64,000 nucleotides of DNA from Nereocystis luetkeana (Eukaryota > Sar > Phaeophyceae > Laminariales > Laminariaceae), in contig JARUPZ010000010.1 of NCBI GenBank assembly GCA_031213475.1, positions 9,843,917-9,907,916 on the forward strand, written 5' to 3'. Shown one piece after another: positions 1 to 64,000 of this stretch. The notes beneath the pieces are model-generated. The model was not told the origin of the DNA. It was given only the letters and a program-made list of their open reading frames with translations, and ran no database searches. The position numbers were made by a program, and so were the translations under genes. The first letter of the stretch is position 1, and each line of letters begins with the position of its first letter.

Positions 1-48
1 AATGTCCGACCCGTTATGGTACCACTCTAATAATGTGGCTCTCTCCCT

Positions 49-400
49 AGCCGGTCGCCCCGGTGGTTCATGTGGTGAACCTCGAATTCTACTTGTTTGA
101 GTCCTGGGTTCGAGCCCCAGGTGGGTCGGGCTTCGACTTTATTTGCAAAAATAAAAATAAAAAAAGGATTCAATTGTTGGGAGCGCCTTGCAGCGTGGGC
201 AGGCACAATTCGATGCGAGTCGACGAGGGAAGAAAAGGCTGAAATCTTCTCGCGATAAAAATGAAGGCACGTACCGTAGCGGGAAGGGGGGAGAAGAGCC
301 TGCTATGTGACCCCGGATCTGAGTTACGAGTGGGAAGGAGAGAGAGAAGAAGATGTGTGCAAAGATAATGAATGGGACAGGCAAACAAAAAAAAAAAAAA
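49..400 (+). mobile_element. SINE-A copy 1 (tRNA-headed)
   Basis: The head CCGGTCGCCCCGGTGGTTCA and GGGTTCGAGCCCC resemble RNA polymerase III A and B boxes of a tRNA. A roughly 250-bp body follows (GCGAGTCGACGAGGGAAG, CTTCTCGCGATAAAAATG, GACCCCGGATCTGAGTTACG) and an A-rich tail. This is the reference copy for the family. Confidence 0.75.
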
Positions 401-469
401 TGTATACATGTCCCTTGTAGTGCCGTACCAGGTATCTGACACCAGTCTGAGGATAAACTAAAGGCCGAT

Positions 470-860
470 TGTGTGTGTGTTCTTCACATTAAACCGTTCT
501 TTCTACCCGTCGACATCCAGCACAACCAGTGTCCGTGCCGATTCTTCAATCCTAGAAGAGATACAAGTTATGTGGTCACAAAGCTACGCCACAGATAATA
601 CGTTGCCACGTATGCAGTACACAGCAGTGGGCAATGCAAGGCCATGTCATAATACTAGATATCGACATACAGACATACACATTCTATGAATTAGAGAAAC
701 GAAAGGAAACAATCGAAGAGAAGACAAAAACAAAGAAGACAAATCCAAAGAGAAAAAAAAAATGAAAGCAAAAACTAGAAGAAACAATCTGTCGTGCCCC
801 CACCCCCCCGCAGGCGAGGTGGCCAACACTTCCAAAAAAGAACGAGCTGGATTGGCCTGA
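470..860 (+). repeat. R1 dispersed repeat, copy 1
   Basis: Begins with a TG microsatellite and TTCTTCACATTAAACCGTTC, continues with ACCCGTCGACATCCAGCACA, GTGGTCACAAAGCTACGCCA and an A/G-rich stretch, ending in GCAGGCGAGGTGGCCAACAC. No coding capacity or RT was seen. It is about 390 bp and probably a non-autonomous retroposon. Confidence 0.7.
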
Positions 861-916
861 TGATGAATGTAACAGATAATGAAGGGCACATTGAAATACA
901 GGTACGTTTGTTTAAC

Positions 917-1034
917 CCTTTTAGAACGGCAGTCCCGTTTTTGGGACAAACTACTTGAAATTTGACTGGTTTGTCCCCAAAACGGAACTGCGGCCGTAAA
1001 GTCGTTTTTATTCGTGACGCCATGCGAATGTCTC
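917..1034. repeat. FB-D foldback repeat, copy 1
   Basis: Arms read ACCCTTTTAGRACBGCAGTC and CCCGTTTTGGGGACAAACYA, mirrored as TTTGTCCCCAAAACGGGACT then GCGGTCCTAAAAGGGTT, with a ~20-bp AT-rich loop. About 100 bp, almost perfectly palindromic, no coding capacity. Confidence 0.75.
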
Positions 1035-1227
1035 AAAGGGTTGAAAAATACATTGATTGACCCGGGGATGTTTAGGTATAGCCCCCCCCCCCAGCACTCT
1101 CGGGATTTTGGGCTATTTTTCCAGTGTGGATTTTCTGGGGTATTGAGCTTGTACCCACGGAAGAATGGTAGTTTTTTTCATTGGTTTCTAATATACCTGG
1201 TAGTGTTTTAGGTACTTTCAGCTACTA

Positions 1228-1385
1228 TTACGGGGGACCATAGTTAACAGGACCAAATATTGTTAGTAAAAATCTATAAACATATAGGTTTTTATGTGTA
1301 CCATAGGTCCTGTTAACTATGTGTGTGTGTGTGTGTTCTTCACATTAAACCGTTCTTTCTACCCGTCGACTATGGTCCCCCGTAA
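1228..1385. mobile_element. MITE TTACGGGGGACC copy 1, interrupted
   Basis: Inverted ends TTACGGGGGACCATAGTTAA / CTATGGTCCCCCGTAA flanked by TA. The ~105-bp element is expanded by the R1 fragment in its right arm. Family size and TA duplication fit a non-autonomous Tc1/mariner-like element; no transposase is present in the window. Confidence 0.8.
1322..1371 (+). repeat. R1 terminal fragment nested in a MITE
   Basis: Only the TG run and TTCTTCACATTAAACCGTTC...CCCGTCGA part is present, inserted in the right arm of the MITE at 1228-1385, with CTATG on both sides. Confidence 0.7.
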
Positions 1386-1913
1386 TAGTAAAATACTAAT
1401 ACCATGGTATTAATAATGTCTTTATGCCGAGAACTGCATATTGAGATGATCATAATATTGCAAGGTCTCCAACAGGCGAGATAATTGAAAGTTACACCGA
1501 GTCCGACTTGTGGTGAGTAGGCGAGTATCGACTCACAACGCAAAAAGAAAATGAAAAATGAATTTGTTTGTGCGAAAAGTAGATACCTGGTACGTATATA
1601 GGCGATCTCGCCGGGAATCGAACTGCGGGTACGGTTTTATTATGTACTATTAATATTAATAGTGCTGTGGTTGTGCAAGTCGGCCTTCTTATATTTATCA
1701 TCAAACTGGTACATGGGTATGGGTATTTATTTCGACACCTAAATAAATGGTTTGCGACAGCATGCGTCCGTACGGTAAGAATAAACACCAGGTACAACTC
1801 AAGTATTAAACTATCAATACCCGTATTTCGAATATTTTACTCGTATGTACCTGGTACGTATCGTTCTCGTATACTGGTACTATAAATAGGTACCAGGTAT
1901 AGAATAAGGTATA

Positions 1914-2248
1914 TAGCCGGTCGCCCCGGTGGTTCAAGTGGTAAACCTCGAATTCTACTTGTTTGAGTCCTGGGTTCGAGCCCCAGGTGGGTCGGACTTT
2001 GACTTTATTGGCAAAAAAAAAAAAAAAAGGGATTCAATTGTTGAGAGCGCCTTGCAGCGTGGGTAGGCACAATTCGATGCGAGTCGACGAGGGAAGAAAA
2101 GACTGAAATCTTCTCGCGATAAAAAATGAAGGCACGTACCGTAGCGGGAAGGGGGGAGAAGAGCCTGCTATGTGACCCCGGATCTGAGTTACGAGTTGGA
2201 AGGAGAGAGAGAAGAAGATGTGCGAAGATAATGAATGGGATACGTCCC
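1914..2248 (+). mobile_element. SINE-A copy 2
   Basis: Full-length copy with tRNA-like head and body, ending AATGAATGGGATACGTCCCA. An A16-like run sits between head and body at 2011-2028. Confidence 0.75.
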
Positions 2249-2278
2249 ACGTACAAAAAAATCGTCTCGCTCTCGTAT

Positions 2279-2850
2279 GTGTGTGTGTTTTCTTCACATT
2301 AAACCGTTCTTTCTACCCGTCGACATCCAGCACAACCAGTGTCCGTGCCGATTCTTGAATCCTAGAGGAGATACAAGTTCTGTGGTCACAAAGCTACGCC
2401 ACAGAGATACGACGTTGCCACGTGTGTAGTATGCACCGCAATGGGCAATGCAAAGCCATGTCATCATACTGATGCGAGTCGACGAGGGAAGAAAAGGCTG
2501 AAATCTTCTCGCGATAAAAAATGAAGGCACGTACCGTAGCGGGAAGGGGGGAGAAGAGCCTGCTATGTGACCCCGGATCTGAGTTACGAGTTGGAAGGAG
2601 AGAGAGAAGAAGATGTGCGAAGATAATGAATGGGATGAGGAAAAAAAAAACTAGATACGACAGGCACGACATACGCAATCTATGAAAAAGTGAAACGAAA
2701 AGAGACAATCAAAGAGAAAACAAAAACAAGGTAGACAAATCGAAAGAGAAAAAGAAAAAAATGAAACCAAAATCTAGGAGAAACAATCTGTCGTGCCCCC
2801 CCCCCGCAGGCGAGGTGGCCAACACTTGAAAAAGAACGAGCTGGAAAAAA
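2279..2850 (+). repeat. R1 copy 2, split by SINE-A
   Basis: Left part 2279-2466 and right part 2651-2850 join perfectly in R1 order if the SINE-A fragment is removed. Confidence 0.7.
2467..2650 (+). mobile_element. SINE-A copy 3, 5'-truncated, inserted in R1
   Basis: Starts abruptly at GATGCGAGTCGACGAGGG in the body and ends in an A10 tail. It splits the R1 copy between CATCATACT and ACTAGATACGAC, so a short ACT direct repeat flanks it. Confidence 0.7.
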
Positions 2851-3091
2851 AGGAAGAAAAAGAACAAGAAAAAACACACCACTGCTTGTAAACAGAGTAA
2901 GACAAAGAACCAAGGAAAAACAATAAATAAAAATATATATATATAATTTATATTTATATTGCACTACCAGGGTAATCAAATATCGTATATATGTGCGGAA
3001 CCGAAACAAACGGGGCAGTACGTAAGATAGTTGCGTATTGAGCTTGCTACTATTAATACCAGGTATCTAACTCAGGTGAGAGACACTCGTA

Positions 3092-3196
3092 TCACGGGGG
3101 ACCATAGTAAATAGGACCTACGGTAGACGCATAAATCTATATATTTACCTGTTTTCACCAACAATATTTGGTCCTTTTAGCTATGGTCCCCCGTAA
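3092..3196. mobile_element. MITE TTACGGGGGACC copy 2
   Basis: Full length; left end reads TCACGGGGGACC, TA on both sides. Confidence 0.8.
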
Positions 3197-3267
3197 TAGT
3201 GGAAAGACCCCTTTTTTGTTTCTTCTTCACATCTTGAGAACTTGGTGGACCCCACCTAACACCAATA

Positions 3268-3600
3268 AAGCCGGTCGCCCCGGTGGTTAAGTGGTTAACC
3301 TCGAATTGTACTTGTTTGAGTCCTGGGTTCGAGCCCCAGGTGGGTCGGACTTTGACTTTATTTGCAAAAATAAAAAAGGATTCAATTGTTGAGAGCGCCT
3401 TGCAGCGTGGGTAGGCACAATTCGATGCGAGTCGACGAGGGAAGAAAAGGCTGAAATCTTCTCGCGATAAGAATGAAGGCACGTTCCGTAGCGGGAAGGG
3501 GGTAGAAGAGCCTGCTATGTGACCCCGGATCTGAGTTACGAGTTGGAAGGAGAGAGAGAAAAAGATGTGCGAAGATAATGAATGGGATGAGGGAAAAATA
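3268..3600 (+). mobile_element. SINE-A copy 4
   Basis: Full-length, head to GAATGGGATGAGG; the head GGTGGTTAAGTGGTTAACCT is closest to a normal tRNA D-arm sequence among the copies. Confidence 0.75.
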
Positions 3601-3644
3601 AGTAAATAAATAAATAACGGGTTTACACCCATTTTACTCGTAGT

Positions 3645-3805
3645 GCGCACCATGTTTCCGAGATCAAGATGAAACAGCCGCAAAGCGATACCAGAACTTG
3701 TATCTCTTCCAGTATTGAAGAATCGCCACGGACACTGGTTGTGCTGGATGTCGACGGGTAGAAAGAACGGTTTAATGTGAAGAACACACACACACACACA
3801 CACGC
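3645..3805 (-). repeat. R1 copy 3, partial
   Basis: Reverse complement of the first ~150 bp of R1, ending in a CA run at 3786-3803. Confidence 0.65.
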
Positions 3806-3897
3806 CAGGTACCATAACGTTCGGTCGAGCGGCCGAACGTTATGGAAAGCCTGATGTTGATCTTGACTTCCCGCCTTCCCCCCCCGCGCAACGAGTT

Positions 3898-4100
3898 TTT
3901 TTTTTTTTTTTTTTTTTTCTTTTTTATCCTATTCATTATCTTCGCACATTTTCTTCTCTCTCCTTCCAACTCGTAACTCAGATCCGGGACCACATAGCAG
4001 GCTCTTCTACCCCCTTCCCGCTACGGTACGTGCCTTCATTTTTTATCGCGAAAAGATTTCAGCCTTTTCTTCCCTTGTCGACTCGCATCGAATTGTGCAG
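3898..4100 (-). mobile_element. SINE-A copy 5, reversed and truncated
   Basis: Reverse complement of the SINE-A body, beginning with a poly(T) (tail) of about 21. The head is lost; from about 4100 the sequence switches to ATCGAGTACA-type DNA seen at R2 ends. Confidence 0.65.
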
Positions 4101-4171
4101 CATTATATCGAGTACATATGAATCTCCTATCGAGTACACCCCCCGGACGAGTCAGATCATTTTCCTGAGGG

Positions 4172-4277
4172 GAGTGGCTTGACCCTTTTGGAAATGAAGC
4201 CACCGTTGGTGGGGACAAAACGGTCAAATTCCGAGTAGTTTGTCCCCAACACGGGACTGCGGTCCTAAAAGGGTTAA
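4172..4277. repeat. FB-D copy 2
   Basis: Left arm disturbed (GAAATGAAGCCACCGTTGGT), right arm intact. Confidence 0.7.
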
Positions 4278-4339
4278 CTCCGCGCAGGGCGGATGATCGT
4301 GTCAACTATGCACTATTAATATCAATATTATTTGTAGTG

Positions 4340-4690
4340 TCTACGAGTACCTGGTATATGGCAAGGCACCCACGAGGCAGTAACTTCATTGTGAAGCCAT
4401 GGCTAGCTCTGGAAGCGGCCAAAACAAAAAAAAAATCGGTTTATTCGCGCTATCGTAATCCGTGTGTATGCAAAAAAAAAAACTCTACAGCGGCTCCTAT
4501 TAATAGCAGGATGCAGCTCACTCGCCCTTCATGCGACTCGCCGGACACCTCACGGCGCTTTCGCGCTTGGTGCGAGCAATGCCCGCCTGGTCGGTGAATA
4601 CCCGACATGCTCCGTCCCGGCAATGTAGGGGTGCGAGGGCTTACGTTCATACGCCTACGATCATGAAGAACAATGCGTACACGCCCCCCC
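4340..4690 (+). repeat. R2 repeat, copy 1 (partial)
   Basis: Shares GGCAAGGCACCCACGAGGCA, AGGATGCAGCTCACTCGCCC, CACGGCGCTTTCGCGCTTGG and CATGCTCCGTCCCGGCAATG with the copies at 32.7 and 37.1 kb. Ends against a C12 run at 4684. Carries a TTAATA insertion at 4500-4505. Confidence 0.7.
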
Positions 4691-5002
4691 CCCCGCCCCC
4701 CTCCGACTCTTCCTTTTTTTGTGTTTTTGTTTTCTCGATTCCAGGCGGTGCCCGTGGTTGACTCCAAACGGAGCGATTGTTCCCACGCCTTTGAGATTAT
4801 TTGCCCTTTACAGCACAGGCAGTAGGTATAGCCCCCCCCCTGTTAACGGGCTGCTGTACTCGTGGTACGTTTGGGATCGGAGGCTCCTCAGATGCCAACG
4901 TCCCTTGTCAGAGCTTCGTACCGGTCCCTACAGCCACAGTGGTGCGCTGAGATTCGATGCCCCTTGCTCGTATCTAAAATATACCTGGTAGCGTTTTCCG
5001 TT

Positions 5003-5096
5003 GCCGAGAGGTTTAGGGGCGCAGTCCCGTGTTCGGGGAGGAAGTTGTCTATTTCCAAGTAGTTCGTCCCCAAAACGGAACTGCGGTCCTAACAAC
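5003..5096. repeat. FB-D copy 3
   Basis: Left arm GCAGTCCCGTGTTCGGGGAG, right arm GTCCCCAAAACGGAACTGCG. Confidence 0.65.
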
Positions 5097-5284
5097 AGGG
5101 GTCCCAAGGGAGCTTTTCGGCTGTATGTTGGATGCGACGACCGGCAGGATTTTTTCTGCTGGATGTGGATGTCAGCTTGTTGCTGTGCCAGACCGGTTGT
5201 GTGCGGCTCAACACCCCGACACAACAGTGTGTATAGTCACGCATGTACGTACCTCATCCCATTTTGTACTGACCGCAGGCTCGA

Positions 5285-5337
5285 TTTAGGGACTCACCTG
5301 TAAGTAGTTTGCCCACAAAACGGGACTGCAGTACTGT
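5285..5337. repeat. FB-D copy 4, half
   Basis: Only the loop and right arm (TTTGCCCACAAAACGGGACT) remain. Confidence 0.55.
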
Positions 5338-5352
5338 TTACGGGGAACCCTA

Positions 5353-5549
5353 TAACGGGGGGCCATAGTTAATAGGACCAGCTATTGTTGGTAAAAATTG
5401 GTAAATATTTAGGTTTTAGGTTGTACCATAGGTCCTGTTCACTATGGCCCCCCGTAATAATAAATAGGACCTACGGTAAACACAAAAACCTATATACTAA
5501 CCTATTTTTACCAACAATATTTGGTCCTATATACTATGGTCCCCCGTGA
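5353..5549. mobile_element. Two tandem MITE copies (3 and 4)
   Basis: A full copy (5353-5457) is followed directly by a second copy (5458-5549) lacking its left 13 bp, so both share one TA junction. Confidence 0.75.
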
Positions 5550-5965
5550 TAGAAGTTGAGTGCGCATAGGGTTGCGATGGGTTTTTTCGGCGCTCGTTTT
5601 TTCCAGGGAGGGGAAGGTTTGCCAAAACACCGAGCATGGCGTTTTTCGGAAGCATCCGGTCGAGTGCGTACCGAAAATATGAAATATCGTGTTTTTCGAC
5701 CTTTTGTATATACCTGGTATGCCTTTTTCTCCCGTTTTGTCGAGGAAAAATAACGATCGCTGGAAACCCCTTGTGCGATGTTTACGCCCCTTGACGGTAC
5801 ACGACTGTAAGCGGTGTACCACCTGGCACGGCAGTATGGCGGGGCCTATACCGGTGGACTACTGCTGGAAGAACGGCAGTCGCTTTTGTTCATTGAGAAC
5901 AAATAATTGCCTTTCCGAGGACGAGTTATGAATCGACTAAACCTGGTATGTTTTGTTTTTTGTCA

Positions 5966-6065
5966 TAACGGGAGACCATCGTAAATAGGACCAAATGTTA
6001 GTAAAAATATCTAAATGTATAGTTTTGTGTGTGCCGTAGGTCCTATATACTATGGTCCCCCGTAA
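5966..6065. mobile_element. MITE copy 5
   Basis: Full-length but diverged: left end ATAACGGGAGACC, internal deletion of a few bases. Confidence 0.75.
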
Positions 6066-6157
6066 AATAGAGCCTTTCCAAGTACCGCGATGTACATGAA
6101 CGTAAAATCTGACTCTACGGTAGGCCCAAGTGTGTAGTCCCCACCGCGGGAGAGCAG

Positions 6158-6442
6158 CCATTAACCATTTTAGTACTGCAGTCCCCTTTTGGGGACAAAC
6201 CATATACGTTCTCAATAGTTTGTCCCCAAAACGGGACTGCCGTGCTAAAGGGGTTAAATGAGGGGGTTAAGAAATGGGCTTCCCTCACAGTTTTTTTTTT
6301 TTTACACTGCCGTAAAATATAAGATGCGTCGTATAGGCATGCAGCCCTTGACCGTTTTAGGACTGCAGCCCCGTTTTGGGGACGAGCTCCTTTGAATTTG
6401 ACTGGTTTGTCCCCAAGATGGGACTGCAGTTCTGAAAGTTTT
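6158..6442. repeat. FB-D copies 5 and 6
   Basis: Copy 5 is 6158-6258 and copy 6 is 6346-6442. Each is followed by a similar GGGGTTAAG/GTTGAGAG...CTTCCCTCACAG stretch (6260-6300 and 6450-6490), so a larger segment including the element has been duplicated. Confidence 0.7.
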
Positions 6443-6605
6443 TTTTTGTTCCCAAGGGGGTTGAGAGATGTTCTTCCCTCACAGCAGTCATTTTTGTTCA
6501 CACCGTAGAAGATGAGGCACGTCGTATAGCCATATTTGTGACACCTGTCGATCACACCAATAAGAGGTAAAAAACAACAGCACTGGCAGTATCTCGTACC
6601 TGGTA

Positions 6606-6719
6606 TTACGGAGGACCATATTAAAGAGGACCTACGGTACGGACAAAAACCCCTGGATAAATCGCTATTTTTTCCAACAATATGTGGTCCTATTTACTAC
6701 CAGGTATGGTCCACAGTAA
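6606..6719. mobile_element. MITE copy 6 with CCAGGTA insertion
   Basis: TA-flanked; right arm reads TTTACTACCAGGTATGGTCC where all other copies read TTTACTATGGTCC or similar. The 7-bp insertion is at 6700-6706. Confidence 0.8.
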
Positions 6720-7984
6720 TAGAGAGATCGAAAATGCTATAATTTTGGTGCTCATTTGGGGTGGGGTCTGTGGGGGGGGTGCCTCCCCCATAAATGTCTA
6801 CCACCAGGTATTTTGTTGTGTCCTCTGTTCCACGAGGGGGGATGTCGAGGTTGATTGTGATGGATTGTGTTTAGTGGAATGGACACCTACGAGTATCATC
6901 TTTTGAGTATTTTTATTTGAGGTTCGATTTTGGCGCTGCTGTGAGGGAAGTACAACTCTTCGAAGAAAAAAATGAATACCACATACGCGTAGTATGTTTT
7001 GATTATTGTCGATGGATACCTGAAATGGGAAGGGGAGACTATTAATATTAATGTTTCGGAGAACCCGTTGTTTTGTTCGTAGAAGGAGCTGTTTCAATTG
7101 TTCATGAAGCATACCAGGTAGGCTTTTTGACGTGCAGCGTGCATGAACTCTTGGCCACGACTCTTCCGTGCGTGATCTAAAAGGTTTGCGTAAGTGTCGC
7201 CGAAGTGGCCTCTGTTTCCCCCCACGGAGAGCTCTACGACCACTGCTCGCGATTACCAGATACTAGCATACAGCTGTACAGCAGTAGTTCATACACTGAT
7301 ATATTTGAAGAGCGTAAAATGTCGGCACGTATATAGAACACATGTGATGTGTAAGGAGTAGTACTCGTACCGGGGATTCTATGCGGTGTCAGTCTGTCAA
7401 GTATTATTAGTGGCAGAGTAGTAAGTTACGTTGAGCGCCCCGTGGGAAAGTTGGTCCTATGTGACGAGCGCGGAAAGAGAACATTCCCATTTCAACGGAA
7501 ACGGAAGGTGTGGGTGGTGGCGTGTGTGCTCGTGTACTGATGTGCTCTCTTTCTCTGCGTTTGGTCTGTTCTTTCCACCCGCCGGCAGTCGTAACGTACT
7601 GGTACCTGCTTTGCTGATTGTTATTCCTTCCCATGAGTGAATGAGATTCAAATGCTCAACCGACGCGTAGTGCTGCGGTCTTATGGGCTATACAGCAGTA
7701 GTGCGGTAAAAAAAAAAACAGTACCGTCGTATATAGGAGTAGCCCAATGCGTAAGGCTCGGTACTGGGCCGGTTTTCACTGTCAGTACACTGGTCCCGGC
7801 GGTACATCTTCCTTGGCGGAGAGAGGTGTAAGGATTTCAGGGTGTTGGAAATTTACGTACGTCCCACTCCAACGCCTCATAATACAACGGAAACCCATCG
7901 AGACGCCTGGCTGGGCTTGCCCATGCCCTCTCTGCCCGGCTGTGTACGTTGACTGTGCTGCTGAGGGGGTTTCTCTGTACTGAA
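6720..7984. other. No gene seen
   Basis: Unique-looking DNA with three TACCAGGTA words and TATTAATATTAAT at 7033. Short open frames only. Confidence 0.5.
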
Positions 7985-8270
7985 CGGGTGGACGGCCCCT
8001 CTGTTTTTAGGCTTCTGCGGGATCGACACTGTCTTGTCTGCTTGTGTCGATTCGCGTGAAAGCGTGGTAATCTGGCCCTCTGCTTAAGCTGCTCTGTGCT
8101 GGGGTGTGAGTCTTCCGCGTTGTCGGTACAGCAGTCTCGGTTTCCGTCGGAAGGGGGTAATCTGGCCCTCTGCTCACACCAAGCCTGCTGTACTGAACCT
8201 TCCGCAACCTCGGTACCGTCTCCGTTCGCAAAGAAGTGGGGGAATCTGGCCCTCTGTTCAGGCTGAGTGT
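7985..8270. repeat. Degenerate ~85-bp tandem repeat
   Basis: The word AATCTGGCCCTCTG recurs at about 8068, 8158 and 8243, with a GGCCCCTCTG version at 7993. It makes a 169-codon - strand frame (7837-8346) with repeated EQRARLP-like units, but I see no sign of a real gene around it. Confidence 0.6.
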
Positions 8271-9090
8271 CCCTTTTATCAAGTATTCCCTTCTTCTGGT
8301 TATTCTCTGTTGCGTGCGCGTCTGATAGGTCTTTTTCCTGACTCAATATACCTCTCCTGACCCAAACTTTACCTTAGAAATACGGCCGCATAATGAACTG
8401 TTTCTTTCTCTACAGCAGCAGTATTGATAGTAGTAAAGACGAATGGCGTTAACACGCGCCTCCGACAAGGCCCTATCACCAGCCGGGGGGGGGGGGGGGT
8501 TCATTGGTCGGGCGGTTCCACAGTGAGCATACTCACAAAGCAGTACTTTCAGGACCGGTAGGTTACATACCCCTCTGGCAAAGGGGTTTCGTACGGTTAC
8601 GTTTGGCTTTTTTGGGCTGAATTTCTCTGTTTGTTGCTCTCGGCGCCAAAGGACACCCCCCCCACAAGCTGCATGCTGGACCTGCGGCACCAGCAGATGA
8701 GTCCGTATCACGCCTGCTGCGTATGGCGCATTTTGAGCACACGCCGATCAATTCGTACTATAGTTCGGATGTAAATATCTGGATGATATTATTGATATTA
8801 AATATCGTCGTTTTGCTCGTTTTGTAAGTGGACATCGCTTCGTGGGATGGTGATTATTGTGATTGTGAATGGTTGATGCGTTCCAAGTTCCCGGTAACTT
8901 CTTACCTTGTGAGAACTATGGGCTCTCACCGCAGTCTTACCATCGCGAGTTTCGCGTGCTTTATACCAGGTATGTTTAAATGTTCCGAAGCATGGGTGTG
9001 CCATTATATCATTTTTCGTCTCGTGTGCATGCAGGTCGTACCGTCGGTGTTGTATTCGGCGGTATTATACCGAGTGACGGGATGACACAT
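8271..9090. other. No gene seen
   Basis: Holds a G14 run near 8487 and a C-rich run near 8658. No supported feature. Confidence 0.5.
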
Positions 9091-9094
9091 GTTG

Positions 9095-9160
9095 GCATGT
9101 CGACATATAGAAAGAACGGTTTGATGTGAAGAAAATACGCAAACGCACACACAGGAACGA
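9095..9160 (-). repeat. R1 copy 4, terminal fragment
   Basis: GACATATAGAAAGAACGGTT and TGATGTGAAGAA are the reverse complement of the R1 left end; faces copy 5 head to head. Confidence 0.6.
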
Positions 9161-9245
9161 ATTCTCCGAGATGAGTGTCTCTGCAACTTCAGCGGGGGCG
9201 GGGGGGGGGGGGAAGGGGGGGGGTGGCACCCGCTACGAAGACAAA

Positions 9246-9595
9246 ATGTGTGTGTGTTGTTCACATTAAACCGTCCTTTCTACCCGTCGACATCCAGCAG
9301 AACCAGTGTCCGTGCCGATTCTCCAATCCCAGAAGATATACAAGTTCTGTGGTCACAAAGCTACGCCACAGAGATACACTACGTTGCCACGTGTGCGGTA
9401 TGCACTGCAGTGGGCAATGCAAAGCCATGTCATCATGCTATTAATAGATACGACAGGCACGGCATACACAAGCTATGAAATAGTGAAACGAAAAGAAACA
9501 ATCAAAAGAGAAAACAAAAACAAAGTAGACAAATCGAAAAAGAAAAAAAAAAAGAAAAAAAAATGAAAGCAAAAACTAGAAGAAACAATCTGTCA
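9246..9595 (+). repeat. R1 copy 5
   Basis: Almost complete R1, ending at AACAATCTGTC. It has TTAATA inserted at 9441-9446 relative to other copies. Confidence 0.7.
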
Positions 9596-10179
9596 AATCT
9601 CGGCACGCTTTATAGTCGTATGTCCATTTTGGTAGTAGACGAATAGCATCGCTCGGGGTCCGTACCCTCCCCGTTGACGATCGCGCAGATCTGCGTGGGG
9701 GTTCAGGCTTCAGGCGAACTTCCAATCGGTACGCAAGATGTGCCCGGACAACAAAAAAGAGCCTTTCCAAGCACGACCGCCAGCTGGCACAACCAACCAA
9801 GCAGTAGGCCTCTTTCCAGGGCTAGGGTAGAGGAAGAGCTCCGAGTCGGGGTGGTATCGGCAGCGGTCATTATTACTGCTAGGGATCTTCTAAGGACACA
9901 TTTGGCAAATTTGTAGAATAAATAGCAAGTTTTTTGCCATTTCATTCGGTCGTTAGAAATTACCTTTTATGAATAGTCGAAGCCGGACATGATCTCACAT
10001 CGGGGGGGGAGAAATCCCTGTACGTTCTTACATACAACAGCAGTTTCGTGACAAAATCATTCCTCCCTCGCTTTTTATAATTGAGCAGCACATTGTTTAT
10101 TCGAGCCCGTCTGAAAAACTTCGCCTAAACGGGCAGGTGGTACACCAGCTGTCCTAGAGTTGCAACCCGATTGACTGAG

Positions 10180-10290
10180 AACAGGGTACCCGGTGGCGGG
10201 TACCCGAAACCGTCGGAACCGGAACCGTCCCGGTCCAACTCACGGAATCGCGGATATTTTTACTCCGGGTACCCGGGTACCCGTCAATTG
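10180..10290. repeat. GGGTACCC-rich segment
   Basis: GGGTACCCGGTGGCGGGTAC and CCGGGTACCCGGGTACCCGT; dense KpnI-type palindromes. Followed by CAATTGTTCTATACGG, which also follows CCCGGGTGT at 13390. Confidence 0.6.
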
Positions 10291-10323
10291 TTCTATACGG
10301 AGCCCCCAACACTATTAATATTA

Positions 10324-10745
10324 TAGTGTGTGTATTTCTTCACATTAAACCGTTCTTTCTACCCGTCGACATCCAGCACAACCAGTGTCCGTGCCGATTC
10401 TTCAATCCTAGAAGAGATACCTGGTACGAGTTTTGTGGTCACAAGTCACAAAGCTACGCGACAGAGATACTACGTTGCCACGTACCAGGTACCAGGTATG
10501 CGGTACGCACAGCAGTGGGCAATGCAATACCATGTCATAATACTAGCTAGCTCCGACAGGCACGACATACACAGAGAAACGAAAGGAAACAACCAAAGAG
10601 AAAACAAGAACAAAGAAGACAAATCCAGAGATAAAAAGAAAAAAAAATGAAATAAAAACTAGAAGAAACAATCTGTCGTGCCCCACCCCCCCCCCCGCAG
10701 GCGAGGTGGCCAACACTTGAAAAAGAACGAGCTGGAGAACAAAAA
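10324..10745 (+). repeat. R1 copy 6
   Basis: Complete R1. It carries a CCTGGTA insertion at 10420-10426 and a double CCAGGTA insertion at 10485-10498, plus a 7-bp duplication GTCACAA near 10445. Confidence 0.75.
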
Positions 10746-10829
10746 TAAAAAATAACAAAAACACCACTTCTTGTTAACAGAGTAAGGCAAAGAACCAAGG
10801 AAAAAATAACAAAGGGAAAATAACAGGCA

Positions 10830-11125
10830 GGCCGGCGTCCCCGGTGGCTTGGTAGGTTGTCCGCGTGCGCCTATCAAGATCAGTTTCGTGGGTTCAAGTC
10901 TCACCGAGTGCATGCTCGTGGCTTTTTCTTGCAAAAAAGAAATTGATTAGCGGAAAGCGCGAGAGCGTGAGTTAGCTACATTCGATGAAAATCGACGAGC
11001 AGTGGGAATGCTGAACCCTATGCGCGACAAAAAAAGGCACGTACCGGGGGGGAGAAGGGTGGGCACCTGTGACCACGGCTTGTCCAGAAGCTCGTCGAGG
11101 GTAAAACCTCCCACGAGTAAAAAAA
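10830..11125 (+). mobile_element. SINE-B copy 1 (second tRNA-headed family)
   Basis: Head GTGGCTTGGTAGGTTGTCCG and B-box-like GGGTTCAAGTCTCACC, then GCATGCTCGTGGCTTTTTCT, TCGATGAAAATCGACGAGCA and CCACGAGTAAAA. The body is distinct from SINE-A although both contain ...CGACGAG...GGCACGTACCG segments, so the two families may share a tail ancestor. Confidence 0.7.
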
Positions 11126-11129
11126 AACA

Positions 11130-11640
11130 AAAAAAAACACCCTCCAGGTGGCGGCAGCAGTTTGTGGTACGAGTAGTATAGCCAGGTTCTCCCTGCTAAT
11201 CCGCCTGGTACCTTGCTACCCAGACTGCCGTCTCCGCCATGCGTTCGTCAACTACGCCCAGCCCCTTGGCGTCAGACAATTCGAAACGAGCAGAGCAGTT
11301 TCGTCATCCAACCACGCCACACGGCTCCTTCAGTACGGCTTATCAATCAAAAAAGGAAGAGAAAAAAAAAAAATGAAAGTCACGGAGAATCAGCGCAAGA
11401 AAAAAAAGACAAAACAAAAAGAGAAGGCAAAGGAAGACCACGTTCGAACCAGCTGCGCCAGTGGCCCGAGTAGTGTGGTCATGTTCTACTTCCTAGTCGG
11501 CCTGGTGCCTTGCTACCGTGTGTGCCATCTCCTTCCTACTTTAGTCTATACCGCAGTTTCCCTTCTACTCCTTCTGTTCCCCCCCCTCTCCGCATTCCCT
11601 TGGTCGGGTTGTCTGCCACTTCTCTTGTTGCTCCCTCCCC
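11130..11640 (-). mobile_element. Duplicated 3' ends of the LINE family
   Basis: Two related stretches (about 11150-11290 and 11460-11570) share CGAGTAG...GGCCTGGTRCCTTGCTACC and CCRTCTCC segments, also found at 63610-63720 beside LINE coding sequence. They look like 3' tails of the same LINE family, one placed behind the other and separated by an A-rich segment (11350-11440). This suggests insertion of one copy into or next to another. Confidence 0.5.
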
Positions 11641-13275
11641 CCCCATTCCCTTGGACACCATCCACGGCGGATGCGCGGCGCTGCCTACTCATCTCAGCCT
11701 CAGCCTCGTGCCACCTCACCATGAACCGTTCGGCTGCTTCAAGGATCCCCCGGTACCACTTCCCCGCCTTTTGGCTGCAGTGGACCACAACGCGGTCTCA
11801 ACTCCAAACACCAAGGGGGCAACTTCCGTTGACCCTTCGGTGGCTCGGAACTCCCTAAGGTCTTCGGCTATGCATCTATGCCAAGTCTTACACTGTCCGC
11901 CTGGTCTCGGGTTCTCCCCACCAGCTATCGTCCCGAACATTACCCGACTGGGTAATCGCTCCTTGCTTTGCCGTGCCGCGCCCCCCGCAATGAAGAGCCG
12001 CCGTTTACGAATGGTCGTTTCGATGCTCTCGCAACGTGTCCTCTTGAGGGCCTTCGCGTACGAGAGGGTGGCATGATCAGTACGAAGTCGGCGCTGGAAG
12101 CCAATGACTCGCAACAGGACTTGGTGGTGAGCCGTTCGAAGCTTGGCAAAGTGTTCCGCTCTGAGGGTCCACGTCACACACCCGTACAGCAGGGTCTCAA
12201 TCACCTCGGCCTTCAGCATTCGGACTTTAAGGCTAAGGGGGGCGGTCGTCCTATCATACAACTCCGGGCCGAACCGTTTGAGGCATGCTCGCATGAGGCG
12301 GATCCGTCGGTCGACTTCGAGCGAGAGGTCAGCGTTTTCATGCATAATGCCGCCTAGGTATAAGAACTGGATCGTCTGCTTACACCTCTGGCCTGCCGCT
12401 TTGATGACGAGCGGTGGTGCGAGGGTTGTCTGGTCTGGTGTTTGTAGGAGCATTGTCTCTGTCTTCTTTTCCGACACCGTGAGGCCCGCTTCTTGGAAGA
12501 CAGTAGCGATGACTGTCATCATTTTCGCGAGCCCTTCAGCCGAATTCGAGACCATTCCTGCATCATCGGCGTACAACCTGCCTCCATACAGCCCTTCGCA
12601 CGCACGCCAACGGCTCCTAGATCTCTGTTCGAACTACTCCAGCATCACTGAGTTGGACCAAATCCCTTGCGATGGTTTCGTCTTGGCTGAAGCGTACTAG
12701 TACGACGTGTAACGCAGCAGCGAAGAATACGTTGAACTGTAACGGTGATAGTACACAACCTTGCCGCAGCCCCTGTGTGTCATCAAACCATTCCGAGTGC
12801 TCGCCGTCATCAGTACACACGCGAGCCCGCATGCCATCGTGGAAATTACGGATAATTCTCAGCATCTTGGTTGGTACGCCAAAGCGTGTGAGTACCTTCC
12901 ATAACAGCTCTCGGTCGACAGAGTCGTACGCTTTCTGTAGGTCGACGAAGCACACGTACAAGGGGATTTTCCTCTGTCGTCCGAGCTCTTGCAACCGGCG
13001 CACGACGAACCACATATCAATCGTTGATCGTGCGGGGCGGAAGCCGCACTGTTCCTCAGGGAGTAGTTCCTCGGCCTCGCAGTAGTTGCTGAGGCGGGAC
13101 GCGACGATTTTCAACGAAACTTTGCCTGCGTGGGCAACAAGCGAAATCCCGCTGTAGTGGTTGCAGTCAGTTCGGTCCTTCTTTTTGTGAAGGACCTTGA
13201 TCGCATCTTTCCATTGCTGGGGGGCTTCTCCTGTTAACCTAACATTGACAAGAATGTTGTGAAAGAACTTATAGA
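11640..13275 (-). pseudogene. Non-LTR retrotransposon reverse transcriptase remnant (LINE-1 copy)
   Basis: Read on the - strand from about 13275, the frame gives [20 protein letters not shown], then [52 protein letters not shown] and [20 protein letters not shown]. These are the ordered reverse transcriptase blocks of non-LTR elements. A stop at about 12617 and a frame change separate this from a second frame (12600-11716) with GRLYADDAGMVS, the catalytic YADD block, then YLGGIMHENADL and MLKAEVIETLLYGCVTWTLR of the thumb/C-terminal part. The endonuclease half is missing, so the copy is 5'-truncated as well as frameshifted, and cannot code for an active enzyme. Confidence 0.85.
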
Positions 13276-13535
13276 GTATACGTTGATTTCTGCTTACACT
13301 GCTGTGCGACTGACTGCTGTGCCTCTATTAATAGACTCTTGCCTCTCGCCCCTGCAGACTACAGGTCAAGAACAGATTATTTTAACCCCGGGTGTCAATT
13401 GTTCTATACGGAACCCCCCCAAGACTATTAATAGAGTGTACGTTGATTTACACATACACTGCAGCGACTGTGCCCTTTATCAATAGACTCTAGCCTCTCG
13501 CCCCTGCAGACTACAGATCAATAATAGAGAATACC
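13265..13535. repeat. Direct repeat pair
   Basis: 13268-13375 and 13425-13525 share GAGTRTACGTTGATTT, GACTCTWGCCTCTCGCCCCT and GCAGACTACAGRTCAA. The second copy has TTAATA inserted at its left end (13428-13433). Confidence 0.65.
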
Positions 13536-13589
13536 CCTATTAATACCTGTCTTCGCACATCACGCCACACGCACGATATCCCTACCAGT

Positions 13590-13686
13590 TTAACCCCTTT
13601 AGGGCGGCAGTCCCGGTTTTGGGGGCACACCAGTCAAATTCCAAGCAGTTTATCCCCAAAACGGGACTGCAGCACTAAAAAGGTTA
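13590..13686. repeat. FB-D copy 7
   Basis: Both arms present, TTTAACCCCTTTAGGGCGGC to GCACTAAAAAGGTTAA. Confidence 0.7.
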
Positions 13687-14322
13687 AGCGACCCTACTTT
13701 ACCGCGAACCAGGAGATAGACCAATGACAAGAAGGCCAAACCTTTCGATCTTTGTTGCTGTACGCAGAGAGACTAACGTGTTTGCGGCAATGAATGAGCA
13801 ATGAGAGATGGCACTGTCACGATACTGCTTTGTATGAGGTAAAAAGACCGGTATAACCGCTGTCCGTGATCTTACCAGCAAACTGGTTCTCGCTCGGGGT
13901 TGATGTAGTATTGGGTTTGATGGGATGATTGGACGGATATCGATCGGTCTGTGGGTCCTTACACTTTTGGATCTTTTTTTTATGCAATACAAGGCAGAGT
14001 CAAAAAAAAAAAATTCTTCGTTTCTGCAGTATGTCTTCATCCTTCTTTTTTTTCTTTGGAATGATTCATCGAGAGGGGCGAAACGAAAAAAAACATGTTT
14101 TCTCACCTGCAGCCTTTTACCACCCCGCCGCTCAAAGGCTACGAGAGGAACAAATAGTGTATGTTAACCCGGGTACCCGTGTCCGCCTTACCACACCACC
14201 CCTCAAATGCAAAAAAGGGGAGCAAATAGTACATTGTATCCCGGGTACCCAGGTACCCGGGTACTCCGATGCCCGTGTCCGCCTTACCCGCCGCCGCTCT
14301 AACGCTAAAAGGGGGCCAATTA

Positions 14323-14425
14323 TTACGGGGGCCATAGTTAATAGAACCAAATATTGTTAGTAAAATGGTTAAATACATGGGTCTTTATGTATACTATAGG
14401 TCCTATTAACGATAGTCCCCCGTAA
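14323..14425. mobile_element. MITE copy 7
   Basis: TA-flanked full copy; its right edge GTAATAGTG is also the left edge of the following 266-bp tandem unit. Confidence 0.8.
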
Positions 14426-14950
14426 TAGTGTATGGTAACCCGGGTACCCGTGTCTGGCTGGGACCCGGGTACCCGGTTCCGGTTCCGCCCCAACCGACTC
14501 CCACCCGGTCGGGTACCGGGTTCCAAATTTTGAGACCCCTAAGGGGTGCAACTCTAAGGGGTGCAAAAATCAGCTTGAAAAACTCTGTCATGTCGGTTAA
14601 TACCGCGCTACCGTAATTGCGAGAAACTATATCGGGCCGTCGGCAACTTTTTCCCCCGCCGTAATTCAATGGGGATTCCGCGGCCCCGTAATAGTGTATG
14701 GTAACCCGGGTACCCGTGTCTGGCTGGGACCCGGGTACCCGGTTCCGGTTCCGCCCCAACCGACTCCCACCCGGTCGGGTACCCGGTTCCAAATTTTGAG
14801 GCCCCTAAGGGGTGCAACTCTAAGGGGTGCAAAAATCAGCTTGAAAAAAACTGTCATGTCGGTTAATACCGCGCTACCGTAATTGCGCGAAACTATATCG
14901 GGCCGTCGGCAACTTTTTTTCCCGCCGTAATTCAATGGGGATTCCGCGGA
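14422..14950 (+). repeat. 266-bp tandem duplication
   Basis: Unit 1 14422-14687 and unit 2 14688-14950 are nearly identical from GTAATAGTGTATGGTAACCC to CAATGGGGATTCCGCGG. Each contains two GGGTACCC palindromes and CCCTAAGGGGTGCAACTCTA. Confidence 0.85.
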
Positions 14951-15949
14951 ATCATTGACCCCTTCCCCCCCACCCTATTTTTGGGGGGGGGCGCTGTCAA
15001 AGAACACGACACAGCGCGCACAGCACACACAGCACACAGAACAGAAATCCCAGCGGCAGCAGCTCACGCACATGGGAGACGGCGGGTCGCTCCTCCTGGG
15101 GATCGCTCGTGGCTCAGACAGCGGGGGATAAAGGGGGTCCTGCAGGTCTGCTGACGTTTGTAGAATCTTGCAATGGTTGTGACACGCACAAGCGACGACA
15201 CACCCGTCAATTTTGAAGTGTTGTGGGGTTGCTGTGTTGGGCTTGATTTGCGCTCTTCCGGCCGTTTTCTTGAGGATACTGGCGTTACGCCGCCCCCCCC
15301 CCCCCCTCCCGCCCGCGGTGTTTCGGGGGGGCGCGGTGTTGCCGTAACTGCCGTACGTAACTCCAAAAGCCCCAAATAGGCAATTGCCCGTAAGTGATTC
15401 ATCCCAACCGCGGTAATCGATATCACTGGAAAAAAATCGTCCGAGGGGGTGGGTGTTTAGTCTTACCTCCCGTGTGATAGTCTAGTTGTAATACCACCTG
15501 TAAATGCAGACCTCAGGAGGGACGTACCGGTAAATTAACGCAAAATTGAACGAATTGTGGCCCAACCGCTCGCAAGAACCGGGACCGCAAAAAACAAAAG
15601 TTGCCAGCACTATTACTAACCCTACAACTACGAAAGCGTACGTATTTTCAGGGGTGCCTCGTACTGCTGTCGTACTCTCTATGTTCAGGTATTTTTCACG
15701 AGTGGCTTTTCATAGCACGAAAAATCCCGAAACCGCCCGAAGAAAAAATGCGAACTGCGATGTGATTTTTGAGAACCGATGAAAACCTGATGCTGCTGTA
15801 CAAGTATTTACACAGGCCTGGGGTCAAATGAGGCCTCGGGCCTCTCGGCTGTGGCAGCAGTAAGACACGTATGCCCCTCAAAATATATATATATATATAC
15901 CTGGTATATATATATATTATATTTCAATATCACTTTTACTTTCCAGCTT
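14951..15949. other. No gene seen
   Basis: C- and G-rich runs at 14966-14990 and 15292-15308, an AT dinucleotide tract at 15882-15920 split by a TACCTGGTA word. Confidence 0.5.
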
Positions 15950-16240
15950 TACTCATGGGAGTTTTTTTACCCTCCACGAGCTTCTGGACAAGCCGTGGTT
16001 TACAGGTGTCCACCCTTCTCCCCCCCGGTACGTGCCTTTATTTTTTGTCGCGCATAGGGTTCAGCATTCCCATTGCTCGTCGATTTTCATCGAATGTAGC
16101 TAACTCTCGCTCTCGCGCTTTCCGCTGATCGATTTATTTTTTGCAAGAAAAAGCCACGAGCATGCACTTGGTGAGACTTGGAACCCACGAAATTGGTCTT
16201 CATAGGCACGCGGACCACCTGCCAAGCCACCGGGGAAGAC
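15950..16240 (-). mobile_element. SINE-B copy 2
   Basis: Near full-length reverse copy, from CTCATGGGAGTTTTTTTACC to GCCACCGGGGA. The first half of the head is cut at the right edge. Confidence 0.7.
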
Positions 16241-16369
16241 CATTTGTATCGAATATTAGTCCACAAACGGCAATAATATTCTGGGACATTGTGGTACCAG
16301 TACGGCAGGCGGCTCCCACCCAGGGTATTTGAGTATTTTACCCCCGCGCTGACCTTGTGAGCGCGGCAG

Positions 16370-17108
16370 AGTAGTTGTCAATAGCCAACTACCGGTATAA
16401 AGTAGTCGGCAACTTATAGTCAGCCAACTCACACACCTCTATTAATAGTTGATAGCAGGTGGTCATTACCAGTACCATAACCGGTTCTAACTATCAGTAC
16501 CTGGCTAGCCAACTAAGTGAGTAATTGGCAACGTGTATTCAGCCCAACTTACATCCCTAATTACCGGTAACCGTAAACGGTACCAAAGTTAACGAATACT
16601 GACTGTAGTCCGTAACTTCTAGCCAGCGAACTCAACAGCCCTAGTTGTTACCGGTACTGTACCTACTATGGTTTGTACCGATACCAAGGTAAACTAATAA
16701 CTATTAATAGTCGGCGAATTGTGATGCGGAAATTCATCATCCTAGTTGTTACCGGTAACGTAGACAGTTATTACCGGTACCAAGGTAACCCACGGTAGTA
16801 ACTACAGTCTGTTCTAGTCGGCGACTTGTGGTCAGCCGACTCACAGCCCTAGTTATTAGCGGTACCGTAACCAGTTATTACCGGTACCAAGGTTAACTGT
16901 TAATATTCGGCAACTTTTAGTCAGCCAATTCACAGCCCTAGTTATGACCGGTACTGCAACCGATTGTTACCGGTACCAAGGTTACCTACCTGTAATACCA
17001 GGCACCTATAATAGGCGCCGAGTTACAGTCAGCAACAAACTCGCAAGTCCTATTAATAGCTATTACCGGTACCGTGACCGGTAGTTGCCGGTACCAAGGT
17101 TACGCACA
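16370..17108. repeat. Degenerate ~105-bp tandem array, about seven units
   Basis: The unit core is GTCAGCCAACTCACAGCCCT then AGTTATTACCGGTACCGTAA and TTATTACCGGTACCAAGGTT. Anchors lie near 16423, 16541, 16624, 16728, 16837, 16923 and 17033. GGTACC palindromes recur two per unit. No open frame is conserved across units. Confidence 0.75.
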
Positions 17109-17109
17109 T

Positions 17110-17934
17110 CGGACAGATCACGGTCTACAGGTCTGCAGTAGATCGATTACTCGTACGATCGTAGCTATATTTATAAAGTTGAAAAACAACCGCTGTGAAA
17201 TCGAAACGAATATTTTCAACCTGTGTGTGATAATTCGATCGCGTAATACGTTTACTACGGGTTTTATATGGTCTCGTCCAGGAAGTACAGCAGTCCGTAC
17301 ATGGGGAAAACAAAATTCTGAAGGTGTAGAATTGAAGGAGTGGGTGTGTCCATGTTTGGGAAATAATAAAAAAATATATATTTTTCGAGGTTGCACGTAT
17401 TAATAGCTTGTCACGTAACAGCCCTGATTGTTTACTGGTCCCTCTGATCATTTACTCTTTGTAAGAACCGTTTAGCCGTTCAGATTGCATCAAAACTGCT
17501 GTACCCGTAGGCAAAAGTGAAAAATAATCGTCGCCGGCCGGAGCCTTCGGACGGTGCCTCAAGCGGGGCCCTTGGCCGATGGGCTAAACGTCCCAATGTG
17601 CTTCGCCGATTGCCGGTATCAGGTACCATGTACACGATACAACTTTGAACGGTAATATAGTCACCGTTTATATTTTGGTATGAACGTCAAACGGAGCTTA
17701 TATTGCCGGCCAGACTGGTACCAGGTACCAGGTATTCATTTCCCTACTGGACAACCACCTGGTACACCTGGGCCAGAGCTTGGCGTAGTCGTATGTGCCT
17801 GGTATGGTTTCTCTGTGTCAATGCGCAGCAGCAGTGCACAGCAGCAGCAGCAGCAGCTCCTTATGGTATTTATAGTATTTATAGTAAACGGACCGCGTTC
17901 TCGTGTAGATGGAGTTTTCAAGTCCAGAAATCTT
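17110..17934. other. No gene seen
   Basis: Mixed composition; CAG run at 17838-17853 and a double TACCAGGTA at 17716-17733. Confidence 0.5.
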
Positions 17935-18240
17935 GTGATATGGTACAGATCAGGTACAGATAGATGATCTAGATCGTCAACCTACTGTGTGGTATATCCC
18001 AGCCCGCCGATCTGAGGTGCCGTGCAGGACTTGTGGAGTGCACAGCTCCAACCCAGGAAATATGTCCTACAACAGGGGTAGATCAGGCTCCCAGCCGGCA
18101 ACGTGAGCTATTTTATACCTGGTAGATCATACCTGGTACAGATCATGGATCTATCTATCGGCCCTGAAAGAGCTAGCTCTTACGGTGGGAATTGCATGTA
18201 GATGATCTGTAGATGATCTGTCCGAAGTGTGAAACTAAAG
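17935..18240 (+). repeat. R4 AGATCAT-rich repeat, copy 1
   Basis: Shares CCAACCCAGGAAAYRTGT, GTAGATCA, CCAGCCGGCAACGTGAGC-like and GATCTGTCYGARGTGTG with 21830-22105. Rich in GATC palindromes at both ends. Confidence 0.6.
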
Positions 18241-18276
18241 CTTGTGCAACGCCAGACCGGAATACCGACTATAGCC

Positions 18277-18376
18277 CTTTTAGGGCAAAAAGCTGCAGTA
18301 CCGTTGTGGGGACGAAGCACTCTTATTCCAAGTACGTTTGTCCCCAAAACGGGACTGCAGTCCCCAGAGGGTTGAG
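18277..18376. repeat. FB-D copy 8
   Basis: Left arm diverged, right arm CCCCAAAACGGGACTGCAGT intact. Confidence 0.65.
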
Positions 18377-18427
18377 CGGCTGTCGGCTCCGACCTCCAGA
18401 ACTCCTGGTACCTGGCATATTCTTTAG

Positions 18428-18525
18428 ACGTGTGTGTGTTCTTCGCATTGAACCGCTCTTGCTACCCGTCGACATCCTGCCCAACTAATAGTAGTGTCCG
18501 TGCCGATTCTTCAATCCTAGAGATA
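18428..18525 (+). repeat. R1 copy 7, truncated
   Basis: R1 left end only, from GTGTGTGTGTTCTTCGCATT to TCAATCCTAGAGATA. Confidence 0.6.
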
Positions 18526-18929
18526 ACGTGTATACATATAATACCCTTGTATATTACCTGGTATAAAGTATGTTTATACACATATCTGGTACGTACACGT
18601 TTCTCCTCTTAGAACAACGTCGCGACATGGGTGTGTATTTCTCGTGTGATACCTTATCTGTACACCAACTGCTGCTGGGCATGCAGGGGGCAAGCCTGAA
18701 CGCTAACCGCAAGTTTGGATCAAAATTCTGTCTTCGTGGCCCGCGCTTTTGGCGTTCGAAGTCGCGGCGAGCGGACTCTTTTCGCGCGATCATTTTGTAC
18801 TCCGAGCCAGAGCCAAGCAGGACGTTGGAAACCCCCACAAAAAATAGTGAAAATCGTTCTATGTAGCAATACACGTTTTATTACCATCTACCATCCTGTC
18901 CGTGTTTCCTGGTTTCCACATCTGCCTGC

Positions 18930-20625
18930 TTGCCCTGGTTACCTTACTTTGCCAGACTACTTACTGTTGTGCACATCAGTACGTACAGCATTCATAGCAT
19001 CCTGTATGGATACACTATTGGCGGATTATAATTGCCGTTCTGTCCGCTCGCCTTGTTGCCTCATCATTTTGTTATTTGATCTTACCTGACACCCGTATTA
19101 CCTGATGACCCTCGTACAGGTGTTGAATATTTTCACTACGATTACCATATTCCTGATGGCCACATTTTCTATTTTCTGCGTTGACCGGCTTTCCCTATCC
19201 ATACTTTCCGCACCGCCTAATGGCCATGCCGCCCGGTTTCCAAATTCCGGGATGACTGATAACTGACGCACCTCTGGGCGGAAAATGAAGGGAAGCTTGG
19301 TCTTCAAATTGATCGGGAACCGATATGAGCATAATCTACAGTTTTTGTTGTGGTATAGAGAATTCGGCGTTATGGTTCATATTCTTGGGCTGAGCACGTA
19401 CAGTAGTACGTACGCGCTCACTTCGACAGCAGCGACTGGCGCTGTTTGGTTGATCGAGCTTGTGGGGATACCGAGTGGATACCGTACGGAACGGTCCTGG
19501 CAGACTGGTAGAACACGCGAACAGACAGGGCTGTTGCTTGCAGCTGGACAGCGGTCGCTCGCTGGGCCAGGTATTTGGGGATTTCTGGTATTAAACGGTC
19601 CTTGTATTCCAGTCCGGAGTAGTACGTACGTAACGATGTCGGCTGGCTACCATGTTGCCTATTCGCCATGCTTGCTTGTCTACTACTGTAGCCGTTTGCC
19701 TGCTTTTATACCATTTACCTGGTACCACGCTACCATGTTGTCTGCTAAACATATCGCCTGGTTGTCGTATTGCCGTATCGTGAAGACCGTACTGCCTGCT
19801 AAGCACGCCGCCTGCTTGCCATGTCGCCATAATACCTTATTTTTGTCTGCCAGGTGCGTCGCCTGCTTGCCATATAGCCGAAACACCATGTTGCCTGCTT
19901 GCCATTAACCATGCTCTGAATGTTTCGTGTTGCCCGCCAAACACGTCGGCTGATGTCTCGGGCTTGACACTGACACAGTATGTACTGGCAGCAGTCATAC
20001 ACTGATTGGCCTGGCCAGTAAGTTCCCCAGTATGTAGCGTACACCCAAGAAATACGCCTAGTTGCAGTGCGGAAAACCCTTAACCGCGTGTCCGGAGGAG
20101 AGAGGAAAGACAGCAGTATACTGCTGCAATCCAGTGTACTGATTTGATTTTGACGACAGTATAATCGCTCACGACTGAGTGTGCCAGTATGATTTTGACG
20201 ACAGTATAATAATCGCTTACGACTGAGTGAGCCAATGCCCAGCCCTACTGGTTTCCATGTGGCCTACTTGGCCATGTTGCCCAATATACCGTTTCCCTGC
20301 TATATACATCGCCCGATTACCAAATTGCCTGCTTGCCAGGTTGCCATACTATTTCGGAGGAGCAAAGTAAATAGGACTTACGGTAAACGCAAAAACCTAT
20401 ATACTTCGAAGTATTTGCCTATTTTTACTAAGAATATTTGGTCCTATTCACTATGGTCCGCTGTGATATCACCGTGTCACCTGCTGTTGATTGAATACAC
20501 GGCCAACAGTATTTTCCATATTGGCTGCTTGCCATGTTGCCACACTACGAAAGTTCCGTGCTGCCTGTCTAAACACATCGCCTCGTTACGATATTTCCCG
20601 CTTGCCCTATTGCCTTGTTGCCTGC
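18930..20625. repeat. Degenerate TTGCC-rich array
   Basis: Words such as TGCCTGCTTGCCATGTTGCC recur at variable spacing from about 18930 to the exon 1 acceptor, interrupted near 19100-19640 and by the MITE at 20352. Long frames here (for example 19285-19908) are products of the repeat. Confidence 0.55.
20352..20466. mobile_element. MITE copy 8
   Basis: TA-flanked, ends degenerate (TTTCGGAGGAGC / GGTCCGCTGTGA); 160 bp upstream of exon 1. Contains a CTTCGAAG insertion-like palindrome near 20405. Confidence 0.75.
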
Positions 20626-20627
20626 AG

Positions 20628-20720
20628 ACCCTCTTCCGGACTTTGAGCTTGTCGGCTGATGTCCCTCCCGCGGACCCGATGTACCTCCAGGCGTGGGCAG
20701 ATGCTGTGTCCACCTTCATC
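20628..20720 (+). CDS. Candidate exon 1 of the reconstructed gene (internal, start not found)
   Basis: An acceptor (TTGCCTGCAG) precedes 31 codons in phase 0 and a GTAAGT donor follows. The peptide begins TLFRTLSLSADVPP and ends AWADAVSTFI. The frame stays open 5' of the acceptor but there runs through a MITE and a degenerate TTGCC-rich array, so I treat 20628 as an exon start rather than a translation start. No signal peptide or membrane helix can be asserted. The next exon, 961 bp downstream, starts in the same phase. Confidence 0.5.
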
Positions 20721-23700
20721 GTAAGTTTTGAGGGATACATGTCTTAGAATTCAGTGTGAAATATAAGTTTCGGTTTTACGGGGGACCATAGTTAATAGGA
20801 CCTATGGCATACATAAAAACCTATGTATTCAACCATTTTTACTAACAATATTTGGTCCTATTAACAAGGGCCCCCGTAATAGTACAGCAGTACAGTAGTG
20901 GTTCAAGCAAAAACTGACACATGCCCCACAGATGAGATAGATCAGATAGATCACGATCTGCGGCGGATCATCTGTAGACCCGAAGCCTTTTCAGTACCGG
21001 GGTCCCGTCTTGGGGACAAACTACCTGGAATTTGAGTGTAAGCTCCCCAAAACGGGGCTGTTTTTTGCCCTGGAAGGGTCACCTCTTAATCCTGCAGAGT
21101 CTCGTTTTGGAGAGTAACTAGCATACTTGAAGTTTGAGTGTATTGTCCCCAAAACGGGGCTGCAGTTTTTCGTTCGCCCTAGAAGGGTAACTGACCTGGG
21201 CCAAGTTCAATCCCTTAGGACTGCCCTCTCGTTTTGGGGACAAACATGACTTGGAGTTAGACTTTGATACAGCAGTGGGTACCCCGACGTGACAGAGAGG
21301 TTTGGTACAGGACGAAAACGCCATCTCATATATACCCTTCTCTCTTCCGCACAGTGAAAAAAAATATACCAGGTACCTGGTATTGCTTTGGTGCTGCCGG
21401 GTCCAGCCGATTTGGCATCCTTTTCGTGTTGTCCCTGATTTGTGTACTGTATGTCTCATGACCATGATCCTCCACTCGCGCTACCCCCCCCCCCCCCCCC
21501 CCACCCCGCCCGTACACACGCCTTACCCCTGCCGCGCGCTGAATAGTTTCTTGTGTAACCGTCGTCTCGGTTTTTTTCGTAACCGTCGTAACGGTTTTTA
21601 CTGAGACCGTGGTTGTTAACGATGGTTGGCATGTTTGGGCCCTTTCGATTATTTTTTTTGTTTTTCGTTTTTTTTTTTCAGGCCGGAAGTAGGAGCGTTG
21701 GTGGGGGCACTCGAACCGGCGGCGTTATTGTTGCGGGCGAAGCGACGGAGATATGCGGAGTGAAGTTCGAGGGCAACAAGCTACAGCTCGGGCAGCAGGT
21801 ACGGAGAGGCATATATATATATTGAACATCTCGGACAGATCATGATCTATCTGTCCACAGATAGATAATATAGTTCCTCACCTGCCGTTGTCAGAGGTTG
21901 TCCAGGATCTGTACAGTACAGACCCAACCCAGGAAACGTGTGCTACTACTACTGTAGATCATCCAGATTGCACTGATCCCACCCGGCAGCATGAGCCAGG
22001 TCGTACAGATCAGGGCTCATATGATATATCTGACTCCAAATATCTAGATCATCAAGTGGGAATAATCTGCATATGATCTGTACGTGATCTGTCTGAGGTG
22101 TGGATAGGTAGGTCGTGATTGGTGTAACCTATATTTTTTCAGGACTCTTCACGGGTCACGACCCAACCCGCGGGTCGGGTCAGGAGGTCTTCAAACTCTT
22201 CACGGGTCACGACCCAACCCGCGGGTCGGGTCAGGAGGTCTTCAAACTCTCACGGGTCGGGTCAAGTCGGATCGAGTCGGATCACTCCTACCCGAGCCGA
22301 TCCGACCTGGCCCGCGAGGTTTGACCCGCCCTTGAACAGCCGTGATGTTCTGTCTACACTCCGCGATGTTGTGTACCAGTACCGGGTATGATCTCGTTGG
22401 TTTTTAGACTTGGATGTGTACAGCTTAGGCCCGGCAATAAGAAAGTGCCCAATAAGAACATAGTGCTCACTTTTTGGAGAACGCTAAGAAAATTCTGCCA
22501 CGAAAAACGGCTCAGTGGTAAACTCTACACTAAAAAATACTACCAGGTATGTAATAGACTATGCTCAAGGTTGTTTGGAGATGGCGCTCCAATATGAATC
22601 TCAGGCTTGCCCCGATTAGGTGTTTCTTTCTGGCGGGACCTTACTGCTGTAATTTGTCACGACATTCCTAATCAGACAAGTGAAATATCTGGAACCAGGC
22701 ACTAGGTATAAAGTACTATTACGGGGGACCATAGTTAATAGGACCTGTGGTGTACATAAAAACCTATATGTTTCACCCTTTCTACTACCAATATTTGGTC
22801 CTATTAACTATGGCTGGTCCTCCAGAGCACCCACTTTTGGAGCGTGTACTTGGAGAACTACTGCGTGGATCGAAAATGTGGTCTTTGTGAAATACGCGGT
22901 TGATGATAGGCGTTCTTCGTCGATGCTACATTGGTATTTTTCCGGAATGCATTGGAAAGCCCGTCTCCTCCCGTTTGGGGCCCATACTTCGTATGTTGCG
23001 GGCCACCTTGATCTGATATGCGTACAATAGCATTGGATGCTTACATTATATCCACCAGGCACGTTGCTTATGCGCATGGTATGATGTAGTCCATGGTGTA
23101 GGATAGACTACAGAAGCCTGCTCATACTGCCGTGCCAGATACATTTTGTGACGGTGCATACCCACATGGAATATTATACCAAGTTTTATGATATGCCTGG
23201 TACACCAGGTATAGGCAGCAGATACATGGATGGATAGATAGCGACATTTCAGTATCTTGACCCAACGGTGTTTTTACTTTCCCAACGTCTCTTTTATTGA
23301 CTCGACGGCTGATTTTATTGACACCCCATGACTCTTTTTAGTGGCGCCGCTTTGTCTAGGCTCAACGGCTCTTCGTGTTGACCCAAGGACTCTTCGTCTT
23401 GGCACTCAGCGGGTCTGTGTGTTGAGACGCAGCGGCTCTTTTAGAAGCAGTCCCGTTTTGGGGACAAACCACTCAAATTTCAAGTAGTTTGTCCCCCAAA
23501 ACGGGACTGCGGTCCTAAAGGGGTTAATGCTGAGACCCAACGGCTCTTAAATGTTGACGCACAGCGGTTTTTTGCGATAAAATCACACAACTTTACCCAA
23601 GGTTGGGGAACATATTACTTGGGCTCAGTACGGTTTTTTTTTCAGGGTGAAAGTGTTGACCTTGGCACCCAGCGGCTTTTATTTAACCCACGCGGCCCAT

Positions 23701-25268
23701 ATGACTATAGTACCATACTACAATGTTACCATACTACACGTGTGATGACATAACACACCTTCTCGGGTGAATTTCGGAGCTGATTTCTTCGCAAACGGCC
23801 GAAGAGTGCAAACGCCTACGTACGTTCAAAACTATGTATAACGTCTACCAGTATGGAAATATCTCGGCGAGATCTTCCCACCATTTTTCGTTGCGTGCGT
23901 GCTCCCGCTTGGTTTTGGAGGCAATCGGCTTTGATATTTATCGCGGGTTTATCGCGGGGGGGGGGGGGGGGGGTGTTATGTTTTACAGCCGTGCTGTACG
24001 GGCTGTTATATTATCACACATGCTACACGGGGAGCCTATCTGTATCACACCTGTTTTACGGTGTGTGTTGATCACCCGGTGTGATACGGTCTACTTTCCT
24101 CCATGAGGTCATTGGTATGCCGTCCCCATGGTGCCCTCGATCGAAGTACCACACGCAGGTCGCATGTGAGGAGCTGTCGACTCGATTTTCGAAATGTCGC
24201 AGCTGGTGAGAGGTGCCTTTGCAGCGTGTCTGTTCGACTGTTTGCCCGGCGAAGCGTCTTTGCACGGTATGGCCCCCCCTACAACAAACGCCTGCCAGGT
24301 ACCAGGTGCCTGGTACGTATTCACGGGAGAACACAGCAACCAGGAACAAATATGCCGAGTAAAAATGCTGGAATGTATACATATAATATTGTGTCATGAT
24401 GGGTCCTGATTTCTATGGTCCCCGTAATAATCTGACCCCCCAGTCTTGAAAACCTTAACCCTTTCAGAACTCCAGTCCCGTTTTGGGGACAAACCACTCA
24501 AGTTCCAAGTAATTTGTCTCCAATTGTCCCCAAAACGAGACTGCAGTCCTAAAAGGGTTTAGGCGACACCCTCGTTTGACCTTGACCGTATACCAGGTAC
24601 TATTTAATATTTGGGTATTATAGACCGCTCTGACTGATAGTATTTGCCCCGCTTGGTCTCTTGTTTTGAGTATCAAACGGGGCATGTGTTCCCGGTCAGA
24701 GTCAGGGACCAGCGTATGTAGCGGTTCACCGCTGACCACGTTTTCTCAGTTCGATTTTCTTGGCGTCCCACCAGCCAGGAAGCGAGCCTTACTGCGTTCT
24801 TGTCCTCAATAGGAGGGTTACTGTTATTACGGGGGGCCATAGTTAACAGGACCAAATATTGTTAGTAAAAATGGTTGAAATATATAGTTTTTTATGTGTA
24901 CGATAGGTCCTTCCTGTTAACTATGGTCCCCCGTAATAGGTGCATCAGGGGTACATGTACAAGAAAACAAAAAAGGAAACAAAAAAACGGGGCCGCTTTT
25001 GCCACCATGCCGGAATTGAAAACACACTGTATACGTACTCGTACTCGGAGTGGGTTAACCCTTTTAGATTTGCAATCTCATTTTGGGGACAATCCACTCA
25101 AATTTTAAGTAGTTTGTCCCCAGATCGGGACTGCGGTTCTGAAAGGGTTAAGAGTTTTGTCAGACTTGAAATACAACCTTTTTTTGCAAGTTTTGTTTTG
25201 TTTGACGTCAGTAAGTTCCCCCCCCCCCCTCTGTGTGGGACTCGAAAATGAAGTGATGTTTTTGTGTG

Positions 25269-25299
<31 letters not shown>

Positions 25300-28200
25300 T
25301 TTTTTCGTGTACCCTTGGTAGGCCTACAGTCCTGTTTTCTTGTATAAATTGTCTCTCTGCCCACCGCTATTGTTACAACAAAAGGATGCGTCGAGAACCT
25401 TTGAGCCTAATGCGGCCATGGTGGGGGGAGGGGGGCCCAAGTGCAAGGAGCAGCTCAAGTCGGCGGTTACCGGGGGCTGGCATCAGGGGCAGGCCTTTTA
25501 TTACAGGTGCGTGGACAGAACTCTTGTTGTTGTTGGTTTTTGGTGGTGGTGGTGGTGGTGGTGGTGGTGCTATGGTTGGTGTTGGTGCTCTTGCTGTTGG
25601 TAGTGTTGGTGTTGCTGCTGCGCTGGTGTGGTGTGGTGTTGGTGGTGGTGATGTTGGTTGGTGGTGTTGTTGTGTTTTTCCAATGTAGCCACCAGCATTA
25701 TGCTTATTTTTATTATTTTTAGCATGAGTATTATTATTAACCCTTTTAGGACCGCAGTCCCGTTTTGGGGACAAACTACTTGGAATTTGACTGGTTTGTC
25801 CCCAAAAACGAGACTGCGGGGTTGAGAGCTGCTTGCCTATTTCCCCGGCCGCCTATTGTATACGGCATGCCTAAAAATGTGTCCAATGCCGTTGTCAGTC
25901 GAGTGAAGCCGGAGATCCACGCCGTTCGATGGAAACCCTTTTTTTTTTTAGTTTTCATGCCTTCCACCTGAGCACACAGTTGAAAAAAGTACACGATGAT
26001 TCGCCGGCACGACTTCCTATTCAATGATCTTTGTTTTCTTTTTTACGTTCAAAATACACATGAGCTGACCGAGAACCGCTCGTCGAAAGTCATCTTTTGC
26101 GAGGTGTTTGCCGTCGAAGGTAGAGACAGGGGTAGATCGTGTCTCGTACACCGTTTATGGGGATATACCAGGTACCGTGTATCGAGATCTGTCATTTATA
26201 ATGTGGTATCGCAGGTGACCTGTGTGGTAAGCTCATATCGGATATGCCTTGAATACGAAGTATTCCCGTCGTAAATAGTATATTCACTGTTGTATATCGT
26301 GTTTGACATAATATTTTACACTGGTTATCAGTGTTGAACTTTACCAGATACCTGGCATACCTCGAGTACGTTCATCGTGCGCTATTGGTACAGTTTACAT
26401 CGTTCATCATGCATCGTGTGTACACTGCCGTACGCACATCGTGCGTTCATCATAATATTTTCTACTATCATTATGTGTGTGGTAGGCTATCCGTCGACCG
26501 ACCCGGACGCTACACGGTGAGGCTGACGATGCTTTTCTACCACAACGACAAGCGGAGAGGAGACGGGATCGTCCTGGGGCTTGAGGGCCTTATCGAGGTC
26601 AGTCCAAACACGCTAGCGCAAGGCCAGAGGCCGCCAGCCAAAGCACCGAAACACGTTGTTGCGGTTGCTGACCGGCCAACTGACGGAGGGATCTTCTGCA
26701 CCGACCCACTGACACGACTGGCACCCTGTTGAAGACGGACCTACTGCGTTGACCTACTGACCTACCGAGTGGCTTGTTGAATATTTCTGCTGCCGTATTG
26801 CCATACATGCTGCTCTGCTCTTTGTGCTACTCTGCCCTTAACTGTCATGACCGTTTGGCTACTATTATACTGGCCTACAGTGTTGCTGTAATAGTAGGGG
26901 ATAGAGCATACGTACGTACTACTCTGTTCCAAAGATATGGACCGTTTGGGTGTTAGTACTCGGTGCAAACGGTCCAGATATATCGGATACAGTGGTAGGC
27001 TGGTACAAATTACTGTACGTGATGTTGCAATTGCTGTACTATGAATAGCGACCCAGAGTACTACTGCGGCTGGTGCACTATACCTGGTATACTAAGACGA
27101 GTATGTATCAGGTGTACTGTTTATATCATGCACTCCTGTCGTGATACTGCTGTAATATTAATATTGTTGTGTACTGTTAACGAAATGTACTGCTGTTGTG
27201 ATACCGCTTACAAGTAGTAATATTGTTTTCCATTGATTGTATTGCCTAGCCTCGCACTAATGGTGCATACCACTAAGTCTTCAAACAGAGGATTCGTTTG
27301 TATATCAATATGAAATCAGAGCGTTCGTTATATTTTGGGGCAGTGTATTACAGGAGTGCGACTTTCACCAGAATTGCCCTCTTACTCAATTGTATATATA
27401 CCTGGTAGTCAGTATGTATCGATACTATAGCATTGCAGCAAGGCGATTTCGGCAAGAAGTGCGCTATCCTTGATATTTATAATATATCGGTATATGTCCG
27501 AGGTCGTCCGGAACAGTCTTTTTTCGAAACCCCACGTCAAAAAAGGTCAGAATGGGCTCCGGGCAGGGGGGGCGTCTCTAGAACCATGTGATCCAAAACT
27601 GGAAAACAAAACAAAAGAAAAACATTTTCTTTTTTTTTTCCTAAATCATCCTGTGATCAATCACATCGCTCCGTTTTGTTTCCCATTCTTCCCTTTTTTA
27701 TACGGGGTGTGGAGGAAAAAGTGTTCTGGGCGTCCCTGGTATGCCTGGTGTATTGCAGCTGCGCGATTTTCGCAAGCAGTGCGTTATTCCCCCAAGATTG
27801 TGGTCGGATAATATAGTGTCGACAGCAGACCACACACTTGAGTTCCGCAGCTTCAGATGCTGTTCTCCTCTGCAAAGGGACATGCATCCCTCGTAGGTGA
27901 GCTCAAATAAAACACATACCGGTATACCAAGGGTACCAAAAAAAAAAAGGAATAAAAACGATATTATTGTGGCAACTCTCGCACGGGCAAACGCCAGTGA
28001 CAAACGACACGCATGGTAGGTTATATCGCAACAGGCACATCGCAAATATATTGATAGAACACGACAGCGCACACAATCTGCAGGGTAGGGGTTTCCGAGG
28101 AGGTTGTCTGGGCGTTCGCAGGAAAACCCCCAGCAACAGCACCTACAGTAGCACCAACAGCAGCAGCAGCAGTAGCCCCACACAGAGCAGAACAGGGCAT

Positions 28201-31200
28201 GTCCCCTCCCCCCTCCCTGTAATGCTCTGTCTGGCGTTTTCCCAACGTCGAGTTTCGAAAAAAACGATGTCAGTTTGCTTGGTACACCGTACGTGTTACG
28301 TTCGCTGTGATCGCTGTTCATCGTTTGCTGTCATAGCTGTCATCGTTTGCTGTCATAGCTGTCATCTTTTGCTGTCATAGCTGTCAAATCACAAGTTGCG
28401 GTGGAGACGGAATGCTTCCGAAAACACCTGACACAAAAAAAAACATGGGAAAAAAATGGAAAACCGCAAGCAGAGTTACAGACGCACCAGTACAGCGCCA
28501 GAGCAACAGCAGCATCAACAGCAGCAGCAGCCGCAGGGAGAGCAGAGCAGGACCTTTAACTATTGATTCCCCCTTCTCTCCTACTCTTGCTTTCCTGAGG
28601 CATGCAGCAGTGTTTTGCTCTATCTGGTCGTGTTTCAAACATGACTTGAGGTTGCTCTAAAATTTTTTAGGGTGGGCACCTACGATGGTACGTACGTTTG
28701 TTTGCTGTCACAGCTGTGAAGACACAGGTGTCCGTGGTGACGGGATGCGAGCAAGTCGTGGCATTGCTGACACCTACGATGGTACGTACGTTTGTTTTCT
28801 GTCACAGCTGTGAAGACACAGGTGTCCGTGGTGACGGGATGCGAGCAGGTCGTGGCATTGCTGACGAAGTACGGACTACTGTTAATAATCGTGCCGTGCG
28901 TACGTCACCTTCGGCGCTGACGGCCTAAAGCCCTCCTGCTGCAGGCTATTAATAGTCGCGCTGTGCATCGTCGCCTGCCGTCAGCTTCTGGCGCCAGACG
29001 CCAGCCTGCTTGGGCTTGTCGTCCCGACCGCCTGATACGGACCGAAGAGCTAGCAAGTAGCACCGACCCTGGGTCCTGAAAAATGTAGTTATATTTATAT
29101 ACTTTTTTTACTTCGCATTGATACATTACTGATGGTGTGATCTATCCATTTTCCTGCATCTGACGAATATTCGACGACAGGTCAACCTGCAGTGCGTGGT
29201 TACCCAAGGCCGGGTCGTTGTGCCTTTGGCGAAGATGAGCGAGCATGCGGACGACTTGGTGGGAGTGGTGGAGTTCGACACGGTGGCCCTTGATGGAGAG
29301 ATTCTCCTCGTGCTCGAGGGCATGTGAGGCATTGATATACCTGGTAGTTTTGGGTGTCTTGTGCACTCGTGCTCGAGGGCATGTGAGGCATTGATGTACC
29401 TGGTAGTTTTGGGTGTCTTGTGCACTCGAGCTCGAGGGCATGTGAGGCATTGATGTACCTGGTAGTTTTGGGTGTCTTGTGCAGTCAGCACATCAATACA
29501 TAGCACGAGTAGTATTCAAGGAGTGGTCGGGTCGAAGTTTCCGGGAAATTTCTGGGCATTTTTTACACCCGCTGCTATCCATGGTGTTGAAGAAACACCG
29601 ACGTCATCCCAGGGGGGGGATAATTATAAAAAATCCCCTGATTGGTTGACGTAATTTACGCACCGGTTTTTACAAAACTGCTGCTTTACCGTATCTATAG
29701 GCGAAAGGTTTTGGACACTATTGGCGTTTTGTATATCCGCACCCTGAGATGTATCCTCGCCGAGTTCTCGAGGGCGCTTGGGGCCACGAACCAGAGGTAA
29801 CAAACACAATGTACGACATATGGATGCATATACCGTGTAGTTCTATATCACACCGAGTGACAGAATAACACGCCCCCTGAGACCGTTTTCGAAACCGCTT
29901 TTTACCAAAATAGGGAGGGGGTGCACGCAACGACTAAAGGCGGCTTTACGAAGATCTCGTCGGGATATTTCCGTGGGCGTACGATCTGTATGCAGGCGTT
30001 TGCATTCTCCCCGATGGTCGAGCAAACCGGTTGTAGTCACAGTGGCACTCCTCCGAGGGGGTGTGCTACGTATCTTACTACGAAGTATTTATACACGTGT
30101 TACATGTATATACGGTATATTGTGTCCCATGACTATCTAAGAGGTATGGCTGGTCTGTCCGTGTTGTTCGTCTTGCCCCCTGTTCCCCCCAGCCCTTCCT
30201 CGGTGAGCAGAAAAGGGTTTGCAGTGCGTTTCGTGGTGGATGGGATGGCGATGGTGGTGATGATGGCGGCGGTCCGCCTTTGGAATTTGTTTTTTTTTTC
30301 AGTTTTTTATCCTTGTTTCGCGTTTGCCCCACGGTTCGTGTTCAGCATTGATTTTGGGCCCGTGGTAGTGGTTTCAGTTGGGGTGTATGCATACCGTGTG
30401 CCTGGTATGAGCTATCGACTGTTAGTTTTGTGTCCATGAATTGGTTTGCTTCGTGTCCCGTGGCTTTCGTTTGTTTGCTTGCCGTGTGTTTGTCCACGGT
30501 GTCGCAGGCGTGTGCTGTTTCATACCTGGTACTCTTGACGATTTGGTGATTCGTGTGGTATCAAGTGTCTTGTATTCTACCAGGGAAGGAGAAAAAGGCA
30601 AGATAAATGCCAGCTGGGAATTGTCGTGCTCCTTTTTCGTTGTACGCGCGATCGATTTATCACACACGCCCTGCAAAGAGAAGTTTCGAGGGAAATGCCG
30701 ATCTGACCATGATCTCACGACTGGGTTTTACTTCGAATCATTTCACAACATGTATTCGTACGAAGTACAGGTCGATGAGACACCTTCTCAATCTTGCAAG
30801 TTGCTTGCTATGTACCAGGCACGTATTGCCATTTTTGCATGATTTCCCGACATCTGTTTTCCCAATGCCGCTTCCATTTCCCTCAACCTGCAACAGTTAC
30901 ACGTGCGTAGGCCTCTCCCTAGTGGAAACCTTTTTTCACGAGGAGCAGCAGCTCCACATCCCAGGCGTGGGAGGAAAGGCGGTGGCAAGGGCAGGCGGCG
31001 GCGAGACTAGTTCCTCCTCGGAACAAGGCGCGGCGAGGTTAGCGCCTCTGAAGGAGGCGTGGGGACCAGCGGGGGGACTGTGCGCAGATAGGTATCGAAA
31101 TAGCGCGATTTCAAGGACCTCTTCCCAGACGAAGCCGGTACCGGCTGGCGAGAAACGGTAAGATTGACTGCAGACAGCAGACTGCCGACAATATATATAT

Positions 31201-34200
31201 TTTTTTCGGCCGCGAGCGGCAGTAGAGCCCATCGCTTATGTTCGGAGGTGGTGCCCAAATCATTGGTCATTTTGTAAAAATGTTCCAATATGTAGGTTTT
31301 TATGTATACCATAGGTTCTATTAACTACGGTCCCCCGTTATAGATGAAGAAAATGGGTCAGCGGCTAGCGTTGTATATACCACGTATACACTAAATCCTG
31401 GTACCAGGTTTTACTATGGACGGAAATTTAAGGATCGTTTACACATGAACACGAAGATCCAACGGTCGTTACATTTCTGCCCACAGCAGTGGTAACCGGT
31501 CAAGAGGAGGCGAAGCTTAAGGGTGAATGAGGATGGCTTCACAACATGATTATGAAGCTGTCTCAGGGTGCTCGTCAGAGTTTCTTGTTGGTGTGTCACT
31601 AAAACACTTATCATTTGTATCACCCCCCCCAAACCACGCAGTGACCGCTGCTTGCAGTCGTCCGTTTTGATCGGCAATTTTCCCTCTGAAACCCCGCGAG
31701 GGCTTTTTTTTACTGCTGTAGTTTTTAGTGTTGTACCTAGTACTTTGACCCCCACACGGGGATGCGGCCAACTACAGGCAGCAGGCTTTTTTTGTTTTAG
31801 TGGCGAGCGTGGGGGATGGGGGGGGGGATGGCGGGAAGAGATCGGCTTGGGTAGGGGGGAGGGATGACATGTCGGCGTTGAAAGGTGTGTTGCGTGCTGC
31901 TGTAGACTGCTGCGGGCTGTGAGTCTATGCGGTGCCCAGGGGTACAGCTTTTTTTTCCGTTGTGGTCCCTTTACTGCTGCAAGAGTCCTGCACCAAACCA
32001 TACTATTAAAAGCAACCAGACCAGACCAACCCAACCCAACCGAACCATGGCGAGCCGAACCAAAAACCAAACCAACCTGAACCATGCCAAACCAAACCTG
32101 GACCACAAGAAACCAAGCTAAATCTAGCCGAACCACACCAAACCAAACCAAACCAAACCAAACCAAACCAAACCAAACCAAACCCAAGCCAAACCAATGA
32201 TCCAATGATCCGATCAGATACTTCGACGAGTGGGCAAGAAGGGAACGGCTGGAGGATTCGGCGGGGCGTTACTGCCGCCCGCGCGACGCTCCTATATTCG
32301 GGGAGAAGGGGTGGACGTGGGCGGGGCACTCCCAGAGGGTGGAGTTGGCGAAGAAGGCCAGGAAGAACCTCTTCGCGTCCGAACAGAAAACCGAAACCGA
32401 TGCCCAGGTATACATCTATACAGCAGCAGTAGCAGCAGTACCTATCAGAGCTGCGAGCAGCACCTGACGAGCAGTGCTGTTGTGCATGCACTTCATACAC
32501 GTACGTATTGTCGGTCAGATCAGGGGTACACGGAAACAAGATAAAACGGAAAACGGAGCAAACGTAGCCGCGCTCGACTCCATGTCGGAATATGTATGTA
32601 CGTACGTAGCGGGTTTGGGTTTTTTGGCAGAAATAAAATGAAACATGTTGGTACACGTCTTTTGTCTCTTCAGTTCGTGCATACTTGATTTTATTCGTTA
32701 GTAGTATACCCCCCCCCCCCCCCCCCCCCTATTATGTATAGGTTGGGTTGGCGTCGGTTGGTACCGACACTGTAAAATACGCCGCTCACTACGTGAGAGC
32801 TAGACAACCAGGGTACCACTGCTGTTTTTTGTTGTTGTTTATTCGACGGTCGGTCACAGCTGGTGATCGAGTTAGATCATTCGCGCGAGGTGAAAAATCT
32901 TTACTCCGCACAAGGAGAGTGATCGTATCACGTGATGTCAATGGTAAGGCGCCCAAGAGGCAGTTGCGTAGTGCTCCCATTGCTGTGTCTGGAAGTAGCT
33001 ACACGGGAAATTATATTGACTCATAATTAAAGCTGTCATTCACGTGCAAGTCCGCCTCACAAGCGGTTCTTAGTAGGATGCAGCTCGCCCTCCATCCGAC
33101 TCGCCGAACATCTCACGGTGCTTCGCGCTTGGTGCAAGCAATGTCTGCCTGGTCGGTGAAAAACCTGTCTTGCCCCGTCCCGGCATTGTGGGGATGCGAA
33201 GGTCTATGGTCATACGACTACGGCCATGCATGAGATCGGGTACATCTCTCCTATCTAGTACACACCCCTCCCCACTCTCCCACCAACTGCCGCTCATCCC
33301 TCAACTGCCTATTTTTCTTCAACGTGTGTTTTCCGTCTTGCGAAACAACAACTCAAACGCATTTTTTCGATGCAACAGAAAATATTTTTTCTAGCGGTGA
33401 AGGAGGCGGGTATACAGGAAGGCGTTTCTCCAGCCACGGCCACCATTCTCGCGGCCGAGGCGCTGGACAGAGCTGTCAAGGAAGCGGGAGGGGAGATGGT
33501 ATCGCTTGAGGCAGCGAAGCAGGTAAGGGTGTGGATGGGGTGGTGTGGAGGGCTGAGTGAGGGGGGGGGGGGGGGGGGGAGGGACGGGGGGGGTGGAATG
33601 GGGGAGTAGAGGTGGGGGGGAGGGGCGGGGGGGGAGGGAGAGGAGCGTAGTTTTTTTGGGTTGGAGGCCCGTCGTTTATCGCGCAGGTTTTGTTGGATTT
33701 GTTTTCGGTAAGCAGCGCAGCGTAAAGGGTTACCAGGTTACCGGGTGTAAAAAAATGGATGCACGGTACTTCTCTTGGCTTTTTATGCGTCTCGTGTTTG
33801 TCTCAACAGTAGTCTTTACGGTAGTCGAAAACTTCGTTTTGCTTTTTCCTTTTCATTATTTATTGTTTCGTCTCGTTCCGTTCCGTCGGCTCTCCAACCG
33901 CACCCGACATTCACATATTTAACAATAATAGTATCCTACCATCTACCCCTCTACCCCCCCCCTTCCCCCCCCCCACCGCTATCCCCCGCAGGCCACAATC
34001 TCCGTCGCCCGCTCCGCGCAGGCCCTCCTCAAGGCGAGGGGCATGCCAGGCGCCGCCACCAACCAAGACAGATTTATACCCTCCACATCCAAGCCTAAGC
34101 GGGCCGTTTCCCATGTTGAGAGGGAGGTGGATGCGGGAGAGCTGGAGTCACCCCCTCACTCCCGCGGCGCTAGAGCTTTAGCAGAGGTAGATGGGTCTGG

Positions 34201-36035
34201 CTTCGAGACTCAGGACCACGTAGAGGAAAGGAGGCGGTTGGAGATGGAGGAAGGGGTGGAGGAGGGGGGCGGGGCGGGGGCAGGGGGCAAGGTTGAGCGG
34301 CGTGCCCTCCAATCAGCCGCGGGGGCCAGGAAAGGGGAAGGGTGGGAGTCAAGGGAGTCTGATGAGCCTCGAGGGGAGGGCATGGAAACAGCGGGCGGGA
34401 GCTTTGCGCAGGTCTCCCGCATCCCACCGCTCGAAGTCGAGGAGAGGTCTCGCTCGGGCCCTCGATTAAGCAGGCTGGTGATGGCGGCTCCCGAGGAGGA
34501 GGAGGAGGGAGAGGGAGGGGGAGAGGGGCGGGCGGGGAAGGGAGAGGGGGGGGACTCGTCGGAGGTTGTTGTTGTTCCTGGTGGTGGCAACGGGGAAGGA
34601 GGAGGAGGAGGAGGAGGAGGTGAGGAGGCGAAGAAAGGTGGTTGGAGAGTCGACCCTTTAGACCCTTTAGCCCCTAGGGCGTGTCCCCGCCGGCTCGTGA
34701 GCCTCCTCGAGGAGGCCCTTCACGTGGAATCGAGAAGATCCGCCGCTGACGCCGAGCATCCCGCTGGTGTCGCTAGCAACGGCAACTCATACAAGGACCT
34801 AGCCTTTGGTTCCAAGCAGCAGCAGCAGCAACGAAATTGGCCGGGAGAGGGGAGGGAGCGGGGGCGCGGGCGCGGGCGTGACGTCAGCGCCCCCGAGCGG
34901 CCTTCAGCGGCGGTGACGGCGGTACTCTCGGACGACGGCCCAGCGGCCGCGGCCGAGCGCGCTAGGTCCAGAGAGCAAGGGCTAGCCGGGCGTTACGGGG
35001 GCGCTGAAGAAGGAGCCCCTCCCCAATCGCTACCGACTTGGTTGGCCGGGGCGTGGGGGATGGGGAGGAGGGGGGCGGGGAAGCGAGGGGGGGAGGGGAG
35101 GCGGGGTGAAGGTGCTGCTAACGAGAGAAATATGGTGGCGAGGAAAGCTTTGGGCTCGGGGTTTGAGGCGATCGCGGCTTATAGGGCTCACGATACGGAG
35201 AAGGGGATGGTGGCTGGTGTTGGTGGGGGTGGGGGTGGGGGGGGAGGGGAACTCCCGTTGAGGTTCACGGCGTTCTCTTGGGACGGCTCCACTGTCGTCG
35301 CGAAGGAAACCGTTCCGGGCTGCGCTAGGGTAGTCGCTGCTCCCGCTGCGGCAGCGGCCGCCCCCCTCGCATCATCTGGGGGAGGCGCGACGGTCGCGAC
35401 AACGGCGCTTTCAGGAACGGCAGGAGCGGCGGCTGTTGCTGCCGCTCCTACCACTGCCGGTACCTCCCCCAACAGAAGGGCGGAGGGAGGAAGAGGAGGT
35501 AGAGGGGAGGGAGGCGGGGCATCGGGGATGGGCGATGCTGGGGAGGGCTCGAAGACGTGGCAGGCGAGAGGGGAGGGAGGAGGAGGGTTGAACGGGGCTG
35601 CGCCGTGCTTGGAGGTGGAGGCGGCATTTGTGCCATCGGCGGAGATTGTGGTTGACTTCATCGTGCCGGTGGGTACAATTCATGCTGCAGTAAAGGTTGG
35701 GGCCTACATGGTACGTTTTTACGAGGCTACTCACGGGAGAGGGTTTTTTTAACGGACATCCCCGGTTATTGGCATGTTTACACACCTGGTACATATATAT
35801 AGCTGTATATAGCTCGGTCTCATGAAAGAGTCTTGGAAAAAAATCCCGACTGCGTCGTGATCCCGACCCCCCAAAATTACCACACCCAGAAAAGTTTAAC
35901 ACGACCCGAGCTGTTTCAGGGAGATGGGACATTTTTAAGCATCCCGATTTTTCTTGCGTTTTATCAAGCAAAAATCGCCATATTTTTTAGGGAGACGATA
36001 AAATCCGTTTTTTGAGGCTCCTGATGTGGGAAGCT

Positions 36036-36071
<36 letters not shown>

Positions 36072-37014
36072 CGACCCCAAAACCCAAGAACTGACTTTTG
36101 ATGAATGATTCAAAACCCTACTGTAGGTCCGATACGCACAGAAATCAAATGGGCTTGCAATGAGCAAGGTGCTATACACTTCGGATGCGAATAGAAAATA
36201 CGACTCTGATTGGGTGAGGTGGAAGATCGTTTAGATGCTATTTCGGGGGACCGTAGTTAATAGGACCTATGGTATGCATAAAAACCTATATATTCACCTA
36301 TTTTTACTCACAGTATTTGGTTCTATTTACTATGGTCCCCCGTAATAACGTGAAGATCAATCGGCCCTATTGCGTGTGCGCCGGAGTGGTGTTGGGTAGT
36401 CAATGAATCATGTGCAATACAGTTCGGGTGCAGATAGAATATACGACTCTGGTTGGGCGGAAACGTCAGGGCCGTTTAGACGCTAGCGTGAAGACCTATC
36501 GATCGATATGTTAGCTAAGAGTGAGAGTGCAGTAGATAGTTTGGCAGCTGAGGAACCTCTTTGGTATTTTTTTTTTCGGGCTGTATAATACCTTTGCCGT
36601 AGCTTGGCTGCTACGGCCCTGCGACGTCCCGGAAGGAGGGGGGTAAGGGGAGGAGAGATGGTTGGGGACAAGGGGGGGGAGGAAGAGGTATAGGGAGGCA
36701 AAATGAGAGGGAGGGGGGGTACTCATATCATGCTGGGCCGTAGTTGTATGACCATACACGCTCGCATCCCTACAATGCCGGGGGGTAGGGGGGGGCTGAG
36801 ACGTAATTGGGGGAGGGGGCTTCGTAGTTTAGTTTTTGCTGAGGTTGTGCAAGGCGTCGATGCACGGCCACTTGCTTGCTCACACTGCTGTGGCGCTTGC
36901 CGGTGCAGCACCGTTGCTCGTGGAAATAATGTAAATGATAAGGATAGAAATGATAGCAAGCGCAGAAAGCGTACATAATGCCTTGGATTACATGTTTTTC
37001 CCCACCTCCTCTAT

Positions 37015-37053
<39 letters not shown>

Positions 37054-40000
37054 TATTTTATATAGGTTGGGTTGGCGTCGGTTGACAACGACACTGTAAA
37101 ACATGCCGTTCGCCGTTCAGTACGTGAGCTAGACAACCAGGGTACCGTTTTTTTTTTTTTTTGGCGGTCGCCCACAGCTGGTTGTCGAGTTAGATCATTT
37201 GTGCGAGGTAAATAACCTTTACTCCGCACAAAGGAATTGATCGTATCACCTAGTGTTCATAGTAAGGCACCCAAGAGGCAGTTACATAGTACTCCCATTG
37301 CTGTCTCTGAAAATGCCTACACCGGAAATTAAATTAACCCATTGAAGCTGTCACCCTTCTGCAAGTCCGCCCCACAAGCGGTTCTAAGTAGGATGTAGCT
37401 CACCCTTCATGCGACTCGCCGGACACCTCACGGCGCTTCGCGCTTGGTGCAAGTAATGTCTGCCCGGTCGGTGAAAACCCGACATGCTCCATCCCGGCAT
37501 TGTAGGGATGCGAGGGTCTATGGTCATACGACTACGGCCATGCATGAGATCGAGTACATCTCTCCTATCGAGTACACCCCCCCCTCCCATACCCCCTCCC
37601 ATGATCCTCCCTGACCCCGCCCCCCCTCCTCTCCCCCACCGCCGCCATCACCACCACCGCGCACAAACAGGTATCTGTGGGCCTAGTGCCGCGCTTGCTG
37701 ACCCTCCTTCCACAGATGGAGAGGCTGGCTAGAGGCAAACGCTGCCGCCCCCTCCCCCCTTCCGATCCCCTCTCCCCTCAGTGCCTGGAGGCCGACCATT
37801 ACTCTCCGGCCTTCTGGCCCGACAGGCTCGGTTCGAACCAAGGCGACTTTGATTTGCAGGCGGGGGAGGGGAATTCGACGCACAGACTTCGAGGAGTTGG
37901 AGGACGAGGGGAAGGGGGGGGCGGAAGGGGAGGGGGGGAGTGGGACGGGGGTGGGACGGGGGAAATTTCTCAGCATTTTCGTGTGGTGGTGGCGACGGAG
38001 GACCCGAGGGTTGAGGCCCTGTTGGATGATTATGATGTGAGTCTGTTGGTGCTGAAGCTGATGAGGATTATTGTTGCGATTCTGCGTTTAGCTTGGTTTC
38101 GTTTTTGTTGTGTGGGTATTGGTATTGTCGTTGTTGTTTTTTTCAAGGGATGTTTGGAAGGGGGGGGGGGGGGGTATTGCTGCAGCCGATCCTGAATTAT
38201 TTTCGTGTTGGTTGTGGTTGCTGGTTTCGATCTGTTGAGATTCATAGTTTGTACAGGAGGGGGTACTATTGCGGGGGGCCATACTTGATAGGACCTACGG
38301 TATACATAAAAACCTATATATTTGAACATTTTTACTAACAATATTTGGTCCTATTGACTATGGTCCCCCGTAATACAGTACATGCTTCTTGCTCATATTC
38401 TGTTCTGGGTGTTCGTTCCCTTCTTGATTGCCTGCGCCTGTCGGTTTACGCTGCGTAGCTTGTAGCCACGACACTGGTGCTACTGCTGTGTCTCTTCTCT
38501 TAGGCTAAAAGCTGTAGGGGGAAAAGCCATAACGGCCCCTGGGGGTCGATGTTGTCGTTGGGTGTATAGAAGAACGCGTTCAATGTGAAAGGCGACACCG
38601 ACAGCACACGATTAGTTTTTCTGCAGGGATCCTTGACGGTTGTCGGAAGGGCAAGAGTACTCCGTCAACCATGGCGACGGAATATATGAACGACGACGAC
38701 GCCACCAACACCAACGGCAAAAACAGCTGCATACGTACGTACAGCATTCCCGTCCACGCCGAGCGAACATAGGACAGGCAACGCTGTCCTAAACCAAACT
38801 CCAAAACGCCCCCTCCCTCCCCGTCCCTCACTCCCTACCTCCCCCTTCCTTCATCCCCCCATCCATCTAAAACGCCCTCCTCCTCATCCGGCCACCCCCC
38901 CTCCCTCTCTCCGTCCCACCCCGCCCTCCTCCGTCCCTCCACCCCCCTCCCTCTCTCCGTCCCCCCCCGCCCTCCTCCGTCCCTCCACCCCCCTCCCTCT
39001 CTCTGTCTCCAACTCCTTCTCTGGCTCTACATTTTATTTGCTGCTTTGTCAGGTCGAAACTGTCTTTGTGCTCTCTCAATCTCCTTTCAGCAAGGCTTCG
39101 GCCATCCAAGACGCTTCGGCGTTTATACCCGACGACCACATCATGCTGGTGCACGACGCTGACCTGTTTCCCCCTTGTGGTCTGCCGGACGCTCTGCGGC
39201 AGACGGTGGTGAGGGGTGTCCAGACCGTCAACCTACTCCTGCCCTACGAGAACCAGCCTGTCGTCGGTAAGAACTGCTGTAGGGGGTGTTGGGTATCGTA
39301 ACGATTTTTTTAGATATGTCGAACTTGGATGCCATACTACATCGGAATTCCGATATACATCGGAATTCCGATATATCGGAATTCAATGTATCGGAATTCG
39401 ATATATCGGAGTTCAATGTATCGGAATTCGATATATCGGAATTCAATATATTGTAATTCGATATTATGTACATCGGAATTCAATATGTCGGAATTCGATG
39501 TACCGAACTTTAATCATCTGACACATCGAAGGCGTTTTTCGGTTCACCGGACGCCCTTCGACAGACGGTGGAGGGCTGTGCCGGCCGTCAACATGATCTT
39601 GCCCCACGTATCCAAGATATCTAGATTAGCATCGGCGACAAACTCACCGACTGTAGGTCGTGTTGGTTATCGTATCGGAATTTTTTATGTATCGGAGTTC
39701 GATATATCGGAATTCGAGATGTCGAACTTTGATGTATCAGAATTCGATATATTATCGAGGTTGGCTATATTGTGTCGTTCGGTCTCTACCGAACGCGCGT
39801 CGGCAGACGGTGGTGAGGGATAGTTCAGACGGTGAACATGGTCTTGCCCCACGCGAATCCGCCTACCACCGGTAATGGCTCGGAGCTAGGTGCTTGGAGC
39901 TTGGCCGCTGCTTGTAGTGGTAGTCGCGGTGGTCCAAGGGGGGGGGGGGGGTTATGATAAGCTTAAACGTCGAGGAAAGGGGGGGTTCTCTCGTTGGCTC

Positions 40001-41989
40001 GCTCGCTCGCAAAAGGCGTTGTTTTGACTTCGTTGTTTTTTTGTCTGTTTTGCGTCTGTACTTTTTTTTTGTTGTGTTCATGTTTTTTGTGATTGTTGGG
40101 TTGTTGTCGTCGAAGTTCTTGTGTTGCAATTGATGTCCCTGTCGTCTTTTTTATTCTTGTGTATGCCTACGCACTCGTGCATAGTCTTTACGTGTCATTC
40201 ACTTTTTACTTTCGTCCATGTTCACGATGTTGTTTATCTCGTCCCCTGTGCATGGTTATGTTTGTTCCTGGCGTAGCGCCGAGACCCTCCGATTCTGTCT
40301 CTGGCCTACTCGTCTACTGCTTCGTACCAGGTACACAGTATCAGGCCAATTTATAACTAACTTATCCAGGCACACAGTGTCCAGCCCCCTATTTCTTATC
40401 CCCGTCTCCCCCCCCCCGCCCACTCCTTACCGCGGTATTGTGTGTTTCCTTTGTCTGGATAACTACGATACTAGGAACGTGCTTGTACCCACTTAGCACC
40501 TTCGGTCCGATGGCTATATACGGATCAGACTTTCGCGCGGTTGGGGGCATGGCCGATGCTAACAATGGTCGCTGGGGCTACGAGGACACCGCTTTTTTGC
40601 ACAAGGTAAGCTGATTGCTTGGGGGGGGGGGGGGGAGAGAAGGTTCGTCCGTAGGAAAAAGGGAGATGGAAGGGAGGGGGGTGGGTGGAGGGGGGTAGGT
40701 TGGGGGGGGGGTAGTTTCCTTTCCTCACGTATCCTGTTATAACGTTATACTAGTCAGTATTATACCATACCATGGTATACCATGCCTGGTATCTTCCTTT
40801 ACTTCACACCTTTCCTTAACTTTCTTTACCTCACCTCGCGCTAACCTACCCTGTCTTACGATACCCTACCCTACACCTACCCTACCCCACCGTCCTCACA
40901 TTGCCCTGCCCTACCCCTACCCCATGTCTACCCCATCCTACCCTGCCCTACCTTGCCCTACTTTGCTTGCCTTACTTTACTTACCTTACGTTACATTACC
41001 GCACCTCGCGCTACCCTGCCCTACCCTACCCTTCCCTACACCTACCCTACCCCACCATACTCACCTTACCCTTCCCTACCCGCACCCCATGTATATCCTG
41101 CCCTGCTCTACCATACCTTGTATTGCTTTACCAACCTTACCTTGCCTTAGCTTACCTCGCGCTACCCTGCCCTTCCCTACCCTACTCCTACCCTACCCCA
41201 CCATCCTCACCTTTTCCTGCCTTCCCCGTACCCCATGTCTATCGTGCCGTAGCCTACCATTTTTTATTTTATTTATTTTTTTCAATCACCACTTCCACTT
41301 TCCAGCCTATCTCGTAGGAGGTTTTACCCTCGACGACCTTCTGGACAAGCCGTGGTCACATGTGTCTACCCTTCTGCCCCCCGGTACGTGCCTTTATTTT
41401 TTGTCGCGCATAGGGTTCAGCATTCCCACGGCTCGTCGATTTTCATCGAGTGTAACTAGCTCATGCTCTCGCGCTTTCCGCTAATCAATTTCTTTCATGC
41501 AAGAAAAAACCCTTACGAGCATGCACTCGGTGGGACTTGAACCCACGAAATTGATCTTGGTAGGCACGCGGACCACCCAAGCCACCGGGGACGCATACCT
41601 TGCCTTAAATTCACCGAGATTACCTTACATTACCTCACCTCGCCCTACCCTACATGCCCTTCTCTACACCTACCCTACCGCACCATCCTCACCTTAGCCT
41701 GCCCTACCCGTACCCCATGTCTATCCTACCCTACCATACTGGTACCTTTTACCTTACCTTCACCTCATCTCAGGTGATGCTGGGAGACAACCCTCTAGGG
41801 GTGCTTCGCGTCCACCTGCCCGGGCTCGCTCATCGCTGGCACGAGATAACCCCGTGGAAATGCAATGTCTGGGTGTGGGGGGGCGCGCCTTCCCGCAGCA
41901 GTAACATCGACGCTGGAAACCCCGACTGTGGCATGCCGGACATGGAAGAGCCGCCCCCTCAAACCGCCGCGGATGCGCTAGGCGCTTGA
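20628..41989 (+). CDS. Multi-exon gene ending in a CHGN/GT7-like glycosyltransferase domain (reconstructed model)
   Basis: I joined exons by eye using AG acceptors, GT donors and phase. The proposed exons are 20628-20720, 21682-21798, 25385-25506, 26065-26171, 26486-26597, 29181-29323, 30897-31137 (or 31157), 32218-32407, 33395-33522, 33992-35710, 37716-38036, 39053-39266, 40475-40605 and 41774-41989. The last seven keep one open phase for 972 residues plus a stop. The C-terminal third reads as a GT-A fold transferase of the chondroitin GalNAc-transferase/chondroitin synthase superfamily: FIVPV strand, DAD, WGYED and HRWH in the expected order. By family knowledge such enzymes sit in the Golgi and transfer a sugar from a UDP-sugar to a polysaccharide; donor and acceptor cannot be read here. 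The 5' end, a signal anchor and the exact joins 25506/26065 and 31137/32218 remain unresolved, so the upstream exons could belong to a separate gene. Confidence 0.6.
20776..20879. mobile_element. MITE copy 9
   Basis: Full copy, 55 bp after the donor of exon 1. Confidence 0.8.
20984..21262. repeat. FB-D copies 9-11 in a cluster
   Basis: Three diverged copies lie in series (about 20984-21078, 21088-21190 and a left half at 21205-21262), all in the intron between exons 1 and 2. Confidence 0.65.
21682..21798 (+). CDS. Candidate exon 2
   Basis: A long T-rich tract ending in TTTCAG precedes exactly 39 codons, followed by a GTACGG donor; both ends are phase 0. The peptide is Gly-rich (SVGGGTRTGGVIVAGEATE) and then reads ICGVKFEGNKLQLGQQ, a pattern of short alternating hydrophobic strands. 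No family is recognised. The strong polypyrimidine tract and third-position G/C bias make this one of the more convincing 5' exons. Confidence 0.55.
21830..22105 (+). repeat. R4 copy 2
   Basis: Second copy of the AGATCAT-rich repeat, beginning just after the donor of exon 2. A short third fragment is at 20934-20985. Confidence 0.6.
22138..22345 (+). repeat. R3 ACGGGTCGGGTC repeat, copy 1
   Basis: CTTCACGGGTCACGACCCAA and CCGCGGGTCGGGTCAGGAGG occur twice in a row (55-bp duplication), then a mirrored half with CCGATCCGACCTGGCCCGCG. Strongly self-complementary. Confidence 0.7.
22719..22815. mobile_element. MITE copy 10, right end broken
   Basis: Left end and body are intact; after CTATGG the sequence continues CTGGTCCTCCAG instead of TCCCCCGTAA. 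Confidence 0.75.
22816..23244 (+). other. Intronic sequence, nothing recognised
   Basis: Between exons 2 and 3. A 22680-23030 frame spans the broken MITE edge and is probably chance. Confidence 0.45.
23245..23700. repeat. Degenerate ~30-bp array with CAACGGCTCTT core
   Basis: Roughly a dozen units of TTGACCCAACGGCTCTTTT-type sequence, split by FB-D copy 12. Confidence 0.6.
23440..23527. repeat. FB-D copy 12 inside a minisatellite
   Basis: Nearly perfect palindrome; interrupts the CAACGGCTCTT array at 23245-23690. Confidence 0.75.
23701..24454 (+). other. Intronic sequence, nothing recognised
   Basis: Contains a G18 run near 23956 and CACCTGGT/ACCAGGT words near 24296-24316. Confidence 0.45.
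24455..24559. repeat. FB-D copy 13
   Basis: Full copy with a small internal duplication of TTGTC(T/C)CCAA at the loop/right-arm border. Confidence 0.75.
24827..24936. mobile_element. MITE copy 11
   Basis: TA-flanked full copy with a 4-bp TCCT duplication in its right arm. Confidence 0.8.
25052..25151. repeat. FB-D copy 14
   Basis: Full copy, 230 bp before exon 3. Confidence 0.75.
25255..25306 (+). repeat. TG and poly(T) microsatellite
   Basis: TG run followed by 20 or more T, 80 bp ahead of exon 3. Confidence 0.9.
25385..25506 (+). CDS. Candidate exon 3
   Basis: The acceptor is CAACAAAAG and the donor AG|GTGCGT. The 40 codons plus 2 nt start in phase 0, matching exon 2. The peptide includes GGGGPKCKEQLKSAV and GGWHQGQAFYY. 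The Cys and Trp/Tyr residues suggest an extracellular or luminal fold, but I recognise no domain. The phase-2 end does not fit the next candidate exon, so either the donor lies 4 nt further on or a small exon is missing. The intron after it begins with a GGT-rich tract. Confidence 0.45.
25520..25680 (+). repeat. GGT-rich microsatellite
   Basis: Interrupted GGT/TTGG run just after the exon 3 donor; yields glycine-, valine- and proline-rich false frames on both strands. Confidence 0.85.
25738..25822. repeat. FB-D copy 15, right end cut
   Basis: Left arm ACCCTTTTAGGACCGCAGTC is the family's best; the right arm ends at GAGACTGCGGGGTTGAG. Confidence 0.7.
26065..26171 (+). CDS. Candidate exon 4
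   Basis: After a T-rich tract and ACATGAG acceptor the frame reads LTENRSSKVIFCEVFAVEG and continues to an ACCAG|GTACCG donor in phase 2, which fits the single nucleotide needed by the next exon. An earlier donor at 26119 (GAAG|GTAGAG) is possible but would put the next exon in a frame with an early stop. The donor used here lies inside one of the TACCAGGTA words that are scattered over the window. Confidence 0.4.
26486..26597 (+). CDS. Candidate exon 5
   Basis: Acceptor GTGTGGTAG, donor GAG|GTCAGT. After one nucleotide that completes an Arg codon, 37 codons read LSVDRPGRYTVRLTMLFYHND and GDGIVLGLEGLIE. The PGRYTVRL segment is typical of a strand in immunoglobulin-like or related beta-sandwich domains, but this is a pattern impression, not a family assignment. 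It ends phase 0, matching the next exon 2.6 kb downstream. Confidence 0.5.
28315..28390 (+). repeat. 22-bp tandem repeat, three units
   Basis: TCGTTTGCTGTCATAGCTGT-type units at about 28320, 28343 and 28365. Confidence 0.75.
28678..28865 (+). repeat. ~91-bp tandem duplication
   Basis: ACCTACGATGGTACGTACGT through GAGCARGTCGTGGCATTGCTGAC occurs twice, at about 28678 and 28769. Confidence 0.85.
29181..29323 (+). CDS. Candidate exon 6, 3' end tandemly copied
   Basis: Acceptor TTCGACGACAG, 47 codons plus 2 nt, donor AT|GTGAGG. The peptide starts VNLQCVVTQGRVVVPLAKMS and ends DTVALDGEILLVLEG. Alternating hydrophobic residues suggest beta structure. The last 12 nt and the donor are the start of a 59-bp unit repeated three times (29312-29480), giving three equivalent donors. 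If the first donor is not used the frame stops at once (TGA), so this could also be a terminal exon. The phase-2 end fits the exon at 30897. Confidence 0.5.
29312..29485 (+). repeat. 59-bp tandem repeat covering an exon/intron junction
   Basis: GCTCGAGGGCATGTGAGGCA starts at 29312, 29371 and 29430. Each unit contains the exon 6 donor and a TACCTGGTA word. Confidence 0.9.
29486..30896 (+). other. Intron between exons 6 and 7
   Basis: No repeat family recognised. A 172-codon frame at 29921-30439 is hydrophobic but has no splice or family support. Confidence 0.4.
30897..31137 (+). CDS. Candidate exon 7
   Basis: Acceptor CAACCTGCAACAG; the first nucleotide completes an Ile codon from the previous exon, then the frame reads YTCVGLSLVETFFHEEQQLH and a Ser/Gly/Ala-rich tail. 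Two donors are possible: CCG|GTACCG at 31137 (phase 0, fits the next exon) or CG|GTAAGA at 31157 (better consensus, phase 2, needs an extra exon). No recognised domain; it may be a linker between the 5' beta-rich exons and the low-complexity region. Confidence 0.45.
31268..31340. mobile_element. MITE copy 12, left arm missing
   Basis: Only the inner part and right arm remain, ending GGTCCCCCGTTATAG. Confidence 0.65.
31345..32009 (+). other. Intronic sequence, nothing recognised
   Basis: G-rich at 31800-31865; the 263-codon - strand frame here reads through the AACCA microsatellite. Confidence 0.45.
32010..32200. repeat. AACCA/AAACC microsatellite
   Basis: Imperfect at 32010-32120, then perfect AACCA units at about 32140-32185, directly before candidate exon 8. 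Confidence 0.85.
32218..32407 (+). CDS. Candidate exon 8
   Basis: The frame reads ILRRVGKKGTAGGFGGALLP, then Gly/Glu-rich residues, ending NRNRCP with donor CCCAG|GTATAC in phase 1, which matches the 2 nt supplied by the exon at 33395. The acceptor is weak because the upstream DNA is an AACCA microsatellite rather than a pyrimidine tract; starts at 32239 or 32242 would keep the same frame. Composition is disordered-linker-like. Confidence 0.4.
32709..33275 (+). repeat. R2 copy 2
   Basis: Full copy, bounded on the left by a run of 21 C (32709-32729) then TATTATGTATAGGTTGGGTTG, and on the right by ATCTCTCCTATCTAGTACACACCCC. About 540 bp, no coding capacity. Lies in the intron before exon 9. 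Confidence 0.75.
33395..33522 (+). CDS. Exon 9: Ala/Glu-rich helical segment
   Basis: Acceptor TTTTTTCTAG, donor CAG|GTAAGG, both good. The peptide (VKEAGIQEGVSPATATILAA, EALDRAVKEAGGEMVSLEAA) is strongly helix-like with heptad-like Ala/Leu/Val spacing and continues without a break in phase into the next exon (ATISVARSAQALLKARGMPG). The pair of exons gives about 60 residues of amphipathic helix, perhaps a stem or oligomerisation region before the low-complexity stretch. Confidence 0.65.
33992..35710 (+). CDS. Exon 10: large low-complexity exon leading into the glycosyltransferase domain
   Basis: Acceptor CCCCCGCAG after a pyrimidine tract; 573 codons open in phase 0. The first 20 residues finish the helix of exon 9. 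The middle is Gly/Glu/Ala-rich with runs of Glu, Gly, Gln and Ala, and probably disordered. The end reads EIVVDFIVPVGTIHAAVKVG then AYM, which matches the first strand of the CHGN domain, where families carry F-I-V/L-P-L followed by a helix. I choose the ATG|GTACGT donor at 35710 over CCG|GTGGGT at 35668 because it keeps that helix; both are phase 0. Long frames on the opposite strand here are shadows of the G-rich composition. Confidence 0.7.
36100..36505. repeat. Local direct repeat, one copy holding a MITE
   Basis: GTRCWATACASTTCGGRTGC, ATACGACTCTGRTTGGG and CGTTTAGAYGCTA match between 36165-36240 and 36410-36487. Confidence 0.7.
36241..36345. mobile_element. MITE copy 13 with paralogous empty site
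   Basis: Interrupts one copy of a local ~110-bp direct repeat between GATGCTA and ACGTGAAG; the other copy (36395-36505) reads GACGCTAGCGTGAAG without it. TA flanks the element. Confidence 0.8.
36700..36800 (+). repeat. R2 end fragment
   Basis: GGGCCGTAGTTGTATGACCA and CTCGCATCCCTACAATGCCG flanked by G-rich DNA on both sides. Confidence 0.55.
37016..37580 (+). repeat. R2 copy 3
   Basis: Full copy, bounded left by 38 consecutive C (37016-37053) and right by CCTATCGAGTACACCCCCCC. Lies in the intron before exon 11. Confidence 0.75.
37716..38036 (+). CDS. Exon 11: glycosyltransferase domain, first part
   Basis: Acceptor CCTTCCACAG, 107 codons in phase 0, donor GAT|GTGAGT. It starts MERLARGKRCRPLPPSDPLS, has an aromatic segment SPAFWPDRLGSN, a Gly-rich insertion of about 35 residues, and then HFRVVVATEDPRVEALLDDY. 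The last part matches the second core strand and following helix of GT-A glycosyltransferases (hydrophobic strand, then acidic turn and helix). The Gly-rich loop is longer than expected for the family and may be lineage-specific. Confidence 0.7.
38269..38373. mobile_element. MITE copy 14
   Basis: TA-flanked full copy in the intron between exons 11 and 12. Confidence 0.8.
38374..39052 (+). other. Intron before the DXD exon
   Basis: A C/T-rich direct repeat CCCTCCCTCTCTCCGTCCC occurs three times at 38900-39005, ending in the polypyrimidine tract of exon 12. Confidence 0.5.
39053..39266 (+). CDS. Exon 12: glycosyltransferase DXD exon
   Basis: Acceptor TTTGTCAG, donor G|GTAAG, phase 0 to 1. The peptide has FSKASAIQDASAFIPDDHIM, then LVHDADLFPPCGLP. 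In CHGN/GT7-type enzymes the motif R/K-A-x-A-x-x-x-A is followed by a strand ending in DXD, which binds the metal and UDP-sugar; here DAD lies at 39155-39163. The end of the exon (QTVVRGVQTVNLLLPYENQP) matches the following helix and strand. Two decayed copies of its 3' part lie downstream in the intron (about 39535-39690 and 39780-39885). Confidence 0.8.
39330..39770. repeat. ATATCGGAATTC minisatellite
   Basis: Alternating TATCGGAATTCGATATATCG and GGAATTCAATGTATCG units, about 16-18 bp, in two blocks (39340-39510 and 39675-39760) between partial copies of exon 12. Frames through it give an IYRNSMYRNS-type false protein. Confidence 0.8.
39530..39890 (+). pseudogene. Two decayed partial copies of exon 12
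   Basis: 39537-39605 (CCGGACGCCCTTCGACAGAC, then GCCGGCCGTCAACATGATCT) and 39780-39880 (CGGCAGACGGTGGTGAGG, then CCGCCTACCACCGGTAATGG) match the 3' part of exon 12 including its donor. Small indels put both out of frame relative to the real exon. Confidence 0.75.
40475..40605 (+). CDS. Exon 13: glycosyltransferase WGYED exon
   Basis: Acceptor ATACTAG, two nucleotides completing a Gly codon, then 43 codons, donor AAG|GTAAGC. It reads TCLYPLSTFGPMAIYGSDF, RAVGGMADANNG and RWGYEDTAFLHK. G-G-M/F followed by W-G-x-E-D is the hallmark of the acceptor/catalytic loop in chondroitin GalNAc-transferases and beta-1,4-galactosyltransferases; the Glu or Asp is the likely catalytic base by family knowledge. 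WGYED lies at 40573-40587. Confidence 0.8.
40790..41760 (+). repeat. CCTACCCTACC pyrimidine-rich tract
   Basis: Degenerate CCCTACC/TTACC units fill most of the last intron, in two blocks around SINE-B copy 3. The long Pro/Leu/Tyr-rich frames in this stretch come from the repeat. Confidence 0.8.
41300..41598 (-). mobile_element. SINE-B copy 3 in an intron
   Basis: Near full-length reverse copy (CTCGTAGGAGGTTTTACCCT to AAGCCACCGGGGACGC) in the last intron of the glycosyltransferase gene. It sits inside a CCTACCCTACC-rich tract, which resumes directly on its other side. Confidence 0.7.
41774..41989 (+). CDS. Exon 14: glycosyltransferase C-terminus and stop
   Basis: Acceptor CACCTCATCTCAG; 71 codons and TGA. 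The peptide VMLGDNPLGVLRVHLPGLAH continues to RWHEITPWKCNVWVWGG and an acidic/proline-rich tail. P-G-L-x-H-x-W/Y-H is where the family has its second metal-binding His (HRWH at 41831-41842). The protein ends about 50 residues later without the longer tail seen in animal chondroitin synthases. No AATAAA-like signal was identified with confidence in the pyrimidine- and G-rich DNA that follows. Confidence 0.8.
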   Translation: MMLGDNPLGVLRVHLPGLAHRWHEITPWKCNVWVWGGAPSRSSNIDAGNPDCGMPDMEEPPPQTAADALGA

Positions 41990-42077
41990 GTTTTTTTTGT
42001 TTTGTTTTTTGCGGGAGGGGGGGGTGCCTTAACCCCCCCCCCCCTTGGGACTCTACTTCCGAGGAGAAAAAATCAGG

Positions 42078-42268
42078 CCGCTTCACGGGTCATCACCCCA
42101 AGCCGGGTCGGATCACGTTGCGTCGGGCCGCGTCGGGTCGGGTCGGGCCGGGTGAGGTCTGGTCGGGTCAGGAGGTTCACAAATCACCACGGATCGGGTT
42201 CGGTCACCGTTTCTGGACCTGACCCGATCCGAGCGGACCCGCGAGCTTGAACCGGCCTGTAAACGGCC
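42078..42268 (+). repeat. R3 copy 2
   Basis: Same layout (CTTCACGGGTCATCACCCCA ... GACCCGATCCGAGCGGACCC), 90 bp past the glycosyltransferase stop codon. Confidence 0.7.
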
Positions 42269-42949
42269 CTGGAGAAAATGTGGAAAAAATGAGATGGGCG
42301 ATTATGGCATCACCGGCCACACGGAGGATTGTATGGGTATGTAGGGGATAGGGAATGGTCTGAGTGCGGCGGTAGGAGGTGTACGACGCGCAGGGCGTCA
42401 TGGCGATACTTGTACGGCTGGTCGTTTTCCTTCCGCAAAGGTGTTTTTTGTTTCACGACACAATCGCACTTTTCGTTGTCGCTTTTGTTTTTCCTCTGTT
42501 GGTCGCCTATAACCCTGGGGTCCAACAGGAGTCAAGAGAGACAATTTAAGAAAGCGGCGTGTGTTTTCCCCCCGATTTATGTTCATGTCAAGTTGGTGCT
42601 TTTCTACCCTGCCGGTAGCGGGTATAGTCAGAGATGGCTGCGTTTTGGTTGTTTTGGTGCTACGTGTGATACGGCTATCATATCTTTTGAGAAGGAGGGC
42701 AGTATATAGCGCCCAACATGTTTAACACCAACATCCTCCAACCTTTCGCAAAATCTCTGAAAGTTAAGGAGGGCATTATATAACGCCCAACATGTTAGCA
42801 CGAACATCATCCAACCTCTCGCAAAACCTCCGAATTTTTATTTTACGTCATTTTTTTTTTATCTTGCCGTTTCTTCTCGTGCCTTAGCCTTTTTTTTGTG
42901 ACGGTTCCTGTATTATTGTCGTCCCTTTTTCTTCCACCGAGTTTTGCTC
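42269..42949. other. 3' flank of the glycosyltransferase gene
   Basis: A ~75-bp near-duplicate, AGGRGGGCAKTATATARCGCCC with CAACATGTTWRCAC, occurs at about 42692 and 42767. No gene seen. Confidence 0.5.
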
Positions 42950-43162
<213 letters not shown>

Positions 43163-43639
43163 TTCTACTCCCTGGGCGCATTTCCGTTGTATTTTGTTTT
43201 TTCGCGGACATTATGGCCTTTATACCGTGGATGCTCTTGTCGCTCGCAACAATGTCAGGCGGCAATCGTTGCTGTGCCGTGATCTTGGTGGTTTTATTCC
43301 ACTCCAAAATAAATCGAGGGGCAAGGGGGTTATCCCCTTCCTAGCTAGAGGTAAGACCCCCCGCTGACCCAAAAGGCGGCGTTACACCCCTCTAGAACCG
43401 CTCCCACTTTTTTCGAAAAATGAATGGAACCTGTGTAGGTCAAGACCGTTTTCGGCTTTTCCGGTATTTTCGTGACTGTTTTGTTTTTGTCTGTTTTTGT
43501 TATATTTTAGAAGGCGGATTGAGGTTCCATCGCGGGAGTTCGTTTTTGCAATGGCGTGTTTCTGACGAGGGGAGGGGGGGGGGGGGGGGGGGTCCGTGGA
43601 CCGATGGTGACGTGCGTGTGATGTTTTGTTTTGCAACTT

Positions 43640-44350
43640 GTACCGGGTGGTATGCTTGCTTCGGAAGAAGGGATACCGCTATAGCAACAGGACATGGCTA
43701 GAACAACGGGATACCGCATGCCACATGGGATATCGGTGTCATCCAGACTACAATAGTTTTGCACATTGTGCAGAAATAGGATTGCTCCAGAAGAGATCCT
43801 CCGGTATCGCATAGAATACCGGTGTGATGTTTGAGCAGTAGTTTTGCACATTGTGCTGGTGACATGGTTGCTTTGGAAAGGGGTACCGTGGCATCAAATG
43901 GGACACCGGTACCAGTGTGATTTTGACTGCAATAGTTTTGCACATGTGCGGGTTACAGGCTTGCTTCGGAAGCGATCGATACCACGGCATGGGATGGGAT
44001 ACCACGGTATCGCACAGGATTCCGGTGTGATGCTGACTAGTTTTGCACAATGTGCTACTACGAGAGCGATACCGCGGTATCGCATCGGATTCCTGTGGGA
44101 TGTTTACTGGTTTGGCACATTGTGCGGGTGACATGCTTGCTCAGGAAGCGATACCGCGGTATCGAAGGGGATAACGGTCTGATACTGACTACAGTAGTTT
44201 TACCCATTGTGCGGGCTATATGCTTGCCTCGGAAGGTATACCGCGGTATCGCATGGGATACAGGTTTGATATTGACTTCTGCTTATTTCCCACATTGACA
44301 GGCTTGGTTCGGAAGGGATACAGCAGTATCGGACGGGATACCGCGGTATC
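43640..44350. repeat. Degenerate ~90-bp minisatellite with ATACCGCGGTAT palindrome
   Basis: Units contain TTTTGCACATTGTGCGGGTG, ATGCTTGCTTCGGAAG and GATACCGCGGTATCGCATGG; TTTTGCACAT-type anchors lie near 43752, 43838, 43935, 44040, 44110, 44197 and 44286. The frames are not conserved between units. Confidence 0.8.
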
Positions 44351-45533
44351 GCGTCAAAGCGCGCACGCTATATGTACTGTGCATCACTCAAGTGTTGCTG
44401 TATTTGTGTTTAGTTTATTCGAGTGCGCGTTTTAGTGTACAAGCTCGTACGCGTTCGAGCGTGCTCGTCTACTATATACCAGGTGCCTGGTATATGTTTT
44501 TTTCTGGTTTATTATCGTTTTTCATTGTGTTCCCCACCATGCCACATCTTTTTTACACAAATCAGTGACACAAAGCAGTGATTGATCTGATCGGTGTTTT
44601 GGCTCCCACTGCATGCATTTGTGTAGATACATGCACTTCGCATGTCTGCATGCACAGATATGCTGTATGCCTGTCTGTGCCTTCAAGAAGCCGTACGTAC
44701 GCGAAGGCCTGCTCCTGCAGCAGAAGAAACTGCCCTGATAGGGTGGCTTGGAGCAACTGGCTCGTTCCTGGCAAGCGAATCGTAACAACGAGGAAGGTAG
44801 ATTCGAAAGACTGGCTCGTTTTTTTTTGGCGAGCGAGTCGTGACGGCGAGCGCGACGTGGCTGGATGGGGTGCGGTTTGGCATGTGCGCTTGACCTATTG
44901 CAAGACGGCGGGCACAACTAGCAGTATCACACACATACAGTTGCGCTTTAAAAAAAAATGTGCTCGCTAGCTACTGAAGACTTTTGTTTGGTGTTTGCGT
45001 ACTCTGCCCGGGAACATAGTAACCGTTAGAGCTCTAACATGACTGTTCAACTGGGGTTATCTTGCCGACGAGAGTGGTGCGTATTTTTAGAGCAGCGGAA
45101 CTGTTGAAGCCCGTCTGAGTTTTGATTCACATGGTAATAGTTTTGTAGCGACCTGAAAAAAAGAAAAAAAACTAACGGCAAGTGTATGTGTGTGTGTTTT
45201 TGTCAACCTTCTCAATGGTGCAAGCACAAGAGCAAGGTTCTCTTTATGGTGCCGGTAGTGCCGGTAGGGTATGCGCCAACCCAACAACACCGGCGCCATG
45301 GCGGCAACAGGCACTTGCCGCACCGGTCAATCTCATCTTATCTGTGCCAAGCGGTTCCACAGGCAATAGGGGGCAGCCGGCCCCAGGAGGAGCCACTGCT
45401 GCCGTTTGTGCCAAGCGAATTATTTTACAGGCACTGTGTAATATGGGTGGGGGCAGCCCGCATTAAAGAGGGACCCCCACCACTTCCAAGCGTCCCGGGC
45501 TACCGCACTTTCGCCTCTCGTGGTTGGCGCCTT
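44351..45533. other. No gene supported
   Basis: Frames at 44578-44970 and 45186-45644 are open but lack family or splice support. TATACCAGGTGCCTGGTATA at 44474 is a perfect long palindrome built on the TACCAGG word. Confidence 0.45.
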
Positions 45534-45632
45534 ATAAGCCTTGTAGTGCTGCAGTCCCGTTTTGGGGACAAACCACTCGAATCCCACGTGCTTGGGCCCC
45601 CCCAAAACGGGACTGTAGTACTAGAAGGGTTG
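45534..45632. repeat. FB-D copy 16
   Basis: Full copy and the only one right of 26 kb. Confidence 0.75.
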
Positions 45633-45794
45633 GTAGTATTTTAGTTTCGACGTTTTCTCCCCTCTCTTGTCCTGGTGTAATGAACTCGATCGAAGAATAT
45701 CGGAGGGGTTAACTCCTGGTTTGTAGCGGTCTTGTTGTGTGCTCTTCTTGCTCGATTGGCGTTTTCCGTTGTTGGGCAGACCCGCACAACTAGC

Positions 45795-45830
45795 GCAGCT
45801 GCTGCTGCTGCTGCTGCTGCTGCTAACACT
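45795..45830 (+). repeat. GCT microsatellite
   Basis: About nine GCT units; a CAG run of seven units follows at 45952-45975 in the opposite sense. Confidence 0.85.
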
Positions 45831-46082
45831 ACGGCTGTCGCTGCTGGCACCGCCGTGGCTGTTCGTTTATCTTGATCCGCGCGCGTGTACACTGCTGTGT
45901 AGAGGTGTACGCTGGTTTGCACCATGGATTGGCCGCGCGCGTAGCGGTTGCGGTAGCAGCAGCAGCAGCAGCAGTGGTGGGTGTTGCCCAGCGGATGTCT
46001 CTCGCTTTTTTCCAGGTACGTAGCACGGTTTGTTTTTTTGGTTGCTCTACTAAAAAACTAAAAACAAAAAAAAGGCGGGGCA

Positions 46083-46575
46083 CGGAAGGGGGGAGGGGGG
46101 GGGTGTACTCATATAATGTACCTGGTTCTGGTATGGCCGTAGTCGTATGACAAAATGAGGTACACGAAGGGGGGGGCGGGAGGTGTACTCGATGGGAGAT
46201 ATGTACTCGATCTCATGCAATAGCCGTAGTCGTATGAAGCTGTGGAGGGGGGGGGGGATACTCGTTTGTTGCTTGCCTGAGTCATTTTGCCATTGGCCAC
46301 GCATCCCTTTCGAGACGGAGCAGGGGGGGAGGGTACTCGACACTGTGGATGACCGTAGTAGTATGACCATAGACCCTCGCATCCCTAAAATGCCGGGACG
46401 GAGCATGTCGGGGTTTCACCAACCAGGCAGGCATTGCTTGCACCAAGCGCGAATCGCCGTGAGGTGCTCGGCGAGTCGCATGAAGGGTGAGCTGCATCCT
46501 ACTAAAAACCGCTTGTGAGGCGGACTTGCACACAAATGACAGCTTCAATGAGTTGGAGGGGGGGGGGGGTAAATG
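46083..46575 (-). repeat. R2 copy 4, with duplicated ends
   Basis: Reverse R2. The poly(G)+TGTACTCGATRGGAGA end recurs three times (46083-46170, 46170-46255, 46245-46400) before the body, which ends at 46555 against a run of 13 G. Confidence 0.65.
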
Positions 46576-47929
46576 CGGGAGAATTGATACGGGTGAGCTA
46601 AATGCGGGGGGATTACTGCGGGCGAACTAAATTCGAGAAAACTGAATGCGGGATGGTAGCTGTAACTCGTCCTCTCGAGTTTTTTTTTGTGGCGACGAAG
46701 AACTCGATCTCACCCACCCTTAATGTTGGGTAAGAGATATACTTCGAACGAGAATCAAATTCAACACGATATCGATACTCGAAAAGTGATGCCTATACGG
46801 TATGGGTGGACGTAGAATGTGTTTGAAGTAAAGATGGATGCCGCCAACGATAGTCGACTTAGATACGATGTCGACACACGAAAACAAAAATGCGGATGTC
46901 GACAGTCGAGATACGTCGATACTCGTGTTTTGGTCTCATATATATCAACATAAAATGTATACGGGGATATAAATGCCAGCGCGGGGAGGGGGGCAGAAAA
47001 ACGCCGTCGACATTTCGTTTCTTCGATACATGTTGAAAAAAATATCAAAAATTTCGAGATGGCATCCAAGGTATCGAGAGTTGACTACTTCCATATATAC
47101 ATTCGAGTACATAATGTTGGGTACGATATCCGACACTAGTCGGAGGTTCCTGACTCCCCCAGGTTTTTGTTGTTTCCGTTGGTTGGAGGTTGGGCTGTTC
47201 GCCGTTTGCGACGCGAGGCAAGATAGAGAGACTTCCTGAGTACCAGGCGGCAAATGCCTCCCCTCCCCCCCCCCCCCCCCTCCCCCCCCTCCCCTCTCCC
47301 CATCTGAGTTCACGATGGTTATTGATTGTCAGCGGTGTCTTGAGAAAGTCGGAAGGAGAAGCAATGACACGATTAGCAGTCGCCGGCGCGGGCATACGGG
47401 GGTCGTGTAAAACTTTTCTTTTTCCGTGTCGAGCCGTTTTTTTCTTCGTTCTTTTCCTTTGTTTTTGTGGGAATACGTACACCTGCCCGTCGTGTCGCCA
47501 GTCTGCTTCGAGTCTGCGGGTGTGTGTGTGTGTTTTTCTCTTGTCGCTGTTGTGCGTGTTTTTTTTGTACGTATGAATACTACTGTAGTAGTACCGGTAT
47601 ACTCAGGATGTTTTCATGTTCTTCCCCTTCCTTTTCAGTCGATTTAGGTATCCGTGTTTGTCGTTGATGCAACACAGCGGTATAATCGTTGGCGGTGTTC
47701 GGTCCGGGGTCAAAGATGCCCTTTCTTGATGAGGCCGGCTTTTATTGGCGCGCCAAGGCCTCTCTGTTGGCCTCGACTATTCAGTTTTGAGTGTAGGGAG
47801 TCGGCCAGTCAAAGGGTCAGTCAAAAGGCGGTCCCCTATAGCATCTTTCGTTTGGGGATGGATAGGTGGTGGTGGTAGTGGTAGTGGTTGGTGTTATTTT
47901 TCAGGGCTTTGCTCTACACGGACCGTGAA
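46576..47929. other. No gene supported
   Basis: AAATGCGGGRRAAYTRATRCGGG words repeat at 46570-46650; ATACTCG/GATATCGATACTCG words at 46740-47090; C22-like tract at 47262-47300. Confidence 0.45.
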
Positions 47930-48068
47930 GTAGTTTGAAATATCATGGGTCGGGTCGGACCGGGTCAGGAGGATTTAAAATCTCACGGGTCGGGTCGGCT
48001 CACCCCTACCCTTACCCGACCCGACCTGACCCCGAGAAGTTCGATCCGACCCGTGAAACAACCCTGCT
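47930..48068 (+). repeat. R3 copy 3
   Basis: GGGTCGGGTCGGACCGGGTC, then TTTAAAATCTCACGGG and the mirrored CCCGACCCGACCTGACCC. Confidence 0.7.
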
Positions 48069-48134
48069 ATTTTTTTTGGTGTTATTTATGGTGCCGATAG
48101 CGGTTCGCGAATGGGTGGGCAAGCGGGGGTCGGC

Positions 48135-48350
48135 AGGGAGGGGGGGGGGGTACTCGATAGGAGAGATGTACTCGATCTCATGCATGGCCGTAACTTGCAT
48201 CCCTACAATTCCGGGACAGAGCATGCTGGGTTTTCACCTACCAGGCAGACATTGCTTGCACCAAGCGCGAAGCGCTGTGAGTTGTCCGGCGGGTCGCATG
48301 AAAGGTGAGATGCATCCTAGTTGGGGGGGTGGGGGGGGGGGTGCTTATTT
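48135..48350 (-). repeat. R2 copy 5, partial
   Basis: G12 run, TACTCGATAGGAGAGATGTA and body to GAGATGCATCCTAG, then again a G-rich run. Confidence 0.65.
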
Positions 48351-48514
48351 TTGTGGGCGCTGTTTCATCCGAAGTGCCCCCGTTGTTGTTGTGCCTGACA
48401 TCGGGCACACCACAACAATGTCAACAAGTATGATAATATTTGTAGTATACCATGCCGGTATTTTATAGGATGACCAAAATACACAAAGTTTTATATTCAT
48501 CTATAGGTAACTAA

Positions 48515-48700
48515 GTGATGGTCTGCGGTGCCGCCGCGAAGTGGACTCAATTCGACGAGTTTGTTCTTGTTTTGGCGCTCGAGAAATCGACGACAGCGCG
48601 ATGGCTGTTGTGTTTGCGTACGGACAGAGGTCGTGTTCTTAGGGACTGCCCGTCTGACCGGTCACAACGCTTTTACGAACACTGTAACTTGATCCGATAA
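48515..48700 (+). CDS. Possible short open frame
   Basis: 61 codons, MMVCGAAAKWTQFDEFVLVL followed by a basic tail. It lies in the 0.2 kb before MITE copy 15. There is no splice or homology support. Confidence 0.12.
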   Translation: MMVCGAAAKWTQFDEFVLVLALEKSTTARWLLCLRTDRGRVLRDCPSDRSQRFYEHCNLIR

Positions 48701-48715
48701 ACTATCCACAGCCTA

Positions 48716-48820
48716 TTACGCGGGACCATAGTTAATAGGACCAAATATTGTTACTAGAAATGGTTAAATATATAGGTTTTTATGTATATCACAGGTCCTA
48801 TTAACTATGGTCCCCCGTAA
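48716..48820. mobile_element. MITE copy 15
   Basis: Full copy, near-perfect arms, TA flanks. Confidence 0.8.
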
Positions 48821-49134
48821 TAGTGGCAGGTGTAGGTCTGCAACGAAAACGATCAAAGTAGTATATATACCAGTCTCATCGAAAGTATTGAGGCACTTCT
48901 TCTCGATGGTTACAACCAATTTACAAAAGTACCTCAAGGAGGGCTTCGATCAGAATGGCATAAATCTATTGAGCACTAGGTAGCTCCTAAGGTGAGAAGC
49001 TCCATCAGTCCTAGGTACTATGTTGGCCAAACTGTGCAACCACTATCGCAAAACGCCTTCGTTAAGGGTATAGCACTCGCTGGTTATTCGCGTCTTCATA
49101 TTTCATCGTATATAGAACGCCTTCGATGGGCAAC

Positions 49135-49315
49135 AATGGGCTCTTCTTTTTTTTGTTCTCCTTCACATTTACTACTGTATCTTCGCCCTTATTTTAATCT
49201 CTCCCTCCTATTACTTGCCCTAACTCAGATCCGGGGTCGCATAGCAGGCTCTCCTCCCCCCTCCCTCGCCACTACGGCTCGTGCCTTCATTTCTATCGCG
49301 AGAAGGCGTCTAGAT
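49135..49315 (-). mobile_element. SINE-A copy 6, divergent body
   Basis: Contains AACTCAGATCCGGGGTCGCA, TAGCAGGCTCT and a GTGCCTTCATTTCTATCGCG segment, reverse complements of the SINE-A body, with many changes and no recognisable head. Confidence 0.5.
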
Positions 49316-49805
49316 AACAAAAGGTTTACGTCGAAACAATTGGCGAAAACAAAGGATTGTCTAATAATGGATACGCCTTAAGTTGAAAAGCCCCATCAGT
49401 CAGGAATAGTTGCCTTGCCAGGCAAAAAAGTGCCTGGTACGCGTATTCCACAAACCAAAAGACGAAGGCCTAAAAATAACTCGGGAAACCTCAAGCAAAA
49501 CAAACGAAACTATTCAGCATTGCCTCCCGCAAAATCCGACTCTAAACCTTCTCATCCCGCTTTCTGTCGTGGGTGGTTCGTTGCCTCCGTACGCAAAACC
49601 AAGCACCAAGTAAAAACCCATTTCAGATCCTGGAACCACGAGACCATGCGCAGGATGTCGGGGTGTGACAGCCTCGTCTGGATGCCTTTCTCGCACTTGA
49701 GGTGCACCCAATCCTGCCGGCAATAACGTTGCGCAGAGTGCTCTAGAATCGAAGCGTGTACCTATAACAGTCGCGTTGCGGTACACAGGACACTCGGGAA
49801 GCATG

Positions 49806-50095
49806 GGGGATGGGGGGGGGGGGGGGGTGTACTCGATAGGAGATATGTACTCGATCTCATGCATGGCCGTAGTCGTATGACCATGGAGACCCCGGGGGGC
49901 GATGTAAGGAAGGGGGGATAGGGCAGAGGGGAAGGGAAAGGGGGGAGGTAGGGGGGGGGAAGGCGGCAGGGGGTGGGCATGCATGGCCGTAGTCGTATGA
50001 CCATGGAGACCCCGGGGGGCGATGTAAGGAAGGGGGGATAGGGCAGAGGGGAAGAGAAAGGGGGGAGGTAGGGGGGGGAAGGCGGCAGGGGGTGG
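49806..50095 (-). repeat. R2 end fragments in a 121-bp tandem duplication
   Basis: A poly(G)-bounded R2 end is followed by a G-rich unit; the segment CATGCATGGCCGTAGTCGTA through GGCGGCAGGGGGTGGG occurs at about 49858-49978 and again at 49979-50097, almost identical. Confidence 0.7.
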
Positions 50096-50099
50096 GGGA

Positions 50100-51286
50100 A
50101 GTAGGACAACAAGGCGTGGGGGGTTAATAGGAGGCAGGAAGGCGGGGGGGGGAGGGGGTAGTAGGGTGGGAGAGCGGGGGGGGGGGGTGTTAGCGAAAGG
50201 CTTGTGCCCTTCCCGTGCAGTCGATTTTTATTCACAGACAGAGGTCGTGCCGCGTGTTTTTTGAGATTTTGCCGTCCCTCTACTTGAATCTAAATGCCCG
50301 GAGGGGTTTCCATCCGCTTCATTGACTGATTCCGCGAGGGCCAAGGACTTGTCTTTATTTATGGGCGCCCCTGGCTTGTAAACTATGTTCCATCATATTG
50401 AAGGTCGAAGGCCTACCCACATCTACTCGATGCTATGGCCTACCTCGCTCAACCCAGTAGTTGTTTTCTGAGCAAGATAGGCCGAGGACATCAGGGAGGG
50501 GGTGTGTCTTCTAAGCAATATCTTCAGTGATACCATGTCATACCCGCCTTTTCCGTTTTACCCTTTATGGCACAGATACTGCTACATGACAAAACACTAC
50601 AACTACTAAGGGTAGATCTTATCAAGAAGTGTTTCCCAGTTTTTTCAGTATTTTCCCGGAATTTCGGTATTTTCCTATAGTAAAAAACCAAGAAATACCG
50701 AAATTTCGGAAAATACCCCCAAAATACTAAAAAACAGTCGCCCTAATGGTGACGTAGAGTGTATATAATCTAGGGATCGAGCGCGAGGGGGAGTTGTGGT
50801 GCATTCGGTGCAAACCTCCGCGTCTCCTTGTCGGTATGTGTACCTGGTATGGTAGATGGTAGATACGTTGTGTGTCCTTCTGCGGTGGTGGGGCAATACA
50901 GCAAGCTGCATGACCGTTGGTAAGCAGCAATTATTTTCGGCGGATTGTTGGGCATCGATACACACTACAGTGCAAAACTATCGCCGCTAAGTTCACTGAT
51001 TTACGCGAGGCTCAGTCCGCACAGCTAGCAGTAGTGTGTACGACGACAACCACAAACAGCAGGAGGCAGTAACGTATTGAATTTCCAGGCACGTACGAGG
51101 TACTGTATCAGTGGTGTGTGTACGAGTATGCGCTCGCTTCTTTTCTCGCCCCCATTCAGCTTCTCTATTCTATGAACTTGCTTCGAAGATCAAAGTACTA
51201 CAGCTATTTGTTACTGCTGTTGTACAGCAGCACTGATTGCACTGTAGTATGTACGAGCACTGATTAATGGTGCTCCTCACGATAAA
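50100..51286. other. No gene seen
   Basis: G-rich to 50195, then mixed DNA. A loose palindrome, TTTCGGTATTTTC against GAAAATACC..., lies at 50650-50735. Confidence 0.45.
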
Positions 51287-51470
51287 ATGTCAACCAACAC
51301 GGCAGCAGCACAGTGTAACCTGGCCTCCAGCGTCCAGCCACGTCTCTATGAATATATTGCGTACCTGTACCATAACTATAATACGCACAGCAGTACAGTA
51401 GTAGTATCGTTGGCGTCGGTTTCAAAGCACATTTTGAAACAATCCGACCCCCGGCGCCCCACAGGCAGGA

Positions 51471-51660
51471 TAATGCCGCGCAACTATTGCCACTCCCAGA
51501 ATGCCCCGTCGGGTACGTCGTACCACATGCGCCTTGATCGCCACATCGATTCTAGACCAACCCGCAAGCAACGAATGGGACGGACATTTTGGAGTTGGCT
51601 GCCGGCCTGCCGTGCAGCGCTCAAGGAAGGTTGGCCTGGCACAGAGGACCAACAGAGGAG
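51471..51660 (+). CDS. Possible isolated exon
   Basis: A frame with NYCHSQNAPSGTSYHMRLDR and RKQRMGRTFWSWLPACRAAL ends at a strong donor GAG|GTAAGA. The peptide composition is protein-like, but I could not find a partner exon with matching phase and recognise no family. Confidence 0.25.
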
Positions 51661-51754
51661 GTAAGAGGTTATAGACTCCATGCGAGCTCCAGAAACCCGT
51701 TTTCGCGACTAGGCGACAAAGCGGCGGTCCTTGTTTTGCGTTTTCTTGTTTTAT

Positions 51755-51762
51755 AACAACAT

Positions 51763-51802
<40 letters not shown>
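51755..51802 (+). repeat. AAC microsatellite
   Basis: About 14 CAA/AAC units. Confidence 0.9.
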
Positions 51803-52522
51803 GTCTTGGACTGCAGCCAGTCACGACGACGCGAAACGTTATTCTTACTCTGACCAGGTACGTGGAGTGCTCTCGTTATCGTGCACCACTTCAGGCGCAG
51901 AAGAACGCAAGGGCAGTATACTGCTGAGCTGACTCTGCGCCTTGCAATGTGACCCTGTCGTGGGCCATCTCGTCAAACCCAGGGAGCATCGTTCGTGATG
52001 TTACCTACTGTAGTACTATCTGGTCACAACCCCTGGGGAGCATCGTTCGTAGTGTTACCTGGTACCGGTAGGTGCTGCTTGCTGCACAGAAGATACACTC
52101 GCACCCTCGTCGGGAATCTATAGACAGGGATACGCTGTGCAGTGGGAAGGTCGCTGGGGTATGCCAAGTCCTTGGGCCCTCGCGCACATCGTCATGCCAG
52201 CGCGGTCCGCAAGCGCCCACCCCGGATCCAAGAGATCCAGCCCAGCTGCCAGGGCCGTTTGTTTTTGTTCGTTTTTGCGCAACTTCCCCCCGGATAAGGC
52301 AGGTCTTTCGAAGGTGGTTGAAACCCCCCTCTACTGTGAGAAATCTCGCCGCATGTTGTACTACTGTTGTACCTCGAACATACAGCAGTAGAGTAGGCAG
52401 CTCGTTCTGCAAGACCCGAGCCGGACACAACAAGGACTGTGTTGAGAAGGCATCAGAGGGGGCTATAGTGATGCCCGGTCACGTTGCGTTGCCGATGATG
52501 TTGCACTACTGCGCGCATCGGC

Positions 52523-52801
52523 TTGAACATGCCTTCTGGACCCGGTCGTCTCGTGAAGCATTTCTTGGAACAGCAGGAGCAGCAGGTCAGGCTAGCGATA
52601 CACCTGGTACACCTGGTACAGCAGTACGCCGTTTATGAGTTGCAGAAATACCTCATGACACACTTACAACTGCCATCACAACCCTCCCCTGCTTGCGACT
52701 GGCGCAGGGCAATGCCGCCCGTGCTGGGACTCAATGTGAATAAACTCGGGCGGGAACTCGAGGCTCATGACGATGAAGAGCTTGAGGTGCGAAGCGTTTG
52801 A
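52523..52801 (+). CDS. Possible small gene or terminal exon
   Basis: The frame contains MPSGPGRLVKHFLEQQEQQV, VYELQKYLMTHLQL and PVLGLNVNKLGRELEAHDDE before TGA. The IHLVHLVQQ stretch comes from two CACCTGGTA words and an ACAGCAGTA word, which suggests that part is inserted DNA. It could follow the frame at 52440-52585 by splicing (GCAG|GTCAGG). No family is recognised. Confidence 0.25.
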   Translation: MNMPSGPGRLVKHFLEQQEQQVRLAIHLVHLVQQYAVYELQKYLMTHLQLPSQPSPACDWRRAMPPVLGLNVNKLGRELEAHDDEELEVRSV

Positions 52802-53649
52802 ATCAAAAGCGGCAGCAGTGTGCCATCTTTGCTCGTTGGTCATCAGGCACAAGTTGTTGTTGTTGTTGTTGTTGTTGTCGTTGCTGTTCTTATCGCCACA
52901 ATATGATGCAGTCCGAGGTCGCAGGATAGGCTCCGATAACTCTGTAGTGGAATAAATACTTGGGTAAAAATAGAATAAGTAAAATAAATGTACACATCCT
53001 GTACACATGATAACTGAAGCATATCTACACCTCAGACGAAAAATAAAAAGCGAGGTCCGCGCACCCGCGCACAGATCAGATACGTACATGCGGCACGCTG
53101 TACCAGGTACAAGGTACGAATCGCCACAGAAACCGACAAGGCCATATACTACCCAGAAAAAATAGACAGGATGAAAGTAACAACTCGATGTCGAAAACTC
53201 GAAACCAAAATCGGAAAAATCACAAATCCCAAAGGGAAGGGAGAGAACAAAAAGTTCAATTCAGGCAAGGAAGCAATAGAAAGCAAGAAATCAAGAAAGG
53301 AAACACACAAGAGAATGCGCAATTTTTCGCAGATTTCAGGCTCGCACGCTACGCGAGGGGTGTAGAACAGAGGTAATAACAAAACGACAAACATACGTAC
53401 TCTGCCTCTAGAATAAGAACACCAGGCAAGCTAAAAATAGACTAACAGAGAAAAAACAAAAAGGAAGACAAAGCAAACCAAAAAAGCAAAAGCAGATAGC
53501 AAAAAAGCCAAACGGAAGATACAAACAGAGACACAAAGAGATACAAACGGGAAAGAATGGAAGATGAAAAGAAGGGACAAAAACGGACAAAAACGGACAG
53601 GGGGGGGGAATAATTCGAAAGGCAGGAACTGGTGCCTACAGACGCGCAA
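52802..53649. other. A/G-rich low-complexity DNA
   Basis: GTT run at 52855-52880, then AAAC/AAAGG-rich DNA at 53160-53600 resembling the purine-rich tail of R1 in composition only. Confidence 0.5.
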
Positions 53650-54560
53650 AGTTGCCCGGGTGGCACTATGCTAGTTCCTCGGGTCCCAACGAAGGGAGCG
53701 CATCATGACGATGATGGCCATACCCAGGCTTCAGTCTGGTGGGCAGACCGCCTCCCCCCTCCCCATTCCCCCTCGTCCCCCTTTCGCCCCCCCCCTCTTC
53801 CCTGCCATTCTGCGTACGTGTGTCGGCGTCAACGGTTGTAGTCGTGGTTGCAGCCATCCTGTGCCATTCTGCCGATTCCTCTTTCTCATCCTTGTGACAT
53901 TTCCGCATGAAAACCTCCACCCCTTCCTCGACCCGTCGCAACCATCCGCCGGCTTTGTGCGCTGCCTCGCGCCACCCTTCGAGCTTGATGCCAAACTCCT
54001 TGAGGCCCTCCTCAAGGTACCTCATCCAGTCCCACTCCTGTCCTCTGGAGTAGCCCTTACCCCCGACCATCTCCCCGAATATCACCTTCGGCAGACGCGC
54101 CTCTCCCATGCATGTCACAAAGCCCGCAAACAATAGCCTACGTCTGCGTACCGTCGTCTCAACGCTCTCAGAGTTTGTCCTGAGAAGGGCGCTAGCATAG
54201 GATAGAATGTGGTATTCGCGCTTTCGTTTTCGTCAGCCGATGCATCGGAGAAGAATCTTGTGGTGGACCTCCCGTAGCCTACCGTAGTCAGTCTTGATCG
54301 GGCTCCAAGTAACACAACCATAGAGCAACGTTTCGATCACCTCGGCTCTCAGCATCCGCACCTTCAGGCGTAGACGCACACCTGGGCGGTCATAGACTTC
54401 CATCTTATGCCGCCCGAAGCACACCCATGCCCTCCGGAGTCGACGCGTTACCTCGACACTTCTACACAGCAGCAATATGTACGCTTTACGACACAGCGGC
54501 AGTATGTACGGTCTACAGCGCAATTCTCGTACTTTGTACGAGTACAAGGTTTCAGCCGCT
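53650..54560 (-). pseudogene. Second LINE reverse transcriptase C-terminal fragment
   Basis: On the - strand the 54233-54547 frame contains RRLRRAWVCFGRHKMEVYDR and LKVRMLRAEVIETLLYGCVT, closely matching the copy at 11.9-12.3 kb. It continues in another frame (54133-53666) with YLEEGLKEFGIKLEGWREAA, a C-terminal region conserved in this type of element. At least one frameshift and loss of the whole catalytic core make it a dead fragment. The Cys-His-like spacing FMRKCHKDEK is too weak to call a zinc finger. Confidence 0.7.
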
Positions 54561-55004
54561 TACGCGCCCGTCCGCTCACGAAGCGATCCCAAGATTTATG
54601 ACACACCAGTGATGAACGTGCTTGGTTTTGACTCGCTGTATATATGTACTGCAGTGTTGGAGATCGAGATCGATTTGCCGTTTCTGAATCGCGATTTTCC
54701 CGATCTTCCAGAGATGGAGATCGCTTTTCGTTTATTCCCAATTATTTCGATCTTTCGCTCCTAGCCCGGAAAACGCCTTAACCATGGTACAGGAAATCCC
54801 CGTTTTTCTCACACCAGCATCCAGAGCAGCGCACCAGATAACAGACCGCGCGTAGTTGTAATTGAAAGGAAATACCCATTTTGGGACAAATTTCGTTGAA
54901 AAAGCATGGGAATATGTTCGGATGCACGGTCTTACTGCTCGTCACCGACAACACGGCATACAGTACAAATCGGTCGAATTTTGCGAGGATAGAGAATCGA
55001 GATC

Positions 55005-55427
55005 GTGATAATCAAGATGGCCCCGTTTTGCAAAGATCGCCCAAAAGATCGAGATCGCCTTTTTTTGTCCGATCTTTTCAATAAATCGTTCGCCATCGAT
55101 TTCAGAGACGGTCTCCAACAGTGCCGTACTGAAATACTATTGCAGTACCAGGTATTCACTATTTTGAGACGGAAATCTAACCGTCTTAGACCTATGCCAA
55201 AGGAAACGCAAAGTTCCCACGAAAATCTGGAATTCCAGAGATACCCGTCCAAAAACAAACAGGTACAGCTAGCTTGCCATGAGCAGGATTCTTTAAACGG
55301 AAAGTTCCAAACTTTTGGAAAATCCCGAAAGAAACAATTTTGGGGCCGACTTTGGGCCAAGATCGGCTTCAGAAAAACTCGGGCGGATGTTTATTTCGAA
55401 GCGGCGAGATTCCGAGTCCTCGACTGA
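55005..55427 (+). CDS. Unrecognised 140-codon open frame
   Basis: The frame starts ATGATAATCAAGATGGCCCC and ends TCGACTGA. The product is basic, with segments such as DRPKDRDRLFLSDLFNKSFA and KSRKKQFWGRLWAKIGFRKT. It is not an obvious product of a simple repeat, and it contains a TACCAGGTA word. I recognise no domain and no splice context; it may be chance. Confidence 0.2.
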   Translation: MIIKMAPFCKDRPKDRDRLFLSDLFNKSFAIDFRDGLQQCRTEILLQYQVFTILRRKSNRLRPMPKETQSSHENLEFQRYPSKNKQVQLACHEQDSLNGKFQTFGKSRKKQFWGRLWAKIGFRKTRADVYFEAARFRVLD

Positions 55428-56317
55428 CATCGATCGACAAAACCAACGAATGGATCATGAAATCTGAACGGAGTGCGCTCGTTAGGGGCTCCGACCCACC
55501 CTAGGGTCACCGTGTTAACACCATGTCCGGTGAAATGTAGCGGGAACTGGCCAGGCATATGATAAAAAGGAATTGGCCGCTGGTGTGTACAAAACAGAAG
55601 ACGAAAATGCTCTATCCGTCTCGAATGGCAAAACATAGGGGTTTTTCAGGTTTGGGAGGATACCGTAAGACGCCGCCGGCAAGCTCTCGCCTCAAAGAGC
55701 ATGGATCCAACTGATATTTTCGAGTCCGTCATCTATACTCGTTGGCCTCGCCCGACACCGAGCGGGTTGGCCGTGGACTGAGTTTATGTCGAGATCGAGC
55801 GTCTATCTTCGCACGAGCTGATTTTTATCGGCGTGTTGACAATTTGCAACGAAAACAAACAATTTGCGCCCCGTGCAGCCGTTCGAAAAAAGAAGAAGAA
55901 AAAAAACAAACCTGTTTGCCCTTTTTTCCCACTGCGGCGGTACGAGGATTTTCTCAGCTGTTATTTGAAAGCCTTTTTTTAATATAAAACGTTGTGACTT
56001 CTCGTTTCCATTGGCGTAGGTCTAAACGCTGCTGTGGTGGTTTTTCAACGTCGCTGCTAGATTACGTGATAGTATATCAAAGAGGCATGCATCATTGCTC
56101 CAGGTTGCGCGGCGTCCGGTACGCGGTATTATAATATGTAGTGTTGTGCTGTGGGGGCGATGAGAGGGGACGAGGCCAGGAGCCTCATGGTCGTGTTGCA
56201 TCGTACGCAATGCTTGTCCACATCTCGCTACTGTAGTCGCAGAGCGTGTGTGGTCCATGCAGGAGTATTTTTGTTGTTCCAATTTTCAGTGCAGATCTTT
56301 TGAATATATACCAATTG
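55428..56317. other. No gene seen
   Basis: Mixed DNA with short frames only. Confidence 0.45.
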
Positions 56318-57092
56318 TAAGGCCGTTTCCTATGCGGTTCGATTTTTGAGCTTCAGATTTTGGCCCGATCACATTTTCAGGTGTGAAGTTGGCAAATCGA
56401 AACAGCCTTCCTATGCGGAAAAATCAGATTTATTTTGTGTAGAGATTTGAGCAAACGCCGAGACCAACTGGTGTTTTTGAGTTTGGCGCCGCGAAGAGAC
56501 GCACTGGGCGCGCTGCACTGCGCGTAGGACCCAAGCGTCCAAGCCAAGGCTGACCATCTCTGATCTGGTGGCGAAGAGATATGGCGAGTGCGCTAGAGCC
56601 ACCTGTCTTGGTATTTTGGGTTCAATGTTGTGACTGACTGCTGCTGCTGCTGTACAGCAGTGTACGTACAAGTACTCGTACGTATCCACGGAGAGGTGCG
56701 TGCCGAGTGCGCTTCTCTTGGTCTCTAGGCCCGAGCCCGCGCCAGGCGACTGACGTCTGGCCACGGAGGGTCGCGCCGCCACGGGCGCGAAGCGACGCCG
56801 CTATACAGCTGTGTCACCTTCCAACTAATCGATCGTTCTGCTGCTGTTTGCTGTCATGGATAACATCTTGAATTTAGAGAGCATGCCATTTTTCGATTTG
56901 AAAATCGGATGACCCAGGTCGTAGGATTTTGGGCCAAAATCCGACGACTTGGGTCATCGGATTCTCAAATCGAAAAATTTCCGGTCAGATTTTGCATATT
57001 TCGACTGCAATAGCAGGGTCATTCGTTTTTGAGATCGAAAAATACAAATCTGAAGCTCGAAATCGAACCGCATAGGAAACAGCCTAAGGCAA
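56318..57092. mobile_element. Terminal-inverted-repeat element, ~0.77 kb
   Basis: The left end AAGGCCGTTTCCTATGCGGT then TCGATTTTTGAGCTTCAGATTT is mirrored at 57047-57090 as AAATCTGAAGCTCGAAATCG and AACCGCATAGGAAACAGCCT. A second inner copy of the end lies at 56394-56432. A ~100-bp hairpin is at 56884-56990. Between 56440 and 56850 the DNA is GC-rich and unrelated. No transposase frame was found. Confidence 0.7.
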
Positions 57093-57559
57093 AACAACAA
57101 TGGCCGTGACCGCCGTCGCGAGCTACGTCGATAACCGCGGACTTTTTTTTTTGTTTTTGGAAAAATGCAACATTTTCGACCAAAATCACCCCTAAAATCC
57201 CGCAAATACCCCGAAATACCCCGAAGGGAGCGCTAATGACACCCTCACACACAGCTGATCACATATCAAGCCGTATAATACTGCTGCGCAGCGCAATGGC
57301 AACCGGCAGCTATATGTACGTACGTGCGTTGAACATACGATACGATACTTGCATACAAGGTTCCGCTTCGGGATGTGGGTAACTTGAAATCCTGGCGGCG
57401 TCGCAAGGCGGAAAGGGAGTCACAGGTATTACCCGTAGAGCTGCTATTGGCGGAATCGGGAGCAATCGGTTAGCGTATTGGTCGAAGGAAAGAGTGATAG
57501 TAGTCTGCAGGAACTGAGTACTACTCTTTCTGTGGTGGATACCACACTACTACAGTACA

Positions 57560-58125
57560 TGTACGCGGTACCATGGGTTGACTACTATACCGTCACTCCC
57601 TATACACCACTACCACTACTATATGTGGTACAGGTAGGGGCAGCATGCACTCTGCAAAATACTACCTGGTACACTACTTCTACTGCTACGACTACTACCT
57701 ATACTACTAAGTACTGCTGCTGACGAAACGCCCATACAATGTACAGACAACCTCGTGGTGAGCAGAGAGGTCAAATGACCACGCGGTACTATGGGTTGGG
57801 GCATGGCTGCTATAATGTTCCTATACTTCACCACCAGTAATACGTACAGTAGATGCAGTGCAGGTAGAAACAGCATGAGTGAATACTACACTACAATACC
57901 TGCTGCTACTACTGCTCCTGTCATACTAAAACTTACATACAACGGCGACGTAGCACGAAAATGGTACCATGAGTTGGGGGCATGACCACTATACTGACTG
58001 TTACTCTTGATGTACATCACTACTACTACTACTACTTCGCATACTTCTTCTTAGATGTTCTGTAGTAAAGGTAGAAGCAGCATGCACGCTACAAATTACC
58101 TGGTACTAGACCACTACGACTACTA
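57560..58125 (+). repeat. ~200-bp tandem repeat, three units
   Basis: GGTACCATGGGTTGACTACT, GGTACTATGGGTTGGGGCAT and GGTACCATGAGTTGGGGGCA begin units at about 57567, 57785 and 57962; each later has a CAGGTAGAARCAGCATG-type segment and TAC-rich runs. Confidence 0.7.
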
Positions 58126-58189
58126 TTAATAACGATTTTGTAAATGTACAGGCTACGTATTAGATGCGGTTGAGGGCATCTACTGCTAT

Positions 58190-60700
58190 TGGCCAGGTAG
58201 AAGCATGCAGAGCTAGACGGACCGAGGGAGCCAGTTTTGTGGTCACGTATGTACGTGTTCGGTGTGAGGTGTGTGGTGTACGTCAAAGGGCTAGGTGAAA
58301 CATGCGTGACGCTCGACAGACGTGTATCGTTGCTGGTGCTGTATCTGCTGCTGCTGAGGTTGATCAAATACGGGCGATTTCAAATGATTGAAATTTTCAA
58401 CGCAGAGAAAATTCAGCAGAGAAAAGTATCGTGCTCGTGCGGGATTGATTATTGTTGACTGCTCGCCACGACTCGCGAGCTCACGGGTGGGTTTCCAAGC
58501 CTGTTGCACCGAAAAAACAAATACACGAGACCACGATCACTCGATTGCTCGACCTGGTGAACACTGCACACACATACTATATGAATACTGCTGTTGTACA
58601 GCTGCTGCTATTGTAGTGAACTCCGTGGCTGCGCATTGCGTTTGAAATACGTACGGAGGACGTGTGAGTTCGGACGAATCGTCGTCCTGCCCCTACGCAG
58701 CTTCCAACTAATTGCACCTTTATCGAGATTATATATGTGGTCGTTCCTACTTCCTTGGTTGACAGGAATCACGGCCCACACACGCACACACACAAAATGC
58801 GCTAGCCGTGGCCGTTACAAAAGAGAGTGCTTGATGAACGACTGCTGCTGTGCCGTGGCTGCCTCTGTAGAGAGCTCGAGGGACGGTGGGATCAGACATG
58901 ATACAGCAGCAGACAGCAACAGACAAAAATATTTGAAATGATGGGGTCTCCATTGTCCTGCTTGGCTCTAGCAGGTCGGAATTATTCCCAGTAGTTATTT
59001 GCCAGAACTCGCGACTTCGGAGGCCCAGAGCACGCGCCACGGACCTCGCCCGGGGCTCGCATTTGCACCGTGGTGTGCACGCGGGCTCCCTGTGTGCCAC
59101 GCAGCCTAGAGTGCGAGAGAAGACCCGCGGCCGAACGAGAAAGGTAAAGCATTCCGGAAAAAAAGTCAATTTGATACTAAGTAATATAACTTCATAATTT
59201 TTTACCTGCGTGTCAAAAACAGCGTCAACAGTACAGAAAGGCCAACCGAAAACAGCACTACGTAATATTAATAGTAGTAGGAAGCAGCTCCTCTGTATTT
59301 GTTGACGTACAGGTATACATACAGTTGGGGCACGATGAAAAAGTTATCTGCATCTATTTGTCATGAAAAAAATCTAATGAATGTCAAATAAGTACTCACG
59401 GCAACAGCACAGCCGACTCGTGGCAATACCCAGTAAAAATCTACTCGTACAGTGGCCTCTTCACGTCAATAGGTAGCAACATGTCTACACACGATTGAGG
59501 GCATCATGAAAAAAATATCTGCACCTGTCCTGAAATGTTTCTCTCTACGTTTAAATGACTGACTCCCAAAAGCAGTATAACATGCTCATGGTTAGAGCAA
59601 TAGAATCGTGGCAACGGCAGCACAGTACTACCTACTACCAATGCTACTACTACTATTGCTACTATGCTAGATGCACACCGAAACTGGGTGGGTAGAGGCA
59701 GACGGGCGGCAGAATGAGCCTGGCTCTGTCGCTCTTGCCCGGTTCAATTACCTGCTGCTGAGAGCGTGCGGCTGATACCTGCGTATAAAATAGACAACTG
59801 CTACCAATTTCCCCCAGCTAACCAGTTTGTGGTGGCGTACGTGCTCGGTGTGAGGTGTGTAATGTACGTCAAAGGGGCTAGGTGAAACATATATGACGCT
59901 CGACAGACGTTTACTGCTGCTGCTGTATATACTGCTGCTGCCGCTGAGGTTGATAAAAAACCAAACTGGACAAGCGGGAAATTTCACAGTTTGTTGATAT
60001 TTTCAACCCAGAGAAAAAGCAGCGGAGAAAATTCTTCGATGCTGAAAGTGCACGCAGCACACAGCTCGTCATATCATACGGCAATTTTAGTACAAATAGA
60101 ATATCCAGCCAGGCAGTCGGGCGGTGTGGGCCATGCCCGGTCCCATACACCAAGGCAGTACAGCGAGACGGCAAGAAGTATGGTCCTGGCTCTGTGGTTC
60201 TTGCCCGTTGCGATTACCTGCTGCTGAGGGTATGCGACTGGCTGTAGGTATAACACCAATACCGGGTACCAAAGTCTCCCAGATAGGCGGACCGTTGTGG
60301 TCACGAACGTGCTCGGTGTTAGGCGTCAAAGGGCTTGGTGCAGCAGATACGACAGCAGACAGACAGATGCGTACTGCAGTTGCTGCTGTATGTCTGCTGT
60401 GCTGCTACTTCAGCTGAGGTTGAAAACATATGTACAGCAGAGGGAAGGTTGAGGTTGGCGGGCTATTGACGAAAACAAAACAAAATGTAGGAGGTTCCGT
60501 GTCACCTACTCGGCTCGGCGAGGCGGAAAGCAATCCCTTGTTTTTTAGAGCCATCTCAGCGACGTTCAATACCCCGAGCACCGCCACGGTGCTCGGCTGG
60601 GATCCAGACATGCGTGGTAATGTACCCACGGCCCCCTTGCTTGCCCCGCAGCCGAAAGTGCGAGAAATAACCATCGGCCGCCGGAGAGCAGCACGCCTAA
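58190..60700 (+). repeat. Locally triplicated segment
   Basis: GTGCTCGGTGTGAGGTGTGT, TACGTCAAAGGGGCTAGGTG and GCTGCTGAGGTTGAT recur near 58240, 59835 and 60305. The 59040-59150 and 60570-60680 stretches (GCAGCCTAGAGTGCGAGA / GCAGCCGAAAGTGCGAGA) also match, so units of several hundred bp were copied in the same orientation. Confidence 0.6.
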
Positions 60701-61718
60701 AAAAAAATGCATCTTATACATATACAGATACTATTACATGTGGCTGATATATCAGTCATGGTGTATGCCAGGGGCCAACCTCACTCAAGCATCACGTACT
60801 ATTTTAGTATGTAGTGTGTCCTATTTACGTACTATTTTTAGTATGTAGATTCCTCTGGGTCCACATCATGTGGCGGCAAAATCAAATTACGACGATCTCA
60901 CGAAATATCGATAATATCCCCGAAAAAAAAGCCCGCGCCTCACGGATAGATGAAAGGAATCGTTTGCCGCACTCTTTTTCAAAACCGTATGACTGGTTAT
61001 CCCGAATAAAACGATTAAAGTCGACTTTCCAGATCCAGTTTTTTTCAATAGTTTAATCAAATTTGACGTTTTCAAAAAACCAAAACACCGCGGTAAGAAA
61101 ATGTTAAGAATTGTCCAAATCCGTTGAGATTTTAGGGATCACGAACGTGCACCGATCCCAAAAAACGCAACAAGTTTTTTTTCCGGTTTATCTAGGATAA
61201 AAGGCTCAGAGAAGAAAAACGAATACAAAATCTCCGTGGAGACCTACGCCTAGAGACGGGGCGTTTGCCGGTGTCTTTGGATTTCGGAACAACTGCCTCC
61301 ACCCCGAGTAAATTGCTCCAGTTCACATACTCAGACCATCTCCCTCACGGGAGTTCGAGGGACCCCTTCGGTCAAAATAATACGTACTTGAGTCCTTTTG
61401 GGGAAAATGTTTGTTGTCTTTTTACAGCAGCAATACTATTTCTGGTACAATAACGCCGTACTCAGACCATCTCTCAACCAAGGTACAGGGTTTTCGTTAT
61501 TGCCTCTATAGATAGGACGTGTTGGGGTCCTTCGATTTGCAGGGGGGGGCAGACGTTGTTATGTTTGCATCACCAAACGCATTTGCTCAGCAGCAAGAAT
61601 TATGATCATTCCGGAGCTCCTGTTTGGTGTTTTCATCTTGCCGTGACCGTGTACGGGTAGGACGCTACGGGCGGTCGAACTAGAGGCCCAGGTAGATTAT
61701 CTCACCACAGTAGCGCTA
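60701..61718. other. No gene seen
   Basis: A short direct repeat TACTATTTTWAGTATGTAG at 60798 and 60828, and ACTCAGACCATCTC at 61329 and 61452. Confidence 0.5.
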
Positions 61719-61823
61719 TTACGGGGGACCATAGTTAATAGGACCTATGTTATACATAAAAACCTATATATTTCACCATTTTTACTAACAATATTTGGTC
61801 CTATTAACTATGGTCCCCCGTAA
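61719..61823. mobile_element. MITE copy 16
   Basis: Best-preserved copy: both arms match for about 30 bp (TTACGGGGGACCATAGTTAA...). A good reference for the family. Confidence 0.85.
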
Positions 61824-62275
61824 TAGTCGTTTTCGTCGATCTCCTGATTAAAACAATATCAGCAGCCTGGGAAACTTCCATTTTTCAGGCTCGTTCATGT
61901 ATATGGATAGCAGAGGTATGGGGAGTCAGTTTTTTAAGAGACCCTCTATGTACATGATGCAAAAGGCGTTGGATTAGTCCGGCGCCTGACACACTACAAA
62001 AATATGTACATGACCTAAGCTCTCTAAAGCTGCCAAGAGAGAATTAGTATGAGCATTAAAATTGGGAAAAAAAATGTTTTCGGTAGGGAGTCATAAAAGG
62101 TCCAAAATTTGCCAGAAATAGTTTTGCAACTGAAAAAAAAACAGCTTGTTTTTTTTCAAAAGCCTGCTGTGCTTTTAATTTGTTTGCCCGAAGGCGCCCC
62201 AGAGCGGTGGGTGATGGGGCAATCTTCTTGTGTGTCCGGCGCCAGACTTATCCGACGACTTTTCCATCACGAAAA

Positions 62276-62446
62276 ATGCCTCGGACTAAAACACAACTCC
62301 CGATACCTCTGCTACCCATAGACGAGTTTGAAGAAATGGAGTTTCTCAGGCTGCAGCTGATGTATACTGTTTTAATGATTAGACTCAGATTTTCGCCGAC
62401 AACGCCGAGCTTTACTAGTAGTAGGCGAACCTGCTTGGGCCTCTAG
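62276..62446 (+). CDS. Possible short open frame
   Basis: ATG at 62276 opens MPRTKTQLPIPLLPIDEFEE, then MEFLRLQLMYTVLMIRLRFS and a stop. The layout of a basic start, an acidic patch and a hydrophobic helix is protein-like, perhaps the start of a lost transposase or a first exon, but nothing is recognised. Confidence 0.2.
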   Translation: MPRTKTQLPIPLLPIDEFEEMEFLRLQLMYTVLMIRLRFSPTTPSFTSSRRTCLGL

Positions 62447-62504
62447 TTCCACCGTCCGTCCGCAGCATCCTACTCCGCCACAGCAGAAAGTAGGTTTGGG
62501 GTGC

Positions 62505-62645
62505 TACCCGTTCGTCTACTGCCCGAAATACCCGACGGGTTTACCCGGACGGGCACTACCCGTCCCCTAGTCCGAGTCCGACCCAAACCCCGCCGGGTAC
62601 TTTGGGCCGGGTAACCGGGTACCCAGTTAGCAACGTGTCCCCGGG
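62505..62645. repeat. CCCGGGTACCC-rich segment
   Basis: GGGCCGGGTAACCGGGTACC and related words, resembling 10180-10290 and the R3 family in composition. Confidence 0.5.
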
Positions 62646-62999
62646 CTGAGTATCCCTGACAATCACCCCAGAAACCCTCGAAACACGCAAGCGATCTAGC
62701 TGGGCTACACTCTCACAAGCACTCGTACTAGCTTTGGAGTTACAGCGCGTGCGTCAAGATGATGAGCTCGAAGGAATCGGCCAGTAGCAGCAGGAGGGAA
62801 GCAGCTACAGCAGTACCTCTGCGGAGATTTTGTTTCGTTTACACTGTATCCACGTGTACTACAGCAGTACTTAATACTGGTATAATACGTACCTGATACA
62901 CGCGTACAGTTGTTTTATTGCTCGGTTTATAAGGAGAGGACTGGCATGTCATCGTATTAAACACGAGAGGCGCAACATACACACGAAAGCAATCCAGAT

Positions 63000-63335
63000 T
63001 TTTTTTTGTTTTTTTCCATCGTCTTTGTCATCTTCCCCGTTCTGGCTCCTGCTCCCTCCTAGTCGTAACTCAGATTCGGGTCACTAAGTAAGTAGGCTCT
63101 CCCCCCCTTTCCCCACTACGGTATTGTACGTGCTTTCCATTTTTGAGAGTTAAGCACCTTCTTCTCTCGTCGATTCCCGTCGAACTGTGCCTATGTACCC
63201 ACGCTGAAATAGGCGCTCTCGATAAGTTGGTGTCATTGGAGGATAGATAACGACACACGGAGACTCGAACCGTCGATCTCATCCTTAGGAGTATTCGAGG
63301 TTAGTCATTAGACCGCCGGGGCGACCGGCTATTCA
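63000..63335 (-). mobile_element. SINE-A copy 7, divergent full-length
   Basis: Reverse strand head GCCGGTCGCCCCGGCGGTCT and B-box GACGGTTCGAGTCTC, then body and poly(T/A) tail at 63000-63017. Its head keeps a clear tRNA-like layout. It carries a TA-TTG-TA micro-insertion at 63122-63128 compared with other copies. Confidence 0.65.
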
Positions 63336-63599
63336 TATTGAAAGAGACACACAAGAGGAAGAGGAAGGAAGAAAGAAGGAGGCGTGCCCCCCCCGGAGTA
63401 GATACGATCGACAGTAGACAACACTAATGGAACAAAAGAACCAATACAACGACACAAGCAGAAAGGACCACCAAGAGCAGGTGCGCCAACCACCAAGGCA
63501 AACAATCATGACATCTTCCATTTTGATAACGATAGGAATAAGAGCGAAAGGACAGGAGGACAAAAAAATCAAAGCGCAACAAAAGCACCTTCGAGGCAG

Positions 63600-63875
63600 C
63601 CGCAGCTGTTTATGGCACGAGTAGCAGAGACAAGTTCTACCCACTATTCGGCCTGGTACCTGGCTGACCTGTCTGCCGTCTCCTTCCTGCTTTCGTCAAC
63701 CGCGGTTTCCCTGTGGCCGTTGCCTCCCCTCTCCCCATCCCCTTGGATGCTCCCCACATAACGGATGCGAACGTCACTCGATTGGGTAGCCGCGCCTCGT
63801 TTTGCCGCGCCACGGCCCCTGCAAAGAAGAGCCGTCGTTACAATGCTTAATCCGACTTGTCATCTTCGGGTCTCG
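63600..63875 (-). pseudogene. Third LINE fragment (3' part)
   Basis: The segment CACTCGATTGGGTAGCCGCG through AAGAAGAGCCGTCGTTACAA matches 11940-12010, and 63610-63720 matches the LINE 3'-tail sequences at 11150 and 11460. Orientation is the same as the other two copies. Only about 270 bp remain. Confidence 0.55.
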
Positions 63876-64000
63876 GTCGCGTAATTTTTTGTTTTGCTCC
63901 GTGCGGGGCCATATGGTTGTACACACTACTGTACCAGTATACGCATGCTGAACAATAGAAATAAAAAAACTTGCAACCAATGACAAATCACCACCACGCG

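Follow-up and report, generated by a model that had tools for sequence, protein, structure and literature searches.

For Sleeping Beauty, the footprint left upon excision reads TAC(A/T)GTA, i.e., a three-letter CAG/CTG scar, while the Minos footprint reads TACGAGTA/TACTCGTA and piggyBac, which targets TTAA, leaves its site by precise, scarless excision. In the excerpts of PMC7827188 and PMC4561436, footprints of the Tc1/mariner type are ascribed to the 3' overhangs of the element ends, which come to lie between the TA copies, whereby an overhang of three bases is given for Tc1/mariner and Sleeping Beauty-type excision (PMC7827188). An excerpt of PMC2874221 prints the Sleeping Beauty footprint as TAG(T/A)CTA and describes piggyBac as leaving no footprint, whilst PIF/Harbinger elements are described in an excerpt of PMC4561436 with a 3-bp duplication and mostly precise excision. 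For the Mos1 mariner, the primer table of PMC2642840 gives a 5' end that reads TA-CCAGGTGTACAAG.

Within the 64-kb stretch of Nereocystis luetkeana DNA analysed here (the window), the word TACCWGGTA was counted 41 times, whereas shuffled sequences held 0.48 copies on average (2 at most) and an order-3 Markov model expects 1.13. After masking of simple repeats and of all but the first copy of long repeats, 33 copies were left as compared to 0.93 expected, and the p value of the word was the lowest among the 973 direct-duplication words tested in the masked window. The initial annotation had spoken of dozens of copies, which is borne out, and its nine example coordinates were correct within 3 bases. 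The genome-wide excess that it proposed to look for was found as well: the 465 Mb assembly holds TACCWGGTA at 182,395 places and the reversed word at 1,744, and a sample without stretches L051-L054 holds 117 copies in 274 kb. Chance and base composition as source of the excess are ruled out by the shuffle, Markov, masked and reversed-word counts. Single units predominate, as double TACCWGG units number 15,917 across the assembly (2 for the reversed control); in the window, 18 TAs lie 7 bp from a unit where 6.3 are expected. Among the 59 plus-strand doubles listed, a count by eye gave 40 with the same central base, 14 with A then T and 5 with T then A, and given this same-base excess some doubles may result from local duplication. 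A search for viral relatives returned the double word in nine contigs, with two to three single-word copies per stretch, which was taken as chance; the MITE1 word and RT gave 0 matches there.

Comparison of repeat copies revealed that the units are insertions at TA. The insertion claimed earlier for copy 6 of the repeat family MITE1 was confirmed as a 7-bp insert at 6698-6704, and four self-alignments of this copy lead to other sequence without the insert, the printed one reading AACTATGG; six MITE1 copies give filled and empty TA-insert sites (L088-L090 being excluded from and L051-L054 included in this comparison). For the repeat R1, the copies considered beyond the window were the 16 of 48 listed matches nearest to copy 5 and those in the other stretches analysed. 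At R1 site A, TACCTGG is present in 1 of 22 script-matched copies, and at site B, window copy 6 carries two CCAGG units, L062 carries TACCAG (TA-CCAG-TA) and 21 other copies read CACGTGTGC (the L061 row, which is not an R1 copy, being excluded), with the empty TA form found in the window copy near 610. The earlier description of copy 6 hence stands for the site A unit and the two site B units, whereas the alternative it gave for site B, CACGTATGC, was wrong. R1 relatives hold one TA, and in both families the target duplication is the 2-bp TA and the net gain 7 bp; the concern that filled and empty forms might not differ by clean 7-bp indels was not borne out for R1 and MITE1. Two adjacent R1 TAs carry eight different TA-x-TA inserts, and one further unit sits within a (TA)n microsatellite. 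In a set of 489 length differences among copies of repeats, for which the derived side was judged for R1 and MITE1 only (stretches L064, L083 and L088-L090 excluded, L051-L054 included), TA duplications number 40 and no other dinucleotide exceeds 14 duplications, with CCAGG as top insert word in 7 of the 40 TA duplications.

The sites show a symmetric flank preference, namely RTAY and another TA 7 bp away. After removal of tandem neighbours and duplicate flanks, 243 distinct flanks gave a signature with A at +1 at 0.05 vs 0.22, T at +6 at 0.46 vs 0.24 and A at +7 at 0.47 vs 0.30, which is absent from TATTAATA, TACAGCAGTA and other TA-N5-TA words; for the exact word the flank z is circular. The signature recurs in the classes CCAG (28 vs 13, z 5.4), CCA (61 vs 38, z 3.0), CCATGG (5 vs 0.4, z 2.6) and TACCAGGTGCCTGGTA (z 2.8, 3 sites), while CCT (z -0.9) and CCTG (z 1.3) show it hardly or not, whereby related copies may count repeatedly in these z values, as duplicates were removed for the flank matrix only, and counts from the flank, variant-class and source-element scans are slightly inflated by inclusion of L051-L054. 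Sharing of the CCWGG flanks by CCA, CCAG and CCATGG suggests a putative source end reading TA-CCAG(G). Genome-wide, TACCATGGTA was counted 3,002 times vs 623 for its reversed form. CCTG is also doubled in the local sample (18 vs 9.2), and the cruder genome-wide reversed-word control, where TACCTGTA (20,551/8,021) exceeds TACCAGTA (46,688/29,541) in enrichment, speaks against the strand asymmetry of CCAG over CCTG. Specificity of the flank score is incomplete, as high values are also reached by (TA)n words and words within MITE1 (GG[AT]CCTA, z 8.6; AAAACC, z 8.6). TACCGGTA was rejected as a related class, being devoid of the signature and having 8 of its 12 window copies in a satellite at 16390-17064. 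Other TA-x-TA classes were enriched as well, namely CAG, CGAG, CAGCAG and TTAA (L051-L054, chosen because they carry a double, being excluded), and TACAGTA forms a separate enriched class with different flanks.

A positive control is provided by the same genome. MITE1 flanks (n=56) carry G at +1 at 0.59 and T at +2 at 0.59, and the flanks of TATTAATA (n=102) match at both positions with 0.63 and 0.50, respectively; by these flanks, MITE1 and TATTAATA, the scar predicted for it, resemble a regular pair of element and scar. The coordinates of all sites are compiled in Table 1.

Table 1. Positions of TACCWGGTA units, their variants and the reference repeats within the window
Feature	Position	Strand	Ends
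TACCAGGTA	426..434		
TACCTGGTA	1194..1202		
TACCTGGTA	1584..1592		
TACCTGGTA	1848..1856		
TACCAGGTA	1891..1899		
TACCAGGTA	3057..3065		
TACCTGGTA	4348..4356		
TACCTGGTA	4982..4990		
TACCTGGTA	5711..5719		
TACCTGGTA, second unit, on left terminal TA of MITE1 copy 6	6597..6605		
MITE1 copy 6 (109-bp family), with inserted unit	6604..6721	+	TA-TTACGGGG
TACCAGGTA, 7-bp insertion inside MITE1 copy 6	6698..6706		
TACCAGGTA	7112..7120		
TACCAGGTA	8964..8972		
TATTAATA at hot site C of R1 copy 5, of the scar class that pairs with MITE1	9439..9446		
R1 repeat copy 6, three units	10326..10736	+	
TACCTGGTA at R1 site A; absent from 21 of 22 matched copies	10418..10426		
TACCAGGTACCAGGTA, two units at R1 site B	10483..10498		
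TACCTGGTA centrally within a (TA)n microsatellite	15898..15906		
Two tandem units	17719..17734		
Two TACCTGGTA units 14 bp apart (18116, 18130)	18116..18138		
TACCTGGTA	18555..18563		
TACCTGGTA	19716..19724		
TACTTCGAAGTA, another palindromic insert between TAs, within a MITE1 copy	20402..20413		
Two tandem units, centres A then T	21367..21382		
TACCAGGTA	22541..22549		
TACCAGGTGCCTGGTA, longer variant	24300..24315		
TACCAGGTA	24591..24599		
TACCAGGTA	26166..26174		
TACCTGGTA	27081..27089		
TACCTGGTA	27399..27407		
TACCTGGTA three times within a tandem repeat of 59 bp (29338, 29397, 29456), one event	29338..29464		
TACCTGGTA	30523..30531		
TACCAGGTA	40325..40333		
TACCAGGTGCCTGGTA, longer variant, same class	44477..44492		
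TACCTGGTA	50841..50849		
TACCTGGTA	52056..52064		
TACCAGGTA	53101..53109		
TACCAGGTA	55146..55154		
TACCTGGTA	57663..57671		
TACCTGGTA	58097..58105		
MITE1 reference copy, positive-control element	61717..61825		TA-TTACGGGGGACC...GGTCCCCCGTAA-TA

The search for the source element returned no CCAG-ended element around TACCWGG when inverted ends were sought in the 64-kb window, nor did clusters in the sequence that follows TACCWGG or TACCWGGTA; scans over 64 to 345 kb returned no element beginning with TACCWGG or TACCAG that has a matching inverted end, and within the same 64 to 345 kb neither TA-flanked inverted repeats nor TACCAG ends ranked by outer flank yielded a CCAG-ended element. Concerning the transposase, the Pfam profiles DDE_3 and Transposase_1 gave 0 matches, the controls of the latter likewise giving none, while DDE_1 gave 28, and the DNA around 12 of these (mostly 1.5 kb each side) held no CCAG ends; DDE_Tnp_1_7 gave 4 matches, and none of the four loci was linked to CCAG ends. 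Two candidates were rejected: in L086, TACCAGG adjoins the end, but the related L082 end begins with TACAGTACCGG, so that TACCAGG was taken as neighbour, and the ends of a 367-bp CAGCAG-ended inverted pair in L070 were unrepeated elsewhere in the sequence examined. The inner stretch of this pair is similar to R1.

From the sequence data at hand, TACCWGGTA is probably the excision scar of a TA-specific cut-and-paste transposon family. Such a transposon would insert at a TA that lies in a loosely palindromic RTAY context, flanked by additional TAs at a distance of 7 bp, and would duplicate the TA; a staggered cut at its exit would leave a few terminal element nucleotides (CCAGG, which the opposite strand shows as CCTGG) between the TAs, and host end joining would seal TA-CCAGG-TA with the net gain of 7 bp. 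TA-CCA-TA, TA-CCAG-TA, TA-CCATGG-TA and longer joins would be minor products of the same family. We infer that the five letters derive from element ends reading TA-CCAG(G), and likewise the responsible transposase and the stagger length. The footprint proposed in the initial annotation is retained as probable on the basis of clean TA indels, the outlying number of TA duplications, the symmetric target preference and the MITE1/TATTAATA control, whereas its argument from the A-or-T centre is dropped: the centre is no evidence of mismatch resolution, since CCTGG is the reverse complement of CCAGG and both are one word on two strands. It counts against an excision scar, among other points, that a missing source is odd for cut-and-paste given so many scars, and that the eight inserts at two R1 TAs exceed the diversity to be expected from a single family. 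The latter, as well as the enriched CAG, CGAG, CAGCAG and TTAA classes, would be accommodated if several related elements with a CCAGG-type end had left a mixture of scars, a sub-case of excision whose odds overlap with it; CCWGG as a whole has a single flank signature, and we hold such a mixture to be rather unlikely.

The failure to find a source over 64 to 345 kb in spite of 182,395 scars would also be expected if no transposon had ever been involved and a TA-specific nuclease, followed by repair or templated synthesis, added CCWGG and a copied TA directly, and the frequent doubles and the surplus of window TAs 7 bp from a unit would fit this. Yet five fixed letters need a template, the shorter and joined forms, whose flanks agree with those of CCWGG, resemble trimmed element ends and this genome holds in MITE1 and TATTAATA what resembles a regular pair of element and scar, which renders direct insertion improbable. 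Slippage of the heptad TACCWGG was considered since the same heptad stands at least three times in tandem in 40 bacterial contig stretches and since same-base doubles are over-represented among the 59 listed; as most copies are single and units occupy TA sites whose relatives hold no heptad, it would explain part of the doubles only and is very unlikely as a general origin. A protein-binding or methylation site maintained by selection would be in keeping with an abundant word that is palindromic save its centre and far commoner in its exact form than each individual one-mismatch form. However, the unit is variably present among R1 and MITE1 copies, once sits in a microsatellite, and its one-mismatch copies retain the flank signature as expected of neutral relics; a functional motif was rejected on these grounds as the least probable explanation.

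Under the favoured reading as excision scars, it may tentatively be considered, as a rather unlikely extension, that scars vastly outnumber resident elements and form a main source of small insertions, with excision being near-obligatory (programmed or very efficient) or the family extinct. If the scars are what they appear to be, this genome would archive the exits of transposons, events that usually escape observation, in a form that can be counted, with about 0.4 scars per kb, some of which have empty relatives, several scar classes that differ in target preference and a positive control within the same DNA. Even where no element survives, past transposition could then be quantified and perhaps dated, repeat phylogenies would be marked by 7-bp events and the scars would allow testing of host end joining of element-end overhangs.

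Compared with described systems, Tc1/mariner footprints such as those of Sleeping Beauty are alike in that the TA is duplicated and a few end nucleotides remain between the TAs, but comprise three letters, whereas the core here is the five-letter CCAGG, on a scale of 182,395 and with its source not found in 64 to 345 kb. The 2-bp TA duplication agrees with the IS630-Tc1-mariner group, and the form of the scar would fit it if the letters between the two TAs are the putative end nucleotides. Stowaway-type MITEs, which are tied to a mariner-like transposase in an excerpt of PMC4561436, share the TA target and scars holding end sequence, and MITE1 appears to behave Stowaway-like, leaving TATTAATA; its ends (TTACGG), however, do not yield CCWGG, and no CCAG-ended MITE was seen. 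The Mos1 mariner shares the first five letters CCAGG beside TA, but its longer end is rare here, with 6 exact copies of TACCAGGTGTACAAG in 465 Mb and 281 vs 25 reversed within one mismatch; among the 87 one-mismatch rows printed with letters, 26 by eye read TACCAGGTATACAAG, which contains the exact scar. Minos likewise leaves a TA-flanked four-letter scar, and its word is enriched here (51 vs 10), but the core is another one and the flank preference weakly similar. Bacteria hold the same heptad in head-to-tail arrays in the stretches seen, whereas here mostly single units are inserted at TA. The TA target and remaining letters set the scars apart from piggyBac, and the 2-bp duplication with its 7-bp gain from PIF/Harbinger. 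Because no element was found in up to 345 kb and no transposase linked, the scars were not filed in a named family.

The initial annotation had proposed that TACCWGGTA, the product of a 7-bp insertion at TA (the CCWGG unit), would exceed shuffled controls, and the count, once carried out, bore this out: the window holds 41 occurrences, compared with a mean of 0.48 and a maximum of 2 in 100 dinucleotide shuffles and with an order-3 Markov expectation of 1.13, and masking of simple repeats and later long-repeat copies left 33 versus 0.93. Within the window, TA was found on both sides of 41 out of 179 CCWGG, as compared to 2 out of 124 CCSGG. Throughout the assembly containing the window (465 Mb, 1987 contigs), 182,395 occurrences stand against 1,744 of the letter-reversed control word, and the double unit was counted 15,917 times versus 2 for its control. 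As a separate observation, bacterial MAGs (among them those of Acidimicrobiia, Chitinophaga and Gemmatimonadetes) contain the same heptad in tandem arrays, (TACCWGG)n, and one stretch of unusually low G+C, which may reflect masked bases, was encountered (see the table).

The unit had further been described as a clean indel at TA within repeat copies, and this description held for both R1, a repeat family, and MITE1, an element of 109 bp that is bounded by inverted ends (TA-TTACGGGGGACC...GGTCCCCCGTAA-TA) and present in many copies. At R1 site A, TACCTGG is present in one of 22 matched copies and lacking from the other 21, while at site B window copy 6 reads TACCAGGTACCAGG, L062 reads TACCAG and 21 other copies carry CACGTGTGC, with no TA at that point, the empty TA form being provided by the window copy near 610. 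As the unit is absent from most R1 copies, the direction there is insertion. Site C is empty in 13 of 23 copies and differs from the empty form in 10, eight of which possess different clean TA-x-TA inserts: two at the preceding TA (CCTGG in L105, CCCAGG in L104) and six at the TA directly after it, the latter including TTAA, TTAAA, TAAAA, GCGC and CAGAG; a ninth insert is less clean, and L092 differs in another way. TACCWGGTA also lies inside six MITE1 copies, namely one copy of the window and single copies in L057, L063, L067, L073 and L076, and one unit of the window is located within a (TA)n run. Here, empty sites were taken from repeat copies rather than orthologous alleles, and the sample comprises one genome, about 345 kb of 465 Mb, part of it chosen for holding the unit or R1. 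When 328 kb was aligned to itself, 489 distinct length differences (3-24 bp) passed the flank filter, 59 being tandem-like, and assignable 2-bp duplications were TA 40, TG 14, AA 13, TT 13 and GT 13. The words most often inserted with TA duplication were CCAGG (7) and CAG (5), followed by CGAG, TCAA and one 12-base word (2 each) and by single cases of CAGCAG, TTAA, CTTCGAAG, CCAG, CCA, CCCAGG, the double unit and further words.

Positions of features in the window (bare coordinates) and in other stretches of DNA (L numbers)
Feature	Position	Remark
R1 site A	10418..10426	copy 6
R1 site B	10483..10498	copy 6
R1 site C	9439..9446	copy 5
Hot spot of two adjacent TAs at R1 site C	9414-9460; L091-L106, L062	R1 copies
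Less clean site C insert	10519	TA-GC-TA
MITE1	61717-61825	reference copy
Second MITE-like family	24456-25150; L061, L068	ends TA-ACCCTTTTAGAAC
tRNA-Val genes	56-129; 1922-1995	each starts one copy of a ~330-bp repeated unit
Reverse-transcriptase (RVT_1) frames	11716-13324	two frames, one match under family cut-off
DDE_1 element	L086 (G000:C7:10116000-10121500); L082	ends TACAGTACCGGCCCGCTA
Bacterial heptad arrays	L010-L049	40 stretches
Low-G+C stretch	L064 (G000:C5:3010001-3020000)	G+C 0.26 vs about 0.5 elsewhere; no scar

MITE1 served as positive control. Its outer flanks favour G then T (0.59, 0.59; 56 flanks), i.e., its target preference is C-TA-G, and TATTAATA (TA + TT + AA + TA) is the scar predicted if it leaves two bases of each end. 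This word was counted 45 times versus 3.8 expected in 274 kb, its flanks show the same G then T at those two positions (0.63, 0.50; 102 flanks), and R1 copy 5 holds it where L101 has a single TA. Taken together, excision scars very likely accumulate in the N. luetkeana genome, and the flank test is able to pair an element with its scar. Applied to 243 distinct CCWGG flanks, read outward of the unit with tandem neighbours removed, the test revealed T 0.48 and A 0.05 at +1 (background 0.27 and 0.22), A 0.37 at +2, T 0.41 at +3, T 0.46 at +6 (background 0.24) and A 0.47 at +7 (background 0.30). The preferences of TATTAATA and TACWGTA differ from this pattern, that of TACGAGTA is weakly similar, and for TACAGCAGTA no preference passed the threshold applied. 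With a score derived from the CCWGG flanks, high values were obtained for variants with one mismatch (core mismatches z 5.9, TGCCWGGTA z 3.8, CACCWGGTA z 3.3) but not for CCSGGTA or TACCGGTA (both z -0.7); eight TACCGGTA occurrences sit in satellite in the window. Counting against specificity, GG[AT]CCTA (z 8.6), AAAACC and (TA)n words score high too; these words are attributed to MITE1 sequence and to runs of TA.

As many words were compared, weaker z values are only suggestive. CCWGG-type flanks were found for CCAG (28 vs 13, z 5.4), CCA (61 vs 38, z 3.0), CCAGGG (6 vs 0.9, z 3.4), CCATGG (5 vs 0.4, z 2.6) and CCAGGCACCTGG (3 seen, z 2.8) and were absent from CCT (z -0.9), CCTG (18 vs 9.2, z 1.3) and CCTGGG (z -0.5), with CCTAGG not seen in this comparison; judged from these words, the source element would appear to end in TA-CCAG(G). 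High values were nonetheless also obtained for CCTGA (z 2.3) and CCCGG (z 2.8). Across the assembly, TACCATGGTA was counted 3,002 times vs 623 reversed. The CCAG/CCTG strand asymmetry is not supported by this cruder reversed-word control, the assembly-wide counts being 46,688 vs 29,541 reversed for TACCAGTA and 20,551 vs 8,021 for TACCTGTA.

The scans, which covered 64 to 345 kb, revealed no inverted element ending TACCWGG or TACCAG. The Pfam search, which scores best candidates only and hence gives lower bounds, yielded no matches to DDE_3 or Transposase_1 (for the latter the controls were likewise silent), at least 28 to DDE_1, 12 of these 28 with their surrounding DNA inspected, and at least four to DDE_Tnp_1_7, all four inspected. 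The DDE_1 match in L086 is a 542-aa open frame within inverted ends, and the enriched TACAGTA scars (98 vs 40) might derive from this element. The 274 kb in which this enrichment was counted, i.e., the window plus 21 further stretches, also hold an excess of the TA-flanked words TACAGCAGTA (37 vs 1.3) and TACGAGTA (51 vs 10). A Mos1-like end, having CCAGG in common with the scar, has 6 exact matches in the assembly and therefore probably represents no large family here. Among other repeats, outer +1 A (0.85; 26 flanks) suggests that the second MITE-like family may duplicate TTA/TAA, the position of the tRNA-Val genes suggests a tRNA-derived SINE, and the RVT_1 frames are likely a LINE.

The A-or-T centre, earlier taken as a sign of mismatch repair, is silent on this point because CCAGG read on the opposite strand is CCTGG. 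CCWGG would result from a five-base overhang annealing on itself and likewise from three-base CCA overhangs overlapping by one base, and the data fit either overhang. The open-licence papers searched contained none of TACCAGGTA, TACCTGGTA and TACCWGGTA as whole words, nor did titles or abstract openings among the matches listed describe a CCWGG-type scar. For Ectocarpus, 17 Mariner-Tc1 families totalling almost 12,000 copies were reported in a paper whose main text lacks the word 'footprint' (PMC12477816). Perfect excisions accounted for 8/94 in a comparison of rice DNA transposons (PMC4423477), SB and mariner transposases were described to leave three-base 3' overhangs which give rise to footprints (PMC7827188), and for Stowaway and mariner elements end sequence was reported to remain along with the TSDs after excision (PMC4561436).
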